A stretch of 64,000 nt of DNA. It comes from Laetiporus sulphureus 93-53 (taxonomy: Eukaryota; Basidiomycota; Agaricomycetes; Polyporales; Laetiporaceae). The notes under the pieces were generated by a model. The model ran no database searches. It saw only the letters and a list, made by a program, of their open reading frames with translations, and was not told where the DNA came from. The stretch spans positions 1-64,000 of the forward strand of contig NW_024468589.1 in assembly GCF_001632365.1 (NCBI RefSeq), in the 5' to 3' direction. Position numbers and translations under genes: made by a program. Every line of letters begins with the position of its first letter. Positions within the stretch are counted from its first letter, which is position 1. Below, one piece after another: positions 1-64,000 of the stretch.

Positions 1-190
1 GCAAAGTATTTGGCGCCCCCGCCAAAAAGTGTGAACCAGAGTGTGAACCGGGGCCCCAAAAGCGTGATTGGCGCCCGAGTTTACTGTGAAACGCGCGAGG
101 CGCCCGCCGAAAACTGTGAATCGACGGTTAGGCGCGCAAAGTCTTTGGGCGCCTACGCCCGCGCGCGCGCGGGCACCTGCCTTATTTGGG

Positions 191-224
191 GCGTGAACCG
201 TGTGGCGCGGTTCACGCGGTTCAC
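191..224. promoter_or_regulatory. GTGAAC-type inverted repeat upstream of the peptidase gene
   Basis: GCGTGAACCG at 191-200 is followed, after a 7-base loop, by its exact reverse complement CGGTTCACGC at 208-217, and by a further overlapping copy of the half site at 215-224. More GTGAACC/GTGAAWC half sites lie at about 40-130. This is a visible dyad in a GC-rich stretch 200-400 bases before the first ATG. It could be a transcription-factor site cluster or a hairpin; its function is inferred only from position. Confidence 0.4.
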
Positions 225-292
225 AACACTTTGCGTGGGACCTCAAATGCGAAGCCACCGTGGGAGTCTCACGCTGTCACGCCACCCGGGTT

Positions 293-303
293 GGCATATA
301 TAG
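293..303 (+). promoter_or_regulatory. TATA box of the peptidase-like gene
   Basis: GGCATATATAGGAAGG spans this site and is followed from about 325 by a C/T-rich tract, the usual look of a fungal core promoter. The first in-frame ATG (429) lies about 130 bases downstream, which allows a leader of roughly 100 bases. Confidence 0.6.
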
Positions 304-428
304 GAAGGGCGTCTCCGCGTTTCCGCTTCCCCACACCCCCTCTCTCCCAACCACCCCTCCCACACTTTGTGAACTCAAACCCATCTACAAGCTTTATCTG
401 CACTTTTCTCCACTTAGTCCGCATCAAC

Positions 429-2620
429 ATGTTCGAGCTGAGCGAAGAACTTCAAGCCAAGAGTGAGTGCTGCCAGTCTTTTGCGTTGTCTATCACAGTC
501 ACGAGCGTTGACCCTCGAATTCGTAGAAATTATCGACTTTACCGAGGCCGAGCTGGTCGAGGCTCGCTTCATGGGCGATGGCGAGTCCCTTGGTCATTGC
601 GCACGCCTATCGCTCACTTATCGTTCGCCCTTTTAGGTGTGCCCGAGTCTGTCAGGTATATGGTCCAAAAGATCAAGGAGCACCCCGAGTCCTTGGGCTG
701 TGAGTCTCTCGATTTGCTTCCGGTATCATGACATTTACCACTTTGTGCCTTAGTCGTGACGGGCTTCATGCTGGGCTGTTTCCAGACGGCGGCGCCAAAG
801 GACGGTACCAAGGCGCCTGACTCTCCCGCCCTGAGCGATGCCAGTAACCTCTTCACTCGAGTCAGCGTCGCGTCGGATGCTCTTACGCTCGTCGGCTCCA
901 ACGTCATGACGCAGTTCGAAATGGCCAACTACTACCACGGTCTCCTCGAGGACGACAACGAGATCCCTCAGCCTTACTACCGCTCCAATATGGCGGAGGC
1001 TCCCTTCGCGCTGCCTAAAGCCGGCAACCCATGGTTCAAGGTGCCCGTCAAGAACGTTGAAGCAGTCTTTGACGAGGTGCTCACGCCGGAGCTCTGGGCT
1101 GTCGTTGCTGTCGACGTCATTGCAGTCTTCAAGCGCCGCGGCATCCGCTACTCCTCCCTCAAGATGGCGCGGTTCTCTACCCCTGACGAGGCCACCGGCA
1201 AGAGGGCTCTTGGCCCGATCGTCGTCTGGATCGCCACGCATCCCGACACTACCGGTCCTGCCCAGGCCCAAGAGGCGTCCCCCGAGATCCTCGACGTCTT
1301 CAAGGGCCATGGTGTCCTCGGTGTTGTAGCCGAATGGTACGAGGGCACCGTCGAGAGGCTCGATGGTCCGCGCCTCATGGACACCGTCGACGAGACGAAC
1401 CCGACCTACAGATACCGTCACCCGTACACTGCCGCTCTCTCCTTGCCCGTCGCTCCCAAGATCAAGTCGAGAGACGATGGCCAGGGCACTGTCGGCCTCT
1501 TCTTCCACGAAAACCGCGACAAGAACGGCCAGCCTAGTCCGCATGTTCTCGCCCTCACCAACAAGCATGTCCTCAGCGCCGATTTCGATGCGGACTACGA
1601 GTTCCGCGGCGCTGGCGCCCCTCGCGAGTACGTTTGACTCATGGGCGATCGTCGTTACCTCCAATCCGTCGAGGAGACCAGAGCCGCCATCGCCGTGTTC
1701 CTGAAGGAGGCCGCCCGCTTGGCTGACGAAGTCAAGCGATTGAAGGCGGAGCCCAAGAGCACAGACGCGGAGAAGGCGCTCGACGACGAGGACGCCTTGG
1801 AGGAGAAGAAAGCGGCGTTGCAGAAGATGGACAGGAGGAACACCAGGCTCCAGGTGTTCTACAAGGAAATCAGTACCCAGTGGAAGGATCCCGAGCTCCG
1901 CAACATCGGCTACACCGACTACGCCCCCTCCATTTCCGCCCGCGTCGATGAAACGCGCTACACTCGCGACATCGGCACGATCCGGCTTGATCCCAGGAAG
2001 TTCGAGGACTTCTTCAGGGGTAACCTTGTCGACTTGGGTGCGTGTTTTTTGTTTCTTTCTTCTCGTGACTCTGGTGGATGTCTATCCCGTTCTAACAAAA
2101 AGAAAGAAAACTTTTAGGAGACAAATATGCTTCGCACCAACTCGACGATCTGTTCTGGCCTAACGATACCCAGCCGGCGTCTCGTCCCAAGTTCCCGACC
2201 AACGGCTTGCTCAGAATCCGCGGTGTTGTCCCGCCCGAGGAGATGGCGAAGCCCGAGTGCTATGATGAGTCCGACAACCCCATTTTCGTCGTCGGCAAGG
2301 TCGGCCAAACGACCGGCTTCAGGCTGGCACGCTTTTCCGCACTCAATGCCTACACCTGCACTCTTTCTGGAGTCGAGTCTACCGAGATGCTCTTTTACAA
2401 CCTCAACAAGTCGTCCGGCGACTTCTCCGCCAAAGGCGACTCTGGCTCCCTCATCTTCTCCGGCGATCGTCGCATGGTCGCTCTCCTTCACTCTGGCGAG
2501 GTCAAAGGCTTCAACAGCCTCGTCACGTACGGCTCGCCTATGGGGTGGGTCCTCGAGCAACTCAAAGTCAAGTATCCGTTCGCCAACTTTAACGGCGAGA
2601 CCTTCCACATCGCCGCCTAA
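429..2620 (+). CDS. Trypsin-fold serine peptidase homologue, spliced, with an internal coiled coil and one in-frame TGA
   Basis: Spliced gene of about 648 codons. Exons: 429-462, 527-592, 637-699, 754-2037 and 2118-2620. The introns (64, 44, 54 and 80 nt) have GT..AG ends and keep frame. A chymotrypsin-like triad is visible: His in LTNKHVL (about residue 326), Asp in RDIGTIRLD (about 460, the D-I-x-x-I-R-L pattern around Asp102 of chymotrypsin) and Ser in KGDSGSLIF (about 590). Between His and Asp lies a charged helical insertion (about residues 350-420, rich in A, E, K, L) that looks like a coiled coil. No signal peptide is seen, so it is probably cytosolic. An in-frame TGA at 1635-1637 follows GAPREYV. 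Either it is a nonsense change (CGA to TGA fits), or a 54-nt phase-preserving intron at 1628-1681 (GTACGT..CAG) removes it. The substrate is unknown and activity is inferred only from the motifs. Confidence 0.75.
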
Positions 2621-3895
2621 ACGCGGACGCAACCGTCACTCCACTCCCCCTCCACTGTCTTTTCTTCTTCTCGTCTTCCCGTCACTGTCTTTCATCTACT
2701 CCTTGCTCGTTGGTCCAGACGCGTGTCGTCCCCGTTGATCGGTCGTGAACGTTTGTCCCTTTCATTTTTATCCGCTTGTTCGCTGACTGTCTGTGGCTTG
2801 GTGACGTGACACCTTGTTACGCTCCTACGGCCGATCTGCACACTTCGTCTTTTGTTCCTTCGACTTCGTCTCGGTTTCTCTGCGATCTTTATTTACCAGC
2901 TTGTTGTCGTCGTCACGACGGATGTCTTCACTCGATGAATCGTTGCCTTGGTTCGTTGTCCACCTTCAGTTTCGTACGCGTGACTAACGAACCCCTGACG
3001 TCTAGGCACTGGGCCGCGGACGTTTTACTCAGGTATGTCTCGTCCTCTTTCCGCTTCTCAGGACTTTAAAACTGACGGTCCCGTTAGCGATTTAGGTGTT
3101 CGGTTCTTAGATATCTGTCGTCGGTCATCGTTAGCTTCCGATTATGTGAACTCCCCCCACTCCCCACCACTCCCCATCCCCGCTCAGTATGAACGTTTTT
3201 GCCTCTTTTTTTTGACTCGTCCTTTACTTTCCAGCCCTCGCCTTTTGCGCCTTTTCCCAACCATATAAAAACACCAAAAACATGTTACGACCCCGCTTTC
3301 TTTCAAACGCCACTTTTTCTTTATTTCACCTCATTCCCACTCGTGGACTTCGCACTCGATGTACGTTCTTCACCCATATCACCTTCACCCCCCCCCCCCG
3401 GGGGGCCCCACCGTCTACGTTATTATTTACCTTGAAATGAACATTACCCGTGTTGTGTTTCTACGTTATACGCCGCTCGATCAGTAAGCTGAACTGTTTA
3501 ATGGTACGGTTAGGTATGGCCGGTTCGTACCCATTTTAGTTAGTCACCACCCACACTCACTCACCTACCAACGCGAACTCTGGCACGCCCTTGAGTCTGT
3601 GCTCTCGACAGGTTTGACTTACAGCTGTTTGCATAAATAATGGCAGTGATGTGCGCGAGAAGTATGTAGTGGTCTGTTTGGACTTAGCCAAATCATGTTG
3701 TTGCCCTTGTCGCACACTGGCTTCCTTCAGTCATCTTGCTGCCTTACTTCAGTTTTCTGTATCCTACATATCTTGAGATAGCAAATCTCTGTTGCAGGCA
3801 GCAACTCTCATACTCTAAGTGTCATTTCATCGAAAACAGCTCCGACTTTCAAGAGGATCCACTCATCACTGAAGCTCTACAACCAACATCTTTGT
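2621..3895. other. 3' flank and gene-poor spacer
   Basis: This is pyrimidine-rich 3' flank of the peptidase gene, followed by sequence without a supportable gene. It contains a homopolymer block at 3388-3409 (12 C, then 6 G, then 4 C). Composition shifts from GC-rich host-like DNA to AT-richer DNA at about 3.5-3.8 kb, where repeat-dominated sequence begins. Short open frames here lack recognisable motifs and are not reported. Confidence 0.6.
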
Positions 3896-6158
3896 GTGCA
3901 AAATGGTGAAACCACTAGCACTCAAGCAATACAAATAGATGATGATCACCATACCAATGCAAAGTTATCCAGTGCAGAAGAGCAGCCATCTGAAAAGCCT
4001 GTAAAGGCTTCAAAATCTAGTTGCTCACAGAAATGTGTACACATGATCATTTATCTTTCAGGTGCCACATTGCCTTTTGCTTAGCAGCTATGGCAACCAA
4101 GAACAAGCAAGACAACAAGTTGCCTGCTTCTGCTATCATAACGTACAACCTGACAATGCTTACTGTGAAAGAGATGATGAAGAATGTGAGGCTGCAGGAG
4201 GAAAAGCATGCATATATGAAGCTGAGCACCACAAAGAAATTTGGTACATGGAAAGCACAGCTTTTAGTGTGCATTGATACCATCTTGCAGCTGAGAACAA
4301 TACCGTTTTAAGACTACGACATGTTTTTCACAATCAAATGTATCTTATCAAAGCCACTAGCCCTTGTATCTGAAGAGGATCACAAAGAGATGTTGACTCA
4401 TGCACAGAAGACCAAGGAGCCCGATGTGTTCATCCATGTGCATGCTATATCAGAAGCAAGGAAGGTAAGTTGTGATTTTATAATATCTATTTATAATGCT
4501 TTATAGTGAGGCTTGACATATGGAAATGCCCATGCTTCCATGAGAAACAGAGTACAGATGAAGAAAGAGAACAAGGATAGATTGATATACTCAATAGATG
4601 AAAGTGAATGCTCTGATGATAATGACAACAGCAAGAAGAAGAAGAAGAAAGCAAAGATGAAGGTTTGTCTGTGTGCTCTTTCTCATGTCTATTCAAACAC
4701 TGATTTTGCATCATAGACTCTGAAAGCTTCAAATATCAATGTCATAAACATGCCCATCAATGACAACATTCATGTCACAAACCAGGCTGTAGGAGCTCCT
4801 GATGCTTCTCTGACTCTGAGGATGGCACACACTTGGAGCTTGGCAATGCACACTTTGAGGTATGGGCAGCTGTGATGGTAAATAATGTCTGGGACAAACC
4901 ATTCATATAATGGAAGCACTGACATACAGTAGCTCAAAGAAAATGACTTCACCACTGCTGATAAGTCTCCCAACAGCCATTTATTCAACACTGTTTTCAC
5001 TAAAGCTCTTGGTCAAATATCACGCATACTTAAATGATGCTTAATGTCACAGTTTTCTACATATTTTACATTTTCTCATGCCACATGTCCTCACATGATG
5101 TATTTCTCATCACGTGCACCTCTGATCCCTTTTTCATTATGTGACATTTCACATGCCACAAGTCACATGACCACTTTATCATGCCACATGGCATGTGACT
5201 AATTACTATACCGTAAGGATCAGGTGATAGTTCACACAATCTAGATCTATGGATGACTAGACTGGACTAGTCTATTTCAGGATATAATAGGGTTGCCTAA
5301 AAGGAAACAATGGGAACAAGGTTCTTACTGTGCATCGGCCTTCCATTTTCCTGTTAGTTTAGCCTTAGACAGATTTAGCATAATGTTCTCATGTAGGGTT
5401 GAGGGTTTCATTGATCTACCTACACTAGTTTACTTTAGGATAGATTCGCTCTCATGCTCTGAGTCAGCACACGGCCTCTTACATTGAGCCAATTATCAAA
5501 TGCTGTAGTAGTGGTACGACATATTATTGTAGTGCTTTCCATACGTGTATATAAGATCACCCATGTAGAGGAAAAGACTCAGATGCTTCTCCTCATCTAC
5601 CACCCCACTACTCACTGGCCTAAACAGCCCAATATATATCTTCACAAGCATTAACTGGCAGCACTCGACATCAGTGAGTAAGCCACCCCTTTTGTGGTGT
5701 AATTCCAGCTCTTCCCTCAGTGTCACTTCATTGCATGCCCCTTTTTTTATTTTCTTTTATCTTTGGCTTAGAGCTGTGACACTTGAAATTAATTAATGAA
5801 ACCCACAGTGCTAGCAGCCATATCCACATCATCAACAGTAAATTTCAATCTTTCACCTGAGCTCTTCACTGTCTTTCAGTTATGATCATTCTCTATGAAT
5901 CTGTCATCACCAGCCATTCTTACTCCTGTCTTTTGTGCTCTAGCAATGCTTATAGCTTCTGATCGCTTGCCTGGCCTGGAGATACCTACAAAAGAGTTCT
6001 GCACAACATACTCACTTACCAGTGATGTCAAGACCCATCTACTTGAGAATGGCTACTGCAGCATGCATACATTCAAATATATTGAATTGAAAAAGCTTGA
6101 ACAGATGGAGTTCAAGAAGGGTGAGATTGCACAAGTACATGCTGTCATCACAAAGTGA
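3896..6158 (+). pseudogene. Broken spliced gene of an Agaricomycete hypothetical family with SAM-like C-terminus
   Basis: Coding-like segments are at 3896-4040, 4090-4465, 4510-4660, 4715-4920 and 5895-6158. Two introns are visible: 4466-4506 (GTAAGT..TAG) and 4662-4715 (GTTTGT..TAG). A middle segment reads like a family with a TYNL...VKEMMK block and a SEEDHKEMLTHAQKTKEPDV block. The last segment (FCTTYSLTSDVKTHLLENGY onward) resembles a SAM-like helical bundle known at the end of such proteins. A TAA at 4309-4311, frame changes and a solo LTR at 5045-5727 between the segments make it non-functional. The family assignment is from memory of sequence pattern; the molecular function is unknown, and these genes commonly occur near transposons. 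Confidence 0.55.
5045..5727 (+). repeat. Degenerate solo LTR related to elements 2 and 3
   Basis: It begins TGTCACAGTTTTC and ends near TGTCACT. Internal landmarks match the LTRs of elements 2 and 3: an ATCAGGTGATAGTTCACA block, ACAATGGGAACAAGG, and GTATATAAGATC followed by CATGTAGAGGAAAAGACTCAG. The last pair is the predicted TATA box and RNA start region. No internal domain adjoins it and no clear target duplication remains, so it is old. It interrupts the pseudogene at 3896-6158. Confidence 0.6.
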
Positions 6159-6248
6159 TCAATTCCTGTTGCAAAATAAATTTCCTGTCATGTCATGTCT
6201 AAACATCAAGCATTGTAATGAGAAGTAATCTGCATGTTGTATGTAGCC

Positions 6249-6600
6249 TTATGCATCAGATGCTGTAATTACATTTATTGCTTTATACATATCATATACA
6301 ATACTGCCTGATTCCTCAGATGTGAAGACATCTGCATTGCGACGAATGAATTTTTTGACTTTTGAGAATGCTTCTTTAATTGAGTTGAGATCTGGCAAGT
6401 ATGGAGGCAAATAAAGAAGTCGTACTCCTGCCACAGTATATGTATGAGCTAAAATCACATTGACAGTAAACAGAATGTCACCTGCTTATTCTACAAGCTC
6501 TAAAATCTCATCACCATAATGTATGCATGCATTATCCATTATCAGCATACTGAGCTTCCCTGGGTATGGTGAGCAAAGAGAAAGCTATAAGCTGAATCAT
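6249..6600 (-). pseudogene. Tc1/mariner transposase, C-terminal DDE fragment
   Basis: On the minus strand the sequence reads PYPGKLSMLIMDNACIHYGD, then LLYLPPYLPDLNSIKEAFSK. These are the second-Asp (MDNA-IH) and LPPY-PDLNxIE blocks of the DDE_3 domain of fungal Tc1/mariner (IS630-type) transposases. A stop codon separates the two blocks, and in the second the third acidic residue appears as K-E rather than E-E. The N-terminal half is missing on this side. It is a dead fragment. Confidence 0.7.
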
Positions 6601-6616
6601 TAGTGTCAATTATAAT

Positions 6617-7370
6617 ATACAGTGAGCCACAAAACTGTTGCAATGTTTGCAACAGTTGCATTGTTTGGCTTATATCTCAGGAAGCAAAATAGCTAAAAAT
6701 GCAAGTATTTATATTGTTAAAAGGCCTATGATATGAGCTTTCAAATGGCATTTAAATTAAGTAAATTGGCCTGCTTGTTGGTGAGATATGAGACATTCTT
6801 TATAAAAAGTGCATTGCAACAGTTTTGTGGCTGATAACTCTGAAAACAAAAATACCCCCCTTGCAGAAGTTTGTTTGCTTTAAGGTTTAAAGTTTTGATC
6901 ATGTGATCTTTGTTGAACTTCAACATGAGTTGATCAACATCAAACAGACTGTTCAACTTCAATACAACCATCATGAAGAAGGTTTCTGCTACTCAGACTG
7001 CCCACATCCTCTCCCTGCTTGATCAAGGCCATTTTGTCAGACAGATTGCTCATCTGACTGCAGTTCGTTACTCTGCTATATCCAGAATTTGCTCTATGCA
7101 TCATCCTAACATGCTCACATCTGATAAAGGTCATTCTGACAAGCTTAATCATGGAATCATTCACCATGCTACTCACCTTCTTACCATTGGACAGGCAGAT
7201 ACTGCTGTTGAAGTTACCAAACTTCTTTAAGGTGTTGTCAACCAGCCCTTTCATGTGAATACTATGCATAGAAAGCCTAAAAGCACTCGTCTGAAGGCTG
7301 TGATAAAGCATAAACATCCCCTTCTCTCTAAGAATCATAAGGGAGAAAGTATTATGAAGTGTTCCCAGTG
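6617..7370 (+). mobile_element. Tc1/mariner element remnant: terminal repeat plus transposase N-terminus
   Basis: The sequence begins TA then CAGTGAGCCACAAAACTG, typical of Tc1 ends. The 20-mer at 6626-6645 is repeated as an exact inverse complement at 6812-6831, a subterminal inverted repeat. From 6973 the frame reads ATQTAHILSLLDQGHFVRQI and SAISRICSMHHPNM, the helix-turn-helix DNA-binding domain of a Tc1 transposase. A TAA at 7228-7230 breaks the frame, but similarity (VVNQPFHV, KAVIKHKHPLL) continues to about 7350 and then stops. The catalytic domain is not on this side. An inverted DDE fragment lies immediately left (6249-6600), suggesting a rearranged or nested insertion. Confidence 0.65.
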
Positions 7371-7907
7371 AACCTTTCTAATCACATGTGCTTTCTCACA
7401 GGTATTAGTCCACATGCTGGTAGATGGAGACAAAGGTAGAGATATTATACCAAGTTTTTAACAGCCAACCTGACTATAAGCACTCACTCTGTGGTTTTAG
7501 TGTTGCCTTGACCTAGTAACGCAATAGCAGTAAGGTGCTATCACTCTACCCTTGCTAGGTCTTCAGTGAGAAGCTACTGCCATTCACCTAATGGCTACTT
7601 GGTTTGCTTAAACTGGCTCTAGTCAAGTGCATGAGCTAGAATAACTCTTGAAAGTGAGTGCAGATTCCTTCTAATCCCAGATCAGAAGTATTGGGTGATG
7701 AGTTCTTAGAACGAGAAAGGTTCTTGAAAATGAAGCAGATCACAGAAGGAAGAAGTTGTCTTCTCCTGCTGATCTGTGCTCCTTATTATATAGTACCGGA
7801 CTATAGTCTGGGGTGCTCATACAAAGGGGTCTTTGTGCTACTATGAATAAGTAAACTCTAAGTAAACCATAACCAGAGACCATGTGCCGACTGCTGCAAG
7901 CCAGATA
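7371..7907. other. Spacer with no recognised feature
   Basis: AT-rich sequence with scattered short frames and no motif, intron pattern or repeat that I can assign. Confidence 0.5.
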
Positions 7908-8550
7908 CACCAGGGGCATGGGTCTGTGATTCCACCAGAAACATCATTAACACAACGTGATTACAGTCACAATGATGTGACTAATGTTTTCATGGGACTT
8001 ATGGTGATAATAGTTTGAATATTGCTGAAATGACATCCAGATAATTCCTGTGTGATTTAGCGAGAGAGTTGCTGGTTACATTTTGAATTAATTTAGCTTT
8101 CTCATTTGTGAAAATTCCGGTAGCATTTTAGATGTTTCCACCGATAAAAAATGATTGAATTAAGTGGAAATCATCACTGCCTCATTATTGACTGCATCAC
8201 TGTGTGCCCAAAATGTTTCTCAATATATCATTTGGACCATATGATATTTTAATTGATTGTGTTTCCTGCAGAAACATTGGAGATGATTTGTCAATGCAGT
8301 CTACATGTGCCCATGGTAAAAAGGGCATGTGCAGCTTGTACACAATCAGGAAAAACATTGCTTGCTTTGCAAAGGCATTGGAAAAACATTGATAATGTCT
8401 TTAGAATGCTGCCACCATGATTCCTGGATGAAATCAGGATGTTTTCTGGGTGGCTGCTGCATGTGTTTAAAATGTTTCCTCCTGGAAACAGATGATCGGG
8501 CCAGTCAAAACTGGTCTTGGCATAATATTTTTAAAATTTAGTTTGGTATC
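7908..8550 (+). repeat. Partial CACTA-like end and subterminal repeat region
   Basis: CACCAGGGGCATGGGTCTGT at 7908 matches the terminal repeat of the neighbouring element at 8551 (CATGGGTCTATGATTC) and its inverted partner near 9247. Downstream are many WGAAACAT / ATGTTTC words in both orientations, like subterminal repeats. Its own right end is not identified. It is probably an older copy into which, or beside which, the 8551-9247 element inserted. Confidence 0.4.
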
Positions 8551-9247
8551 CACCGGGGGGCATGGGTCTATGATTCTGCCTGAAACATTTTGGACACATT
8601 GTAATAACAGTCCAAATAATTATGCAATGTTTTTAGCGCATACATTTTGAAATCATTTTGAATGTTTTAAACTGTTTGTGGCATCAACATTGCAGCACAA
8701 TTTTGATAGCATTCATAAAGATGCAAGAATGAGACCCCAATGCTGCAGATGACAGCATTCAAGCATTATTGCAATAGCATCCTAAATGTTTTTTTGAGAG
8801 AAAATATCAAATGATACCTGTGAGTGGCCATGATGTCTTCAAGATGTTTTCAATGGGTTCATTGTGATTGCATAATTGGAATTACTATATATAGTAATGT
8901 GCTAACCATATTAGGACATCCCTGATGCATTCAAGATGATTCCAGCTGAAACATAATGGAAAGCATCTGGTACTCGTCGTAACATCACGTTGATCACATT
9001 TGTAATGTATCCTTAAGATCCATTCAAAATGATACCAACATATAATATGAATGCTGGCCAAATCAAAATTGTTGTCTCATCCTGGTGTCTTTCTGAATAA
9101 TATCACTGTTATTCCACAATGAGCTTACTCAAAATAATTCAATCTATTCCATGATGTTTACATCAGTAATATTAGAGTTACATTGTGACTGTTATCGTGA
9201 TGTGTCCAAAATGTTCCTGGCAAAATCATGGGCTCATGCCCCCTGTG
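8551..9247. mobile_element. Non-autonomous CACTA-like DNA transposon (697 bp)
   Basis: The left end (CACCGGGGGGCATGGGTCTA, 8551) and the inverse complement of the right end (CACAGGGGGCATGAGCCCAT, ending 9247) match over about 60 bases with few differences, including a shared AACATTTTGGACACAT block. ATC flanks both ends (8548-8550 and 9248-9250), fitting a 3-bp target duplication. CAC.. ends, a 3-bp duplication and repeated internal AAACATT/AATGTTT words fit the CACTA (CMC/EnSpm) superfamily. No transposase is encoded, so it would need help in trans. Confidence 0.5.
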
Positions 9248-9354
9248 ATCATGTCTCACCCATAATTGTTCAATAAGTAATGTTTTATCTTTATAACAAA
9301 TGATATGCCACATTTTAAAATGCAATATTCACAACATATTGTATCCAGACTAAG

Positions 9355-11313
9355 ATGTCAGCTCTGAAGAGCACATGCAAAGTACAGTGCAGCCTTCACC
9401 CACCCATCTGTGATCCCTCCTGTTTCTATATTCATCACTTTGGAACCTACCATTGTATCACTCACCTTCCACATCACCTCCATCCACGCAAAGACACTGC
9501 ACTCCTATGTCCTGTCCCACCTCCAAAATGCCCCCAAACCCATTTTTGCTGCATTTACGACATTTTTCATTGAGCTCATTCCACCTTTGTGGCTTCATTG
9601 TGTGCGCTGCCACAAGGACTATGTGGAGGTCAAGAACAACAACAGGAGTTGTCTGGTGTCACATGATGACAAGAGTGCTGAGGTCAAGCACATTAGAAGG
9701 ATTGCGAGAAGTGGCAGGCTTATGATCGATCCTGGAACAACATATGAGATGCTGTGGAGATGCTGCGGTAAACTCACCGAGGGAGACAGGGACCAGGGAC
9801 CACTTGATGGCTTATGCTATGAGCGCAAGCATATGGTGTGTACTCTAATCTTTCCTCATATTTCTTCACAACATTTTGATCATCTCCTGCTGCAAACTAA
9901 CATAAAGTGTGCCCACTTCCACACTGACTCGACTCCCCAAGATGACAAGCTCACCTTGTGCATCTGGCTTAATTGCCATGATGTCCACAACCAGCTCCCG
10001 TGCACGAACCTGCATAAGCAAAAGTGCAGCGTAAACCTCCGGAAGCCCAGCATCGATAAAGATGTGAGTGAAGGCAAACCTGATAGTGGGGCAGACTATG
10101 CAAAGAGCAAAGAAAAGACGGCAAGCAAGGGCAAGGGCAAGGCAAAGGTGAAGGCCGCTGCTACAGAGGATGAGCATATGGACGTGGATGTCATGGCACA
10201 TCGATGGCTGCAAGGTGCTAGCCATGCTCATGACCTGCACAAAAATATAAAAAGGGGCTTTGCCACAAAGGGCTTGGCCAATCGGCGTACAGTGACACGC
10301 AGCCTGCCAGAAAGGGGCTCAAAGGGCCCTTAGCCTTATATCACACAAGGAAAAGGGGAATGGCCTGCTAGGCCACATGCAATAGATGAATGAAACTGGG
10401 GATACCCAGCTTTCCATAGGTGTTTATATACATGTAGGGCAGGGCCCCTGGCACTGTGCTACTATGAGACCTCTGTTACCTACATGTGAACATATTGCCA
10501 GATCCAGTAATGGTCTGGTCTTTCCCAGGACAACAACTACCTACAAATGGCCGTGGTAAGTCCAATGAGATAATTGCTAAAAGTGGTGCCACTTGTTAAA
10601 TGGCCAATGGGATTATGCTATATAGCATATTCAAATACTGGTGCTACCATTGGGTAGCCATTGTTGGGTGCTGCATCCCACCAGGTGGCAATCTTAGTCC
10701 TTTAGGCTGAACCTTTACCTGGTCACGTGACTGGGTGACTGAATTATGGGCGCTTGGTGGTCAGGTGGTAGACACAGCCACATCTGCGATGTATGTGGTG
10801 GTATTGTGCTGTTTGTCCAAATAACCACATCATTAGACCAATATCAAGGTGGCGCTCACATAACCACTTATAGGTTGCTGAATAAGGACTTAAAGATGCG
10901 AAAATAAATTGTCGTGTCAAATACTGTGACAATGGACCAACGTGAGTACGAGGATACCAAAAACATCAGCATCAGTGCACATGAAAATACCCCAGCTGCC
11001 CAGGGCCTCCATCACTTCCACCGCTCAAACCAATGCCAGAGCCACTGCTTCCAAGTGCAAGGGTCACCTGTCCAAGCTGGCACAGCATGTGGAGACAATG
11101 GATGCAGGTGCTCATAAAGTGATCATGTATGCAGTTCACATACTGCCTGGTGGTCTACGCTCCTTTGCAACACCTGGGTTTGGCAAGAAGAAATTCACAC
11201 CGCTCCAAATAAAAATAGCTGCAAACAACAGCATCCTCATCATTAACGTCTGTTCTGATGAATCCCTCTCTGCCAAGCCTCCGACCGCCCATGCCCGAAC
11301 AGTTATCATTTAA
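9355..11313 (+). pseudogene. Cys/His-rich hypothetical protein gene split by a solo LTR
   Basis: The first part (to about 10188) encodes a region with LHCVRCHKDYVEV, SCLVSHDD, WRCCGK and GLCYERKH. This CxxC..CxxxH..CC..CxxxxH arrangement probably binds zinc and recurs in Agaricomycete hypothetical proteins. After KH at about 9834 a probable intron follows, and then a Lys/Ala-rich linker ending MDVD. A 743-bp solo LTR (10189-10931) then interrupts the gene. Beyond it come a GTGAGT donor at 10942 and a coding-like segment with HLSKLAQHVETMDAGAHKV and HILPGGLRSFATPG, ending at a TAA (11311-11313). The solo LTR and frame changes show it is dead. Function unknown; it may itself derive from a transposon-associated gene. 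Confidence 0.5.
10189..10931 (-). repeat. Solo LTR of family A inserted in a gene
   Basis: It begins TGTCATGGCACA and ends ATACTGTGACA, with internal blocks shared with the 12694-13420 LTR (GGGGATACCCAG, CATGTAG, TACCTACATGTGAACAT, GGTCACGTGAC). Flanking pentamers GTGGA (10184-10188) and ATGGA (10932-10936) differ at one base and look like an aged target duplication. No internal domain remains, so recombination between LTRs is inferred. Confidence 0.7.
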
Positions 11314-11652
11314 GTCCTCATCTGATGCTGAGAATGCACTGGCTTCAGATCCAAAGCACCTCAAGGTGAAGTCGCAGCTTCAGAAGGATAACGAGCAGCA
11401 TTGCCATAAGGGATAAGGGAAATGTGAGGAGGTTTCCTCTCAAATTACAAATTTACATGGAGATGGAAACTGAGTCCTCTCCAGTCAAATTAATCCTATA
11501 TACAACTGTCTTGCCTGCTAACGGATTCACCCATATGACCTTGATGCCCTTCTTGCCATCAGATCATTTGAACTTGTTTTCGGTGTGTGCTTTCAGACAT
11601 TATATACATTGGTGTTTCAGTCATCATATGGCCCTCTGACACTACAACAAGA

Positions 11653-11837
11653 TAATCACCTATTTTATGAGGCCTACAATGGCCATCACCTCCTCTTATG
11701 CATGATAAGGCTAGGGGCCCTTTGAGCCACTTTTTACCTCATATCATCATACACCACAGGCAATGAGTTATAGGATGCAGGCAGCATCTTGCTGCCAGTC
11801 CCTTGCCTTCAGGCAGGGATCACAATGTGCTATGACA
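11653..11837 (+). repeat. 5'-truncated LTR of the older family A element
   Basis: The sequence from about AATCACCTATTTTATGAGGC to GTGCTATGACA matches the end of the 3' LTR at 18253-18908 nearly base for base. The front three quarters of the LTR are missing. Confidence 0.65.
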
Positions 11838-12693
11838 TTTAATTAGCACTCCTTACCTGCCTTCAGCAATGAGTGGACCATAGGGGTGACCTTGAGATTC
11901 TATGCAGATCAGGTGCATTTACAGCCAGAGTACCCAATGTGGGACTGGCTTTTTGGACCTAGGGTTTTTTCCACACCATTTCCTATCCTTCCACTGATGT
12001 CTACCTCACCGTTAGCCACTTCCTGCCTTCAATAAGGTAACAGTGCAGGTAACGCTTCCTTCGCACCTCCATGAGGGTAAACAGCCAAAAAACTATGATG
12101 TTTCTAAGGAGCCTGAGAGGGGGGGGGTACTACATAGTGGATTAGTATGCTAGTAGACTGGTAACCTACATAGTGAATATATGAAGTATCACCCAATGCG
12201 AAAGGCACACCAATACATAAAATAATAAAGCATTATTATAAGTATTTGAGAAGCACAAACCATTCGCATACACATTACCACTATATGCAAGCCCTAAAAA
12301 GGCAATTTTCCATGACCTATAAAGGCAACTTGCATATCATAATAGGCAGTTCCCATTACTGGTGAAATATAAGACCTTGTGCACGGCATTCTACATACAA
12401 GATATGAGACCTCAGCATGTACATAAATGGTTTGGTCAACCACCATATATACTACACCTACGAAACACTTCCTGGGATAACAAGTCTAGAACAAACATTA
12501 CAAGGTAATAATTTGTTGACAGCATCCAAGCGCACGATAGTCTATGTGACTATTAACTGCAAACGGAATTAAGACCCAACAAAATATTTACAAGGATACC
12601 CAGAAAAAGATTTCAACAAAAGGGCAAATAGCACTACACCAGAATGGGGGGACCCACTGCCATTGATCAGTCTCAGATTCACCTCAAGGCCAC

Positions 12694-13420
12694 TGTCACG
12701 GCGCATTGTGATCCCTACCCGAAGGTGAGGGACTGGCATCAGGTGATGCCTGCGTCCTGTGACCCATCACCTGTGGTGGATGGTATTATGAAGCAAAAGG
12801 GGGCTCAAAGGGCCCCTAGCCTTATCACACATAGAAATGAGGGTGATGGCCGTTGTAGGCCTCATAAGATAGGTGAATAGAACTGGGGATACCCAGTTCC
12901 TCATAGGTATATATATACATGTAGTTAGGACCCCTGGCACATATGCTACTGTGAGACCTCTGGTACCTACATGTGAACATAATGCCAGAACCAGTAATGG
13001 TTCTGGTCTCGCCATGACAACTATCTACAAATGGCCGTGAGATAACCAATGAGATAATTATATAACATGGTGCCACTTTGTGAGCGGCTGAAGTGGTGTC
13101 ACTATTGAGTGACCCAATGGTGTTGGTCCTATTGGATGTAGCCAACAGGGTAGACGGTCTGCTATCCGTCATATAGCGATTATAGCCTAAAGGTATAAGC
13201 TCCTTATCTGGTCACGTGACCGGGTGGTCAGATCGGGCACTCCGGTGGTCCTGTGGTAGGCACTGTCAAGTGCACGAGGTATCTGGCATTAACTTGTGAC
13301 AGATCCCAGTATCCACTTGAATAGGCCAATATGAAGGTGGGCGCTTCCGTATCCAGGTATCGGTTGACTTATGTAGGACTTGTGTCGTGAAAGTAAATAT
13401 GTCTGGATAAAACCGTGACA
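12694..13420 (-). repeat. 3' LTR of the young family A element
   Basis: Its plus-strand ends are TGTCACGG and CCGTGACA. It is almost identical to the partner at 16231-16979. A polypurine tract complement (TTACCCCCCCTCAAGG) adjoins it at 13421, which fixes this copy as the 3' LTR of a minus-strand element. Confidence 0.8.
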
Positions 13421-13440
13421 TTACCCCCCCTCAAGGCTCA
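13421..13440 (-). other. Polypurine tract of the young family A element
   Basis: The minus strand reads GAGCCTTGAGGGGGGGTAA up to the LTR. The same GAGCCTTGA(G/A)(A/G)GGGGG arrangement precedes the 3' LTRs of elements 2 and 3, so this second-strand primer region is shared by both families. Confidence 0.65.
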
Positions 13441-13929
13441 TCGTCCTGAGGAGCCATAGTAAACCTGAGTTTTATAGGCTTTGGGTGGTGTTGTAGCAAA
13501 AGTGTGTAACAGTTTAGTAGACATGTTTAGGTCTTTGGGCACTCAAAGCTGCCAATAAATGCCTTTATGCTTCTGATTCCTTATAGGTGATTGACTTATG
13601 GTTCAACTCGTTGTTGCCTTATATCTTCTCCCTTTGTAGAACCAGGCTTGTAGGCAAAACAGTTTTAACGACGTTATTTAGATCGCAATGCTTGCAGTTT
13701 AATGACTTGCACTCGGTCATATAAGTCTGCGACGGTGGTGCACCCGAGGCATTGCCACAGACTTGGTGGTGCTCAAAGCTGCCAAAATTTAAAAAGTTAA
13801 CATTTTTAGGTCTTGTTATGACCCTTCGATACCATCCCATTAAGTATCGAATTTCTGTCTTCAGTCATGACCTCATGCTTCTGTGCTATGGCTGCCGTAT
13901 TAGGGTTTTCTGCCTGGCAAATTTGGCCC

Positions 13930-14030
13930 CCCTCCAGAATCGAACCAACGCACAAACACATTTTACGCCGAAACTGGAAGGTTGCTTGCCAGGACTTTTA
14001 TCCTCTAAGCCACTTGAGCGGCTGAGATTC
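13930..14030 (-). repeat. tRNA-derived SINE-like sequence
   Basis: The minus strand carries a box A-like TGGCTTAGAGGA (complement of 14001-14012) and, about 60 nt downstream, a box B-like GGTTCGATTCT (complement of 13936-13946), the internal RNA polymerase III promoter of tRNA genes. No complete cloverleaf could be drawn. It is best read as a SINE head or tRNA relic. Confidence 0.4.
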
Positions 14031-14186
14031 TTGGTTCGAAACTCAATATGTATCCGCTTTTATTACATAATCTATATTTATGTAATCATGTGGCAAAGAG
14101 AGGTGGTGTGGGAAGGTAGCGTAGGAGGTATGTCGAAAAAGTGAACAGTTTAATGACATGTTAAGGTCCATTGGTTTGTGCCTTAT

Positions 14187-14282
14187 AACGCACCAGTGGC
14201 TTAGTGGCAATTAAGCCAGGGGGTTTGGATTTAGACGCCGGTTGGCATACCGGGCACTGGTTCGAATCCCACTTAGTGCGTT
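14187..14282 (+). repeat. tRNA-like sequence or SINE head with box A and box B
   Basis: Box A-like TGGCTTAGTGG lies at 14197-14207 and a perfect box B GGTTCGAATCC at 14259-14269. AACGCAC (14187-14193) pairs with GTGCGTT (14276-14282) like an acceptor stem, and TGGC/GCCA can form a D stem. The T stem has mismatches and no clean anticodon arm was found, so this is probably a tRNA-derived element rather than a working tRNA gene. No T run follows immediately. Confidence 0.4.
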
Positions 14283-16218
14283 TAAAGTTGAGGTATTTCA
14301 TAATCGGAGACGAGCTTCAGCTCAGAGTTGATGGCCGAGGAAGGGTGAAAGGGGTCCCCGCGTATCTCAACTTTTGCCTCCATGGTAATGTGTCACGTGC
14401 ATGAATAATTGAAGGGATGATGCATTTTTTAATTTGATCGATTGATCGTGATCGAATAAGATAGACCTTTTGATCGATCCTGATTGAGTGTGATCCGTGA
14501 TCGCCTTGATCTGTGATCCATTGAATGACATCATACATTGGCACTCATAAGCTGCCTAGTGGTGCAGTTTCACTGACATGCCCAGGTCCATGATGGCGCT
14601 CAAAGCTGCCTAGTTATTCCTGGCTGCTCTCGGTCTAAGAGTCTGATGCTTCATTGCAAGTTTTCTGCACAGTAATTGTGAGAAATTGCCAGATGTTGTA
14701 ATCTTATTGCCAGAAGAGGTATCACCAACTCCTTTTGTGGTCTTGTAGTGTAAAGTAAATGTCAAGTCGCCATTTCTTTGTGTTAGAAAATGGTGCTTTG
14801 ATGCAATGGGTTTTCCAGGCCCTTGCTGGTAGCAATAGTCTCTTTTTGCTCTATATTGACATTACTTTTTTGGCGAAAAATTGCTGCGCTGCGCTTTACT
14901 TGTTTAATTAGGGCTTGGCTTTGCCAGCCCTTCGGGGATGGGGACGGGGATGGACGTCGCTTCGTCAATGCCACTGGAAAGGACCCACAGACTACGTTGC
15001 AGGTCTCCATTGGACAGTTCCTTGCTTGTGTGTTGCACGTTGCCTACACACGTTGTAGCCCTTCATTTCCCTCTGGGCTATATCCCCTCTTACCCACCCC
15101 TCTGCTGGCCTCGTCCTGAGTGCCAAGCGCATAGCCTGAACTGTGCCCCGGGTGCGAAGTGCACAGCTAAAATAATAAGAATTGTGGTGCACAAAATAAG
15201 GGAGGGTGGGTGAGAGTAAAATTTTCATTCTACCAAGTTGGAATTAATGTGGTAAATGAAGTCCATTTGACAGAAATCACAGTGTATGCGCTGTTTTTGA
15301 TGTGATTCTGAGACTAATCAATGGCAGTGGGTTCCCCCCGTCCTGGTGCTATTCTCCCTTTTGGTGAAATCTTTTTCTGGGTGTCCTTGTAAATTATTTG
15401 TTGGGTCTTAATTCCGCCCACAGTTAATAGTCGCGTAGATCATCGTGCACTTGGATGCCGTCAACAAATTATTACTTTGTAATTTTTGTTCTAGACTTGT
15501 TATCCCAGGAAGTGTTTCGTAGGTGTAGTAATAATGGTGGTTGACCAAACCATCCATGTATGTGCTGAGGTCTCACATCTTGTATGTAGAACGTCGTGCA
15601 CAAGGTCTTATGTTTCACCAGTAATGGGAACTGCCTGTTTTTTGGTATGCAAGTGTCCTTTATAGGTCGTGTGAATTTGCCTTTTTAGGGCTTGCATGGT
15701 AGTGGTAATATATATGTATATGCGAATGATTTGCGCTGTCCAAATACTTGTAATAATGCTTTATTATTTTATATATTGGTGTGCCTTTCGCATTTTCGCA
15801 TTTTGTATATTCGCTATGTAGGATACCAGTCTACTTAGCGTACTAATTGTGTATATATTACCCACCCCTCTGACTCCTTAGAAACATCGTAGTTTCTTGG
15901 CTGTTCGCCCTCATGGAGGTGCGAAGGAAGCGTTACCTGCACTGTTACCTTATTGAAGGCAGGGAGCGGCTTATGGTGAGGTAGAAGTTGATGATGGGGA
16001 ACAATGTGGAAAAAGGTGTGCCCTACACCTGAATTTCTTGGGCATGAAAATACCAGTCCCGCATTGGGTACTCTGGCAATCAAATGGACAGTTTTTATGG
16101 ACATTGTCTAGGTCCAAAAAGCCAGTCCCTCAAAGGGTACTTTGGCTGTAAATGCGCCTGGTCCGCATAGGATCCCAAGATCGCCCTGCCAGCAGCACAT
16201 TGCTGAGGGCAGTATAGA

Positions 16219-16228
16219 GTTCTATTCA
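16219..16228 (-). other. Self-complementary primer-binding site of the family A element
   Basis: Two bases beyond the 5' LTR the minus strand reads TGAATAGAAC. Its exact complement GTTCTATTCA occurs within the same LTR on the minus strand (16420 to 16411), about 35 bases downstream of a TATATATATA (16446-16455), that is, at the expected RNA start. This is the layout of Tf1-type self-primed retrotransposons. It is an inference from pairing and spacing. Confidence 0.55.
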
Positions 16229-16230
16229 AA

Positions 16231-16979
16231 TGTCACGGCACATTGTGATCCCTACCCGAAGGTGAGGGACTGGCATCAGGTGATGCCTGCGTCCTGTGAC
16301 CCATCACCTGTGGTGGATGGTATTATGAAGCAAAAGGGGGCTCAAAGGGCCCCTAGCCTTATCACACATAGAAATGAGGGTGATGGCCGTTGTAGGCCTC
16401 ATAAGATAGGTGAATAGAACTGGGGATACCCAGTTCCTCATAGGTATATATATACATGTAGTTAGGACCCCTGGCACATATGCTACTGTGAGACCTCTGG
16501 TACCTACATGTGAACATAATGCCAGAACCAGTAATGGTTCTGGTCTCGCCATGACAACTATCTACAAATGGCCGTGAGATAACCAATGAGATAATTATAT
16601 AACATGGTGCCACTTTGTGAGCGGCTGAAGTGGTGTCACTATTGAGTGACCCAATGGTGTTGGTCCTATTGGATGTAGCCAATAGGGTAGACGGTCTGCT
16701 ATCTGTCATATAGCGATTATAGCCTAAAGGTATAAGCCCCTTTTTTTTTCTGTGACCGGGTGGTCAGATCGGGCACTCCGATGGTCCTGTGGTAGGCACT
16801 GTCAAGTGCGCGAGGTATCTGGCATTAACTTGTGACAGATTCCAGTATCCACTTGAATAGGCCAATATGAAGGTGGGCGCTTCCGTATCCAGTTATCGGT
16901 TGACTTATGTAGGACTTGTGTCATGAAAGTAAATATGTCTGGGTAAAACCGTGATAGCTGTCTGGGTAAAACCGTGACA
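16231..16979 (-). repeat. 5' LTR of the young family A element, with duplicated outer end
   Basis: It matches 12694-13420 closely. Its outer end carries an extra 23 bases: the terminal block GTCTGGGTAAAACCGTGA appears twice in a row (16938-16955 and 16961-16978). The target duplication GCCAC adjoins the outer copy. A short T run (16741-16749) also differs from the partner LTR. Confidence 0.75.
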
Positions 16980-18252
16980 GCCACGTGATTTCTGTCAAAT
17001 GGACTTTATTTACCACATTATTCCAACTAAGTATAATGCAAATTTCACTCCCACCTGCCCACCCTTATTTTGTGCAACATAAATCTTATTATCCATGCGA
17101 TGGCTTGATCTCAGGACAAGGCCAATGGAGGGTGGGCTAATAGGGGATATAACCTGGAGGGAAATGAAGGATTACAACGTGTGTAAGTGACACACAACAC
17201 ACAAGCAAGGAACTGTCCAATGGAGACCTGCAGCATAGACTGTGGGTCCTTTTCAGTGGTGGTGACGAAGTGATGCACATCCCCATCCCCATTCCCAAAG
17301 GGCTGGTGAAGCAAAGCCTTATTTAAACAAGCAAAGTGCAGCGCAGCAATTTTTCACCAAAAGTAATGTCAATATGGAGCAAAAAAAGACTATTGCTACC
17401 AGCAAGGGCCTGGAAAACCCATTGCATCAAGGCACCATTTTCTAACACAAGAAATGGCAAACCTGACAATTACTATAACTACAAGACCACAAAAGGAAAT
17501 GGTAATACCTTTTTGGGCAATACAATTACCATATATGACAATTTCTCACAATTACTGTGCAGAAAACTTGCAATGAAGCATCAGACCCTTCAACCAAGGG
17601 CAGCCGGGAACATGACCATGCTTCACAAAAGCATATGGTACATATACGACCTGGGCAAGTCATTAAACTATACTACTAGGCAGCTATGAGCACCACATGA
17701 CCTGAATAATGTCAATAAACTATTTTGCATACAAGCCCACTTCTATAAAGGGAGAAGGTACAAGGCAACAATGAGTTGAACTATAAGCCACTCACCTATA
17801 AAGAAGATGGAAGCATAGATGCATATGGACCTGAGGACATCCATGAAACTCACTCGACATTCGCTGGCCACCTACAAGACTGACATCATAAAGGAACAAG
17901 CACAGCCACCAGAACGGATCACTATCACAGATCACAGATCACGATCAATCAGGAACGTCAATGTTGACACCGATTATGATCAATCGGAAAAGTCAATCCA
18001 GACACCAATCACGAATCATGGCAGAACCAACACAGTGGTACTGTCCCATACCAACATTGTCACTTACAAGAATGTTATCCAAGTACCTGAGCACATACTT
18101 CAAACTGCATCAACTGGCAGCTATAAGCATCCAAGGACCTAAGCATGTCCATTAAACTGTTACACATGTCACTACACTGCCCACATACTTGCCAATCTAC
18201 AAACACCCAAAATTCTGATGTTCACCCAGAGTTTGAACCTGAGGGGGGGTGA

Positions 18253-18908
18253 TGTCATGGTTTTCTCACTACAACATACCTCTCACATCATGCAAGGGTA
18301 TAAACCTTAGACATGACACAAGGCAAGATGTCACAACAAGCCACTGACGATCAACTACAGAAGCGCCCAAGTCACGTGACCTAGATGAGCACCCACACAA
18401 GTGCCCCTAGCATGTGACCCACAACTAGTGCCCAACCACAATTGCCAAAGCCCTCAAAGCTCAGCTACCACATGTAACATCGAGGCACCTTACTAAGTAG
18501 CAGACATCCTATTGGCTCATGGAGCAATGGAGCTCTGTGTAGTATTACATAACATGCAACTACCCTAGCGCATGACGGCCATTACAGCCCTTGTAGATAG
18601 TTGCCATGGTTTCATACCAACTAGTGTACATGTAGTAGTAGTAGGGACTCCAGTAGATAGATTACCAGGGGTCCACCCCTACGTGTATATATATGCCTAT
18701 GCAGAACTGGGTATCCCCAGTTCCAATCACCTATTTTATGAGGCCTACAATGGCCATCACCTCCTCTTATGCATGATAAGGCTAGGGGCCCTTTGAGCCA
18801 CCTTTTACCTCATATCATCATCTACCACAGGCAATGAGTCATAGGATGCAGGCAGCATCTTGCTGCCAGTCCCTCGCCTTGGGGCAGAGATCACAATGCA
18901 TCATAACA
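18253..18908 (+). repeat. 3' LTR of the older family A element
   Basis: It starts TGTCATGGTTTTCTC directly after a purine tract and ends GCATCATAACA. TATATATGCC near 18685, then GGGTATCCCCAGTTCCAATC, marks the promoter and start region shared with the younger LTRs. The first third has diverged strongly from the younger copies. Confidence 0.7.
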
Positions 18909-18944
18909 GTCACATTGACATCATCTGTATATGTAGAATCTGCA

Positions 18945-19551
18945 ATGGCCACCACAGTTAAAACTTTTCATGATGTTGCTCTCTTCAAAGAAGACATGAA
19001 GGCTCCGGCACTGATGGGATGGATTTTTGACCTTATCATCAACATCGGAGTTACTGGCTTCATTGTCTTTAAGTTATGGTGGACAGATCATGAAGTTGGG
19101 AGTCTGAAGTCTACAGGGTGAGGCAGAAATGCATATATGGGAGTTGTATGGGTCATTCTTGAGTCAGGCTCCATGTTTGCGGCTGCTACCTTCACAGTCA
19201 TCATATTGTATCTCAATATGTCAATGGAGCTTGCAGCCATTGCAGGAATCAACGTTGTGGTCCAACTTGCAGTACATTGTGCACTAATCTCCAGTTTATT
19301 CATACCAACATACTTCATAGACCCTGTCCCCTATGCTCATCATGGTTCATGTTGGACTTCGACTGACTCATGGTGCAACTGAAAATTTGTTATTGTACAC
19401 ATGGTCTACAGACAATAACCTGAGTGCACTGAGGTTTGCACCAGCTCCTGAGCATTCAGTAAATATCCTGCGATCAAAGAAGATCTATTTCGATGCTAGC
19501 ACTGGGTCATATCGATTGGAAGAGTTCAAGACCACTGATCTTTTTCCTTAA
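18945..19551 (+). pseudogene. Multi-pass membrane protein gene fragment (basidiomycete DUF6533-like)
   Basis: Three frames together encode hydrophobic segments: MGWIFDLIINIGVTGFIVFK, VVWVILESGSMFAAATFTVI, INVVVQLAVHCALISS and then MLIMVHVGLRLTHGATEN. The WVILESG and (I/V)xVGL(R/G)LTHGA patterns are typical of the last helices of a basidiomycete multi-pass membrane family of unknown function. The tail to FKTTDLFP is hydrophilic. The N-terminal helices are absent, and stops or frame changes occur near 19121 and 19340-19380, so it is a dead 3' fragment. The family name is given with caution. Confidence 0.5.
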
Positions 19552-21140
19552 TATGCCATTGTAATATTACATGTGGCAGCTTTTGGTATTCACACAACTT
19601 ACTATTATCCTTAATTTATTCTCCATCTTTGGCAGGTGTTCAATGATTGTAGCAACAGTTAATCTTCTGATTAGTCAACTAAATGATTAACTGTTAATGG
19701 CTGGGAGAGGATGCGTACTCAGTTTCATAGCATCTTACATCATCATCTTTGATGTGTAGTGCCATTTTCCAAGCAGCTTCTTTAAGGAAGTGCATTTGGC
19801 CCCTTCATTTCTTTTCCAACTTTACTCATGTGGGCTATGAATCCATGTTAAATGGTAATATCAGATAAAATGGAAGAAAGGTTCACCTCTGAGGACATTG
19901 ATTTCTAGATCTCTTTCTAGCAATAAATGTGCAGCTTAAACTGCGAAAACGAAATGATGCATTCAATGAGAGAAAAATAGCCTTCCGTGAAATGCTAATT
20001 TCAAAGCATTCATTGTCTGTACTATGGGCAACAGGTATTCTCCATGAAGTTGAAGCAATCAAGCTAGCAATTTGAGGAAGCAGTAGTTTGAATGCACTGA
20101 AGGAAATGTTGCTTGGTTGCAGAAATTCCATTCCGACATGCTGCTCACATTTAATGAGATTTACAGTGCTGATCTAGCCTTCTTTTCGTCGGTAGGTTGC
20201 TTAGGAGTACCGGAGGGGAAGGTCGACACACCTGAAGAGCAGTCGACTGCAAGGGATGGACATGCTGCTGGAGGACACGAGGCTAGAAGGGGACGATCTG
20301 GAAGGGACAGTGTGACGTGTGCATCCAAAACAATGTATTTAATCATAAAAGAGCTCAGAGAGGAGACAGCAGCGATCTGCTTTATGAGAAGCTTTGATGC
20401 TACTATGGTCAGCTGAGCAGTGGGAGGCAGTGCGATTCAGGCCTTCAGCTGCAACAAAAACTGATGATCACTCATGGAAGAGTAAATTTCTGGGTCTGGG
20501 GTGATGTCATGTCGGAGCATGAAAAATGATGAACACTGGAATACACCAGTGAGTTGCACTGAGTCTTCAGGATTCATGAACAACAAGTGACATATGCGGC
20601 GAATGGTGGGCATCAGTGGTAGGCCTGCTAATGTCTAGATGGGATGCGCAGTGGACCTGACACAGAGGTTGCATCATTATGATATGGGGGGAGTGGGAGC
20701 TGGGAAGTTAGTATGTCCAATCAGTTCCTGTCAAGAGAAGATCAGGGCAAGAGCCTATCATACCATGCAGCTACTACATCCAGAGGCTACATGAATTCAT
20801 TCAATCCTTTGCAGCCAACAGGCCATATGATCATCAGTGGCCCCATAATGAATGTTCAGTAACAATTTTTCCACTGTAATGCACAGCGAGCCTCTGACGA
20901 GACTGAACATTTTGTCAGCAAATGCATGCTGTATGAGACTAAATGCAGGTGCATTCCATGCTGATGTCATTCAGAAGCCTGAATTCCAACTGAGGCAACC
21001 AGAAATTGCTATGAACCGGCATCTGCTGAACAGAAATGGACTATTCAGTATGGAAGCTTGGTCTTGCATGTACAGGCCCATGGCCCCCAGCCCAAACCAA
21101 TGCAGATCGTAATATGTTCAGTTGACTGTGACAGTAGAGT
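19552..21140. other. Gene-poor stretch left of the nest
   Basis: I see no gene that I can support. Short coding-like words occur on the minus strand at 20480-20610 (MPTIRRICHLLFMNPEDSVQ) and on the plus strand near 20230-20420, so degraded genes may be present. CACAC at 21141-21145 is the left copy of the target duplication of element 1. Confidence 0.45.
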
Positions 21141-21145
21141 CACAC

Positions 21146-21444
21146 TGTGACATTCACAGCTACTTTTGGTAGTTGGTGGCATCACACGAACAAGAGTGTC
21201 ACATGCAGAAAGAGACAGGTTATAGGACTCTAAATTTTCAGTAATACGAGCACTGCTCTTTACATGGGGTTTTGAGCCTGTAGGTCAAACTTAAGGAGTT
21301 TAAAAGAGCGTAAGGAGGTGAAACAAGTGAAACATTTGAGTAAAGAGTGGGGTGTGGTTCAAAAAGAAAATAGCTCAGCCACAGCTGAAATGGGGCTGTG
21401 GCTGAGGGAACAAATGTCGGCGCTCTATGGAGTGCACTGTTACA
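21146..21444 (-). repeat. 3' LTR of element 1
   Basis: Its plus-strand ends are TGTGACATTC and CACTGTTACA. It matches 61014-61326 over its whole length apart from scattered substitutions and a 14-base gap. The gap removes the TTTATTTATAC block, which is the TATA box in the partner copy. Confidence 0.8.
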
Positions 21445-21840
21445 TATGCCCTCCAGCCATTGTATATGATGGATCTTGGCTATATCAATTAGTGTTCATG
21501 CAGTTGGCATCAATGACCTCTTTATTCTTGGCTGTAGTCACGTGAGCTTGACGCGTGGTTTTGTTAATGGTGACCGAGTACCTCAAGGCTGTGCTGAGGT
21601 GTTCAGAGTTATCACAGATGGACCTGCAGTGATGAGCATAAAACTCGGGACAGCCACTGCAGAGGCAGATTTTGCTGGGTTTTTCATGGGAGCTGACCCA
21701 GCTGGCACAGCAGATGAACCAGCTCGAGCTGAGGGTTTGGCCTGGGGCTTACTGCCAGGTCAGGTTATGTCATTTCCAGAATGGAAAGTGTCTTGCCCAG
21801 AAGGAAAGGTCGCACCACCCGAGTGCCTCTCAACTTTTCT

Positions 21841-22251
21841 TCACTTCCTTTTCTCCTGCCTCTCCTCATACATCTCCTGTAAGCATTCCTTTTGATGATG
21901 ACTAGTGTTTGCCACATCCACAATTGCATTCAAGGCAATCGCACAGGTATAAGTGGTGAAAAAGTGCAAAAGACTGTTAGGGTCAGGAGGAGCTAAGGTC
22001 AGGGGTGTTTCTGAGGCTGTGCAATCTGGAACATAATCAAGCAGAAGGCAAGTGCCATGAATGTGAAGGGACTTGTCCACAGAGTCAAATTTCACAAACT
22101 GATAGTGGCAGGCCTCATCTATGGCCCAAAGCTGCTGAAAGTCCTTATACCCTCCAGGCATAGGTGCATTGCCATTATAGCCAGTGTCACATAGGGCTTG
22201 GTCATAGAGGATGTATTTTTGCACCTGGAAGGAGGTGTACTCATGTATCAC
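21841..22251 (-). CDS. Element 1 downstream reading frame of unknown function
   Basis: An open frame of about 136 codons lies after the integrase/chromo region and before the 3' LTR. It contains YILYDQALCDTGYNGNAPMP, FQQLWAIDEACHYQFVKFD and a Pro-rich middle, with an acidic/basic end. Comparable small frames follow the chromodomain in some Agaricomycete gypsy elements, to my knowledge without a known function. No catalytic or zinc motif is visible. It could be a separate gene or the C-terminal part of a polyprotein. Confidence 0.45.
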   Translation of the reverse strand: MIHEYTSFQVQKYILYDQALCDTGYNGNAPMPGGYKDFQQLWAIDEACHYQFVKFDSVDKSLHIHGTCLLLDYVPDCTASETPLTLAPPDPNSLLHFFTTYTCAIALNAIVDVANTSHHQKECLQEMYEERQEKRK

Positions 22252-22419
22252 ACCAGCAGCTGCATTATGGACTTAATAGTCCCCATTCTGAGTGATGGTG
22301 ACTAGGGAGTGGTGGAATGCCACGATAATGATGAGGACAAAGGCCGCAGTGATATAATACTATAGGCAGCTGGAGTGAACAAAGCCAAAAGGAGATAGCA
22401 CTGTATGGTTCAAGCTATG

Positions 22420-24049
22420 TTCAAGGGGCTTGGATGAAGGAGAGGCCCATGTTCTTCGTCCCTTTATATATCTTGTGGTCTTGCCTCTGAGTCCGATGTT
22501 TCGAGGGTTCTTGTGTGAGCCTGATATGATCAGGCCTTCTAAAAGAAATTTGAGGGTCATCTGGGATCTTTCCTAACCCATTGGTAAGCTGCTCCACATT
22601 TTCAATTCCCAATAATTCGAAATAAGTGCGAAGAGCATTCAAGGACTCAGCCATCAAGAATGGAATCCAGGTATGATTTCTGCTCTTCTATACAGCTTCA
22701 AAAACTGCATCTCGACCAGTACCAGTATGGGAGATTATTTTATCAATAGCCCATTCATTTTCTTAGTCTTCCAGCTCAGCAACTTGGCTGTCTAACTGGC
22801 CAGGAAATAACTGATCATCATTTGGTTCATGTGCCCAAAGTAAGGATGCATGAAAGACGTCATGGATCCCTCAGCATTTCAAATTGAGGGGCAACTCTAT
22901 CTTATAAGAATTATTGCCATAGTCCTCGATAATTAGGTATGGACCAATGAATTTCAGAATTAGCTTGCAGGCTAATCCCCTCAGCAAAGATAAATTCTTG
23001 GTAGATAAATATACCAGATCACCCTTCACAAATGGTGCAGGGCATTGCTTATGATTAGCATCATGAGTCTGCTTCATCCTAGCAGAAATGATGCTGTCAT
23101 GAGCGGACATGAGCGCATACTGAGCATAGGCATAAATGGCAGGATATTCATCCTTTCCTGGATTGTCCCAGATCATTGGTCTGGGCATTATCCCTGTATT
23201 CAGAAAGAAAGGAGAGTATCCAAAACTCTCAGACCATGCCGTATTGATAGCAAATTCAATAGAGGGTAGTTTAGACACCCAATCCTTCTGGTTAGCATTG
23301 ATGCACTGTCTAAGCATCTGGGTAACAGTGCGATTAGCATGTTCTGTGGAGCCATCGAACTGAGGGTGATATGCACTTGACATCCTCAGTTCCATGCCTA
23401 CAAGCTTGTGCAAGTGGCTCCAGAATAGACTAGTGAATAAAACATCTCGGTCACTCACAATATATTTGGGCATATCATGATGTTTATACACCTCAGAGAA
23501 TATCAATTCCACAATGTTCTTCACATTGTAATTGATTCAGCTAGGCACTAGGTGTACCATGGCCATCAGAAGATCGATTATTACTGTAATAGAATCATAT
23601 GCGGCATCACAATCTTTTGATTCAGGCAGAGGACCAATGAAATCAATTCCTATGGCTTCCGAAGGAGTGCTTGGCACAGATAGAGGATTCAACAGGCCAT
23701 AAGGCTTCTGATTAGGTGGCTTGCTACATCAGCAAGTCATGCAAGTATCACAATACTTACGCACATTGGCAGCCATGGTCTTCCACCAAATGTGGTCTCT
23801 GAGCAACCCGAGGGTCTTGTGTGTGCCAAGATGTGCCAAAAGTGAGTGCGCATGTGAGGTAACCATCCCTCTTGTGCTGCACACATTTACAAGAATGTTA
23901 GGCACACATAATTGTTGCTTTTTGTTGTCACACAGGACAACCAGGCCATCATGAACATGAAAGTTCTTGAAGTGGCTCAGAGAAGCCAAGATGCATGCAT
24001 AGAATGCATCATCTGAGTATTTCCCATGCAGTGCATCACCGAGTACCAC
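22420..24049 (-). pseudogene. Element 1 integrase with chromo-type tail
   Basis: In the minus direction an HHCC zinc-binding region comes first (HSLLAHLGTHKTLGLLRDHI...YCDTCMTC, 23729-23830). The core follows with IVSDRDVLFTSLFWSHL and SSAYHPQFDGSTEHANRTVT (second Asp and Glu of DDE), then ETYxI-like SYKIELPLN. The tail at 22420-22660 (ALRTYFELLGIENVEQL, GKIPDDPQISF) looks like the end of a chromodomain linker. The stretch between 23530 and 23720 carries stops, so the first Asp region is broken. Element orientation and domain order (RT-RH-IN) identify Ty3/gypsy. Confidence 0.75.
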
Positions 24050-25107
24050 TCCATTGATACTCTCAGAGAGATGATGTCAAGGACATGATCTGTGCAAACT
24101 TTGTCTGATCCAGGGCACCCACGAGGCAACTCTGGCAAAGGTGTAATGTCATTGTCAGCCATAGCCACATCAGTCGCATTGAGTGGCTCCACCACAGGCA
24201 CATTGCATAGTGTTTTTAGCTTACCCTCTGGGGCAGGCTGTAGCTGGCCATCTAGGACATCCATAGGAGCTTCTGCTGAAGTCAATTGAGTGTCACTAGT
24301 GGATGTTTCCTGCAGGGATGCACCCTTTTGGCCTTCAGCACGAAATCCGTGAAGAATGACACACCGGATGCATTTGGAGAACTCACATGACATCTCCGCA
24401 TGACCAGTTTCAGCTGAAGCAGGTGCAGCATGATGGTGCCATTGTACTGAGGAAGGTGCCTTGCCATTAGAAGGCAGGGCATCCACCTTGGCCACAGTCC
24501 CATTGTGGGTAAGTGCTGAATGCATGCAAGCCACCATCACCTCCATCTCCATGTACACAGGCATGGAGACAATGCAGCTCACCAAAAGACAAGGCAGATC
24601 CTCACTGTCATCATACTGCATATACTCAGATGCTGCCCAAACTGTGCCCAGGCTGTCATTCGAACAAATGCGAGACAAGGCATCTGCTAGAACGTTCTCA
24701 ACCCCAGGAACATATTCAATCTTGAAGTCAAACTCCGAAATCTTCTCGAGCCAATGAGCCTGGTGCCCTGACACTGACAAGTCTTTCTGCTTCATAAGAT
24801 GAATAAGACCCTTGTGGTCTGTCATCCAATGAAAGTGACAACCTATAAAGATGTCGCAGTGGCACTGCATCGCTTTGACACCTGCAAGCATTTCGATCTC
24901 ATGCATAGGACAATTCATTTGTGCAGAGGATAACTTTGCAGAGAAGAATGCAGCAACCTTGGCACTGCAATAATCAGGTCCCTGGGACACAACCCCAGCA
25001 ATACCTTTATGCGAGCCATCAGTTACTAACCAGATGGGTGATGCAATAGGCCAGAGGCACATGCTCATGTTCTTGGTGAGCATGTACCAATTGCTTGATT
25101 TCCTCAA
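24050..25107 (-). pseudogene. Element 1 RNase H and connection region
   Basis: IWLVTDGSHKGIAGVVSQG is the first Asp block of a gypsy RNase H. It is followed by an SAKLSSAQMNCPMHEIEMLA block (Glu) and HWMTDHKGLIHLM (Asp), then EYVPGVENVLADALSRI with the final Asp. All four acidic residues are visible. The frame stays open afterwards through a long low-similarity spacer into the integrase zone. Confidence 0.75.
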
Positions 25108-26050
25108 AGGCCCACTGCTGAGTGAAATCCCATTTAAAACTGGAGTCAGATCTGGTTAAAGAGGACAAAATACCCATGGGTATGCGAATATTTGCAATAT
25201 CATCAGAAAGAAACCCCACAGAACTCAGGAAACCATGAAGCAATTCCTTGTTAGTGGGGACCTTCCAGCTAAGTACTGAATCCACCTTGTCCAGATCCAT
25301 GTGAATGCCACCAGGGCCAACAATTCGCCCAAGAATTTTGATGACTTTCACCAGAAAGTGTAGCTTGTCAGAAGCCAAATACAAAGACTCGTGCCTCAGG
25401 ACATCAATTATAATTTTACAATGCTCAACATGCTCCTCAAGTGTGTTAAAATAGATGATGATATCATCCAGGTAAGCATCCATAAACTTCCCCATGTAGG
25501 GACCAAAGATATGATTCATGAGGGCCTGATAAGTGGCCACCTCATTGCAATCTCCTTGCTGCATTACTAGGCTAACCATATTGCCATCAGGTATAGCCAT
25601 AGTGGTATGATTCACATGCTCTGGGGCAACTCAGATTTGATTGTACACATCCTTTTTATCTAGAGCAGATATAAATTTCTTGCTTGCTACTCAGCATAAA
25701 ATTCCCTCCATAGGAGGCAAAGGTGATGTAAGCTTCTCGGTATTAGAATTGTGCTCCCGCAAATCACATACAATTCGAAGTTTGATAGGTTTGCCACCTA
25801 CCCCAGACCCAGGCTTTTTAAGAAAAAGCATAGGGCTAGTGTTTCGAGTGGTAGTCATTTTCCATCATCCGAACTTCAAGTATGCATTGTGCTTCTCTGT
25901 TCATGCGGAGCATATAGCCTCCGGGCAATGAGCGGGTCACCAAGTATAGACCTTATTAGGGTATTTCAAAGGTATGACATGATCAATCGCATGCAGAGGC
26001 AGCAGGGGTGAATCCTGAGCTAATTTACAAATGGGCTTGACATACTCACG
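25108..26050 (-). pseudogene. Element 1 reverse transcriptase
   Basis: The catalytic box AYLDDIIIYF is at about 25478-25450 (minus). It is preceded by NEVATYQALMNHIFGPYMGK (the FQ..M...F pattern) and followed by KLHFLVKVIKILGRIVGPGG and a WKVPTNKELLHGFLSSVGF block at the thumb. The fingers region beyond 25615 has stop codons, so the protein is incomplete. Confidence 0.75.
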
Positions 26051-26260
26051 AAGATATTCGCACACAGTCTCCAGGCAGTCTTCTTATACCTCTGTAGCCT
26101 GAGATTCCAGAACCTTCGATTGCTTTCCTTCAACGGGAAGCAATTTGGTACTGCCTATCTCTACCGTTGTAGGATTGAATCCAAGTGCCACTTGATGTTG
26201 AAAGAAGAATGGTGTATCCAAGACAACATCATAAGTAGACAAGTTAGTGACGTCAAAGCA

Positions 26261-26629
26261 TCAGACCTCATTTATAGCTTGATAAGCTATCTTAGCATGA
26301 CATCTGGAGTGGATCTTAGACCTTGATCCCTGCACAGCAAGGTGCACAGGCAACGGTTTGGCCAATTCAAAGGACTTCAGTCCCAGCTGATGAACCAGCC
26401 ATGCGAAGATGAAATCAGCCATAGACCCAGTGTCTAACAAGGCATGAGCTGGGTGACCATTCACATCTATCACTATAGTGGGCAGTTCAGGGATCACACA
26501 CTGAAAATTGCACGGGATGGCCACGTTGCATTGCACAGCGGGCAGCGGGTCATTCCTCAAAGAAATTCCCATAGTTCTGAGCTTAATCATTTTAAAATGA
26601 GCTTCTCTGATTGTCTGATCAAAGAGCAC
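26261..26629 (-). pseudogene. Element 1 aspartic protease
   Basis: HPAHALLDTGSMADFIFAWL carries the retropepsin DTG(S/A) active site in the expected position between the gag zinc knuckle and RT. The flap and ILG-type C-terminal pattern are not clear before the frame ends. Confidence 0.65.
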
Positions 26630-29320
26630 CCTGAGAGCTTCCCTGAGATCATCCTGATCTGGTCATGGATCATGAACCGCCTTTGGACTGCCCATGCATA
26701 AGCATTACAGACGTCATGATAGGCATTCTGCAGTGCCGCGTTGGGCACCACAGCAAGAATGTTGAGGTAATGGTCTTCTATGACCACCTCGTCACTAGCT
26801 TGAATACAATGAAACCACAGTATAGTGGTATTCTCTGGTTCAGTGCCATCCAGATAAGGAAACTTGTCACTCAGAGTGGCTTCCACACCAAGCGCCAAAG
26901 CATAACTCATTTCCTCACCACCCTTATAGCCATGGAAATGGCCCAGCTTGAATGTGATGTGCCTCTGAAACCACACAGGTAAGTTGAATTCTGGATCATG
27001 CAGCCAGGCACCAGAAATGTACTGTTTTTTCTTAAGGTAACTATTATAGACTTCATAGTTTCCACCAGGTGCAGGTATAACATTGAAGCCACAAGACTCC
27101 CAAGAAGGCATACCTCGAGCGGACTGAGCGCAGCAATAAGGTGCATTACTCTCCAGTGTATGCTGAGCCCTCCAGGCATATAGATCATTAATTTGGCAAC
27201 AGGGTCTACCTTCATGCACTGTAGAGGGCAGCTCAACAAAGCTGTCAGCGACCTGAACTTTCTGAATGAAAGCGGAAGCCTTAGTGAGTTCCTCTACCTC
27301 AGGAAGAGGCACAGGATCCTTTTGGGGCAATGCTGACATCCCAGGGTCCTCATCTGTCTGAACAGGACTGGCATCCTCACTGGAAGATGCATAACTGTCT
27401 GGTGAATTAACTTTACTGGCTGGTGCAAGTGATTCATCCTCCTTCTCAGAATCCTCATATTCAGAGCCAGATACTGATTGAAGGCTAGGCATTGAATCAG
27501 CATCGCTGTTATAGTTAACAATATGAGGCACAAAGTGAGGAAGGGTGAAAGCCCATTCCCCTTCAGGGGAAGTAATTGAATCTTCTTCAATATTGATCAT
27601 GCCCACATGCACAGCATCATACCAAGCAGTGGACTTCGAGATGCCATGCATCTTCTCTATACTGCCAAGGTCCAGCTCAATATTATGAGCTGCGATTCCG
27701 GGAGCTGTGCTGGGTTTATTTGAGCACACCACGCTCCTCCTCGGACAGTTCCACATGAAGTGTCCAGCCTCACCACAAGTAAAGCAAAGAGAAGTGTCCT
27801 TGCAACAATCTTTCTCTTGAGGTGAAAGGTGTGAAGCTGAGGTAGTCCCCAAAGAGTGTGGGGACTTATAATTCTGGGAATTCTGTCCCCCAAAAGGTCC
27901 AGAGGAAGGGGAGAAATTATTGAATCTTCCCTTAGTATTTCGCTTATTGAAAGGTTTGACCTTTCCCTTAGCATCTGGCTTAGGTCCTCCAGGTGGGCCT
28001 TATGGCAAAGAGACTCCATCCCCCTTCGAACCCTGAGGTTTCTGAGGAGAGCCTACATGTTCAGTGATTTTGAGTATTTCTGCATTTTTGTGAACATTCT
28101 CCCAATTAGAGTGCATTGGCGTTAGCTTTTATAGCCAGAGGCCCTTCTGAATATAAGCATTTAGCCCAGTCCAGAGCTTGTCTATGCACTCTTGATTAGA
28201 CGAGACACCAGCCATAAGAAAAAGCATTTCTAATTCATGAATATATTTGTGGACAGTTCAGCTGCACTGATAGCACTTGCGTAGCTTCTCTCTCTGATGC
28301 ATATAAAAGTTGACAGGGAAGCAATAATTAAAGAGCTCAATTAAGATATCGCGGAGCTTTCAAGAATGAGAATTCTTGGAAACAGAGGTTACATAGAACT
28401 CATAAGCAGTTCCAGTCAAGAAATGCAATACCATAGAGGCAACTCACGATTTCTTGAGTTTATAACCATCAATATTCAGTCATCTCTCTCATGAACTTAT
28501 GGAATTCCTGAACATCGGACTTTCCATCATAAGATGAAGGTTCTCTGGGTTTCAGCACAGGAACCCTAGATTTCCTTTTCTTAGCATGATAATGCTTTCT
28601 AACACCCTGTCTAGCATTCCCAAAGGGTGTATTATCACTAGATTCATCATCTGAACTTGAAGAGTCTGAAGATGAATCACTAGAGGGAGAGGAGTCACCA
28701 GGTGGCCCATCTCCCCCACCAGTTAGTTGCTTAAAAACAGCTTCTAGATAGCTGCCAGGCTCTATCTGTGAAGCTGGGTGAAGCATAGATGCCCATCATT
28801 ACTGGCAGACACCACACAGCCATGGAACGTGCCGGGAGCATGAGGCTCAGTGGAAAATATGGGGTGTGGCCCCATAGCCACAGAAGTCGATCAAGGTTTG
28901 GTAGCCTCATGGCCCACTACTGTGGCTTCAGCTTTTGCCAGTTTCTGCTTAAGGGTTGCAATCTCAGCCTGAATGTCCACAGCCATCTGGGCCCTGCCAA
29001 GCCTTTGAGCAGAACCCCAGATTTCAAGCAAGGGTGGCACAGCCACAGGCTTCGAGAAGCCCCTCAGATTGGAATGCGGGCACTCTGCTGGCTCTGGAAC
29101 AACAGAACCCAGGTGAACTTTGGCTTTTTGAGCAAAGAGTGGCCGAGTGGCCATCTCAGGACCCTGCATTCTGTAAAGGTTCCTGCCCATGTAGCCTTCA
29201 GCTAATGCCAGTTTCCTGGCTTTTTGAGTGTCTGATATCACAGTAAGTGCTCGCTGTTGCACTTGAATATCTAATTCCTCATCAGGAATAACAAAGTTGC
29301 CCCAGTTCCTGGGGTCAACT
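26630..29320 (-). pseudogene. Element 1 gag, main part
   Basis: In the minus direction it begins at the junction with element 2 as DPRNWGNFVIPDEELDIQVQ. Then come a helical Glu/Lys/Ala segment (29000-28890), a Ser/Asp-rich stretch (28720-28620), VLKPREPSSYDGKSDVQEFH (capsid start) and a capsid region to about 28100. A CCHC zinc knuckle (LCFTCGEAGHFMWNCP) lies at 27786-27745, followed by an acidic tail. Stops and frame changes lie at 28100-28470 and 28790-28890. The N-terminus continues at 60181 and upward beyond element 2. Confidence 0.75.
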
Positions 29321-29996
29321 TGTTACAGATTTTCACCACAAAGTCCACACGTGACTTTACCCACACCACAGATCACGTGCTTCACCAATATCTCATGCCA
29401 CCCAGCCACAGACGCGATGCGTAGAGATCAGGTAATAGTCTACATCACATATTATGGTCCAGACCCACAGATGATATGGTCGGACCTGTTTATTCCAGGA
29501 TACAATAGAGGCACCCATTTGGAAACAAAGGGAACAAGGACTATTGTTAGGGATTGTCTAGGCAATCGGCTCAAGGAATAGCCATTACCATGATAGGATG
29601 GATTGTCTCATCATTGTTACGGATGAAGACAGATCTTCTCACCTATTGTTCTACTTACGGATGGATCTTCCCACTCATTGTTCTGTGTATAGCTTAGTTG
29701 CATAGGTACGTGGATAGCCAATAGCATGTCTCATAGTAGTCAGCACCTGTACACATATATAAAGACCAGCATGTAGAGGATGAAACTTCAAATTGTTTTT
29801 CCTTGTCTACCACTGTAGCAACCACTGAGCTTACCAGCTCCATCATATATTTATCACCTTTCCATACACTTGCTACACAGCTAGTAAGTGTTAGGCTCTT
29901 TAGCCACTTTAGGGATCAGGAGGATCAGGATGGCACATTCCATGTAACCGCTCCTTTTTTAGTCTTTTTGATCTCTTGTCCAGCGTCGCTGTGACA
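29321..29996 (+). repeat. 5' LTR of element 2
   Basis: It begins TGTTACAGATTTTC and ends GTCGCTGTGACA. A TATA box (CATATATAAAG) at about 29754-29764 lies some 30 bases before CTTCAAATTGTTTTTCC, the predicted RNA start. The leader starts TTAGAAACAATCTAAC, complementary to that region as found in the 3' LTR. Confidence 0.85.
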
Positions 29997-29998
29997 TT

Positions 29999-30011
29999 AG
30001 AAACAATCTAA
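29999..30011 (+). other. Self-complementary primer-binding site of element 2
   Basis: AGAAACAATCTAA begins two bases after the 5' LTR. The 3' LTR has TCAGATTGTTTCT at the predicted RNA start (59975-59987), complementary at 12 of 13 positions with a G-T pair at the other. No tRNA-type TGG primer site follows the LTR. Confidence 0.6.
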
Positions 30012-30129
30012 CAATTTTTTGCACCCCCACTTAGTGTTTAACACAAGCGACCACATATTTTCAGTGCAAGCAGTTTCAGCTGTAGCGTGCGGCTTTTTTG
30101 ACACACATTCCAATCTGACTTCTACCAGG

Positions 30130-30888
30130 CGTGAGCCTCAGTAAGACACTGAGCAGCCCAAGGCAGCAAAGCGCAAGGCCACCAAGGCAGAAAATCCCTA
30201 CGCCAGCTACAAATACCATGAAACCAACCAGGAGTGAGGAAGGCTCCTCACTTTAGCATCCTTAGGTGCTTCGTCCACAGATCGACAGAGATCAGTGGCC
30301 AGGATAGTAGACACCACGCACATCAGGGTCCAAGGCATCATTCGCTGACCTCGCAGTCACACCCCCCTGCTTGAACAATACAAGCCCAGAACTGGACATT
30401 TCACTACAGGTGGTCGCAAGCCAAAACCACCCCCAGAGATTATCACATCCAATGCAGTTCCTTCACCCCTCATCGCTCCCATTCCAGTTCAGCCACTTCC
30501 AAACTTTGTAAAGCACCACACAGTTGCTTGTCCCATCTGTCTACTTCTATCGAGAATCAGACTAATGATCTACCCAGAAATCTTACTCAAACAGGTGGAC
30601 GCCACTCAGTTCAGACTCCAACCAATCCTAGTGAACTTCAAGGAGCATCTCGACAACTACCAATTCGACTGGATCCACCATCTGGCAGGCAAGCTAGCCA
30701 GACTTAGTGCACATATCCATAGCAGAACGTGTACTTTAAACTTCATGGAGAAACAGGTCATTAATATGGTGTGCTTGGACATAGGAAGCGTCAGCTTCAA
30801 GCAGATAGGAAAAGAGGAGAGGTTCCAGGAGATAGTAAAAGTGTTGATCATGATTCGGAAAAAGTGCTACCTTGAGTTTTTGTATTAG
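30130..30888 (+). pseudogene. Element 2 upstream reading frame before gag
   Basis: It matches the corresponding frame of element 3 (44423-45110): ENPYASYKYHETNQE, RLLTLASLGASSTDRQRSVA, DTTHIRVQGII, then a Pro-rich segment and EKQVINMVCLDIGSVSFKQI. Stops interrupt it. It precedes the gag ATG at 30904. Function unknown. Confidence 0.5.
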
Positions 30889-30903
30889 TTACATTATCGT
30901 GCA

Positions 30904-32510
30904 ATGTCAGAAGATTGGGCACACATGTCCACGTTCAGACAAAGAATGGAGGATGTGCTCTGACCAAATATTGAGGCACATGAAGGAAGCACACCTCATG
31001 CTTCCAGACAAGCATCACTGGAGCTCCTACCTCAGGACTCTGCATCACAAGTTGGAGGACCATCATCCCCTACCGCATCACTCTTTCCCGCATACATACC
31101 TCCTGCATGATCATATGATGGACATCAATATGAGCATCTTGAAGATGCTATCAGACAGTCTGCACCCAGCAAAGTACCTGACAATATTCGTGAATGGGTG
31201 ATCATCATCATAAAGTCAATGGTCGACAATGAGCTCAAAAAAATGTACAATGTACTCGGCGACAAGATGTACGAACATAAAAGAATTCTTGAAGCCTCAA
31301 TCACATCAGCTCAGACAGAACGACAACTGAAAGAGGTGGTACTCATGTCCAAGAATGAGAAACTCTTGGAAAGGATCAAGGCCCAGGATGCACACATGGT
31401 CATCCTCAATGATGAGATTATGGGAACCCAGGGAGCCATGTTGGACATGGGAAAAAAATGATGGAACTAGGCAGCAAGAATACAAAGCTGCATCATGAGT
31501 TAGCTTCACTCAAAGCAAGCGGCGTCACAACGATGCAAGGTCACACCCTTGGCATGGTCCTATCATACAAACTGCATGTCAAGATAGCTGAGCCTCCACA
31601 CTACTCAGGCAAAGGAATTCTGGAGAATTGGCTCCAACAACTCAGCATCTGGATGCGATGGAATGAGATTAATGACGAAGAATGAAAGATTACCATGGCC
31701 TTGCTGCACCTAGAAGGAGGCACATTCACTTACATGTCAGAATATGTGACCAAAGCAGTGGCACGGCAAGCACTCAGTACATGGGAAGACTTCATCGATG
31801 TTAACTACAGGACCCTCAACCCAGACAAGGACATGCAACAACATCTGAAGGAGATCTGCGCAAAGACCTACCCCACAATGGTCTCCTTTACCAAAAAGTT
31901 CTGCCAATGGGCCACCAAGACCAACTTGGGGCACACCGCACTCATCAGTTACATCGCTGAACACAGGGACAAGGACATGCACCAGGCAATGGTAACATGA
32001 GACAGTCTAGGCATTGCAGACCCGACCACTTGGCTGAAATACCTCAACTTATGCCTACAACTTGAGTTTAAGTTCAGAGCTGACAAAGCAGGACAATGTG
32101 GAACAATGGCAACATCATCATTGCAAGCACCCCGGCCCAAGAAAGACCCTAATGCAATGGACGTGGACCATGTGTCCCAACTCACTAAGGAACAGGAAGG
32201 ATGGCTGGAAAGGGAGCTCTGTGTATGCTGTGGAAAACATCCCTTCATATTTAAACAGCAATGCCCTGACCCTAAATATAAAGGCAAATTGGAAATGCCA
32301 AGGCAGGGACAAGTGACAAGAGCGGTCACCACACCAGCAGAATCAAGCAGTTCTGACAGCGGCAAAGTGAGAGAAGAAGCAGTTCGTGCCTTCCTCACCA
32401 GCTATGACATAAAAGGGAAAGAGAAGGAGGCAAAACCGGAACCAGCTATCGAAGCAGCTAGGATTACAGAGGTAGAGGATGATGAGGATTTTCTTCAGAG
32501 GATTCTTTGA
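30904..32510 (+). pseudogene. Element 2 gag
   Basis: It starts MSEDWAHMSTFRQRMEDVL and reaches a TGA at 30961 where element 3 has Arg. A long coiled-coil segment (31230-31500) is followed by the capsid region starting AEPPHYSGKGILENWLQQLS and continuing LNPDKDMQQHLKEICAKTYP. A zinc-knuckle-like LCVCCGKHPFIFKQQCPDPK (CxxCxxxH, then C) leads into a Ser/Glu-rich tail ending DEDFLQRIL. Several frame changes are present (31461, 31683, 32000). Confidence 0.7.
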
Positions 32511-32523
32511 GGTCTGGCCAGAG

Positions 32524-32722
32524 TGTTGGATTCCGGTGAGCTGTGCCACACCGTCGGGATATTAGCCCGCAGGTTGGGTGAAATAGGAAGCGCTGGGTGG
32601 TCCATGCACATAAGTGTTTCATGTATATATAGGCAGATATAATACAGGGGGAGGCATCAGTTTGCCCCTCGGTATATGTGCTTTACCCTACAGCTAGCCT
32701 AGTCTGGTGCGAACTGTCAACA
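32524..32722 (+). repeat. 5' LTR of the copia element
   Basis: It begins TGTTGGATTCCGGTGAGC and ends GAACTGTCAACA. A TATATATAGGC promoter block is near 32630. It is paired with 33581-33779, of the same length. Confidence 0.8.
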
Positions 32723-32759
32723 CAAACCGATTCTCACCTTTAATCTCTCTCTCTTAACA

Positions 32760-33545
32760 ATGTCTACTGAATCAGCAGTCACCAACAAGGATGTCAAGTT
32801 TATGCCACTCAACGGGAGCAACTATGCACAGTGGGTGATATACATACATGGAGGCAGAGCTGACTAGGAAGGGGCTATGGGAAGTCGTGGAGTTTGAGTA
32901 CAAGGTTGGCGCATTCGAGGCTGAAACGCAGAAGGCCATAGAGGTGGCGAGGGCAGCACGGGATGCACAGCTGGAGAAAAAGGCATGGGGTGAGATCGTG
33001 CTTCATCTGGAAGCTGATCAACTTGTCCACGTTCAGGGGGAGCGAGACCCGGCAAACATGTGGGATCAGCTCAAGGCTGTGCACATGAGCCGGGGGCTCA
33101 CCACTGAGGTCACGAGATGGAGGGTGCTCCTAAATGCAGGTATGACCACCGAAGAGTCAGTGGAAGGGTGGATTGGTCAGGTCTGAGGGCTAGTGCGGGG
33201 CTTAGAGGTGATAGGCGAAGAGGTGCCGAAGAAGCTGCAGGCCATCATAGCAGTCGTTGGGCTCTGTGAAGAGCTCAATATGGTCGAGACGAAGCTCAAT
33301 GCAGTCAACCGGAAGCTATGGACGGTGAAGCAGGTAGTGGTGCTGGCACTCAATGAGGAAGCCTGAGTAGGCCAGGGGAAGACCATATCCAAAATGGTGC
33401 TAGCTGTAGCCAGTGGAAAGAAGAAGAGAAAGGCATGCGCATGCTTCCTCTGCAGAAGCACAGATCATCTGGCACTTGGATGTCCAGCTCGCACGAAGTC
33501 CCATCACACTGAGATCGCTAGCGATGAGGGATTTTCCTTTTAGAA
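32760..33545 (+). pseudogene. Copia gag
   Basis: It starts with ATG at 32760 (MSTESAVTNKDVKFMPLNGS), the usual copia gag opening with NYAQW. The UBN2-type gag core follows (LEADQLVHVQGERDPANMWD, VTRWRVLLNAGMTTEESVEG). A zinc knuckle reads CACFLCRSTDHLALGCP (CxxCxxxxHxxxxC, about 33438-33488). A small duplication near 32843 (ATACATAC) shifts the frame, and TGA codons at about 33184 and 33364 break it further. It is not functional as it stands. Confidence 0.7.
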
Positions 33546-33580
33546 AAAAGGAGTGCAGGGGTGGCTGGCTCATGGAGGAG

Positions 33581-33779
33581 TGTTGGATTCCGGTGAGCTA
33601 CGCCACACCATCAGGATATTAGCCCACGGGTTGGGCAAAATAGGAAGCGCTGGGTGGTCCGTGCACATAAGTGTTTCATGTATATATAGGCAGATATAAT
33701 ACAGGGGGAGGCATCAGTTTGCCCCTCGGTATACGTGCTTTACCCTACAGCTAGCCCAGTCTGGTGTGAACTGTCAACA
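33581..33779 (+). repeat. 3' LTR of the copia element
   Basis: Partner of 32524-32722. Differences seen by eye are few and mostly transitions (for example CTGTGCC versus CTACGCC). Confidence 0.8.
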
Positions 33780-33829
33780 CAGAGTTCCCATAGACACTGT
33801 AATAGTATCTACTCACTCTCGCATGTACC

Positions 33830-34229
33830 AGTATCAAGATTTCTCTATATTGCATCTACTGATTCATCAAAACATGCGATTGATTTACCTATTCACCTTA
33901 AACAGGGAGTAAGGGAAGTCCAGACTGAGGTGCTCCTCAACTCAGGAGCATATTCTTGCTACATCAACCCACAGCTGGTTGATAAGTTAAATCTTGCTAC
34001 GATCTCACTTGAAAAGAAGATCAGGGTTTATAATGCAGATGCATCACACAACAAGAATGGAACCATTAAGAAAAGGGTTCTTCTAAGTATAACTATTGGA
34101 AACCATACAAGCAGACAGAGCCTTCTTGTCACCGATATAGGACACAAAGATGTTATACTAGGCATGAGTTTCCTCAAGGAGCACAATCCCAAAGTGGATT
34201 GGGGGAAACTTAACATTGAGTTTACCTGA
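33830..34229 (+). pseudogene. Element 2 aspartic protease with Asp-to-Asn change
   Basis: TEVLLNSGAYSCYINPQLVD aligns with TEVLLDSGAYSCYINRQLVD of element 3, so the catalytic Asp is Asn here (a G-to-A transition). The C-terminal DVILGMSFLKEHNPKVDW block, with ILG, is intact. The frame ends in TGA at 34227-34229. Confidence 0.7.
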
Positions 34230-34535
34230 TGCCTGCAAAGATGCGCACCCTCACAGGTAGCAGTCCAGAAGGAGGACCTGGAAGACACAAACATCCCCCA
34301 CATCAAAGACTTAATGGAGTTTGTTGGTTCCCAGGAGTTAGGTAACACCTGGAATGACATAGACAGCTTCATTAAATGGGTGTCATTATTAGAAGACCCT
34401 GATGCACAAGCCATAGCATCACTAATTATGGGTCTTGACACCAAGAGGAATCAGGATAGAGTGCCACAAAAAGGAGAATAGGACAAAGACTACTGGTCAG
34501 CCTATGTTCCCAAACACTTCCACGAGTATGGCGAT

Positions 34536-35900
34536 GTGTTCTCCAAGAAGCAGTCAGAACGAATGCCCACCAGAAAGCCCTACGATCATCCAATCGAACT
34601 TGTTCCAGAGGCATCATTACCATGCCTGGCAAAGTTATATTCTATAAACCTACAGGAAAGAAATTTGCTCGACACATGGATAGACCAAGAGTTGGCCAAG
34701 GGATACATCAAGAGATCAAGGAGTCCAACAGCAGCACCTGTCTTCCTCATTAAAAAGAAAGATGGATAACTGAGGCTAGTACAAGACTACAGGAACCTCA
34801 ATGCAGTAACAAAGAAGAACAAATTCCCAATCCCATGCATCTTGGACCTCATTGACAGGCTTTCGCAAGCTAGTATATTCACAAAGCTTGACCTAAGCTG
34901 GAGATTCAACAGCATCAGGATTAGGGAAGGAGATGAAAAAAAAAGCCACCTTCATTACACATTGCGGCCTCTTCAAACCCACAGTAATGTACTTTGGTTT
35001 CTGCAATGCTCCTAGTACTTTCCAAACAATGATGAATACAGTCCTTGAGGACCTGATTTGCACAGAGAAAGTAGTAGTCTACTTAGACAATATCCTCATT
35101 TTTACAGACGATCTCGAAGAACACCAACGACTAGTAAAAGCTGTTCTACAGTGCCTCCGGAACAACGATTTGTATGCCAAACCAGAAAAATGCTTTTTTG
35201 AACAGTCCTCAATCGAGTATCTTGGCATGTTTATCAGCAAGAACTTGGTACAAATGGATCCTGCTAAAGTTAAAGGCATCCTTGGCTGGCCAGCATCTAC
35301 TAAGGTCAAACAAGTACAGGCCTTTTTAGGATTTGCAAATTTCTACAGATGATTCATAAAGGATTTTGTGAAACTCACATGACCTTTAACACTTCTCACC
35401 TGTAAGGATGTGCCCTGGCAATGGAAGGAAGAGCAAGATCAAGCCTTCAATGCACTCAAAACAGTGTTCACTTCAGCCCCGATCTTACAACTCCCAAATG
35501 ACACTGCACCGTACCATCTAGAGACAGACTCCTCAGACTATGCAACTGGGGCAGTACTCAAACAATTGGAAGAAAACAAGCTTTGGCATCCAGTCACATA
35601 CTACTCCAAATCACTCAACGAACATGAGTGAAACTACGAGATTTACGACAAAGAGCTGCTGGCAATTATTTGGGCACTTGAAAAATACCAGCACTATCTA
35701 GAAGGCCACCCAGAACCCATCAAGATTTGGTCAGACCATCTCAACCTTACATGCTTCCACCAGGCACAGAAGTTATTCTGATGCCAAGCGCGTTGGGCAT
35801 TATTTCTCACCAGATTCAATTTCACACTTTGTCACTGACCTGGAAAGACAATGCTATGTGCTGATCCTCTGTCCAGGAGGCCAGACCATGAGAGGGGGGT
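34536..35900 (+). pseudogene. Element 2 reverse transcriptase and RNase H
   Basis: RT blocks: RSRSPTAAPVFLIKKKDG, FTKLDLSWRFNSIRI, FGFCNAPSTFQTMMN and VVYLDNILIF. The last is YLDN where element 3 has YLDD, so the second catalytic Asp is lost. RNase H: PYHLETDSSDYATGAVLKQL (first Asp block), [45 protein letters not shown] codons at 35350, 35380 and 35629 stand where Arg is expected, and a TAA follows KKKDG. Confidence 0.75.
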
Positions 35901-36033
35901 AGACAGTGACAATTCGAACCAAATGCTGTTAAAACCTGAATTTTTCGCTATTAATGCGATTTGACCTGCTCACGCATCTGAAGTTGATGATGCTTAACTA
36001 CTGGAAAGAATCAAAAAGGCACTCACAGATGAC

Positions 36034-37440
36034 ATGATGACCAAGGATTATTGTGTGCTTTTGACTACAGGACAGCACAAATTTGGAAAAAATCTCCCAG
36101 AATGGAACTTTGAGCACGGACTGCTGCTCCATCGCAGAAAGGTTTATGTTCCTAAGGATCAACAGCTATGCCTTGACCTAATCAAACTCCATCATGACAC
36201 ATTGCCAGCAGGACACCCAGGCAGGTTCAAGATGTTGGAGCTCATTACTCAGAACTATTGGTGGCCAGGAATGTCTGTAATGGTTAAGAAATATGTACAA
36301 GGTTGCGACAGTTGTCAACGCAACAAGTACTCAAGGGAAAAGCCATATGAACTACTACAACCCAATAATGTACCAGGAGAACCATGGGAGATCATCACAG
36401 TCGATCTTATCACTCAACTTCCTCCAGCCATGGACTTTAGGGGAGAAAAGAAGATGGCAATACTTGTTGTCGTGGACAGACTCATGAAATGAGCGCACTT
36501 TTATGCAACAGAGGACACAGTCACCTCATCTCAAGTCACTAACATATTCTATAATGAAGTCTTCAAACTCCACGGCTTACCATGCCAGATTATCTCAGAT
36601 AGAGGTACTCAATTTGTGAGTAAACTATTCCAGGAGTTCTGCCAGAAGCTCGGTATGAAGTCTACCATGTCTACAGTGTACCATCCTCAAACAGACAACC
36701 AAACAGAAAGGGTTAACCAGGTGTTGGAACAGTACCTATGCATGTACTATAACCATAGACAAAATGATTGGGTCTACTATCTGCCCACAGCAGAATTTTC
36801 ATACAACAACCAGACCCATGAGTCCGCCACACTTTCCCCATTCTTTGTCAAATATGGCTGACATCAAAAATGGCACCAGACGTACACGAATCAATATGTC
36901 ACCCATCATTGGAACATTTATTCATCCACTGATCTGAGGCACAAGAACAGGCTAAGGCAGCATTGGAAGTTTCAGCTTGATGGATGAAATGGTACTTTGA
37001 TGAGAAAAAGGGAGAAGTCTCATTCAAAGTCAGAGACCTAGTACTACTCAAGGGAAAAGATCTCAGAGTAAAAGTCAAATCTGTGAAGCTAGGCACACAA
37101 AACTTTGGACCTTACAAGGTACTTCAGAAGCTAGGCCCAATCATATTCAGACTGGAGCTACCCAAGCAAATGAAGGTTCATCCAGTCTTCCATGCTAGCA
37201 AGTTGATCATGTATCATCAAGACACGGTCACAAACCACGAACCCCCAAAACCTCCAGCCATAGAAATCGAAGGAGAACCAGAATTTGAGGTTGAAGAAAT
37301 ACTAGACTTCAAGGTCATGAGGGGAAGGGTCCAATATCTCGTCAAATGGAAAGGCTATGACCATTCTGATGATACATTGGAACCCTGAACAAATCTCACC
37401 AACGCCGATGAGCTTCTTCAAGAATTTCACCAGCAACATC
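36034..37440 (+). pseudogene. Element 2 integrase and chromodomain
   Basis: The zinc-binding HHCC region reads LIKLHHDTLPAGHPGRFKML...GCDSCQRNKYS. The DDE core has TVDLITQLPPAMDFRGEKKM (first Asp kept), QIISDRGTQFVSKLFQEFC and YHPQTDNQTERVNQVLEQYL. A GPY-type module (FGPYKVLQKLGPIIFRLELP, HPVFHASKL) follows, then a chromodomain (EFEVEEILDFKVMRGRVQYL, VKWKGYDHSDDTLEP, 37280-37440). Stops at 36490, 36859 and 37386 break it; the first and last fit CGA to TGA. Confidence 0.8.
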
Positions 37441-37602
37441 CAGATGCACCCAAAGCACCAATCAGGGTTGCCACATTTGGTGGAAAACACTTCGAACTGT
37501 CCTCATACGAAGTTGCCCCAAAATCCACACACAGAATCAACATGTCCGATTACCCAAACAAGTTCTTCCTATATCACAAAATGACAGATCTTGCCAAATC
37601 AC

Positions 37603-37723
37603 CAACAAAATCCTCAAGTGTAGCAGCCGGATGGGACATCTATGCAGCAGAAATGCATGAGATACCTCCACACTTATGAGCTGTGGTAGAAATGGGAGTT
37701 GCCATTGAGCCTCCTAAGTATAC
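37603..37723 (+). pseudogene. Element 2 dUTPase domain, N-terminal part
   Basis: SSSVAAGWDIYAAEMHEIPP is motif 1 of trimeric dUTPases (AGYDLYAAE-like), followed by VAIEPPKYT, the lead-in to motif 2. Element 3 is inserted immediately after the TATAC here, splitting the domain. The rest resumes at 45991. A TGA after HL interrupts this part. Confidence 0.65.
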
Positions 37724-38469
37724 TGTCACAGCGATGCTGGACAAGAGATCAAAAAGACTAAAAAAGGACAAGTTATGTGAAACGTGCCACCCTGATCCCC
37801 CTGATAACCCCTGAAGGTGGCTAAAGAGCCTAACACTCACTGGCTTTGCAGTAATGTGTATGGAAAGATGATTGATGTATAATGGAGCTTGTGAGCTCAG
37901 TGGTCGCTACAGTGGTAGATGAGGAGAAACAATCTGAAGTTTCGTCCTCTACATGCTGGTCTTATATATGCGTACAGGATGGGCTGCTTACTACTGCTAC
38001 TTTACCAATCCGGAACGAGATTCTGCTGACTACTACAGCATTGGTCAAGTCCAGAACAAAAGGCCATATACTCGTGTGAGTGAATCTATCCTAATACGTA
38101 CTAGTACAGGAACGTCTCTGTGAAACAATAAGGTGAAGAGGTTCTTCCTCGTGGGATTCAACCAATGCTATGGGGAATCCCTGGGCTTCTGTGACCTTTT
38201 CTTATTGTGGTAATGGCTATTCATTGAGCCGATTGCCTAGACAATCTATATCAATTGTCCTTGTTCCCAACATGGACGCCCTTGTGTTCCCTGGAATAGA
38301 CCGGTCTAACTGTGTCATCCATAGGTCTGGACCATAACATGTGATGTGGACTATCACCTGACCTCTACGTATCATGTCTGTGGCTGAGTGGCATGAGGTA
38401 TTGGTGAAGCACGTGATCTGTGGCATGGGTAAAGTCACGTGCAGACTTTTGTGGCGAAAATCTGTGACA
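37724..38469 (-). repeat. 3' LTR of element 3
   Basis: Its plus-strand ends are TGTCACAG and CTGTGACA. The complement of the polypurine tract (CTACCCCCCTTTCAAGG) starts at 38470. The copy at 45240-45985 has equal length and is very similar. Confidence 0.9.
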
Positions 38470-38489
38470 CTACCCCCCTTTCAAGGCTC

Positions 38490-38881
38490 ATCGTTCCGTA
38501 GAGCCAAAACCTTTATCCCCTCATGCATGTCAGTCCCTTAATGGTCCTTTGTTATCAACTGGTATTCCTTCGACGTACACTTTAAAAACTATTTGAGTGA
38601 TTCGGTCGCCACTGGAAATGTTGAAAGGATAGTCTGAATGATTGATCATGATGACTTTGAGTTCTCCAGTATAGTCTGGATCGACGACGCCAGCTACTAT
38701 ATCAATGCTCCATCATGCAGAAAGGCCACTTCATGGGGCAATTCTAGTGTATGTGCCAACTGGAGGTTTGATTGCAATTTCGGTTCCTACTACTATTCGC
38801 GAATGGGGGAGGATTGTATGAGTTTCAGCAGCATAGATATCCCATCCTGCTGCATTTTCAGATCCTTTGGTAGGAGCTTTG
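38490..38881 (-). pseudogene. Element 3 dUTPase domain at the end of pol
   Basis: All five trimeric-dUTPase motifs are visible in the minus direction: AAGWDIYAAE (1), TYTRIAP then SGLSA (2), GVVDPDYTGELKVIMIN (3, with the catalytic Asp and the uracil-contacting Tyr), SSGDRITQIVF (4) and KGFGSTE (5). Known family role: hydrolysis of dUTP to dUMP and pyrophosphate, which limits uracil incorporation during DNA synthesis. The domain follows the chromodomain (39040-39198) in the same frame. TGA codons after RIAP (38731-38733) and after GLSA fit Arg-codon transitions. A short gap with stops precedes motif 5, which runs straight into the polypurine tract. The enzyme is inactive as it stands. Confidence 0.75.
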
Positions 38882-38989
38882 GCAGTTTCTGTCATCCTGT
38901 GGTAGATAAAGTAGTCGTCATCATCTTGATCTGTTAGACTTATCCTATGCATGGACTTTGGGGCTAATTTATATGAGGATAATTTGAAG

Positions 38990-40440
38990 CGTTTTCTACC
39001 ATATGTGACAACCCTGATTGGTGCTTTTGGAGCAACTGGGTGCTGTTGGTGGAATTCCTGAAGTAACTCATTGGCATTGGTAAGATTTGTTCGGGGTTCC
39101 CATATGTCGTCAGAATGGTTATAGCCTTTCCATTTGATGAGATACTGAACCCTTCCCCTTACGACCTTTGAGTCTAATATTTCTTCAACTTCGAATTCTG
39201 GCTCTCCTTCAATTTCAATGGCTGGAGGTTTTGGGGGTTCGCAGTTTGCGACCGTGTCTTGGTGGTACATGATCAGCTTGCTTGCATGAAAGACTGGATG
39301 GACCTTCATTTGCTTGGGCAGTTCCAGTCTGAATGTGACTGGTCCTAACTTCTGAAATACTTTGTAAGGTCTGTAGTTTTGTGTGCCTAGCTTCGCAGAT
39401 TTGACTTTTACTCTGAGATCTTTCCCTTTGAGTAATACTAGGTCTCCGACTTTGAATGGAACTTCTCCCTTTTTCTCATCGAAGTACCATTTTATTCTTG
39501 AAGCTGCAACTTCTAATGCTGCCTTTGCCTGTTCTTGTGCTTCAGATCGGTGGGCAAATAGATGTTCCCACGATGGGTGACATATTGAGTCATGTACGTC
39601 TGGTGCCATTTTTGGATGTTGGCCATATGTCACAAAGAATGGGGATAGTGCGGTGGACTCATGGGTCTGATTGTTATATGAGAACTCTGCTGTTGGCAGA
39701 TAGTAGACCCAATCATTCTGTCTGTGGTTACAGTACATTCGTAGATACTGTTCCAACACCTGATTGACCCTTTCTGTTTGGCCATCCGTTTGGGGGTGGT
39801 ATGCTGTAGACATTGTAGACTTTATACCGAGCTTCTGACAGAACTCCTGGAATAGCTTGCTTGCAAATTGGGTACCTCTGTCTGAGATAATCTGGTGAGG
39901 CAATCCGTGGAGTTTGAAAACTTCATTGTAAAATATGTTGGTGACTTGTGACGAAGTAACTGTATTGTCTGTCGCATAGAAGTGTGCTCGCTTCATGAGT
40001 CTGTCTATGATGACAAGTATTGCCATCTTCCTTTCTCCCCTAAAGTTCATGGCTGGAGTAAGTTGAGTAATGAGATTGACTGTGACAATCTCCCAAGGTC
40101 CTCCTGGCACATCATTGGGTTGTAATAGTCCCTAAGGTTTCTCTCTTGAGTACTTGTTGCGTTGACAACTATCGCAACCTTGCACATACTGTTTAACCAT
40201 TACAGACATTCCTGGCCACCAATAATTCCGAGTAATGAGCTTCAACATCTTGAACCTGCCCGGATGTCCAGCTGGTAATGTGTCGTGATGGAGTTTGATT
40301 AGGTCAAGGCATAGCTGTTGATCCTTAGAGACATAAACCTTTCCACGATGGAGCAATAATCCGTGCTCAAAGTTCTATTCTGCGAGGTTTTTCCCAAATT
40401 CGCACTGTCCTGTAGTCAAAAGTGCACAATAATCCTTGGT
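38990..40440 (-). pseudogene. Element 3 integrase and chromodomain
   Basis: The zinc-binding HHCC segment is LIKLHHDTLPAGHPGRFKML...GCDSCQRNK (40132-40356), ending in TAG at 40132. The core follows with VTVNLITQLTPAMNFRGERK (Asn where element 2 has the first catalytic Asp), QIISDRGTQFASKLFQEFC and AYHPQTDGQTERVNQVLEQY. Next come a GPY-type module and a chromodomain (EFEVEEILDSKVVRGRVQYL, IKWKGYNHSDDIWEPRTNLT; 39040-39198). Chromodomains of this kind direct integration to heterochromatin or other marked chromatin in known chromoviruses. The long frame of 459 codons continues into the dUTPase. Confidence 0.8.
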
Positions 40441-40599
40441 CATTGTGTCATCTGCAAGTGCTTTCTTGATCCTTTCCAGTAGTTGTGCATCGTCAACTTC
40501 AGATGCGTGAGCAGGTCAAATCACATTGATAGCAGAAAATTCAGGTTTTAACAGCATTTGGTTCGAATTGTCGCTGTCTACCCCCCTCTCATGGTCTGG

Positions 40600-41916
40600 C
40601 CTTCTGGACAGAGGATCGGCACATAGCATTGTCTTTCCAGGTCAATGACAAAGTGTAAAATTAAAACGTGTGAGGAATAAAGCCCAGTGCGCTTGATGCC
40701 GGGATAACTTCTGTGCCTGGCGGAAATAGGTAAGATTGAGATGATCTGATCAAATCTCAATGGGTCCCGGGTGTCCTTCTAAGTAGTGCCGGTATTCTTC
40801 AAGTGCCCGAATAATTGCTAGCATCTCTTTGTCATAAATCTCATAATTTCGCTCATGTTCATTAAGTGACTTTGAGTAGTATGTGATGGGATGCCATAGT
40901 TTGTCCTCTCCCAATTGTTCGAGTACTGCTCCAGTTGCGTAGTTGGAGGAGTTAGTCTCTAGATGGTATGGTGCAGTGTCATTGGGGAGCTGTAAAATGG
41001 GGCTGAAGTGAACACTGTTTTGAGTGCACTGAAGGCTTGGTCTTGTTCTTCCTTCCATTGCCAGGGCACGTTCTTACAGGTGAGAAGCGTTAAAGGTCAT
41101 GCAAGTTTTGCAAAATCCATTATAAATCGCCTGTAGAAATTTGCGAATCCTAAAAAGGCCTGTACTTGTTTGACCTTTATAGGTGCTGGCCAGCCAAGGA
41201 TGCCTTCGACTTTAGTAGGGTCCATTTTGTATCGAGTTCTTGCTGATGATCATGCCAAGGTACTCGATTGAGGACTGTTTAAAGAAGCATTTCTCTGGTT
41301 TGGCATACAAATCATTGTCCCGGAGGCGCTGTAGAACTTTCTTTACTAGTTGACGGTGTTCTTCGAGATCGTCCATGAAAATGAGGATGTCGTCCAGGTA
41401 TACTACCACCTTTCCAGTACGAATTAAGTCCTCAAGGATGGTGTTCATCATTGTCTGGAAGGTACTGGGAGCATTGCAAAAACCGAAGTACATTACGGTG
41501 GGTTCGAAGAGGCCACGATGTGTGATAAAGGCAGCTTTTTCCTCATCTCCCTCCCTAATCCTTATATTGTTGAATCCCCATCGTAGGTCAAGCTTTGTAA
41601 ATATGCTGGCTTGTAAGAGCCTATCAATGAGGTCCGAGATGCGCAGGATTGGGAATTTGTTCTTCTTTGTTACTGCATTGAGTGCTCTGTAGTCCTGTAC
41701 TAATTTTAGTGACCCATCTTTCTTTTTGACGAAGAAGACGGGTGCTGCTGTTGGACTCCTTGATCTCTTGATGTATCCTTTGGCCAACTCTTGGTCTATC
41801 CACGTATCGAGTGAATTCCTTTCCTGTAGGTTCATAGGATATAACTTTGCCAGGCGTGGTAACGATGCCTCTGAAACAAGTTCGATTGGATGATCGTAGG
41901 GCTTTCTGGTGGGCAT
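40600..41916 (-). pseudogene. Element 3 reverse transcriptase and RNase H
   Basis: RT is one open frame (41212-41916): RSRSPTAAPVFFVKKKDGSL, VQDYRALNAVTKKNKFPI, FTKLDLRWGFNNIRI, FGFCNAPSTFQTMMN, VVYLDDILIFMDDLEEH. The catalytic YLDD is intact. RNase H follows in other frames: PYHLETNSSNYATGAVLEQL (first Asp now Asn) and [20 protein letters not shown] (Glu), with a TGATC block near 40750. The RT half could still encode a normal fold; RNase H has frame breaks. Confidence 0.75.
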
Positions 41917-42690
41917 TCATTTTGACTGCTTCTTGGAGAACACATTGCCATACTCGTGGAAGTGTTTGGGGACATAGGCTGACCAGTAGTCTTTGTCCTG
42001 TTTTCCATTTTGCGGTGCTCTATCCTGATTCCTCTTGGTGTCAAGACCCATAATGAGTGATGCTATGGCTTGTGCATCAGGATCTTCTGATAATGACACC
42101 CATTTAATGAAGCTGTCCATGTCATTCCAAGTGTCACCCAACTCCTGGGAACTGACGAACTCCATTAAGTCTTTGATGTGGGGGATATTTGTATCTTCCA
42201 GGTCCTCCTCCTGGACTGCTACCTGTGAGGGTGCACATCGTTGTGGGCACTGGGTGAACTCGATATTAAGCTTTCCCCAATCTACTTCGGGATTATGCTC
42301 CTTGAGGAAGCTCATACCTAGTATAACATCTTTGTGTCCTATATCGGTGACAAAAAGGCTTTGTCTGCTTGTATGGTTTCCGATAGTTATACTTAGAAGA
42401 ACCCTTTTCTTAATAGTTCCACCCTTGTTATGCGATGCATCCGCATTGTATACCCTGATCTCCTTCTCAAGTGAGATTATAGCGAGATTTAGCTTATCGA
42501 CCAGCTGTCGGTTGATATAGCAAGAATATGCTCCTGAGTCGAGGAGCACCTCAGTCTGGACTTCCCTTACTCCCTGTTTGAGGTGAACAGATAGGTCAAT
42601 CGCATGTTTTGATGAACCAGTTGATGCAATGTATAAGAAACTAGATACTGGTACATGCGAGATCGAGTAGGTACTGTTACAATGTCTATG
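41917..42690 (-). CDS. Element 3 aspartic protease
   Basis: TEVLLDSGAYSCYINRQLVD has the retropepsin DSGA active site. DVILGMSFLKEHNPEVDWG supplies the ILG block near the C-terminal end of the fold. The acidic linker that follows (EEDLEDTNIPHIKDLMEFV) leads into RT. The first residues (before 42549) lie on the far side of a stop in the same region, so the start is uncertain. Confidence 0.7.
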   Translation of the reverse strand, partial: HRHCNSTYSISHVPVSSFLYIASTGSSKHAIDLSVHLKQGVREVQTEVLLDSGAYSCYINRQLVDKLNLAIISLEKEIRVYNADASHNKGGTIKKRVLLSITIGNHTSRQSLFVTDIGHKDVILGMSFLKEHNPEVDWGKLNIEFTQCPQRCAPSQVAVQEEDLEDTNIPHIKDLMEFVSSQELGDTWNDMDSFIKWVSLSEDPDAQAIASLIMGLDTKRNQDRAPQNGKQDKDYWSAYVPKHFHEYGNVFSKKQSK

Positions 42691-42707
42691 GAAACTCTGG
42701 CCAGACC

Positions 42708-44317
42708 TCAGAGAACCTGTCGAAGAAAATCCTCATCACTTTCCACTTCAATGATCCTTGCCACTTCTACCACTGGTTCAGGTTCTGCCTCCTTTCCTTT
42801 TGCATCATAGCTGGCAAGGAAAGCACGGACTGCTTCTTCCCTTGCCTTGCCATCATCGGAGGTGCTTGATGCCACTGGTGTCATTATGGCCCTTGCCGCT
42901 TGCCCTCGTTTTGGCATCTCGAATTTGCCTTTGTACTTTGGGTCCGGGCAGCACTGCTTGAATACGAAAGGATGTTTTTCGTAGCATATGCAGAGCTTCT
43001 TTTCCAGCCATCCTTCTTGTTCCTTGGTGAGAGGGGCTAGACGGTCTATGTCCATGTCGTTGGGGTCCTTTTTGGCTCGTGGTGCCTGTGATGATGCTGT
43101 TGCCATTGTCTGTTGGCCTGCCTTGTCAGCTCTGAACTTGGACTTGAGTTGGAGGCATAGGTTGAGGTATTCTGGCCATGCAGTCAGATCTGCGATTCCT
43201 AGACTGTCCCGTGTTACCATTGCCTGCCATACATCCTTGCTCCTGTGTTCAGCAATGTAACTGATAAGTGCTGTGTGCCCCAAGTTGGTCTTGGTAGCCC
43301 ATTGATGGAACTGTTCAGTGAAGGAGACCATTGTAGGGTAGGTCTTTGCACAAATCTCCTTCAAGCGCTGTTGCGCATCCTTGTCCGGATCGAGAGTCCT
43401 ATAATTTACCATGAGAATATTGACGAAGTCATCCAAGTGCTGAGGGATTGCCATGCCGCTGCCTTGGTTGCGTATTCTGACATGTAGGTGAATGCACCTC
43501 CTTCTAAGTGCAGCAGGGCCATGGTAATCTTGCATTCATCATCGTTGATCTCATTCCACTGCATCCATATGCCGAGTTGTTGGAGCCAGTCCTCCAGACT
43601 TCCTTTGCCTGAGTAGTGTGGAGGTTCAGCTATTGTGATGCAGGGATGGTGGGGTTGGACTGTGCCAGATGTCTGACCTTGCGTCACTGAGACGCCGCTT
43701 GCTTTGAGTGAAGCTAACTCATGACGAAGCTTGGTGTTCTCGTTCCCTACTTCCATCAATTTTTTGCCTAGTTCTAGCATGGCTTGCTGGGTTCCCATAA
43801 GTTCATCTGTCATTACCATCATGTGGTCGTTTTGAGCCTTGATTTGGTCTGAAAGTTTCTCATTTTCAGACTTGAGTACAGCTTCTTTGAGGCATCGTTC
43901 TGTTTGTGCTGATGCAATTGAGGCCTCAAGAAGTCATTTATGCTCGTACATCTTGTCACCGAGTACGTTGTACATTTTCTTCAGCTCATTGTCGACTATA
44001 GATTTCATAACGATGATTACCCATTCACGAATATTGTCGGGTATTTCGCTGGGCGCGGACTGTCTAATGGCATCTTCAAGATGCTCATATTGGTGTCTGT
44101 CGAAGGACCATGCAGGTGGAATGTATGTGGGCATGAGAGATGGTGTTGGGGATGATGGTCCTCCAATTTGCGATGTGGAGTCTCCTGGCTGGAGCTCTGG
44201 TAATGGTTGTCTGGAAGCACATAGTGTACTTCCATCATGTGTCTCAATGTTTGGTCGGAGCATGTCTTCCATTTGCTGCTGGAAAGTGGTCATGCGTGCT
44301 CGATTGACATTTGACAT
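42708..44317 (-). pseudogene. Element 3 gag
   Basis: It starts MSNVNRARMTTFQQQMEDML. A Pro-rich segment is followed by EHLEDAIRQSAPSEIPDNIR, a long coiled coil (43730-43990; a stop at 43934-43936 after YEHK), then the capsid region AEPPHYSGKGSLEDWLQQLG and LDPDKDAQQRLKEICAKTYP. A zinc-knuckle-like LCICYEKHPFVFKQCCPDPK (CxxCxxxH..C with a second Cys) precedes an acidic end at 42708. A frame change lies near 43420-43440. There is no tRNA primer site upstream of it; the primer site is self-complementary. Confidence 0.7.
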
Positions 44318-44422
44318 TGTTACGTGAGTAAAAAGGTGTATATGTTTCTAATTAAAGATGAACCCTAGATATTTTTTGTCTTTAACTGCGCACACTCCCT
44401 TAACGATCTCATTCAACCGCTG

Positions 44423-45110
44423 CTATTTCCCTATCTCCTTGAAGTTGATCCTTCCTATCTCCAAGCAGCACGTGTTGATGACCTGTTTCTCGATAAAGGA
44501 ATATTGCTGAGTTCCTGTGTAGAGGTCTGCGCAGACCTTATCGAGTTCTGCAGCGAGGAATTGTACTTTCCTTTGCTTCTCCTGATCAGTTATCTCCCAA
44601 AATGCTCCGGCTAGTAGCAGCTGGAGCCTGAAGCGAGTAGCAGATACCTGCTTTCTGAGTGTTTCGATGTGGAGAGTGGGTCTGATTTTCAATGGAAGGG
44701 GATGAATGGGTCTTGTGCTGATTTTTTCGAAGTTGGGGATGGGTCGCACTGGCTGTGGGGTGACAATGGTGGGAGGAATAGCATTACTGGTTACGATTTC
44801 AGGGGGAGGCTTCGGCTTGCATCTGCCTGTAGTAAGGCAGCCGGCTCTGGGGCTTGTAGCATTCGAGCGGTGGGGTGTGACTATGAGGGCAGCAGATAAT
44901 GCCTTGCACCCTGATATGAGTGGTGTCAACTACCCTGGCTGCTGCGCGCTGCCTGTCTGTGGATGAAGTGCCTAGGGATGCTAAAGTGAGGAGCCTTCTG
45001 CACTTCTGGTTTGTCTCCTGATGCTTGTAATGAGCATATGGGTCTTCTGCCCTGATGGCCTTGCGCTTTGACACCTTGGGCTGCTCAGTGTCTTGCTGAG
45101 GCTCACACCA
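44423..45110 (-). pseudogene. Element 3 upstream reading frame before gag
   Basis: It contains SKRKAIRAEDPYAHYKHQET, RLLTLASLGTSSTDRQRAAA, DTTHIRVQGIICCPHSH, a Pro-rich stretch, then RFRLQLLLAGAFWEITDQEK and EKQVINTCCLEIGRINFKEI before a stop at 44423-44425. A frame change is needed near 44850-44930. Element 2 has the same segment (30130-30888), so this frame belonged to the ancestral element. I recognise no domain; it may be a separate leader protein or an N-terminal extension of gag. Confidence 0.5.
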
Positions 45111-45224
45111 GATAGAAGTTGGATTGAAATGTGTGCCAAAAAAGCCGTGCACTATGGCTGAAACTGCTTGTGCTGAAAATATGTGGCCGCTTGTGTTAAA
45201 CACTAAGCAGGGGTGCAAAAATTG

Positions 45225-45237
45225 TCAGATTGTTTCT
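45225..45237 (-). other. Self-complementary primer-binding site of element 3
   Basis: The minus strand reads AGAAACAATCTGA two bases after the 5' LTR. The exact complement TCAGATTGTTTCT occurs in the same LTR (minus strand, 45453 to 45441), about 30 bases downstream of TATATATAAG. All 13 positions pair. This matches the Tf1/Tf2 arrangement, in which the first bases of the RNA prime reverse transcription; it is inferred, not shown. Confidence 0.65.
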
Positions 45238-45239
45238 AA

Positions 45240-45985
45240 TGTCACAGCGACACTGGACAAGAGATCAAAAAGACTAAAAAAGGACAAGTCACATAGAACG
45301 TGCTGCCCTGATCCCCCTGATGACCCCTGAAGGTGGCTAAAGAGCCTAACACTCACTGGCTTTGCAGTAATGTGTATGGAAAGATGATTGATGTATAATA
45401 GAGCTTGTGAGCTCAGTGGTCACTACAGTAGTAGATGAGGAGAAACAATCTGAAGTTTCGTCCTCTACATGCTGGTCTTATATATACATACAGGACGGGC
45501 TGCTTACTACTGCTACTTTACCAATCCAGAACAAGATCCTGCTGACTACTACAGCATTGGTCAAGTCCAGAACAAAAGGCCGTATACTCGTGTGAGCGAA
45601 TCTATTCTAATACGTACTAGTACAGGAATGTCTCTGTGAAACAATAAGGTGAAGAGGTTCTTCCTCGTAGGATTCAAGCAATGCTATGGGGAATCCCTGG
45701 GCTTCTGTGACCTTTCCTTATTGTGATAATGGCTATTCATTGAGCTGATTGCCTAGACAATCTATATCAATTGTCCTTGTTCCCAACATGGACGCCCTTG
45801 TGTTCCCTGAAATAGACTGGTCCGACTGTGTCATCTGTAGGTCTGGACCGTAACATGTGATGTGGACTATCACCTGACCTCTACGCATCACATCTGTGGC
45901 TGAGTGACATGAGATATTGGTGAAGCACGTGATCTGTGGCATGGGTAAAGTCACATGCAGACTTTTGTGGTGAAAATCTGTGACA
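45240..45985 (-). repeat. 5' LTR of element 3 with promoter
   Basis: It has the same length as 37724-38469. Minus-strand TATATATAAGACC (about 45475-45487) is a TATA box; the RNA start is predicted near 45453. TATAC follows at 45986-45990. Confidence 0.9.
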
Positions 45986-45990
45986 TATAC

Positions 45991-46260
45991 CTATATATGA
46001 ATAGCTCCACAAAATGGACTGGCTGCTCAAGAAATTGATGTGGATGCTAGAGTTGTCAACCCAGATTACATGGGAGAACTCAAGGTCATACTGATCAACA
46101 CAACAGATTTCATATTTTCGGTCAAACCATGAGACAGGATAGCCCAGATAATCTTCAAACGTTATGCTGAAGGGCTTCCCTCCAAAACTTACTGACCATT
46201 ATGAGCAACTCAAAGGAGAAATAAAGGTTTTGGCTCCTCGGGACAATGAGCCTTGAGAGG
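45991..46260 (+). pseudogene. Element 2 dUTPase domain, C-terminal part
   Basis: It continues the domain begun at 37603: IAPQNGLAAQ (motif 2, after a TGA at 45998 where Arg is expected), VVNPDYMGELKVILIN (motif 3, with Asn in place of the catalytic Asp that element 3 keeps), DRIAQIIFKRYAEG (motif 4, with a TGA just before DRI) and KGFGSSGQ-like motif 5 in a shifted frame at about 46228-46250. Its last bases overlap GAGCCTTGAGAGGGGG, the polypurine tract before the 3' LTR. Confidence 0.65.
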
Positions 46261-46267
46261 GGGATAA

Positions 46268-46702
46268 TGTCACAGATTTTTGCCACAAAGTCTGCATGTG
46301 ACTTTACCCACACCACAGATCACGTGCTTCACCAATATCTCATGCCACCCAGCCACAGACGCATGCGTAGACATCAGGTGATAGTTCACATCACATGTTA
46401 TGGTCCAGACCCACAGATGATATGGTCGGACCTGTCTATTCCAGGATACAATAGAGGCACCCATTTGGGAACAAAGGGAATAAGGACTATTGTTAGGGAT
46501 CATCTAGGCAATCAGCTCAAGGAATAGCCGTTACCATGATAGGATGGATCGTCTCACCATTGTTACGGATGAAGACAGATCTTCTCACCTATTGTTCTAC
46601 TTACAGATGGATCTTTCTATGCATTGTTCTGTGTATAGCTTAGTTGCATAGATATGTAGATAGCCAATAGCATGTCTCATAGTAGTCAGCACCTATACAC
46701 GT
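46268..46702 (+). repeat. 3' LTR of element 2, first part
   Basis: It starts TGTCACAGATTTTTGCC right after the polypurine tract and runs to the ACGT (46699-46702) where element 4 inserted. The remainder is 59942-60181. Confidence 0.85.
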
Positions 46703-48084
46703 TAATGCATCCGTGGAGCTCCTGGCTTCGTGCTACTCCAACACTAATCTGGGGTCCACTGTGTAGGGTGTATGTGGGGGACGACTTTGGCGAGGGTTTG
46801 CTGTGAGCTGGTTTAGTGACTTGAAGCTACTGGCAATAGAGATGGGTAATGGGTTGGTAATGGACTGGGGTAGTATGCAGGTGCAGCCAACAATCGCAAG
46901 ATTGGCAAATGACGGTGTGGGCAGCCAATATCGAGCCTTGGGAAAGGAACTAGAGTTGTGTGAAAAGGAAAGGCTGTATTTGGAAGGGGCTCCAAGCGTG
47001 GGACCATCGAACTTGATTGCAAATGTGTTTTGATCGCAGCGAGGTGGAGCGGAGCTGACCGTATATGAGATGCTGATCGGAGGATGGCGGGGAAGCTCGG
47101 TTAAGTCCGATGTGCGAAGATCCTTGGGCCAACTACTATATTTGGGATGAAACCCATGGTCTAAGGCTAGAAATGGCCTGGAGCTGATCGGAAGTGCGAT
47201 ATTGTCACAAGAAGGCAGGTCGGACCTGATCGTATATGCATTTCTGATCGGAGGGTGTCGGAGCGCTGGTGTCTAAGCCAATGAGAGCGAGGCCTCAGAC
47301 AGGTTCTGAGGAGTCCTGGAAACATAGGGCTGAAAGGGGTAACTGAGTGATGTAGCATGGGAGTGTGTTGGAATATCTTCGGTTGCTAGGTGGGCTGGGC
47401 CTGATGATGTAATGATGATGAAGTGTGCTGTGATTGGTGCTGGGACTTAGCTGAAACTGTGAGAATGTGCCTAGTGACCATAGCTAAGGCAATAGAAAAG
47501 AGCTGATGGCCAAGAGACGAAGTGCTAAGATGTACGCTGTGGGCTAGGAGACTCGAGCTCCTCCCAATTTGATTGTTTTGGTATGTACATGTGGTAGGCT
47601 TATATACCGCCCTAGCAGGCCACCGCCGAGAGTTTGCCTGCTTGGGTGATTAAACTAGGTATGGTAAAAGAAAGACTGAAACGAGTAAGATATTAGCTGA
47701 AACTTGCAACATAATTGTATTCCTGTTTGAGATACCGGACCAGACCGTTAACACGTATCAAAACACGTTTCACCCATGCTGACTTGGCTGGGCAGTCTTC
47801 ACGCATCTTCGCCATGATGGCGGTCCTTTGCCCCAGTCTTCTGGGTGCCTACTGCCTGATGCCATTGCTACCGCTAAGTCCACTGAGCCTTCTTGCGTTC
47901 AGAAGTGTCGGCATAGCTTTAGGATGGCCGAGCCTTCCCACGATGCTTTATTTCCGCTGCCTCGTGGTGAATGACTTCCACGGTGGCAATAGCATGGACT
48001 GGCTCGTCACCTTGCCGGCCTAACTTTGCCAAAATCAGGGTCATTCTCGTGCTTCTGTCGGTTAGCCACTCTCGCCATGCATCA
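46703..48084 (-). repeat. 3' LTR of element 4
   Basis: Plus-strand start TAATGCATCC (expected TGATGC..) and end CCATGCATCA. Against 58556-59937 nearly all differences seen by eye are transitions, many at CpG/TpG/CpA. Confidence 0.85.
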
Positions 48085-48098
48085 CCTCCTTCCCACTA
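48085..48098 (-). other. Polypurine tract of element 4
   Basis: The minus strand reads ATAGTGGGAAGGAGG up to the LTR. This fixes the orientation of the element and shows that the antisense cassette lies inside it, between pol and the 3' LTR. Confidence 0.65.
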
Positions 48099-48181
48099 TC
48101 CTTGAACCATCCTCGGTCCCCACCAAGACTTAAATTTCCGCAGCTTGCCCTTGCCTCCGCCAGTTCCTTTGCTTTTCCACC

Positions 48182-49633
48182 ATGTCGCTCATCCCCCCTC
48201 CTCGCCTTCTTGGTCCGTTCGTATCCGTCGCCGACACATCTGCCCTTGGTGATACTGTGCTGCGATGCATCTGTCAACTTGATGCATTAGCTGTCCATCC
48301 TCCACGTGCTGAGGCCCCCTTTGCCGAGTGGGAGGCCTGGTGCCACGAGTTAGCTGGGTCCTATGTGCATCGCTATGTCATTGCTTTCCTTTTGCCTTAC
48401 TAATCTGAGTAATGGGTAGGCAATGCTGGGCAGCCTTCGTATGCCCGCAATCCGAGATGTCTGGCTTTCTGTGCTGGATTGGGTAGGGGTGACTGCCAAT
48501 CCTGCCTGGTCCACACTTTGGGGTGACTTCATTCCGGCTGGCTTCCTATTCACCTCACTTGGTGTTCGCTCTACTGCCGGCACCATGCTGTCGCTTCCAC
48601 AGGCTCACTCGCGCTTCGAGGACATTATCAACGTGATCCTTGCTGGTACTCTTACCTGCAAGAAGGCGCAGGTGCAGGTGGCTAGCCAGCTGCTGACCTT
48701 TACCGCAAACTGCACTATTGTTGACTGTCGTGACCCATCATTTCTTGGCTTCACCCATCCGCTCCTTGTTGGCTGGGACGCGGCTTTGTCTGCATTAACC
48801 GCATCGCTTTTCATGCCTTTTCCTGTTGCTCTTCCCTCTCTAGCCGCCACTGCTCCGAGCATTCCTGTGGAGAAGACCCACATTGCCGACACCCCAATGC
48901 AAGAAGACTTTAACCTAATTAAGGTGTCGCGGGACCAGGTTGAGAGCGAGCGTGAGTTCAACACTACTGTTGAGGGGGTGAAGTCTGCCAAGGAGGCGCG
49001 AGGCCTTAAATGTCCCTCGGAGGAGTCCATGCCTGGACCTTCCCCTCGTGTGTGCGTGGAAGGGGCTCAAGCCTTCCTCGACTACCTCGATAACATAGGC
49101 GGAATGTCCATCTGGCAGTATTACGCACAGTTTGGCAAACTGTGGGGTATCACTCATATGAGTAGTTCGACCTTTGCCGTGCTGGTCCGCTGCTGACTCG
49201 CTCTAGTGTACGTCGTGCAAGGATGAGAGTTCCTGCATCGTGATGCCTCCTGGCAAGGCTTGTCTGTGCTGCTGTATGAGCAAAAAGGGGTGTTCATTGA
49301 ATACGAACATGGGCGTGGGGCTTCCTGCGGTGCTTTGCCAGTTTGGTACATTATTATCGACACGACGCTTGCACTGGCTGACTTTCTTTCACAGTTGACC
49401 TGCACACCATGCTAACCACGATCCAAGGTGGCTTCAACACGTCCGCTATTCCTCCCGCTGCCCTTGGAGAGATTGCAGATCGTGAACGCATCCGGCTTGC
49501 ATGTGACATGCAGCTGACCTATGCCTGGTTCCTGGAGCCGGAGTCTTTGGCGATCAATACCAAGACCCTGGGTGGGCCCGTTGCAGCGGTGTTGTCTCCT
49601 GTCACCTCTGGTAGCACCGAACCCATCCTTTAG
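48182..49633 (+). CDS. Antisense gene A in element 4: spliced, Cys-cluster protein of unknown function
   Basis: ATG at 48182 (MSLIPPPRLLGPFVSVADTS). An intron at 48365-48419 (55 nt, CTAAT branch site, TAG) joins in frame to AMLGSLRMPAIRDVWLSVLD. A long open exon follows with a hydrophobic/Ala-rich centre and a charged segment. A cysteine cluster (CTSCKDESSCIVMPPGKAC, then CCMSKKGC; 49207-49290) resembles the CxxC..C..PGK.C..C...K..C clusters of Agaricomycete hypothetical proteins. A 49-nt intron (49346-49394, GTACAT..CTGAC..CAG) joins in frame to the last exon, DLHTMLTTIQGG to STEPIL. A frame change between 49150 and 49206 is unresolved: a frameshift or an unseen intron. It is transcribed opposite to the element's gag-pol. 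Function unknown; nucleic-acid or zinc binding is only suggested. Confidence 0.6.
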
Positions 49634-49950
49634 CTCTGCCGTAGCCCTGCCATAGTGGCGCGAGTTGGCCGTATGCCAAAATGGCGTTTGTACTGGTAGC
49701 TAGTTGTCCTTTTATTGCCTGCTTGTCTGTCATTGGCCTTGTACAAATATATCGTGTTACTGCCATGTCTCTTGCATATAGAGGCCTGAATGTGCCTTGC
49801 CCAATTGGCTAGACCATGCCGTGGTCAACCCTTCCTGAATGACTTATTCTTTGCGTGATCCTCTTGCCATTTCGAACTCCGCTACTCAGCCTGCATAACT
49901 GGGTGTGGATTGGCATGCCCGTCCTTCACCTCATTCGCCTTTCATCCATC

Positions 49951-51969
49951 ATGACCACCCCTTCTCCTCTGAGTCCTCCAACAGCTGCTCCGTCACCTGT
50001 TGCTGTCGATACCCCCACGTTGGATTCCTCTATGACTGTTACTTCCGATCCTGCACTTGTGGCACCTTCGAAGACCATCGTGGCCCCCAAAGTTCCTCCC
50101 TTAGAGACTTTGGCCAGTGCCCTCTTTGACCGTATTCAAGACCTTTGCAGTAGCCATTCATTCAATGCTGCCGCTCGTGACACAGCAGGCCAGCAGTTGC
50201 TGGGTTCAATGGTACACCCTTCCTTTCTGTCACCTGCTATCCTGGCTCAGCGGAGCTGCCAGCATGTACTGCACGAGACTCCCGAAGGCCCTCTTTGCCT
50301 AGAACCCTTCCAAAAGGTCATTCAGTCAATTGCAGACCGTGTCTCTACTTCGGGCTGACTAAAGTGGGACATGGAGTTGTTGTCCGAGGGCCGCAAAGAG
50401 GCCCTGATGCAAGAGCTTGCGATGGTGCGCCTGACCGCATTTGGATTTTCCCTCATTTACTGATTCTCATTAGGTCGATTCTGAGCCCGAGGAGGCTCCG
50501 TGAAGTGCCCAATGCCAAGGACACCAGCAAGTTCATCGTTCATGAATGCCGTTTGAGGCAGATATCGTCGAGGAGATTGTCGACGGACCCCCTACTTCCC
50601 CAGAGTCTATTCCTGCAGATGACAAGATGGTTGACGCTGACGAGCCCCAGATGGATGAGTTGGAGGGTGAGAATGAGGTGGATCCTCCATCTCCGAAGCA
50701 GGTTAAACCTGGTACATCCTTCGTTATCCCCCGCCCTTTGCTATGCCTGACTTGGGTGATTATCCAGCACCTTCGATGGCCAAAACCCCTTCGTCTAAAA
50801 CTCTTGTCGACACTCACCTTCACAATGTTACCGTGGATGCCATCGACTCTTAGGGCATGATACATCTTAAGAACAGCATGCTCATCTCCCAGAACCAGGT
50901 GCTGCAGAGCTGACCCTCCTATCGCGACCGCTCCTTGTCTCCTGACTTTCTCCCTCGGTGGCGCGCACCGCAAAGCCACTGCTTGGTACTCCATTATGCC
51001 TTTCTCTGACTGGCCCAACTGATTTGCCTTCTAGTGCCTTCACTGCTTCTGCCATGTCGAAGAGCTGTTACATGACGGAGCTTGAACCCATCTGCCGCAA
51101 GTGCGTGCATTCCAAGTCGAAGTGCCATTTCTGGGCCTGAAAGGGCATTCCCAATCTGCAAGACTTGAAGGGTTGGCTGCCCCTTCATGACTTCTATGAG
51201 CTTCAGGGCTGGCCCTCGCCAGATGAGCCTTCTCCAGAGGAGCTGCATGAGAGTCGCACGGCGTTCAGAGACTACGATGAACAAATCCGTGCCCTCAACA
51301 AGCACGGCGTAGGCGTAAAAGGTGCTATGGAGGAGCAGAAGGCCTTCCGCGAGGGCCGACATGTACCTCGTTGTATTGTTCTGATGCACGGCAAGCCGCC
51401 CGTACTCGGGGAGTTACCTGCCCATGGCCAGCTCTCCTTCCTTGTTGCTGATGCGGTCGTAGCCCCGACTGTCTCCTCCTCAACTGCTGGACCTTCCGCA
51501 TCCACTAGCATTGCCTTTGGTCTTCCGGAGGTGGAGGAGGTTAAGCCCTTGACCACTAAGGCAGGTTGTGGTGTAAAGCGCTCGGGCTCTATGGAGGGTG
51601 AGCTCGATGCTCCTCCTGCTCGTCGTTCACATCGTGCTCTATATAACGCTCAGTCCAAAGCATCGTCGTCTGGTGCGTCCGTTAAGAAGGAGGTCAAGGA
51701 GGAAGTCAAGGAAGAAGTCAAGTCCGAGCTGGAAGACATCAAGCCCGCCTCATCCTCTCACTCCATGCCTGCCAGACGTGCCACTGCTACACCCTCTGGT
51801 GAGGTTCCGTTCGTCTCCGTCCCTCCAGCTCCATCCCCAACTCATGCTTCATCAGTTACGTGATCGGCAGCTGCTTCTGCCTCATCCAATTTTGTGGAAT
51901 TTGCCGGTGTCATGGTCAACCAGGACATGCTGTCTGATGCCATTGCCAACCTGTTTCGTAAGAAGTGAG
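49951..51969 (+). pseudogene. Antisense gene B in element 4: Cys-cluster and Lys/Glu-rich protein of unknown function
   Basis: It begins MTTPSPLSPPTAAPSPVAVD at 49951, a Pro/Ser/Val-rich head, then a compact region LASALFDRIQDLCSSHSFNA to VIQSIADRVSTSG (stop at 50358). An acidic segment follows in another frame (VEEIVDGPPTSPESIP, DELEGENEVDPPSP). From about 51034 one frame reads ICRKCVHSKSKCHFWA, then KGIPNLQDLKGWLPLHDFYE and a long tail with repeated KEEVKEEVKSELE, ending NLFRKK at 51969. TGA codons at 51138 and 51861 interrupt this frame and fit CGA to TGA. It converges with the end of pol (52165). Like gene A it has a CxxC..C cluster. Function unknown. Confidence 0.55.
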
Positions 51970-52164
51970 AGTGATTGCATGCTGGAGTCCATTGCGCTGT
52001 GCCTCGTGGTTACTTGCATTAGCCTGCCATGTCATTGTACAATGTAGTCTGCTTGTTCTGAATATAGTTGCTGCTCCGCATTAGTGTGCCCGTAAATCCT
52101 TTAAGAAAATGAGATGAGAGTGATCTGTAACAATATTCACAGTGGCCGATACACAAGAGCATGG

Positions 52165-55100
52165 CCAATTAGTCCTCTTCTTCCTCTTCTGACCCTTGCC
52201 CTGCTAAATCCTTACTTTCCCCTTCTCCAGGCTCTTCTTCTTCTTCCTCCAGGTTCCCGGATTCTTCTGCTTCTTTCATCTCATCTAGCCACTTCTGAGA
52301 GACATCCAATACTTCTTCTGGTACCGATATCTGCTTGCGCGCAATGAATGGTATTACTCAGAAGGCTGCCACTGGCCTGTCCAAGACTGCTCCATCGAGT
52401 TCTGCTAGTACGTAAGCCCCACCTCAGTTGCGTAGAATTACCACATAGGGTCCAATGTATCTGGGCCGCATCTTGCAATTGAGAGATTTCTCAATTTTCA
52501 TGTGTCGGACCAGTACCAAGTCTCTGCGGCTAAAGTCGAAATCGCAGATCTTTGCGGAATGGTCCCTTTCGAACTTTTGTGCAGCTTCCCTTCTAGCTCC
52601 GTAGACGGCGTTATGAATCTTCTCTACTTGCTCTCGACGCTTCTGTAAGGCTTCAGCCCATCGCGCGATCAGCTCCGTGGTAGATATCATCGAAGTTGGT
52701 GGTGGTAGGAGGTAAGTGGCTTCAACTATGTCCATTGGTAGGATTGGCTGCATTCCTGTGACTGCAAAGTACGGCGAGCACCCCATGCGACGCCTTGTAG
52801 TAATTCTTTCGGACCAAAATACAGAGTGCACTACTTGGCTCCAGCAGTGTTCTTTGCCATCTGCAGCCTTAAACAGGCCTTGTCATACATCAAAGTGAGG
52901 CCTTTCAACTATTCCATTGGCTCGTGAGTTGTAACCGCTGATCTGAATGTGATTGACGTGGTACTTTTTGGATAGATGAGCTGCAGCTTTGACGAAAGGT
53001 GCACCATTATCTGTCACGAGCTCCGAGAGTGCACCCCATCGACAAAGTATGTCCTCGAAGATCCAGTCTGCCAGGGCCTTAGCTAATGCATGTGAAATTC
53101 TGGGTAGTGCATAAGAGAACAACGCCCTTGTACAATGTACTTGAACCTGTTGCTGGACGACATGTGCATTGTGTCGATGTAAATTTTGGCAAATACTGAT
53201 GCCGGACTCATGACGATTGGCGAAATCGAAATCTGCCATACTTGTCTTTGCTGGCAGAGCAGGCAGCTATGCACAAACCATGCTATGTCTGCTCCAATAT
53301 CCGGCCACCAAAATCATTCTCGGACCAGAGCCTTGGTCGCAAAGATTCCTCAGTGCCCTAAGTCATCATGCGAGGCTTGCAAGATGGCCATTTGCTGCTC
53401 TGGCCATACGACGACCCTATGCACCCCTTGTGAATCCTTTCGCCATAACTTGCATTCTCGAATAAAGAAATGTACCGCATAGCGTACGACCTTCTCGTAT
53501 TCTTTGTCTGTCCAACTGGCAGGTCTTTGCATATCTCCCAGCCCTTGGTAGACATGTTTGACTAGTAGGTCTGACTTCGTGGCTCATTCAGATCGTGGAA
53601 CATTACTATAGCCATCCGATGGGCTCGAATCTGTGGTGGGTATAGCCGGGTCGGAGCTGGTCTGAACTTGTGTGGAAGACACAAAAATCAGCCATAAAGT
53701 GCTGCGTATATCCTCCCCACTAAAATACTGACTATCCCCAGTCAGAAGTGTGTGCGTGAGTGGATGAGAGGAACTGAGTAAGACGCAGTGCATAAAACCG
53801 TGAAGTCGGTCGATCCAGTCTTTGAAGCCATCATCGTCCTCAGTAGGCGGCAAATCATCGGGCTGGACTGACCTCCGAGATAAGCCATCTGGACCATGTT
53901 TAATGCTGGGGATGTGGACCAGCTTAAAGTGGAACAGTAGAATGGACATGATCCACCTGTTAATGCTTGCGCTGGGGGCGAGATCTGGGTTTTGAAGCAT
54001 TCCCTTGATGTATCTGGCATCAACTTCGATGATGAGGTTTCGGACACCAATCAGATACATCTTCAGAGCATGCAGCATGCGATACAGTCCATAAAGCTCA
54101 AGCTTGGGTTGAGAGAATCGACCTTCGTGAGCATTAAGCGTGATAGACCCAAAGCGATTGTAGTAGCGCTTCTTTGGGTCTTCCTCTGAGCATTGGCACA
54201 ATTGGTACCCAACCGCTATCATGGACATGTCAACGGCTAAAATAACTGGTGCATCCGAGGAGCAGTTGATTGCTCACAACGCAGGAGACTGCAAGAGAGC
54301 CTCTTTGAGATCTGCCATGGCCTGGAGTTGATCCTGGCCAAACTCGAATGGTACACCTTTTCACATAAGTTGGACCAGCACATGCGCACATTTGGCAAAG
54401 TTCTTAATAAAGATCCTTGCCACACCAATAGTGCCTAGAAATGCTCGGACTTCTGATAGGTCTTTGCAAGGTCCCCAATTGCACACCGCTGCAACACATG
54501 ATTCATCTGGGAGTCGTCCTTCTGGTGTGCATCGGTGGCCAACAACCATAATCTCCGGGCTGCACAGCGCTAACTTTGTCCCCGAGAATGTGCCGCCCAC
54601 GTACTCCATGTGTTGTACTATGCAGTTGAGGTTCTGAAAATGCTCCCAGATGAATCTGCGTATGCCGGAGTTCTCTGGAATTGTCTCGAACATCCCATCT
54701 GACTGCTTGTACTGCGAGGCTGGCCCCTTGACTGGCACATCATCGATGTAGGGCACAGTAAACTCTGGGATCTCTGATTGAAGAATGTACGTGATGTCAT
54801 CATGAAAGATTGGAACTGAGTTCGTCCAGCCCATTGGCAAGGTTATAAGTCGGAGTGCGCCGAAGGGGGTCTGAAATGTTGTGAGGTCTTGGGAGGATTC
54901 TGCAATTAGCCGTTCATCATAGCCGATGTATAAATCCAGCATTGCCCCACATGCGCATCCTCTGAATTGTTCGGTGAGGTGCTCTGGGGTTGGGGTAACT
55001 CCGAATTGTTATGGCATTAAGTGGTTCTAGGCTGTGGACCAAATGCAAGGATTTGTCATCCTTCTTGACCACACAGAACCAGCGTGATCTGTACGAGCTG

Positions 55101-55216
55101 TTTGAGGGCTCGTAGACTCCTGCGTCTATCTTCCGTCTGATCACCGCACAAAGTTCTCGATAAATTCCTGGGGGTATTGGAATGTTGCACTGAACCCAGG
55201 GCTTGTGTGGAACCAC
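52165..55216 (-). pseudogene. Element 4 reverse transcriptase, RNase H and integrase
   Basis: RT: VYEPSNSSYRSRWFCVVKKD, FQTPFGALRLITLPMGWTNS, PYIDDVPVKGP (YIDD box at about 54750), VAAVCNWGPCKDLSEVRAFL. RNase H: QPKLELYGLYRMLHALKMYL (Glu), LIIEVDARYIKGML (Asp), LVHIPSIKHGPDGLSRR (final Asp). Integrase: a zinc-binding remnant with LLCQQRQVWQIS, core IYIDTMHM, LVTDNGAPFVKAAAHLSK, NSRANGIVERPHFDV, then a GPY-type end RPRYIGPYVVILRN. After a stop, an AYVLAELDGAVLDRPVAAF tail and an acidic Glu-rich terminus end near 52165. Several stops are present. Confidence 0.75.
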
Positions 55217-55906
55217 TGGAAAGTCAATTGGCAGAAAGTACTCAGTGTGAAAGCTGCCTCACTCTAAGTCATCCCATGCGAAGGCCCTGTTGTGAAGACA
55301 CATAAATGTATGCAAGAGTGCTCACTCGTCTGGCCATAGAAATCCTCCTGAATGTGTGGTCCAGGGCCATCTTGTGTTCTAGCGAGTATCTGCTGGTGGG
55401 CGTAAACTGTGGTGGATGCGTAGGTAGTTGTGATAACATGGCTAGCAGGTCACCCATGATGGAACGTATGATTCTGAAAGATTCTGGTACCATGGTAAGA
55501 ACTGGTTGAGTCTTGAGTGCAACGGGCTTGTACTTCTTCTTGGTAGCTGCGAAGCTTGCTGACGGAGGTTTGCCTGATTCGTGGTGATTGGCAGACGTGG
55601 GTGTATCAAAGGATAGAGTCAAGATTAAAGCTTGTGTATGCGAGGCTTGTAACGTAGAGATGTGAGGCGAATCTTGGCAATAAAGTGAATCGAGAGCTTG
55701 TACAAATTGTGTGGATGCTTGCAAATATCTGATTGGAATAGCGGTAGGGTCAGAGGGTGTGATCTAGGTATATGTGATGATTTCTGGCTGGAGCTGGGCA
55801 TTCGCTTCGATAACTAGGGCCAAACTGTCACTTGGGTTGTCTATACCCTCCGCTAATGAAAACCCGACTGGTCCATGTCCTTAGGTCGGTGAAACCGTGG
55901 AGGTCC

Positions 55907-56317
55907 TCAGCATATGGTTGGAATAGTCGTGACTTGGCCTGAGTTTGGGCAAACTATCGTGACCGTCTGATCTTCATTGAAGAAGTTCCTAACCACGCTC
56001 TTGGTTAGAACATCAAAGGGTCTTCCAAGTAGGATATCGTAGGCAGCAGTGCAGATAACGTGAATCTGCAAATAAAGCACTATGTTGCCAACTTGGAAGG
56101 GAATATTGCACACTAGTCCCAATGATTGGTCGACTTCTCCATTAGCTGATTGCATATTCAGCTTGACTGTTGGGTTGTAGATGAGCCCCAATGCATGGCA
56201 GACATCTTCCGACATTGCCACTATCTGACACCCCGGATCTAGGATCGCTTCTACCCGCTCTTTGTTATCCACCAAAGCTATGATGGAATGAAGCGAATGA
56301 GAATCCTTAGCCACCAC
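55907..56317 (-). CDS. Element 4 aspartic protease with DPGC active site
   Basis: VEAILDPGCQIVAMSEDVCH replaces the usual D(T/S)G(S/A) with D-P-G-C. The C-terminal block AYDILLGRPFDVLTKSVVRN is a normal retropepsin ILLGRP. The frame is open over about 136 codons. To my knowledge a DPGS form is common in this basidiomycete gypsy lineage, so Pro is probably native and Cys may be a change. Confidence 0.65.
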   Translation of the reverse strand: MVAKDSHSLHSIIALVDNKERVEAILDPGCQIVAMSEDVCHALGLIYNPTVKLNMQSANGEVDQSLGLVCNIPFQVGNIVLYLQIHVICTAAYDILLGRPFDVLTKSVVRNFFNEDQTVTIVCPNSGQVTTIPTIC

Positions 56318-56448
56318 CAGCTGTTCTGGGTCTCCATGCTGGTGTATGTGTCACAGATACGTGTCATAAGGATCTGGGACGATCAAACCATGGGGCTGCA
56401 ATGGTTCGCCGTGATACGAGAGTTCGCCAATCTGCGCCGTGGTCCCGT

Positions 56449-58490
56449 TCATGAAGGTCTCTTCATCAGCTTCCCTATCACTAACATAGAAGTCCCTGTA
56501 CTTGGTGGATTGACTCTCCTTGGCGTGCAAGCTTCTCGGTATTTGTTGCGAACATCCGCTGAAATCGACAGTAATTCCTTGAGTGAGATAGCTATCATGG
56601 GATTTTTCATAGATCTCTTAAAAATGTCATCAGAGAGCTGCGGCTGATAGACTGGGGTGGTAGTACGATAGGCCGGGTCTCTGTTCTGAGGTCTCGGTGC
56701 GCCCGAGGCAAAGTTACACGTGGATGGTGGCACATAGGTAGCATCCCTGGCTGCACGATAGGGATGTTCTGGCTCCTTGTCTGCTTCCGGCGTAGTGGCT
56801 GTAGGCTGTAACGTAGATGATGTGGTTGATAAAGCAGCTGTAGGCACTGTACTCATAGTGGGCTGTGTCTGCGTGACTGGTTGGCTAACTGACATGGGCG
56901 GAGATTGACGAGTGTTTGCATTCGATTTGCGCGGAGGCATGTATACTCCATCGAATACTTGCTTTGTCTTGCACAACGAGTATAACTCTTGTTCTAAGGC
57001 ATGAATGCGGTTGTCGGCCCCCAAGGCAAAGGTGCTATGCTCCTGAGGGGAGACTTCAAATAAGTTTGTGGCTGAGATCGACGCCTGCGTCTGTGCAGTG
57101 GACTGATTTCTCCTATGCCATTCGTAGATTCAGTCACGAATGGTTATACCCAGAATGATACGTGGGATGAAGGATCCGTTCAGCAAGACCACCTTCCCGG
57201 CAGAGTTTTGCATACACTTGCCGGACTTTATGTCCTCCTCTACATGCTTGCAGGTGCCTATCATGCCCCCTGCTTCGCCACAATAGTGACAATAGCCCAT
57301 GCTGTTGCCTCCACTACTTGTAGTTGGCTTTGGCACTGCGCTAGCTTGTATGCCATTCCCCTTTGGCACAACTCCAGTCACCGCTGCTGTCAACATTTGC
57401 ACAGACTTGACTAGGCTCTCGATGAGTAGTGAGATGTCCTCTGTCTTAATCGCAGGTTCTGACTCTGACTTCACTTTGCTGCTACCGGCGACTGCTGGTG
57501 AGGGCGAAGTTCCATGAAGGACAAACTTTGCCACTTCGTAGATCTCGTTGACATCGTATGGATCATCGGGATAGTGGTCCGGCTGCTTTAGCTGAAGTCG
57601 CTGTGATATCTGACTCCATAGGTCTGGCAGGAATTCTCGTGCAAATGCCCGGTTGCGCTCAGAATACGAAATGCGATGTTTGCCTATGAGGAACGTAGTA
57701 ATTACCAAGAATTCACGATGGTAGGCTCCAAGTTCCGCAATGCTATGGATTCCCAGCCTTGCTCGCTCCCCAATGAGCATGTCCATATCTCGGACCTCCT
57801 ACTTGCGCTCCATATCTGCGCCAGGGTACAGTCACTGTACTGCTACTTTGAGATCTTGGACGTGCGCTGGACATCTGAATATTCTTCCAAGCTTTCGATG
57901 AGGTCTGCTACGTCGATAGTGAGGTATCGGCAAACCCAGCGTTTCCTTTCTGTTTTATCCGTGATATTGCAACGGGCAAATAAGATTTCCAAATTGTCAA
58001 AGAATCGCAGAAGTGTGCGCGGATGCTCTGGATCGAACGTAGGGGCTGTGCGATCCCCTCTAAATGGCATTTGGCTGACGGTTGTAATTGTAGCTGCCAT
58101 CGTGTACTGGGTATGGTGTGTAGGTGGCAAACTTTGAATGCGAGCTTCTGCCTCTTGAATCTCGTCTAGAAGTGAATGTCCTTTGGAGATAAAGTCGTCT
58201 AAACCTAAACTTGGTTCTGACGCAATGGACGAGGGCTGATGGATGCTAGAAACGTTCGAGGATACTGGAGATAGTGGACTTGATTGTCTGGAGTTGGACG
58301 GTGCTGGACTGGCTGTCCGAGAGTTTGCCACTGTGGCTGGAAAGTGTTCCCTCGGATCATAATCTGCAAGATACTCGTGTCCTTCATCTGTGCGCTCAAA
58401 TCCTGTTCTCTGATACTTCTGTAGCCTCCTGAGTCTCTCATTGAAGGAAGTAAAAACTTCTTCTGACATTTCGGATATGGCTGCGAGCAT
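56449..58490 (-). pseudogene. Element 4 gag
   Basis: It starts MLAAISEMSEEVFTSFNERL. A Ser/Pro-rich segment is followed by capsid-type PFRGDRTAPTFDPEHPRTLL, RFFDNLEILFARCNITDKTE and KRWVCRYLTIDVADLIESLE. After a frame change near 57843 the capsid continues (LGAYHREFLVITTFLIGKHR, FAREFLPDLWSQISQRLQLK). A zinc-knuckle remnant reads CHYCGEAGGMIGTCKHVEED, where the His of CCHC is Gly. A further part (57024-56449) has a Thr/Pro-rich linker and NPMIAISLKELLSISADVRN, which normally precedes the protease. Confidence 0.7.
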
Positions 58491-58533
58491 TTGCCAACAA
58501 CGTCAATGATTTCTAAACCTTCAATTCTTCAAC

Positions 58534-58551
58534 CCCTCACGGTGGGCTCCA
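58534..58551 (-). other. tRNA-type primer-binding site of element 4
   Basis: Four bases (TTTC) after the 5' LTR the minus strand reads TGGAGCCCACCGTGAGG. TGG is the complement of a tRNA CCA end. I cannot assign the tRNA. This contrasts with the self-complementary primer sites of elements 2 and 3. Confidence 0.5.
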
Positions 58552-58555
58552 GAAA

Positions 58556-59937
58556 TGATGCGTCCATGGAGCTCCTGGCCTCGTGCTACTCCAACACTAA
58601 TTCAGGGTCCGCTGTGTGGGGTGTATGTGGGGGGCGACTTTGGCGAGGGTTTGCTGTGAGCTGGTTTAGTGACTTGAAGCTACTGGCAATAGGGATGGGT
58701 AATGGGTTGGTAATGGACTGGGGTAGTGTGCAGGTGCGGCCAACAATCGTAAGATTGGCAAATGATGGTGTGGGCAGCCAATATCGAGCCTTGGAAAAGG
58801 AACTAGGGTTGTGTGGGAAGGAAAGGCTGTATTTGAAAGGGGCTCCAAGCATGGGATTGTCGGACTTGATCGCAAATGTGTTTTGATCGCAGCGAGGTGG
58901 AGCGGAGCTGACCGTATATGAGATGCTGATCGGAGGATGGCAGGGAAGCTCGGTTAAGTCCGATGTGCGAAGATCCTTGGGCCAACTACTATATTTGGGA
59001 TAAAACCCATGGTCTAAGGCTAGAAATGGCCCGGAGCTGATCAGAAGTGCGATATTGTCGCAAGAAGGCAGGTCGGACCTGATCGTATATGTGTTTCTGA
59101 TCGGAGGGCGTCGGAGCGCCGGTGTCTAAGCCAATGAGAGCGAGGCCTCAGACAGGTTCTGAGGAGTCCTGGAAATGTAGGGCTGAAAGGGGTAACTGAG
59201 TGATGTAGCATGGGAGTGTGTTGAAATATCTTCGGTTGCTAGGTGGGCTGGGCCTGATGATATAATAATGACGAAGTGCACTGTGATTGGTGCTGGGACT
59301 TAGCTGAAACTGTGAGAATGTGCCTAGTGACCGTAGCTAAGGCAATAGAAAAGAGCTGCTGGCCAAGAGATGAAGTGCTGAGATGTAGGCTGTGGGCTAG
59401 GAGACTCGAGCTCCTCCCAATTCGATTGTTTTAGTATGTACATGTGGTAGGCTTATATACCGCCCTAGCAGGCCACCACCGAGAGTTTGCCTGCTTGGGT
59501 GATTAAACTAGGTATGGTAAAAGAAAGACTGAAACGAGTAAGATATTAGCTGAAACTTGCAACGTAATTGTGTTCCTGTTTGAAATACCGGACCAGACCG
59601 TTAACACATATCAGAACATGTTTCACCCATGCTGACTTGGCTGGGCAGTCTTCGCACATCTTTGCCATGATGGCAGTCCTTTGCCCTGGTCTTCTGGGTG
59701 CCTACTGCCTGATGCTGTTGCTACCGCTAAGTCCACCGAGCCTTCTTGCATTCGGAAGTGTCAGCGTAGCTTCAGGATGGCCGAGCCTTCCCACGATGCT
59801 TTATTTCCACTGCCTCGTGGTGAATGACTCCCACGGTGGCAATAGCACGGACCGGCTCGTCGCCTTGCTGGCCTAACTTTGCCAAAATCGGGGTCATTCT
59901 CGTGCTTCTGTCAGTCAGCCGCTCTCGCCATGCATCA
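58556..59937 (-). repeat. 5' LTR of element 4
   Basis: Plus-strand ends are TGATGCGTCC and CCATGCATCA, and the length equals 46703-48084. A minus-strand TATATAAGCC (about 59451-59460) is a likely TATA box. ACGT follows at 59938-59941. Confidence 0.85.
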
Positions 59938-60181
59938 ACGTATATAAAGATTAGCATGTAGAGGACGAAACTTCAGATTGTTTCTCCTCATCTACCACTG
60001 TAGCGACCACTAAGCTTACTAGCTCCATCATATATCTATCACCTTTCCATACACTTGCTACACAGCTAGTAAGTGTTAGGCTCTTTAGCCACTTTAGGGA
60101 TCAGGGGGATCAGGACGGCACATTCTACGTGACCGCTCCTTTTTTAGTCTTTTTGATCTCTTGTTCAGCATCGCTGTGACA
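59938..60181 (+). repeat. 3' LTR of element 2, second part
   Basis: After the duplicated ACGT it continues with TATATAAAG, the predicted RNA start CTTCAGATTGTTTCTCC, and the LTR end GCATCGCTGTGACA. CAACT at 60182-60186 is the right target duplication of element 2. Confidence 0.85.
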
Positions 60182-60805
60182 CAACTTCTTTTCCCTTCCA
60201 CCACTGATTGGAAGGCCCTTTGCCTTGCAATCAAGGGTGAGAAGGTAAGCGCTATTTCGGACAGCCTACTCTGGGTGTCCGAAGTCATTTCCAACGAAAA
60301 TTTTTCTTTCAGGTCACTATTTCACCTGAAGATGCAGTGGCCACCCTCTGGGTGCCACTCATCATGCTAATTGGTTCTGGCATAGGAACCATTCATGGCA
60401 GTGAGTCCACACTCCAAGCCCACCTGCGCCTCTCGGTAGGGGTATGTACGCTGACCCCACTCAATGCTGAAGCGTTACTTATAGAACTTCAGATTCTACT
60501 TAGTACAGCTGGAGGCATATACATGTCTTCGACATCCTCGACATCATCTATAGTGATATGGTATTAACTCCTCAAGGGAGGTGAACCACGAATGTGGTAT
60601 TGTCCAAGGCCTCATCTTTATCCATTATGTCAGACGAAGGTGAAATTCTTGACCTTACTTCTTCACCAGAGTGGTGAGGGTTTGAGCTGGATCTCGAGCC
60701 CATGCTCGGAACAAAGCTATGGCTCAATTCTGGGACAACATCAGTAATTGCGGAGTCAATGGGGTACTCACCATTATCAGAAGGCCGAATGCCTTCAACG
60801 CTCAT
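60182..60805 (-). pseudogene. Element 1 gag, N-terminal part
   Basis: In the minus direction from 60805: MSVEGIRPSDNGEYPIDSAI, VVPELSHSFVPSMGSRSSSN, then an acidic segment ending in a stop at 60572. Further on, coding-like sequence runs up to the element 2 junction (NQWWKGKEVDPRNWGNFVIP across the insertion, once one CAACT is removed). This continuity across 31 kb confirms that element 2 disrupted this gag. Confidence 0.65.
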
Positions 60806-61013
60806 TGAGCACCTAACCTGCATGGTGTGGCCATGTGCCATTTCAGGTAATGGTCACACACAATGAACTGAGGTCAATTTTTGATATCGCAGATGTGATA
60901 GTGTCGTTACAGGGCCAGAAGAATGAGTTGATCAGACTCAATAGTATCCAGGCACGAGCAATGAGAGCGAGAGTTATAGAGTCAAGCGAGTCAGTCTTAT
61001 ACTGTCAAAAATA

Positions 61014-61326
61014 TGTGACGTTCGCAGCTACTTTTGGTAGTTGGTGGCATCACACGAGCGAAAGCATCACATGCAGGAAGAGACAGGTTATAGGACTCTG
61101 AATTTTCAGTAATACAAGCACTGCTCTTTACATGGGGTTTCGGGCCTTTATTTATACATAGAGCCTGTAGGTAAAACTTAAGGGGTTCAAAAGAGCGTAG
61201 GGAGGCGAAACGAGTGAAACATTTGAGTGTGGGGTGTGGTTCAAAAAGGAAATAGCTCAGCCACAGCTGAAACGGGGCTGTGGCTGAGGGAACAGATGTC
61301 GGCGCTCTGCGGAACGCGCCGTTACA
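61014..61326 (-). repeat. 5' LTR of element 1
   Basis: Plus-strand ends are TGTGACGTTC and GCCGTTACA. The minus strand has a TATA-like TATAAATAAAGG (about 61147-61158) that the partner LTR lacks. CACAC follows at 61327-61331. Confidence 0.8.
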
Positions 61327-61331
61327 CACAC

Positions 61332-62236
61332 GTAGGGGCATATTCAAGATAATCAAAATTTTCGTTGAATTAACCCCGGCTATTGGCGTTGAAGTCACTG
61401 TTGCATATCTCATATGTGCAAAATCTGACTCCGGAACCTCACTTGGTAGATTTTTGTTCCTTTGTCGCTGCTAGCGCTTCTACGACGCTGTCCTACACTT
61501 GTAGAAGCTTTGCGCGTGTAGAAAGCTCGAATCAATAAGCCAAAAAAGTCAGGTAAGGCAAATAATGAACTTCAGATGGTGGCGAGTCGCACATGCGTCC
61601 AGCAAGGTCGAAAAGTTAGTATGCGAGGAATGCAAGTTACAAAGCTGTGCATCAGTGTGTAGAAAGTCCATGTATACGAGCGAAATAAAACCTCGAGCTA
61701 TCAGAAAAGGTTCAAATATCAGCTTTTAGAACTAGTAGCAAAAGCAGCACACGAGGATACCAGTACAATTCCAAACAGACCAGGGAAATGGATGACAGCG
61801 GTGCACTTGAATCGCAGAAGCCAGACAAAGGAGACACGCAAAAATCCCGGCGCAACATCATCATTGACTGGCTGAGGTGTGGCGGCGGATGTGGCACGGT
61901 CCTTCTGCCCTTCGTACAAACCAACCCCCCCCCCCAAACCAAACTTCCAAAGAAAGGTTGTTCGGGAGGCTGACTATAATCCAGTCACTTGGCATTAAGA
62001 CTAACCGGAGAAGTCGTGCGCAGCAAGTTCAGAACGAGCAAATAATTGTACACAATTGATACATAGAACCTATTAGTCCCACAGATCAGCGTGAAGCAAT
62101 ACACGGGGTCACTCGTACAATACAGTCTAAAATTCAACGACAGCGGACATTGTCCTGTATGTGATCGTACCAGGGTCGTGAACCGCTTGCGAGAAGCACA
62201 TGATGCAGCGTCATTAAGGAAGCCATCAAGAACGAT
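61332..62236. other. Spacer right of the nest and 3' flank of the membrane protein gene
   Basis: I see no supportable gene. A C-rich run lies at about 61926-61936. Composition returns to host-like GC content by about 62 kb. Long minus-strand frames here run antisense to or out of frame with the gene at 62237-63236 and are not credible. Confidence 0.5.
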
Positions 62237-63236
62237 CAGGGCATATCGCGCCTGTAGACCTCCGCATGCCCGTCGTCTTCGGCGTGCCAGTCGTCTTCCA
62301 CATGCCAAGGCACCTGAGCAACTCCAATAGCGTACTCTCCAAGGATAGGGTCGGAGTCCAGCGAAGTGGCAGGCGTAGGATGCTCGATCTGCATAATGCT
62401 CTCTTTGCCTCCGTCTTTCTGCTGATCCGTGCTGTATCTCGCGAGTGGTGCGCCGGAATTGTATGTCAGCTGAGGCAAAATCGTGCCTTTTACACTGCTT
62501 GTGGATTCCGAGTGAATGCTCCGACGCACTGAAGAAGCGCATGATCGATGCGATGAGGGCATTGCGACCAATGCGGAGACTTGCAGCGCGCGGATGGGAG
62601 GCGAGCGAGGCCTGACGCACTGCGAATCTGGAGAAGTGGCAGGCTCAAGGGCTCGAGCGCGCCGTATATCACGGTATGCCAGATATAGAGAAACGGAAGG
62701 GAGGTAATCGACCAAACGATTGTTCGGTCGGACGTTGAGGGTAGCTTCGCCAGTAGTGGTGCCTGCTAATAATGGAGGCTTCGTGGGCTCACGAACGTAC
62801 GTCGCGGAGAGAGGCTTGCAGGACAGTCAACACTACTCCTATAGCGGAGCGTGGTATTGTGGGCTGTGCTCACCACCAAGTCCGACCATCTGTACTTTTC
62901 CTCCTGTGCAGTCTTCATGCTGGGAACAACGTCCCATATTACAGGAGTTTGCGAGAGATTCTGCCCTCCAGTAGAAAGACCGAGATTTCGCCGTATTTCA
63001 GTTGAGAGACGACGTGATCCGAGGCCGCACGCGAGGAAGAAAAGGAACACCCCGACGAAGGTGAGGAGAAAGACGAAGGGAAGGTTGCCCTCAGGCATAT
63101 CGCTGTCGCCATCGTCAGTGGCAGTGTTGTTGACACTTGAAGAGGTAGTGGTGGGGTAAATAGATGCACTCGGGTAGCTCGTGGTGGTTAGCGTGGACAT
63201 AGGCATAGACATCGTCATAGGCGTGGTCATCGACAT
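62237..63236 (-). CDS. Single-pass membrane protein of a basidiomycete hypothetical family
   Basis: ATG at 63236 (MSMTTPMTMSMPMSTLTTTS) gives a Met/Thr/Ser-rich head of about 50 residues. One transmembrane helix follows (NLPFVFLLTFVGVFLFFLAC), then GLGSRRLSTEIRRNLGLSTG, PVIWDVVPS and a YRWSDLVV segment. A very short intron, about 62753-62790 (38 nt, GTACGT..CAG), keeps frame into TTTGEATLNVRPNNRLVDYL. The end contains SALVAMPSSH and GEYAIGVAQVPW, two blocks that I associate with this family in mushroom-forming fungi. An acidic tail repeats HxEDD-type units. There is no signal peptide, so a signal-anchor topology with the basic tail in the cytoplasm is inferred. Function unknown. It looks intact. 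Confidence 0.65.
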
Positions 63237-64000
63237 TGCGGGCGAAGCCGTGACGCGTCAGATGGGGTTGAGTGCTGCTCAGACTACCATAGAGGTCATT
63301 AAAGGGTCATGAGAGGCGTGCGAGGACGGGTGGCGGCAACGTGAAAGCCTGAGAGCGGGGAGGACGACGAGGCCTGCATCGACATGGGGCGATCACACGA
63401 TACGTGACCAAACTAGCCTCATATTATGCGAGCAGATGACGGTGAGAAAACGGCCCTGGCCTCCTTTCCTGCACTGACGATGAGGTCGACGAGGAGTGAC
63501 GAGGAAGAGAGTTGCCTAGGAGCAATATGTAGGCCAAGCCCACTCACAGCCAAGGCCCAAGGCCCAAGTCGCAGCAGCTTGCCTCGTCCCCCGCGCTCAC
63601 GTGACAGATCAGCACGTGACAGATCAGGAGACCCCCAACAACTTGTCCATCTTCGCCATCTCGCTCTCGAATGGAACTTCCAGCTGAACGGACAAAAAAG
63701 AATGGAGTGTGATGATCATTATATGGTAGTGTTTCTTGCTTGTGAGCCATGACATTCCCAATTCATTGAGTCTAGAGTCCCTCAATTAGAGTGGCACCGC
63801 CGTTCCTATGATCTTGAGTGCCCTTCCAGACCCGTGAGTAAACTTCCATCCACAGTCGTCACCATCTCTCCCAAAAAATGCTGAGGGCGATTCCATTCCA
63901 GACAGAGACTGGAACCCACTTTGATGAGAACAAGGTTCAACGCTTCCGCGTCTGCATTGGTATCTCGTTGACAAGAGCTTTCGTGAAGACATTGTTAACT
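63237..64000. other. Upstream region of the membrane protein gene
   Basis: GC-rich intergenic DNA upstream of the minus-strand gene. Open frames (63426-63752 plus, 63786-63992 minus) lack motifs or splice patterns and are not called. The window may end before the next gene. Confidence 0.45.
63598..63627. promoter_or_regulatory. Tandem CACGTG-containing 15-mer
   Basis: CACGTGACAGATCAG occurs twice without a gap (63598-63612 and 63613-63627). Each copy holds an E-box CACGTG, a site bound by basic helix-loop-helix factors in fungi. It lies about 360-390 bases upstream of the membrane protein ATG. A regulatory role is a guess from position and repetition. Confidence 0.35.

What the first reader, a model, noticed from the sequence alone, without database searches (positions are those of the whole stretch)
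48085..52165. Antisense cassette of two spliced genes between pol and the 3' LTR of a gypsy element
Seen: element 4 is bounded by equal 1382-bp LTRs and an ACGT duplication, with gag-pol on the minus strand and a polypurine tract at 48085. Between pol and that tract lie 4 kb whose coding signal is on the plus strand. Gene A has introns with branch sites and in-frame joins (48365-48419, 49346-49394), and both genes carry a cysteine cluster. Known: some plant gypsy elements (for example Grande and RIRE2) carry antisense extra frames. Inference: this fungal element has captured or evolved a convergent antisense module, perhaps to regulate gag-pol by antisense transcription or to act on chromatin. 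Introns in that orientation survive retrotransposition, because the genomic RNA is their antisense.
Basis: partly seen in the sequence, partly recalled or inferred. Interest (0 to 1): 0.88.

Follow-up and report, generated by a model that had tools for sequence, protein, structure and literature searches.

The report
Antisense gene pair in fungal retrotransposon
A family of jumping genes in the wood-rotting mushroom Laetiporus sulphureus carries, on the strand opposite its own replication genes, two extra intron-containing protein genes that natural selection has kept, probably to regulate the element, which makes a poorly understood kind of retrotransposon gene directly testable.

Summary
Confirmed and extended. 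The window lies in Laetiporus sulphureus 93-53. Element 4 has 1382-bp LTRs (94.2% identical), ACGT duplications, broken gag-pol on the minus strand, and a plus-strand cassette of two genes between pol and the 3' LTR. It is no chance insertion: of 45 loci matching the integrase C-terminal piece, 32 are at least 52% identical to it, and 25 of those 32 have gene B 1.0-2.0 kb beyond, 25 of 25 antisense. Two more carry partial or diverged cassettes; a close copy, C77, lacks it. Cassette frames show dN/dS 0.17-0.37 (integrase 0.08-0.18), lowest of six frames in 10 of 10 comparisons. Gene A's start lies 97 bp from the inner 3' LTR end in two diverged families. Both genes have six-cysteine clusters resembling, but not passing as, Zn2Cys6 domains. 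Best reading: a spliced antisense accessory module, read from the 3' LTR side, encoding nucleic-acid-binding regulators. Antisense extra ORFs are known in plants and in fungal Boty (brtn), so this is a new variant. Expression and function are untested.

The parts
46699..46702 (.). target-site duplication ACGT, left
46703..48084 (-). 3' LTR of element 4 (element strand minus), 1382 bp
48085..48094 (-). polypurine tract (complement CCTCCTTCCC)
48107..48119 (+). leader core CC.TCCTCGGTC between LTR and gene A, once in the window over both strands; candidate promoter or regulator site (function inferred)
48182..48364 (+). gene A exon 1 (61 aa); 97 bp lie between the LTR end and its ATG
48365..48419 (+). 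gene A intron 1 (GT..AG, in-frame join)
48420..49157 (+). gene A exon 2
49158..49206 (+). gene A intron 2, phase 0, placed by relatives; donor degraded in this copy
49207..49345 (+). gene A exon 3; six-cysteine cluster C-x2-C-x5-C-x8-C-x2-C-x6-C at 49207-49293
49346..49394 (+). gene A intron 3 (same in public model P0001)
49395..49633 (+). gene A exon 4 and stop
49951..51968 (+). gene B, broken in this copy (Pro/Ser-rich N-terminus, acidic middle, Cys cluster, VKKE motif)
51035..51125 (+). gene B cysteine-cluster exon start (acceptor TAG 51032-51034); four in-frame Cys here, six in relatives
51141..51860 (+). gene B conserved block and C-terminal part
52169..53266 (-). C-terminal part of pol, read as integrase (position after RNase H; sub-threshold SH3_Tf2-1; core motif read by eye), convergent with gene B
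53584..58502 (-). rest of gag-pol, broken: RNase H 53584-54273, RT 54361-55008, protease 55907-56350
58556..59937 (-). 5' LTR, 1382 bp
59938..59941 (.). target-site duplication ACGT, right

Best explanation
The 4 kb is an old, conserved accessory module of a group of Ty3/Gypsy-like elements in Laetiporus sulphureus: two spliced protein genes (A nearest the 3' LTR, then B) on the strand opposite gag-pol. Shown: place, orientation, purifying selection on the cassette frames, conserved introns and Cys clusters. Inferred: antisense transcription starts in or just inside the 3' LTR (97 bp lie between LTR and gene A's ATG), the host splices the transcript, and the two proteins bind nucleic acid through their six-Cys clusters and regulate the element (its LTR transcription, or the fate of its RNA or cDNA). 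Also inferred: the genomic RNA is the complement, so splicing of the antisense mRNA never removes the introns from the RNA that is reverse transcribed, and they persist.
For: 25 of 32 integrase loci at 52% identity or more have gene B on the 3' side, 25 of 25 antisense; match-to-match distance 1.0-1.2 kb in 24 and 2.0 kb in one (hits). C1 and C47 add a partial and a diverged cassette. dN/dS with 95% bootstrap interval: A 0.17 (0.10-0.24), B 0.28 (0.16-0.41) for C80-C59; A 0.19, B 0.17 for C5-C56; 0.20 and 0.20 for C5-C105; 0.37 and 0.34 for C2-C56; 0.37 and 0.28 for C105-C2; true frame lowest of six in 10 of 10. Gene A intron 2 at the same place in 10 of 10 elements inspected, GT..AG in 7. Intron acceptor directly before the gene B Cys exon in C5, C51, C56 and C2. 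Six gene A Cys invariant in four families. LTR-to-ATG distance 97 bp in the window and in C5, whose LTR is shown by a second copy 12.6 kb away.
Against: No RNA data. Most copies read here have broken frames, so no expressed protein is shown. No Pfam hit passes its cut-off; Zn_clus (PF00172) on C5 gene A has E 0.015. AlphaFold mean pLDDT 39, no fold. C77 (integrase piece 89% identical) lacks the cassette, so a copy can exist without it. Transition-rich decay (78 ti: 2 tv between the LTRs) inflates NG86 dS; only the six-frame control guards against it, and the antisense frame sharing third positions comes close (0.24-0.52). Co-divergence with pol is not clean: cassette dS is about twice integrase dS in C80-C59 (1.35 and 1.38 against 0.69) and C5-C56 (1.43 and 1.22 against 0.67), though equal in C2-C56, and integrase does not separate C2/C56/C105 from C5/C51 while the cassette does: recombination between elements is possible.
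Confidence: 0.6

Rival explanations
1. The antisense RNA itself, not the proteins, is selected: it pairs with gag-pol RNA or feeds siRNA silencing and limits copy number.
For: Antisense position; gene B (51968) and pol (52169) end 200 bp apart and converge. The idea is raised for plant antisense ORFs (PMC7264820, passage).
Against: Codon-level constraint in the cassette frames, conserved introns and Cys codons point to proteins. The annotated genes do not overlap pol.
Confidence: 0.12
2. The two proteins help a step of retrotransposition rather than transcription: nucleic-acid chaperones or nuclear-import factors of the pre-integration complex.
For: Cys clusters of both genes. Accessory and import roles are discussed for plant antisense ORFs (PMC7264820 section 7).
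Against: The six-Cys layout resembles a zinc cluster more than a CCHC knuckle (recalled), and opposite-strand expression would separate the proteins from gag-pol. Neither is decisive.
Confidence: 0.25
3. Host genes captured by the element as passengers, without function for it.
For: Two-gene block with introns, as a genomic capture would leave; one close copy without it; cassette synonymous divergence differs from that of integrase in two of three pairs.
Against: Same place and orientation in 25 of 25 loci and dN/dS 0.17-0.37. No host donor seen in the searches made; nine cassette hits are unpaired with an integrase.
Confidence: 0.05
4. Insertion of unrelated DNA into this copy only.
For: None found.
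Against: Cassette also in C3, C59 and many diverged elements.
Confidence: 0.01

Closest known systems
Plant Ty3/Gypsy elements with antisense ORFs between pol and 3' LTR (Grande gene23, RIRE2, Retand, PvRetro13)
   Same: Position, orientation, presence in most copies, conservation; nuclear or DNA-binding proteins suspected (PMC7264820 sections 5 and 7 read, other passages seen; PMC11963269 abstract and passages seen)
   Different: Fungal host; two genes; conserved introns; six-Cys clusters instead of TRP28 or SMC domains. The word 'intron' has 0 occurrences in either main text; 'splic' has 5 in PMC7264820.
Boty / BcGypsy1 of Botrytis cinerea with antisense gene brtn
   Same: Fungal element with an antisense extra gene (Zhao et al. 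2011, not read; seen only as cited in PMC7264820 and PMC8365987)
   Different: Ascomycete, one named gene. Its sequence was not held, so homology with A or B, and introns in it, were not tested.
HTLV-1 HBZ (analogy only; mostly recalled)
   Same: Antisense accessory gene near the 3' LTR, nuclear regulator (passage in PMC11963269); HTLV antisense promoter inside the 3' LTR (passage in PMC7264820); spliced (recalled)
   Different: Retrovirus, bZIP protein, no relation claimed; antisense promoter and nuclear role not shown here
Fungal Zn2Cys6 zinc-cluster transcription factors (PF00172)
   Same: Six Cys with C-x2-C ... C-x2-C-x6-C; gene B adds an acidic stretch, a V/I-K-x-E motif and in C5-type elements a possible C-terminal coiled coil (read by eye)
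   Different: First half C-x5-C (gene A) or C-x8/9-C (gene B) where Zn2Cys6 has C-x6-C (recalled); Pfam score below cut-off

Membership tests
LTR retrotransposons with antisense extra ORF between pol and 3' LTR (aORF-3R) | extra coding region between pol and 3' LTR | tested here: met
LTR retrotransposons with antisense extra ORF between pol and 3' LTR (aORF-3R) | antisense to gag-pol | tested here: met
   25 of 25 gene B loci paired with an integrase piece
LTR retrotransposons with antisense extra ORF between pol and 3' LTR (aORF-3R) | present in most copies and conserved like element proteins | tested here: met
   25 of 32 loci plus two partial; dN/dS 0.17-0.37, somewhat higher than integrase
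LTR retrotransposons with antisense extra ORF between pol and 3' LTR (aORF-3R) | own antisense promoter and transcript | not testable with these tools
   no RNA data; only the 97-bp LTR-to-ATG distance
Boty brtn | sequence homology to brtn | not tested
   brtn sequence not held
Zn2Cys6 zinc cluster (PF00172) | score above Pfam gathering cut-off | tested here: not met
   C5 gene A exon 15.8 bits against 21, E 0.015; no hit on gene B exons of C56 or C5
Zn2Cys6 zinc cluster (PF00172) | six cysteines in C-x2-C-x6-C-xn-C-x2-C-x6-C spacing (recalled) | tested here: not met
   six Cys present, but x5 (A) and x8-9 (B) in the first half
LTR retrotransposon, Ty3/Gypsy type | LTRs, TSD and PPT | tested here: met
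LTR retrotransposon, Ty3/Gypsy type | protease, RT, RNase H, then integrase in pol | tested here: inconclusive
   protease and RNase H pass Pfam cut-offs; RT is below the Pfam cut-off but matches retroviral RTs and Ty3-G in the PDB, best E 2.1e-8, Ty3-G 0.0065; the piece after RNase H gives only sub-threshold SH3_Tf2-1 in the window, C5 and C2 (E 0.027, 0.0095, 0.0053) and no PDB hit; no RT tree built
Chromovirus | chromodomain at integrase C-terminus | tested here: inconclusive
   no chromodomain hit in the pieces scanned; the tail beyond them was not scanned

The most novel reading that the evidence does not exclude
A mushroom retrotransposon carries an ambisense regulatory circuit: the 3' LTR drives a spliced antisense transcript for two related zinc-cluster proteins (A and B, perhaps old tandem paralogues, each with an intron right before its Cys cluster) that bind the element's own LTR or leader (core CC.TCCTCGGTC) and control gag-pol. 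The introns make the proteins expressible only from integrated DNA, never from the genomic RNA strand, so they report integrated copy number.
Probability: 0.25. Interest if true: 0.82.

Novelty: new variant of a known kind. Interest (0 to 1): 0.62.

Why it matters
Antisense extra ORFs in LTR retrotransposons are described as of unknown function (PMC7264820). Here a 38.6-Mb fungal genome offers about 27 diverged elements with a two-gene, intron-bearing version whose coding constraint is measurable, so expression, binding partner and copy-number effect can be tested. The conserved introns also show how a retroelement can keep spliced genes through repeated reverse transcription.

Tried and rejected
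Chance insertion: rejected. Homologues elsewhere: a gene A exon and a gene A profile gave only Laetiporus sulphureus 93-53 proteins plus one unnamed relative, P0002, 62% identical on a 1043-bp contig (one search scored only the 7999 candidates sharing most words); a gene B piece gave none. That search needs shared 5-residue words and limits length, so wider occurrence in fungi is not excluded. Viral-contig scan with gene B: 31 pattern hits, no relative. Plasmid scan with 48085-49700: none. PDB search with the gene B and gene A cluster exons: two weak unrelated hits and none. NCBIfam on P0001, P0003 and a gene B exon: none. AlphaFold of gene A (P0003, 7 rows): mean pLDDT 39, so no fold search was run. 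Nine literature searches showed Boty brtn as the only fungal antisense extra gene in what I saw; I read listings and passages, and subscription journals are mostly not held.

Loci without a detected cassette among the 32: C77 (window 48180-52191, to within some 35 bases, missing), C46:322771 (2294 of 2601 fetched bases masked), C24:60610 (none in the 2.6 kb fetched; an LTR, leader and gene A lie 11 kb further on in the expected orientation; same element not proven), C113:1599 (no hit, flank not read), C56:84169 (short fragment). C1 and C47 have no gene B hit but cassette hits. Of 25 integrase loci with a gene A hit within 9 kb, 22 are antisense on the 3' side, two same-strand (the nearest hit also pairs with a neighbouring element) and one on the 5' side. 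Unpaired: gene B at C39, C69; gene A at C18, C19, C20, C35 (two), C9, C94; C19 and one C35 locus lie beside LTR matches. Left out: weak gene B hits C16:383192 (E 0.0049) and C59:183163 (E 0.0028), and small gene A fragments beside listed ones. The tool calls all such counts lower bounds.
Full report
What was checked. The window is contig C80:1-64000 of a 38.6-Mb assembly. P0001, the public gene model of gene A (100% identical over 96% of the exon-2 query), names the source: LAESUDRAFT_718099 of Laetiporus sulphureus 93-53. The contig lengths given for P0004, P0005 and P0006 equal those of C3, C5 and C51. The LTRs are 46703-48084 and 58556-59937 with ACGT duplications. Over 1380 aligned columns they differ by 78 transitions and 2 transversions, 38 of the transitions in a CpG of one copy. 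The copy has thus decayed by a deamination-like process, and LTR distance is a poor clock. gag-pol on the minus strand is broken. Its protease and RNase H pass Pfam cut-offs, RT matches retroviral and Ty3 RTs in the PDB, and the piece called integrase rests on its place after RNase H, a sub-threshold SH3_Tf2-1 match and a core motif read by eye.

The cassette in this copy. Gene A starts at 48182; 97 bp lie between the LTR end and its ATG. Exon 1 joins exon 2 in frame over intron 48365-48419. The intron at 49346-49394 agrees with P0001. It ends at the first codon of the cysteine cluster. The public model appears to use a 22-base intron there, which is implausibly short (inferred). Gene B runs from 49951 to 51968 and is broken in this copy.

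Relatives in the genome. DNA search found a second copy with the cassette at C3 (90%), a 72% relative at C59, a truncated match at C2 and a short match at C77. In C77 the LTR and leader are followed directly by the pol end: bases corresponding to window 48180-52191 are absent, to within some 35 bases. Protein searches widened this; the tool calls its counts lower bounds. The integrase piece 52424-52882 matched 50 places, merged to 45 loci. A gene B exon from C56 matched 28 places, and three gene A queries 11, 19 and 29. Pairing them: 32 loci have 52% identity or more to the window's integrase piece (a cut by identity, not a tree); 25 of the 32 have gene B within 2 kb on the 3' side, and 25 of 25 are antisense, 24 of them 1.0-1.2 kb away. 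C1 carries gene A and the end of gene B, C47 a diverged gene B, both antisense. None of the 13 loci at 42% identity or less has a gene B hit, but with only two gene B queries (window, C56) a diverged one could be missed.

Selection. NG86 was run on same-frame aligned blocks, with the same blocks read in six frames as control. Gene A gave 0.17, 0.19, 0.20, 0.37, 0.37 and gene B 0.28, 0.17, 0.20, 0.34, 0.28 for C80-C59, C5-C56, C5-C105, C2-C56, C105-C2. Every upper 95% bootstrap limit is at or below 0.56, and the true frame is lowest in 10 of 10; the nearest rival frame, the antisense one sharing third positions, gives 0.24-0.52. Integrase gave 0.15, 0.08 and 0.18 in the three pairs measured. 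Two recent pairs (C80-C3, C5-C51), looked at only, give higher values in many blocks, as decaying copies should. NG86 is biased by the transition excess, and blocks were found by protein similarity; both act on all six frames.

A result against simple co-divergence. Cassette dS is about twice integrase dS in C80-C59 and C5-C56, though equal in C2-C56. Identities of integrase and cassette co-vary (rho 0.90 for gene A, 15 pairs of six elements; 0.74 for gene B, 28 pairs of eight; pairs not independent), and both set {C80,C3,C59} apart and pair C5 with C51, but integrase does not separate {C2,C56,C105} from {C5,C51} while the cassette does. Between those groups integrase keeps 54-85% identity, gene B 26-67%, gene A exon 2 21-53%. 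So the cassette evolves faster than integrase, and exchange of segments between elements cannot be excluded.

Introns and signals. Gene A intron 2 was found at the same place in 10 of 10 elements inspected (C80, C3, C59, C5, C51, C2, C56, C105, C94, C1); 7 of 10 have GT..AG, and C80 (donor), C59 (acceptor) and C5 (GC donor) depart. Intron 1 has GT donors at the homologous place in C80, C5, C51, C56, C105 and C94; C3, C59 and C2 were not resolved by that script. Gene B has an intron end (GCTAAC, then TAG) directly before its Cys exon in C5, C51 and C56, and an AG in C2. For C5 the second LTR copy, and most other LTR matches, end 97 bp before gene A's ATG (the C5 partner's match runs two bases further), as in the window. 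The leader core CC.TCCTCGGTC of the window is recognisable by eye in most of eight aligned elements, least in C51, and occurs once in the window over both strands.

Proteins. Gene A's cluster is C-x2-C-x5-C-x8..14-C-x2-C-x6-C, complete in 6 of 11 elements scanned. Gene B's is C-x2-C-x8/9-C-x8-C-x2-C-x6-C, complete in 5 of 11. Ten of 11 have at least one, none occurs on the opposite strand; the patterns were written after seeing the sequences, and not every stretch covers both genes. A V/I-K-K/Q-E motif lies in the gene B C-terminal part of 8 of 9 elements scanned (C1 not). That this resembles a SUMO-type motif, and the cluster Zn2Cys6, is recalled; Pfam does not accept the cluster.

How it most likely works. 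The proteins, not just the antisense RNA, are under selection. With 97 bp between LTR and ATG, the promoter most likely lies in the 3' LTR or that leader; this is inference from anatomy. Splicing of the antisense transcript would not touch the genomic RNA, which explains intron survival. The Cys clusters, and gene B's acidic stretch and possible coiled coil, suggest nucleic-acid-binding regulators of the element. A role inside the particle or in nuclear import is the main rival.

Known work. [quoted passage not shown] PMC11963269, passages; PMC8365987, passages). The main text held of the 2011 survey of fungal LTR elements has no occurrence of 'antisense' (PMC3248453, passages). The searches listed under Tried and rejected showed me no basidiomycete case. 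This is therefore a new variant of a known kind: two spliced, Cys-cluster antisense genes as a trait of a whole group of elements in a mushroom.

Noticed in passing
window 46703-48084 vs 58556-59937: LTR differences are 78 transitions to 2 transversions, 38 of the transitions in CpG context; TGA is the commonest stop inside the integrase copies. Looks like methylation- or RIP-like deamination of repeats in this polypore.
   Followed up: partly
window 46268-46700 and 59938-60181: Element 4 is nested in another repeat: its two flanks match 29321-29754 and 29753-29996, a continuous stretch elsewhere in the window.
   Followed up: no
L005/L014, G000:C77:79001-88064: A close copy without the cassette, junction within a few bases of gene A's start codon; further LTR copies nearby. 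Whether the cassette-less form ever multiplied was not tested.
   Followed up: partly
L031/L033, G000:C39:52405-56089: A gene B relative (56% to the window's over 94 residues) with no related integrase found, next to a long plus-strand frame of unknown kind; could be another element type or an exapted gene.
   Followed up: no
L025, L026 (G000:C20 start and C94 end): Two near-identical gene A copies at contig ends, far diverged from the window's; the C94 copy has six complete cysteines.
   Followed up: partly
genes A and B, elements C5, C51, C56, C2: Both genes have an intron end directly before a Cys-cluster exon, suggesting old tandem paralogues.
   Followed up: no
Synonymous divergence of the cassette is about twice that of integrase in two of three element pairs; recombination between elements or a rate difference would explain it.
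   Followed up: partly
window 10311-18898: Interleaved direct and inverted repeats of 79-98% identity, probably nested elements.
   Followed up: no
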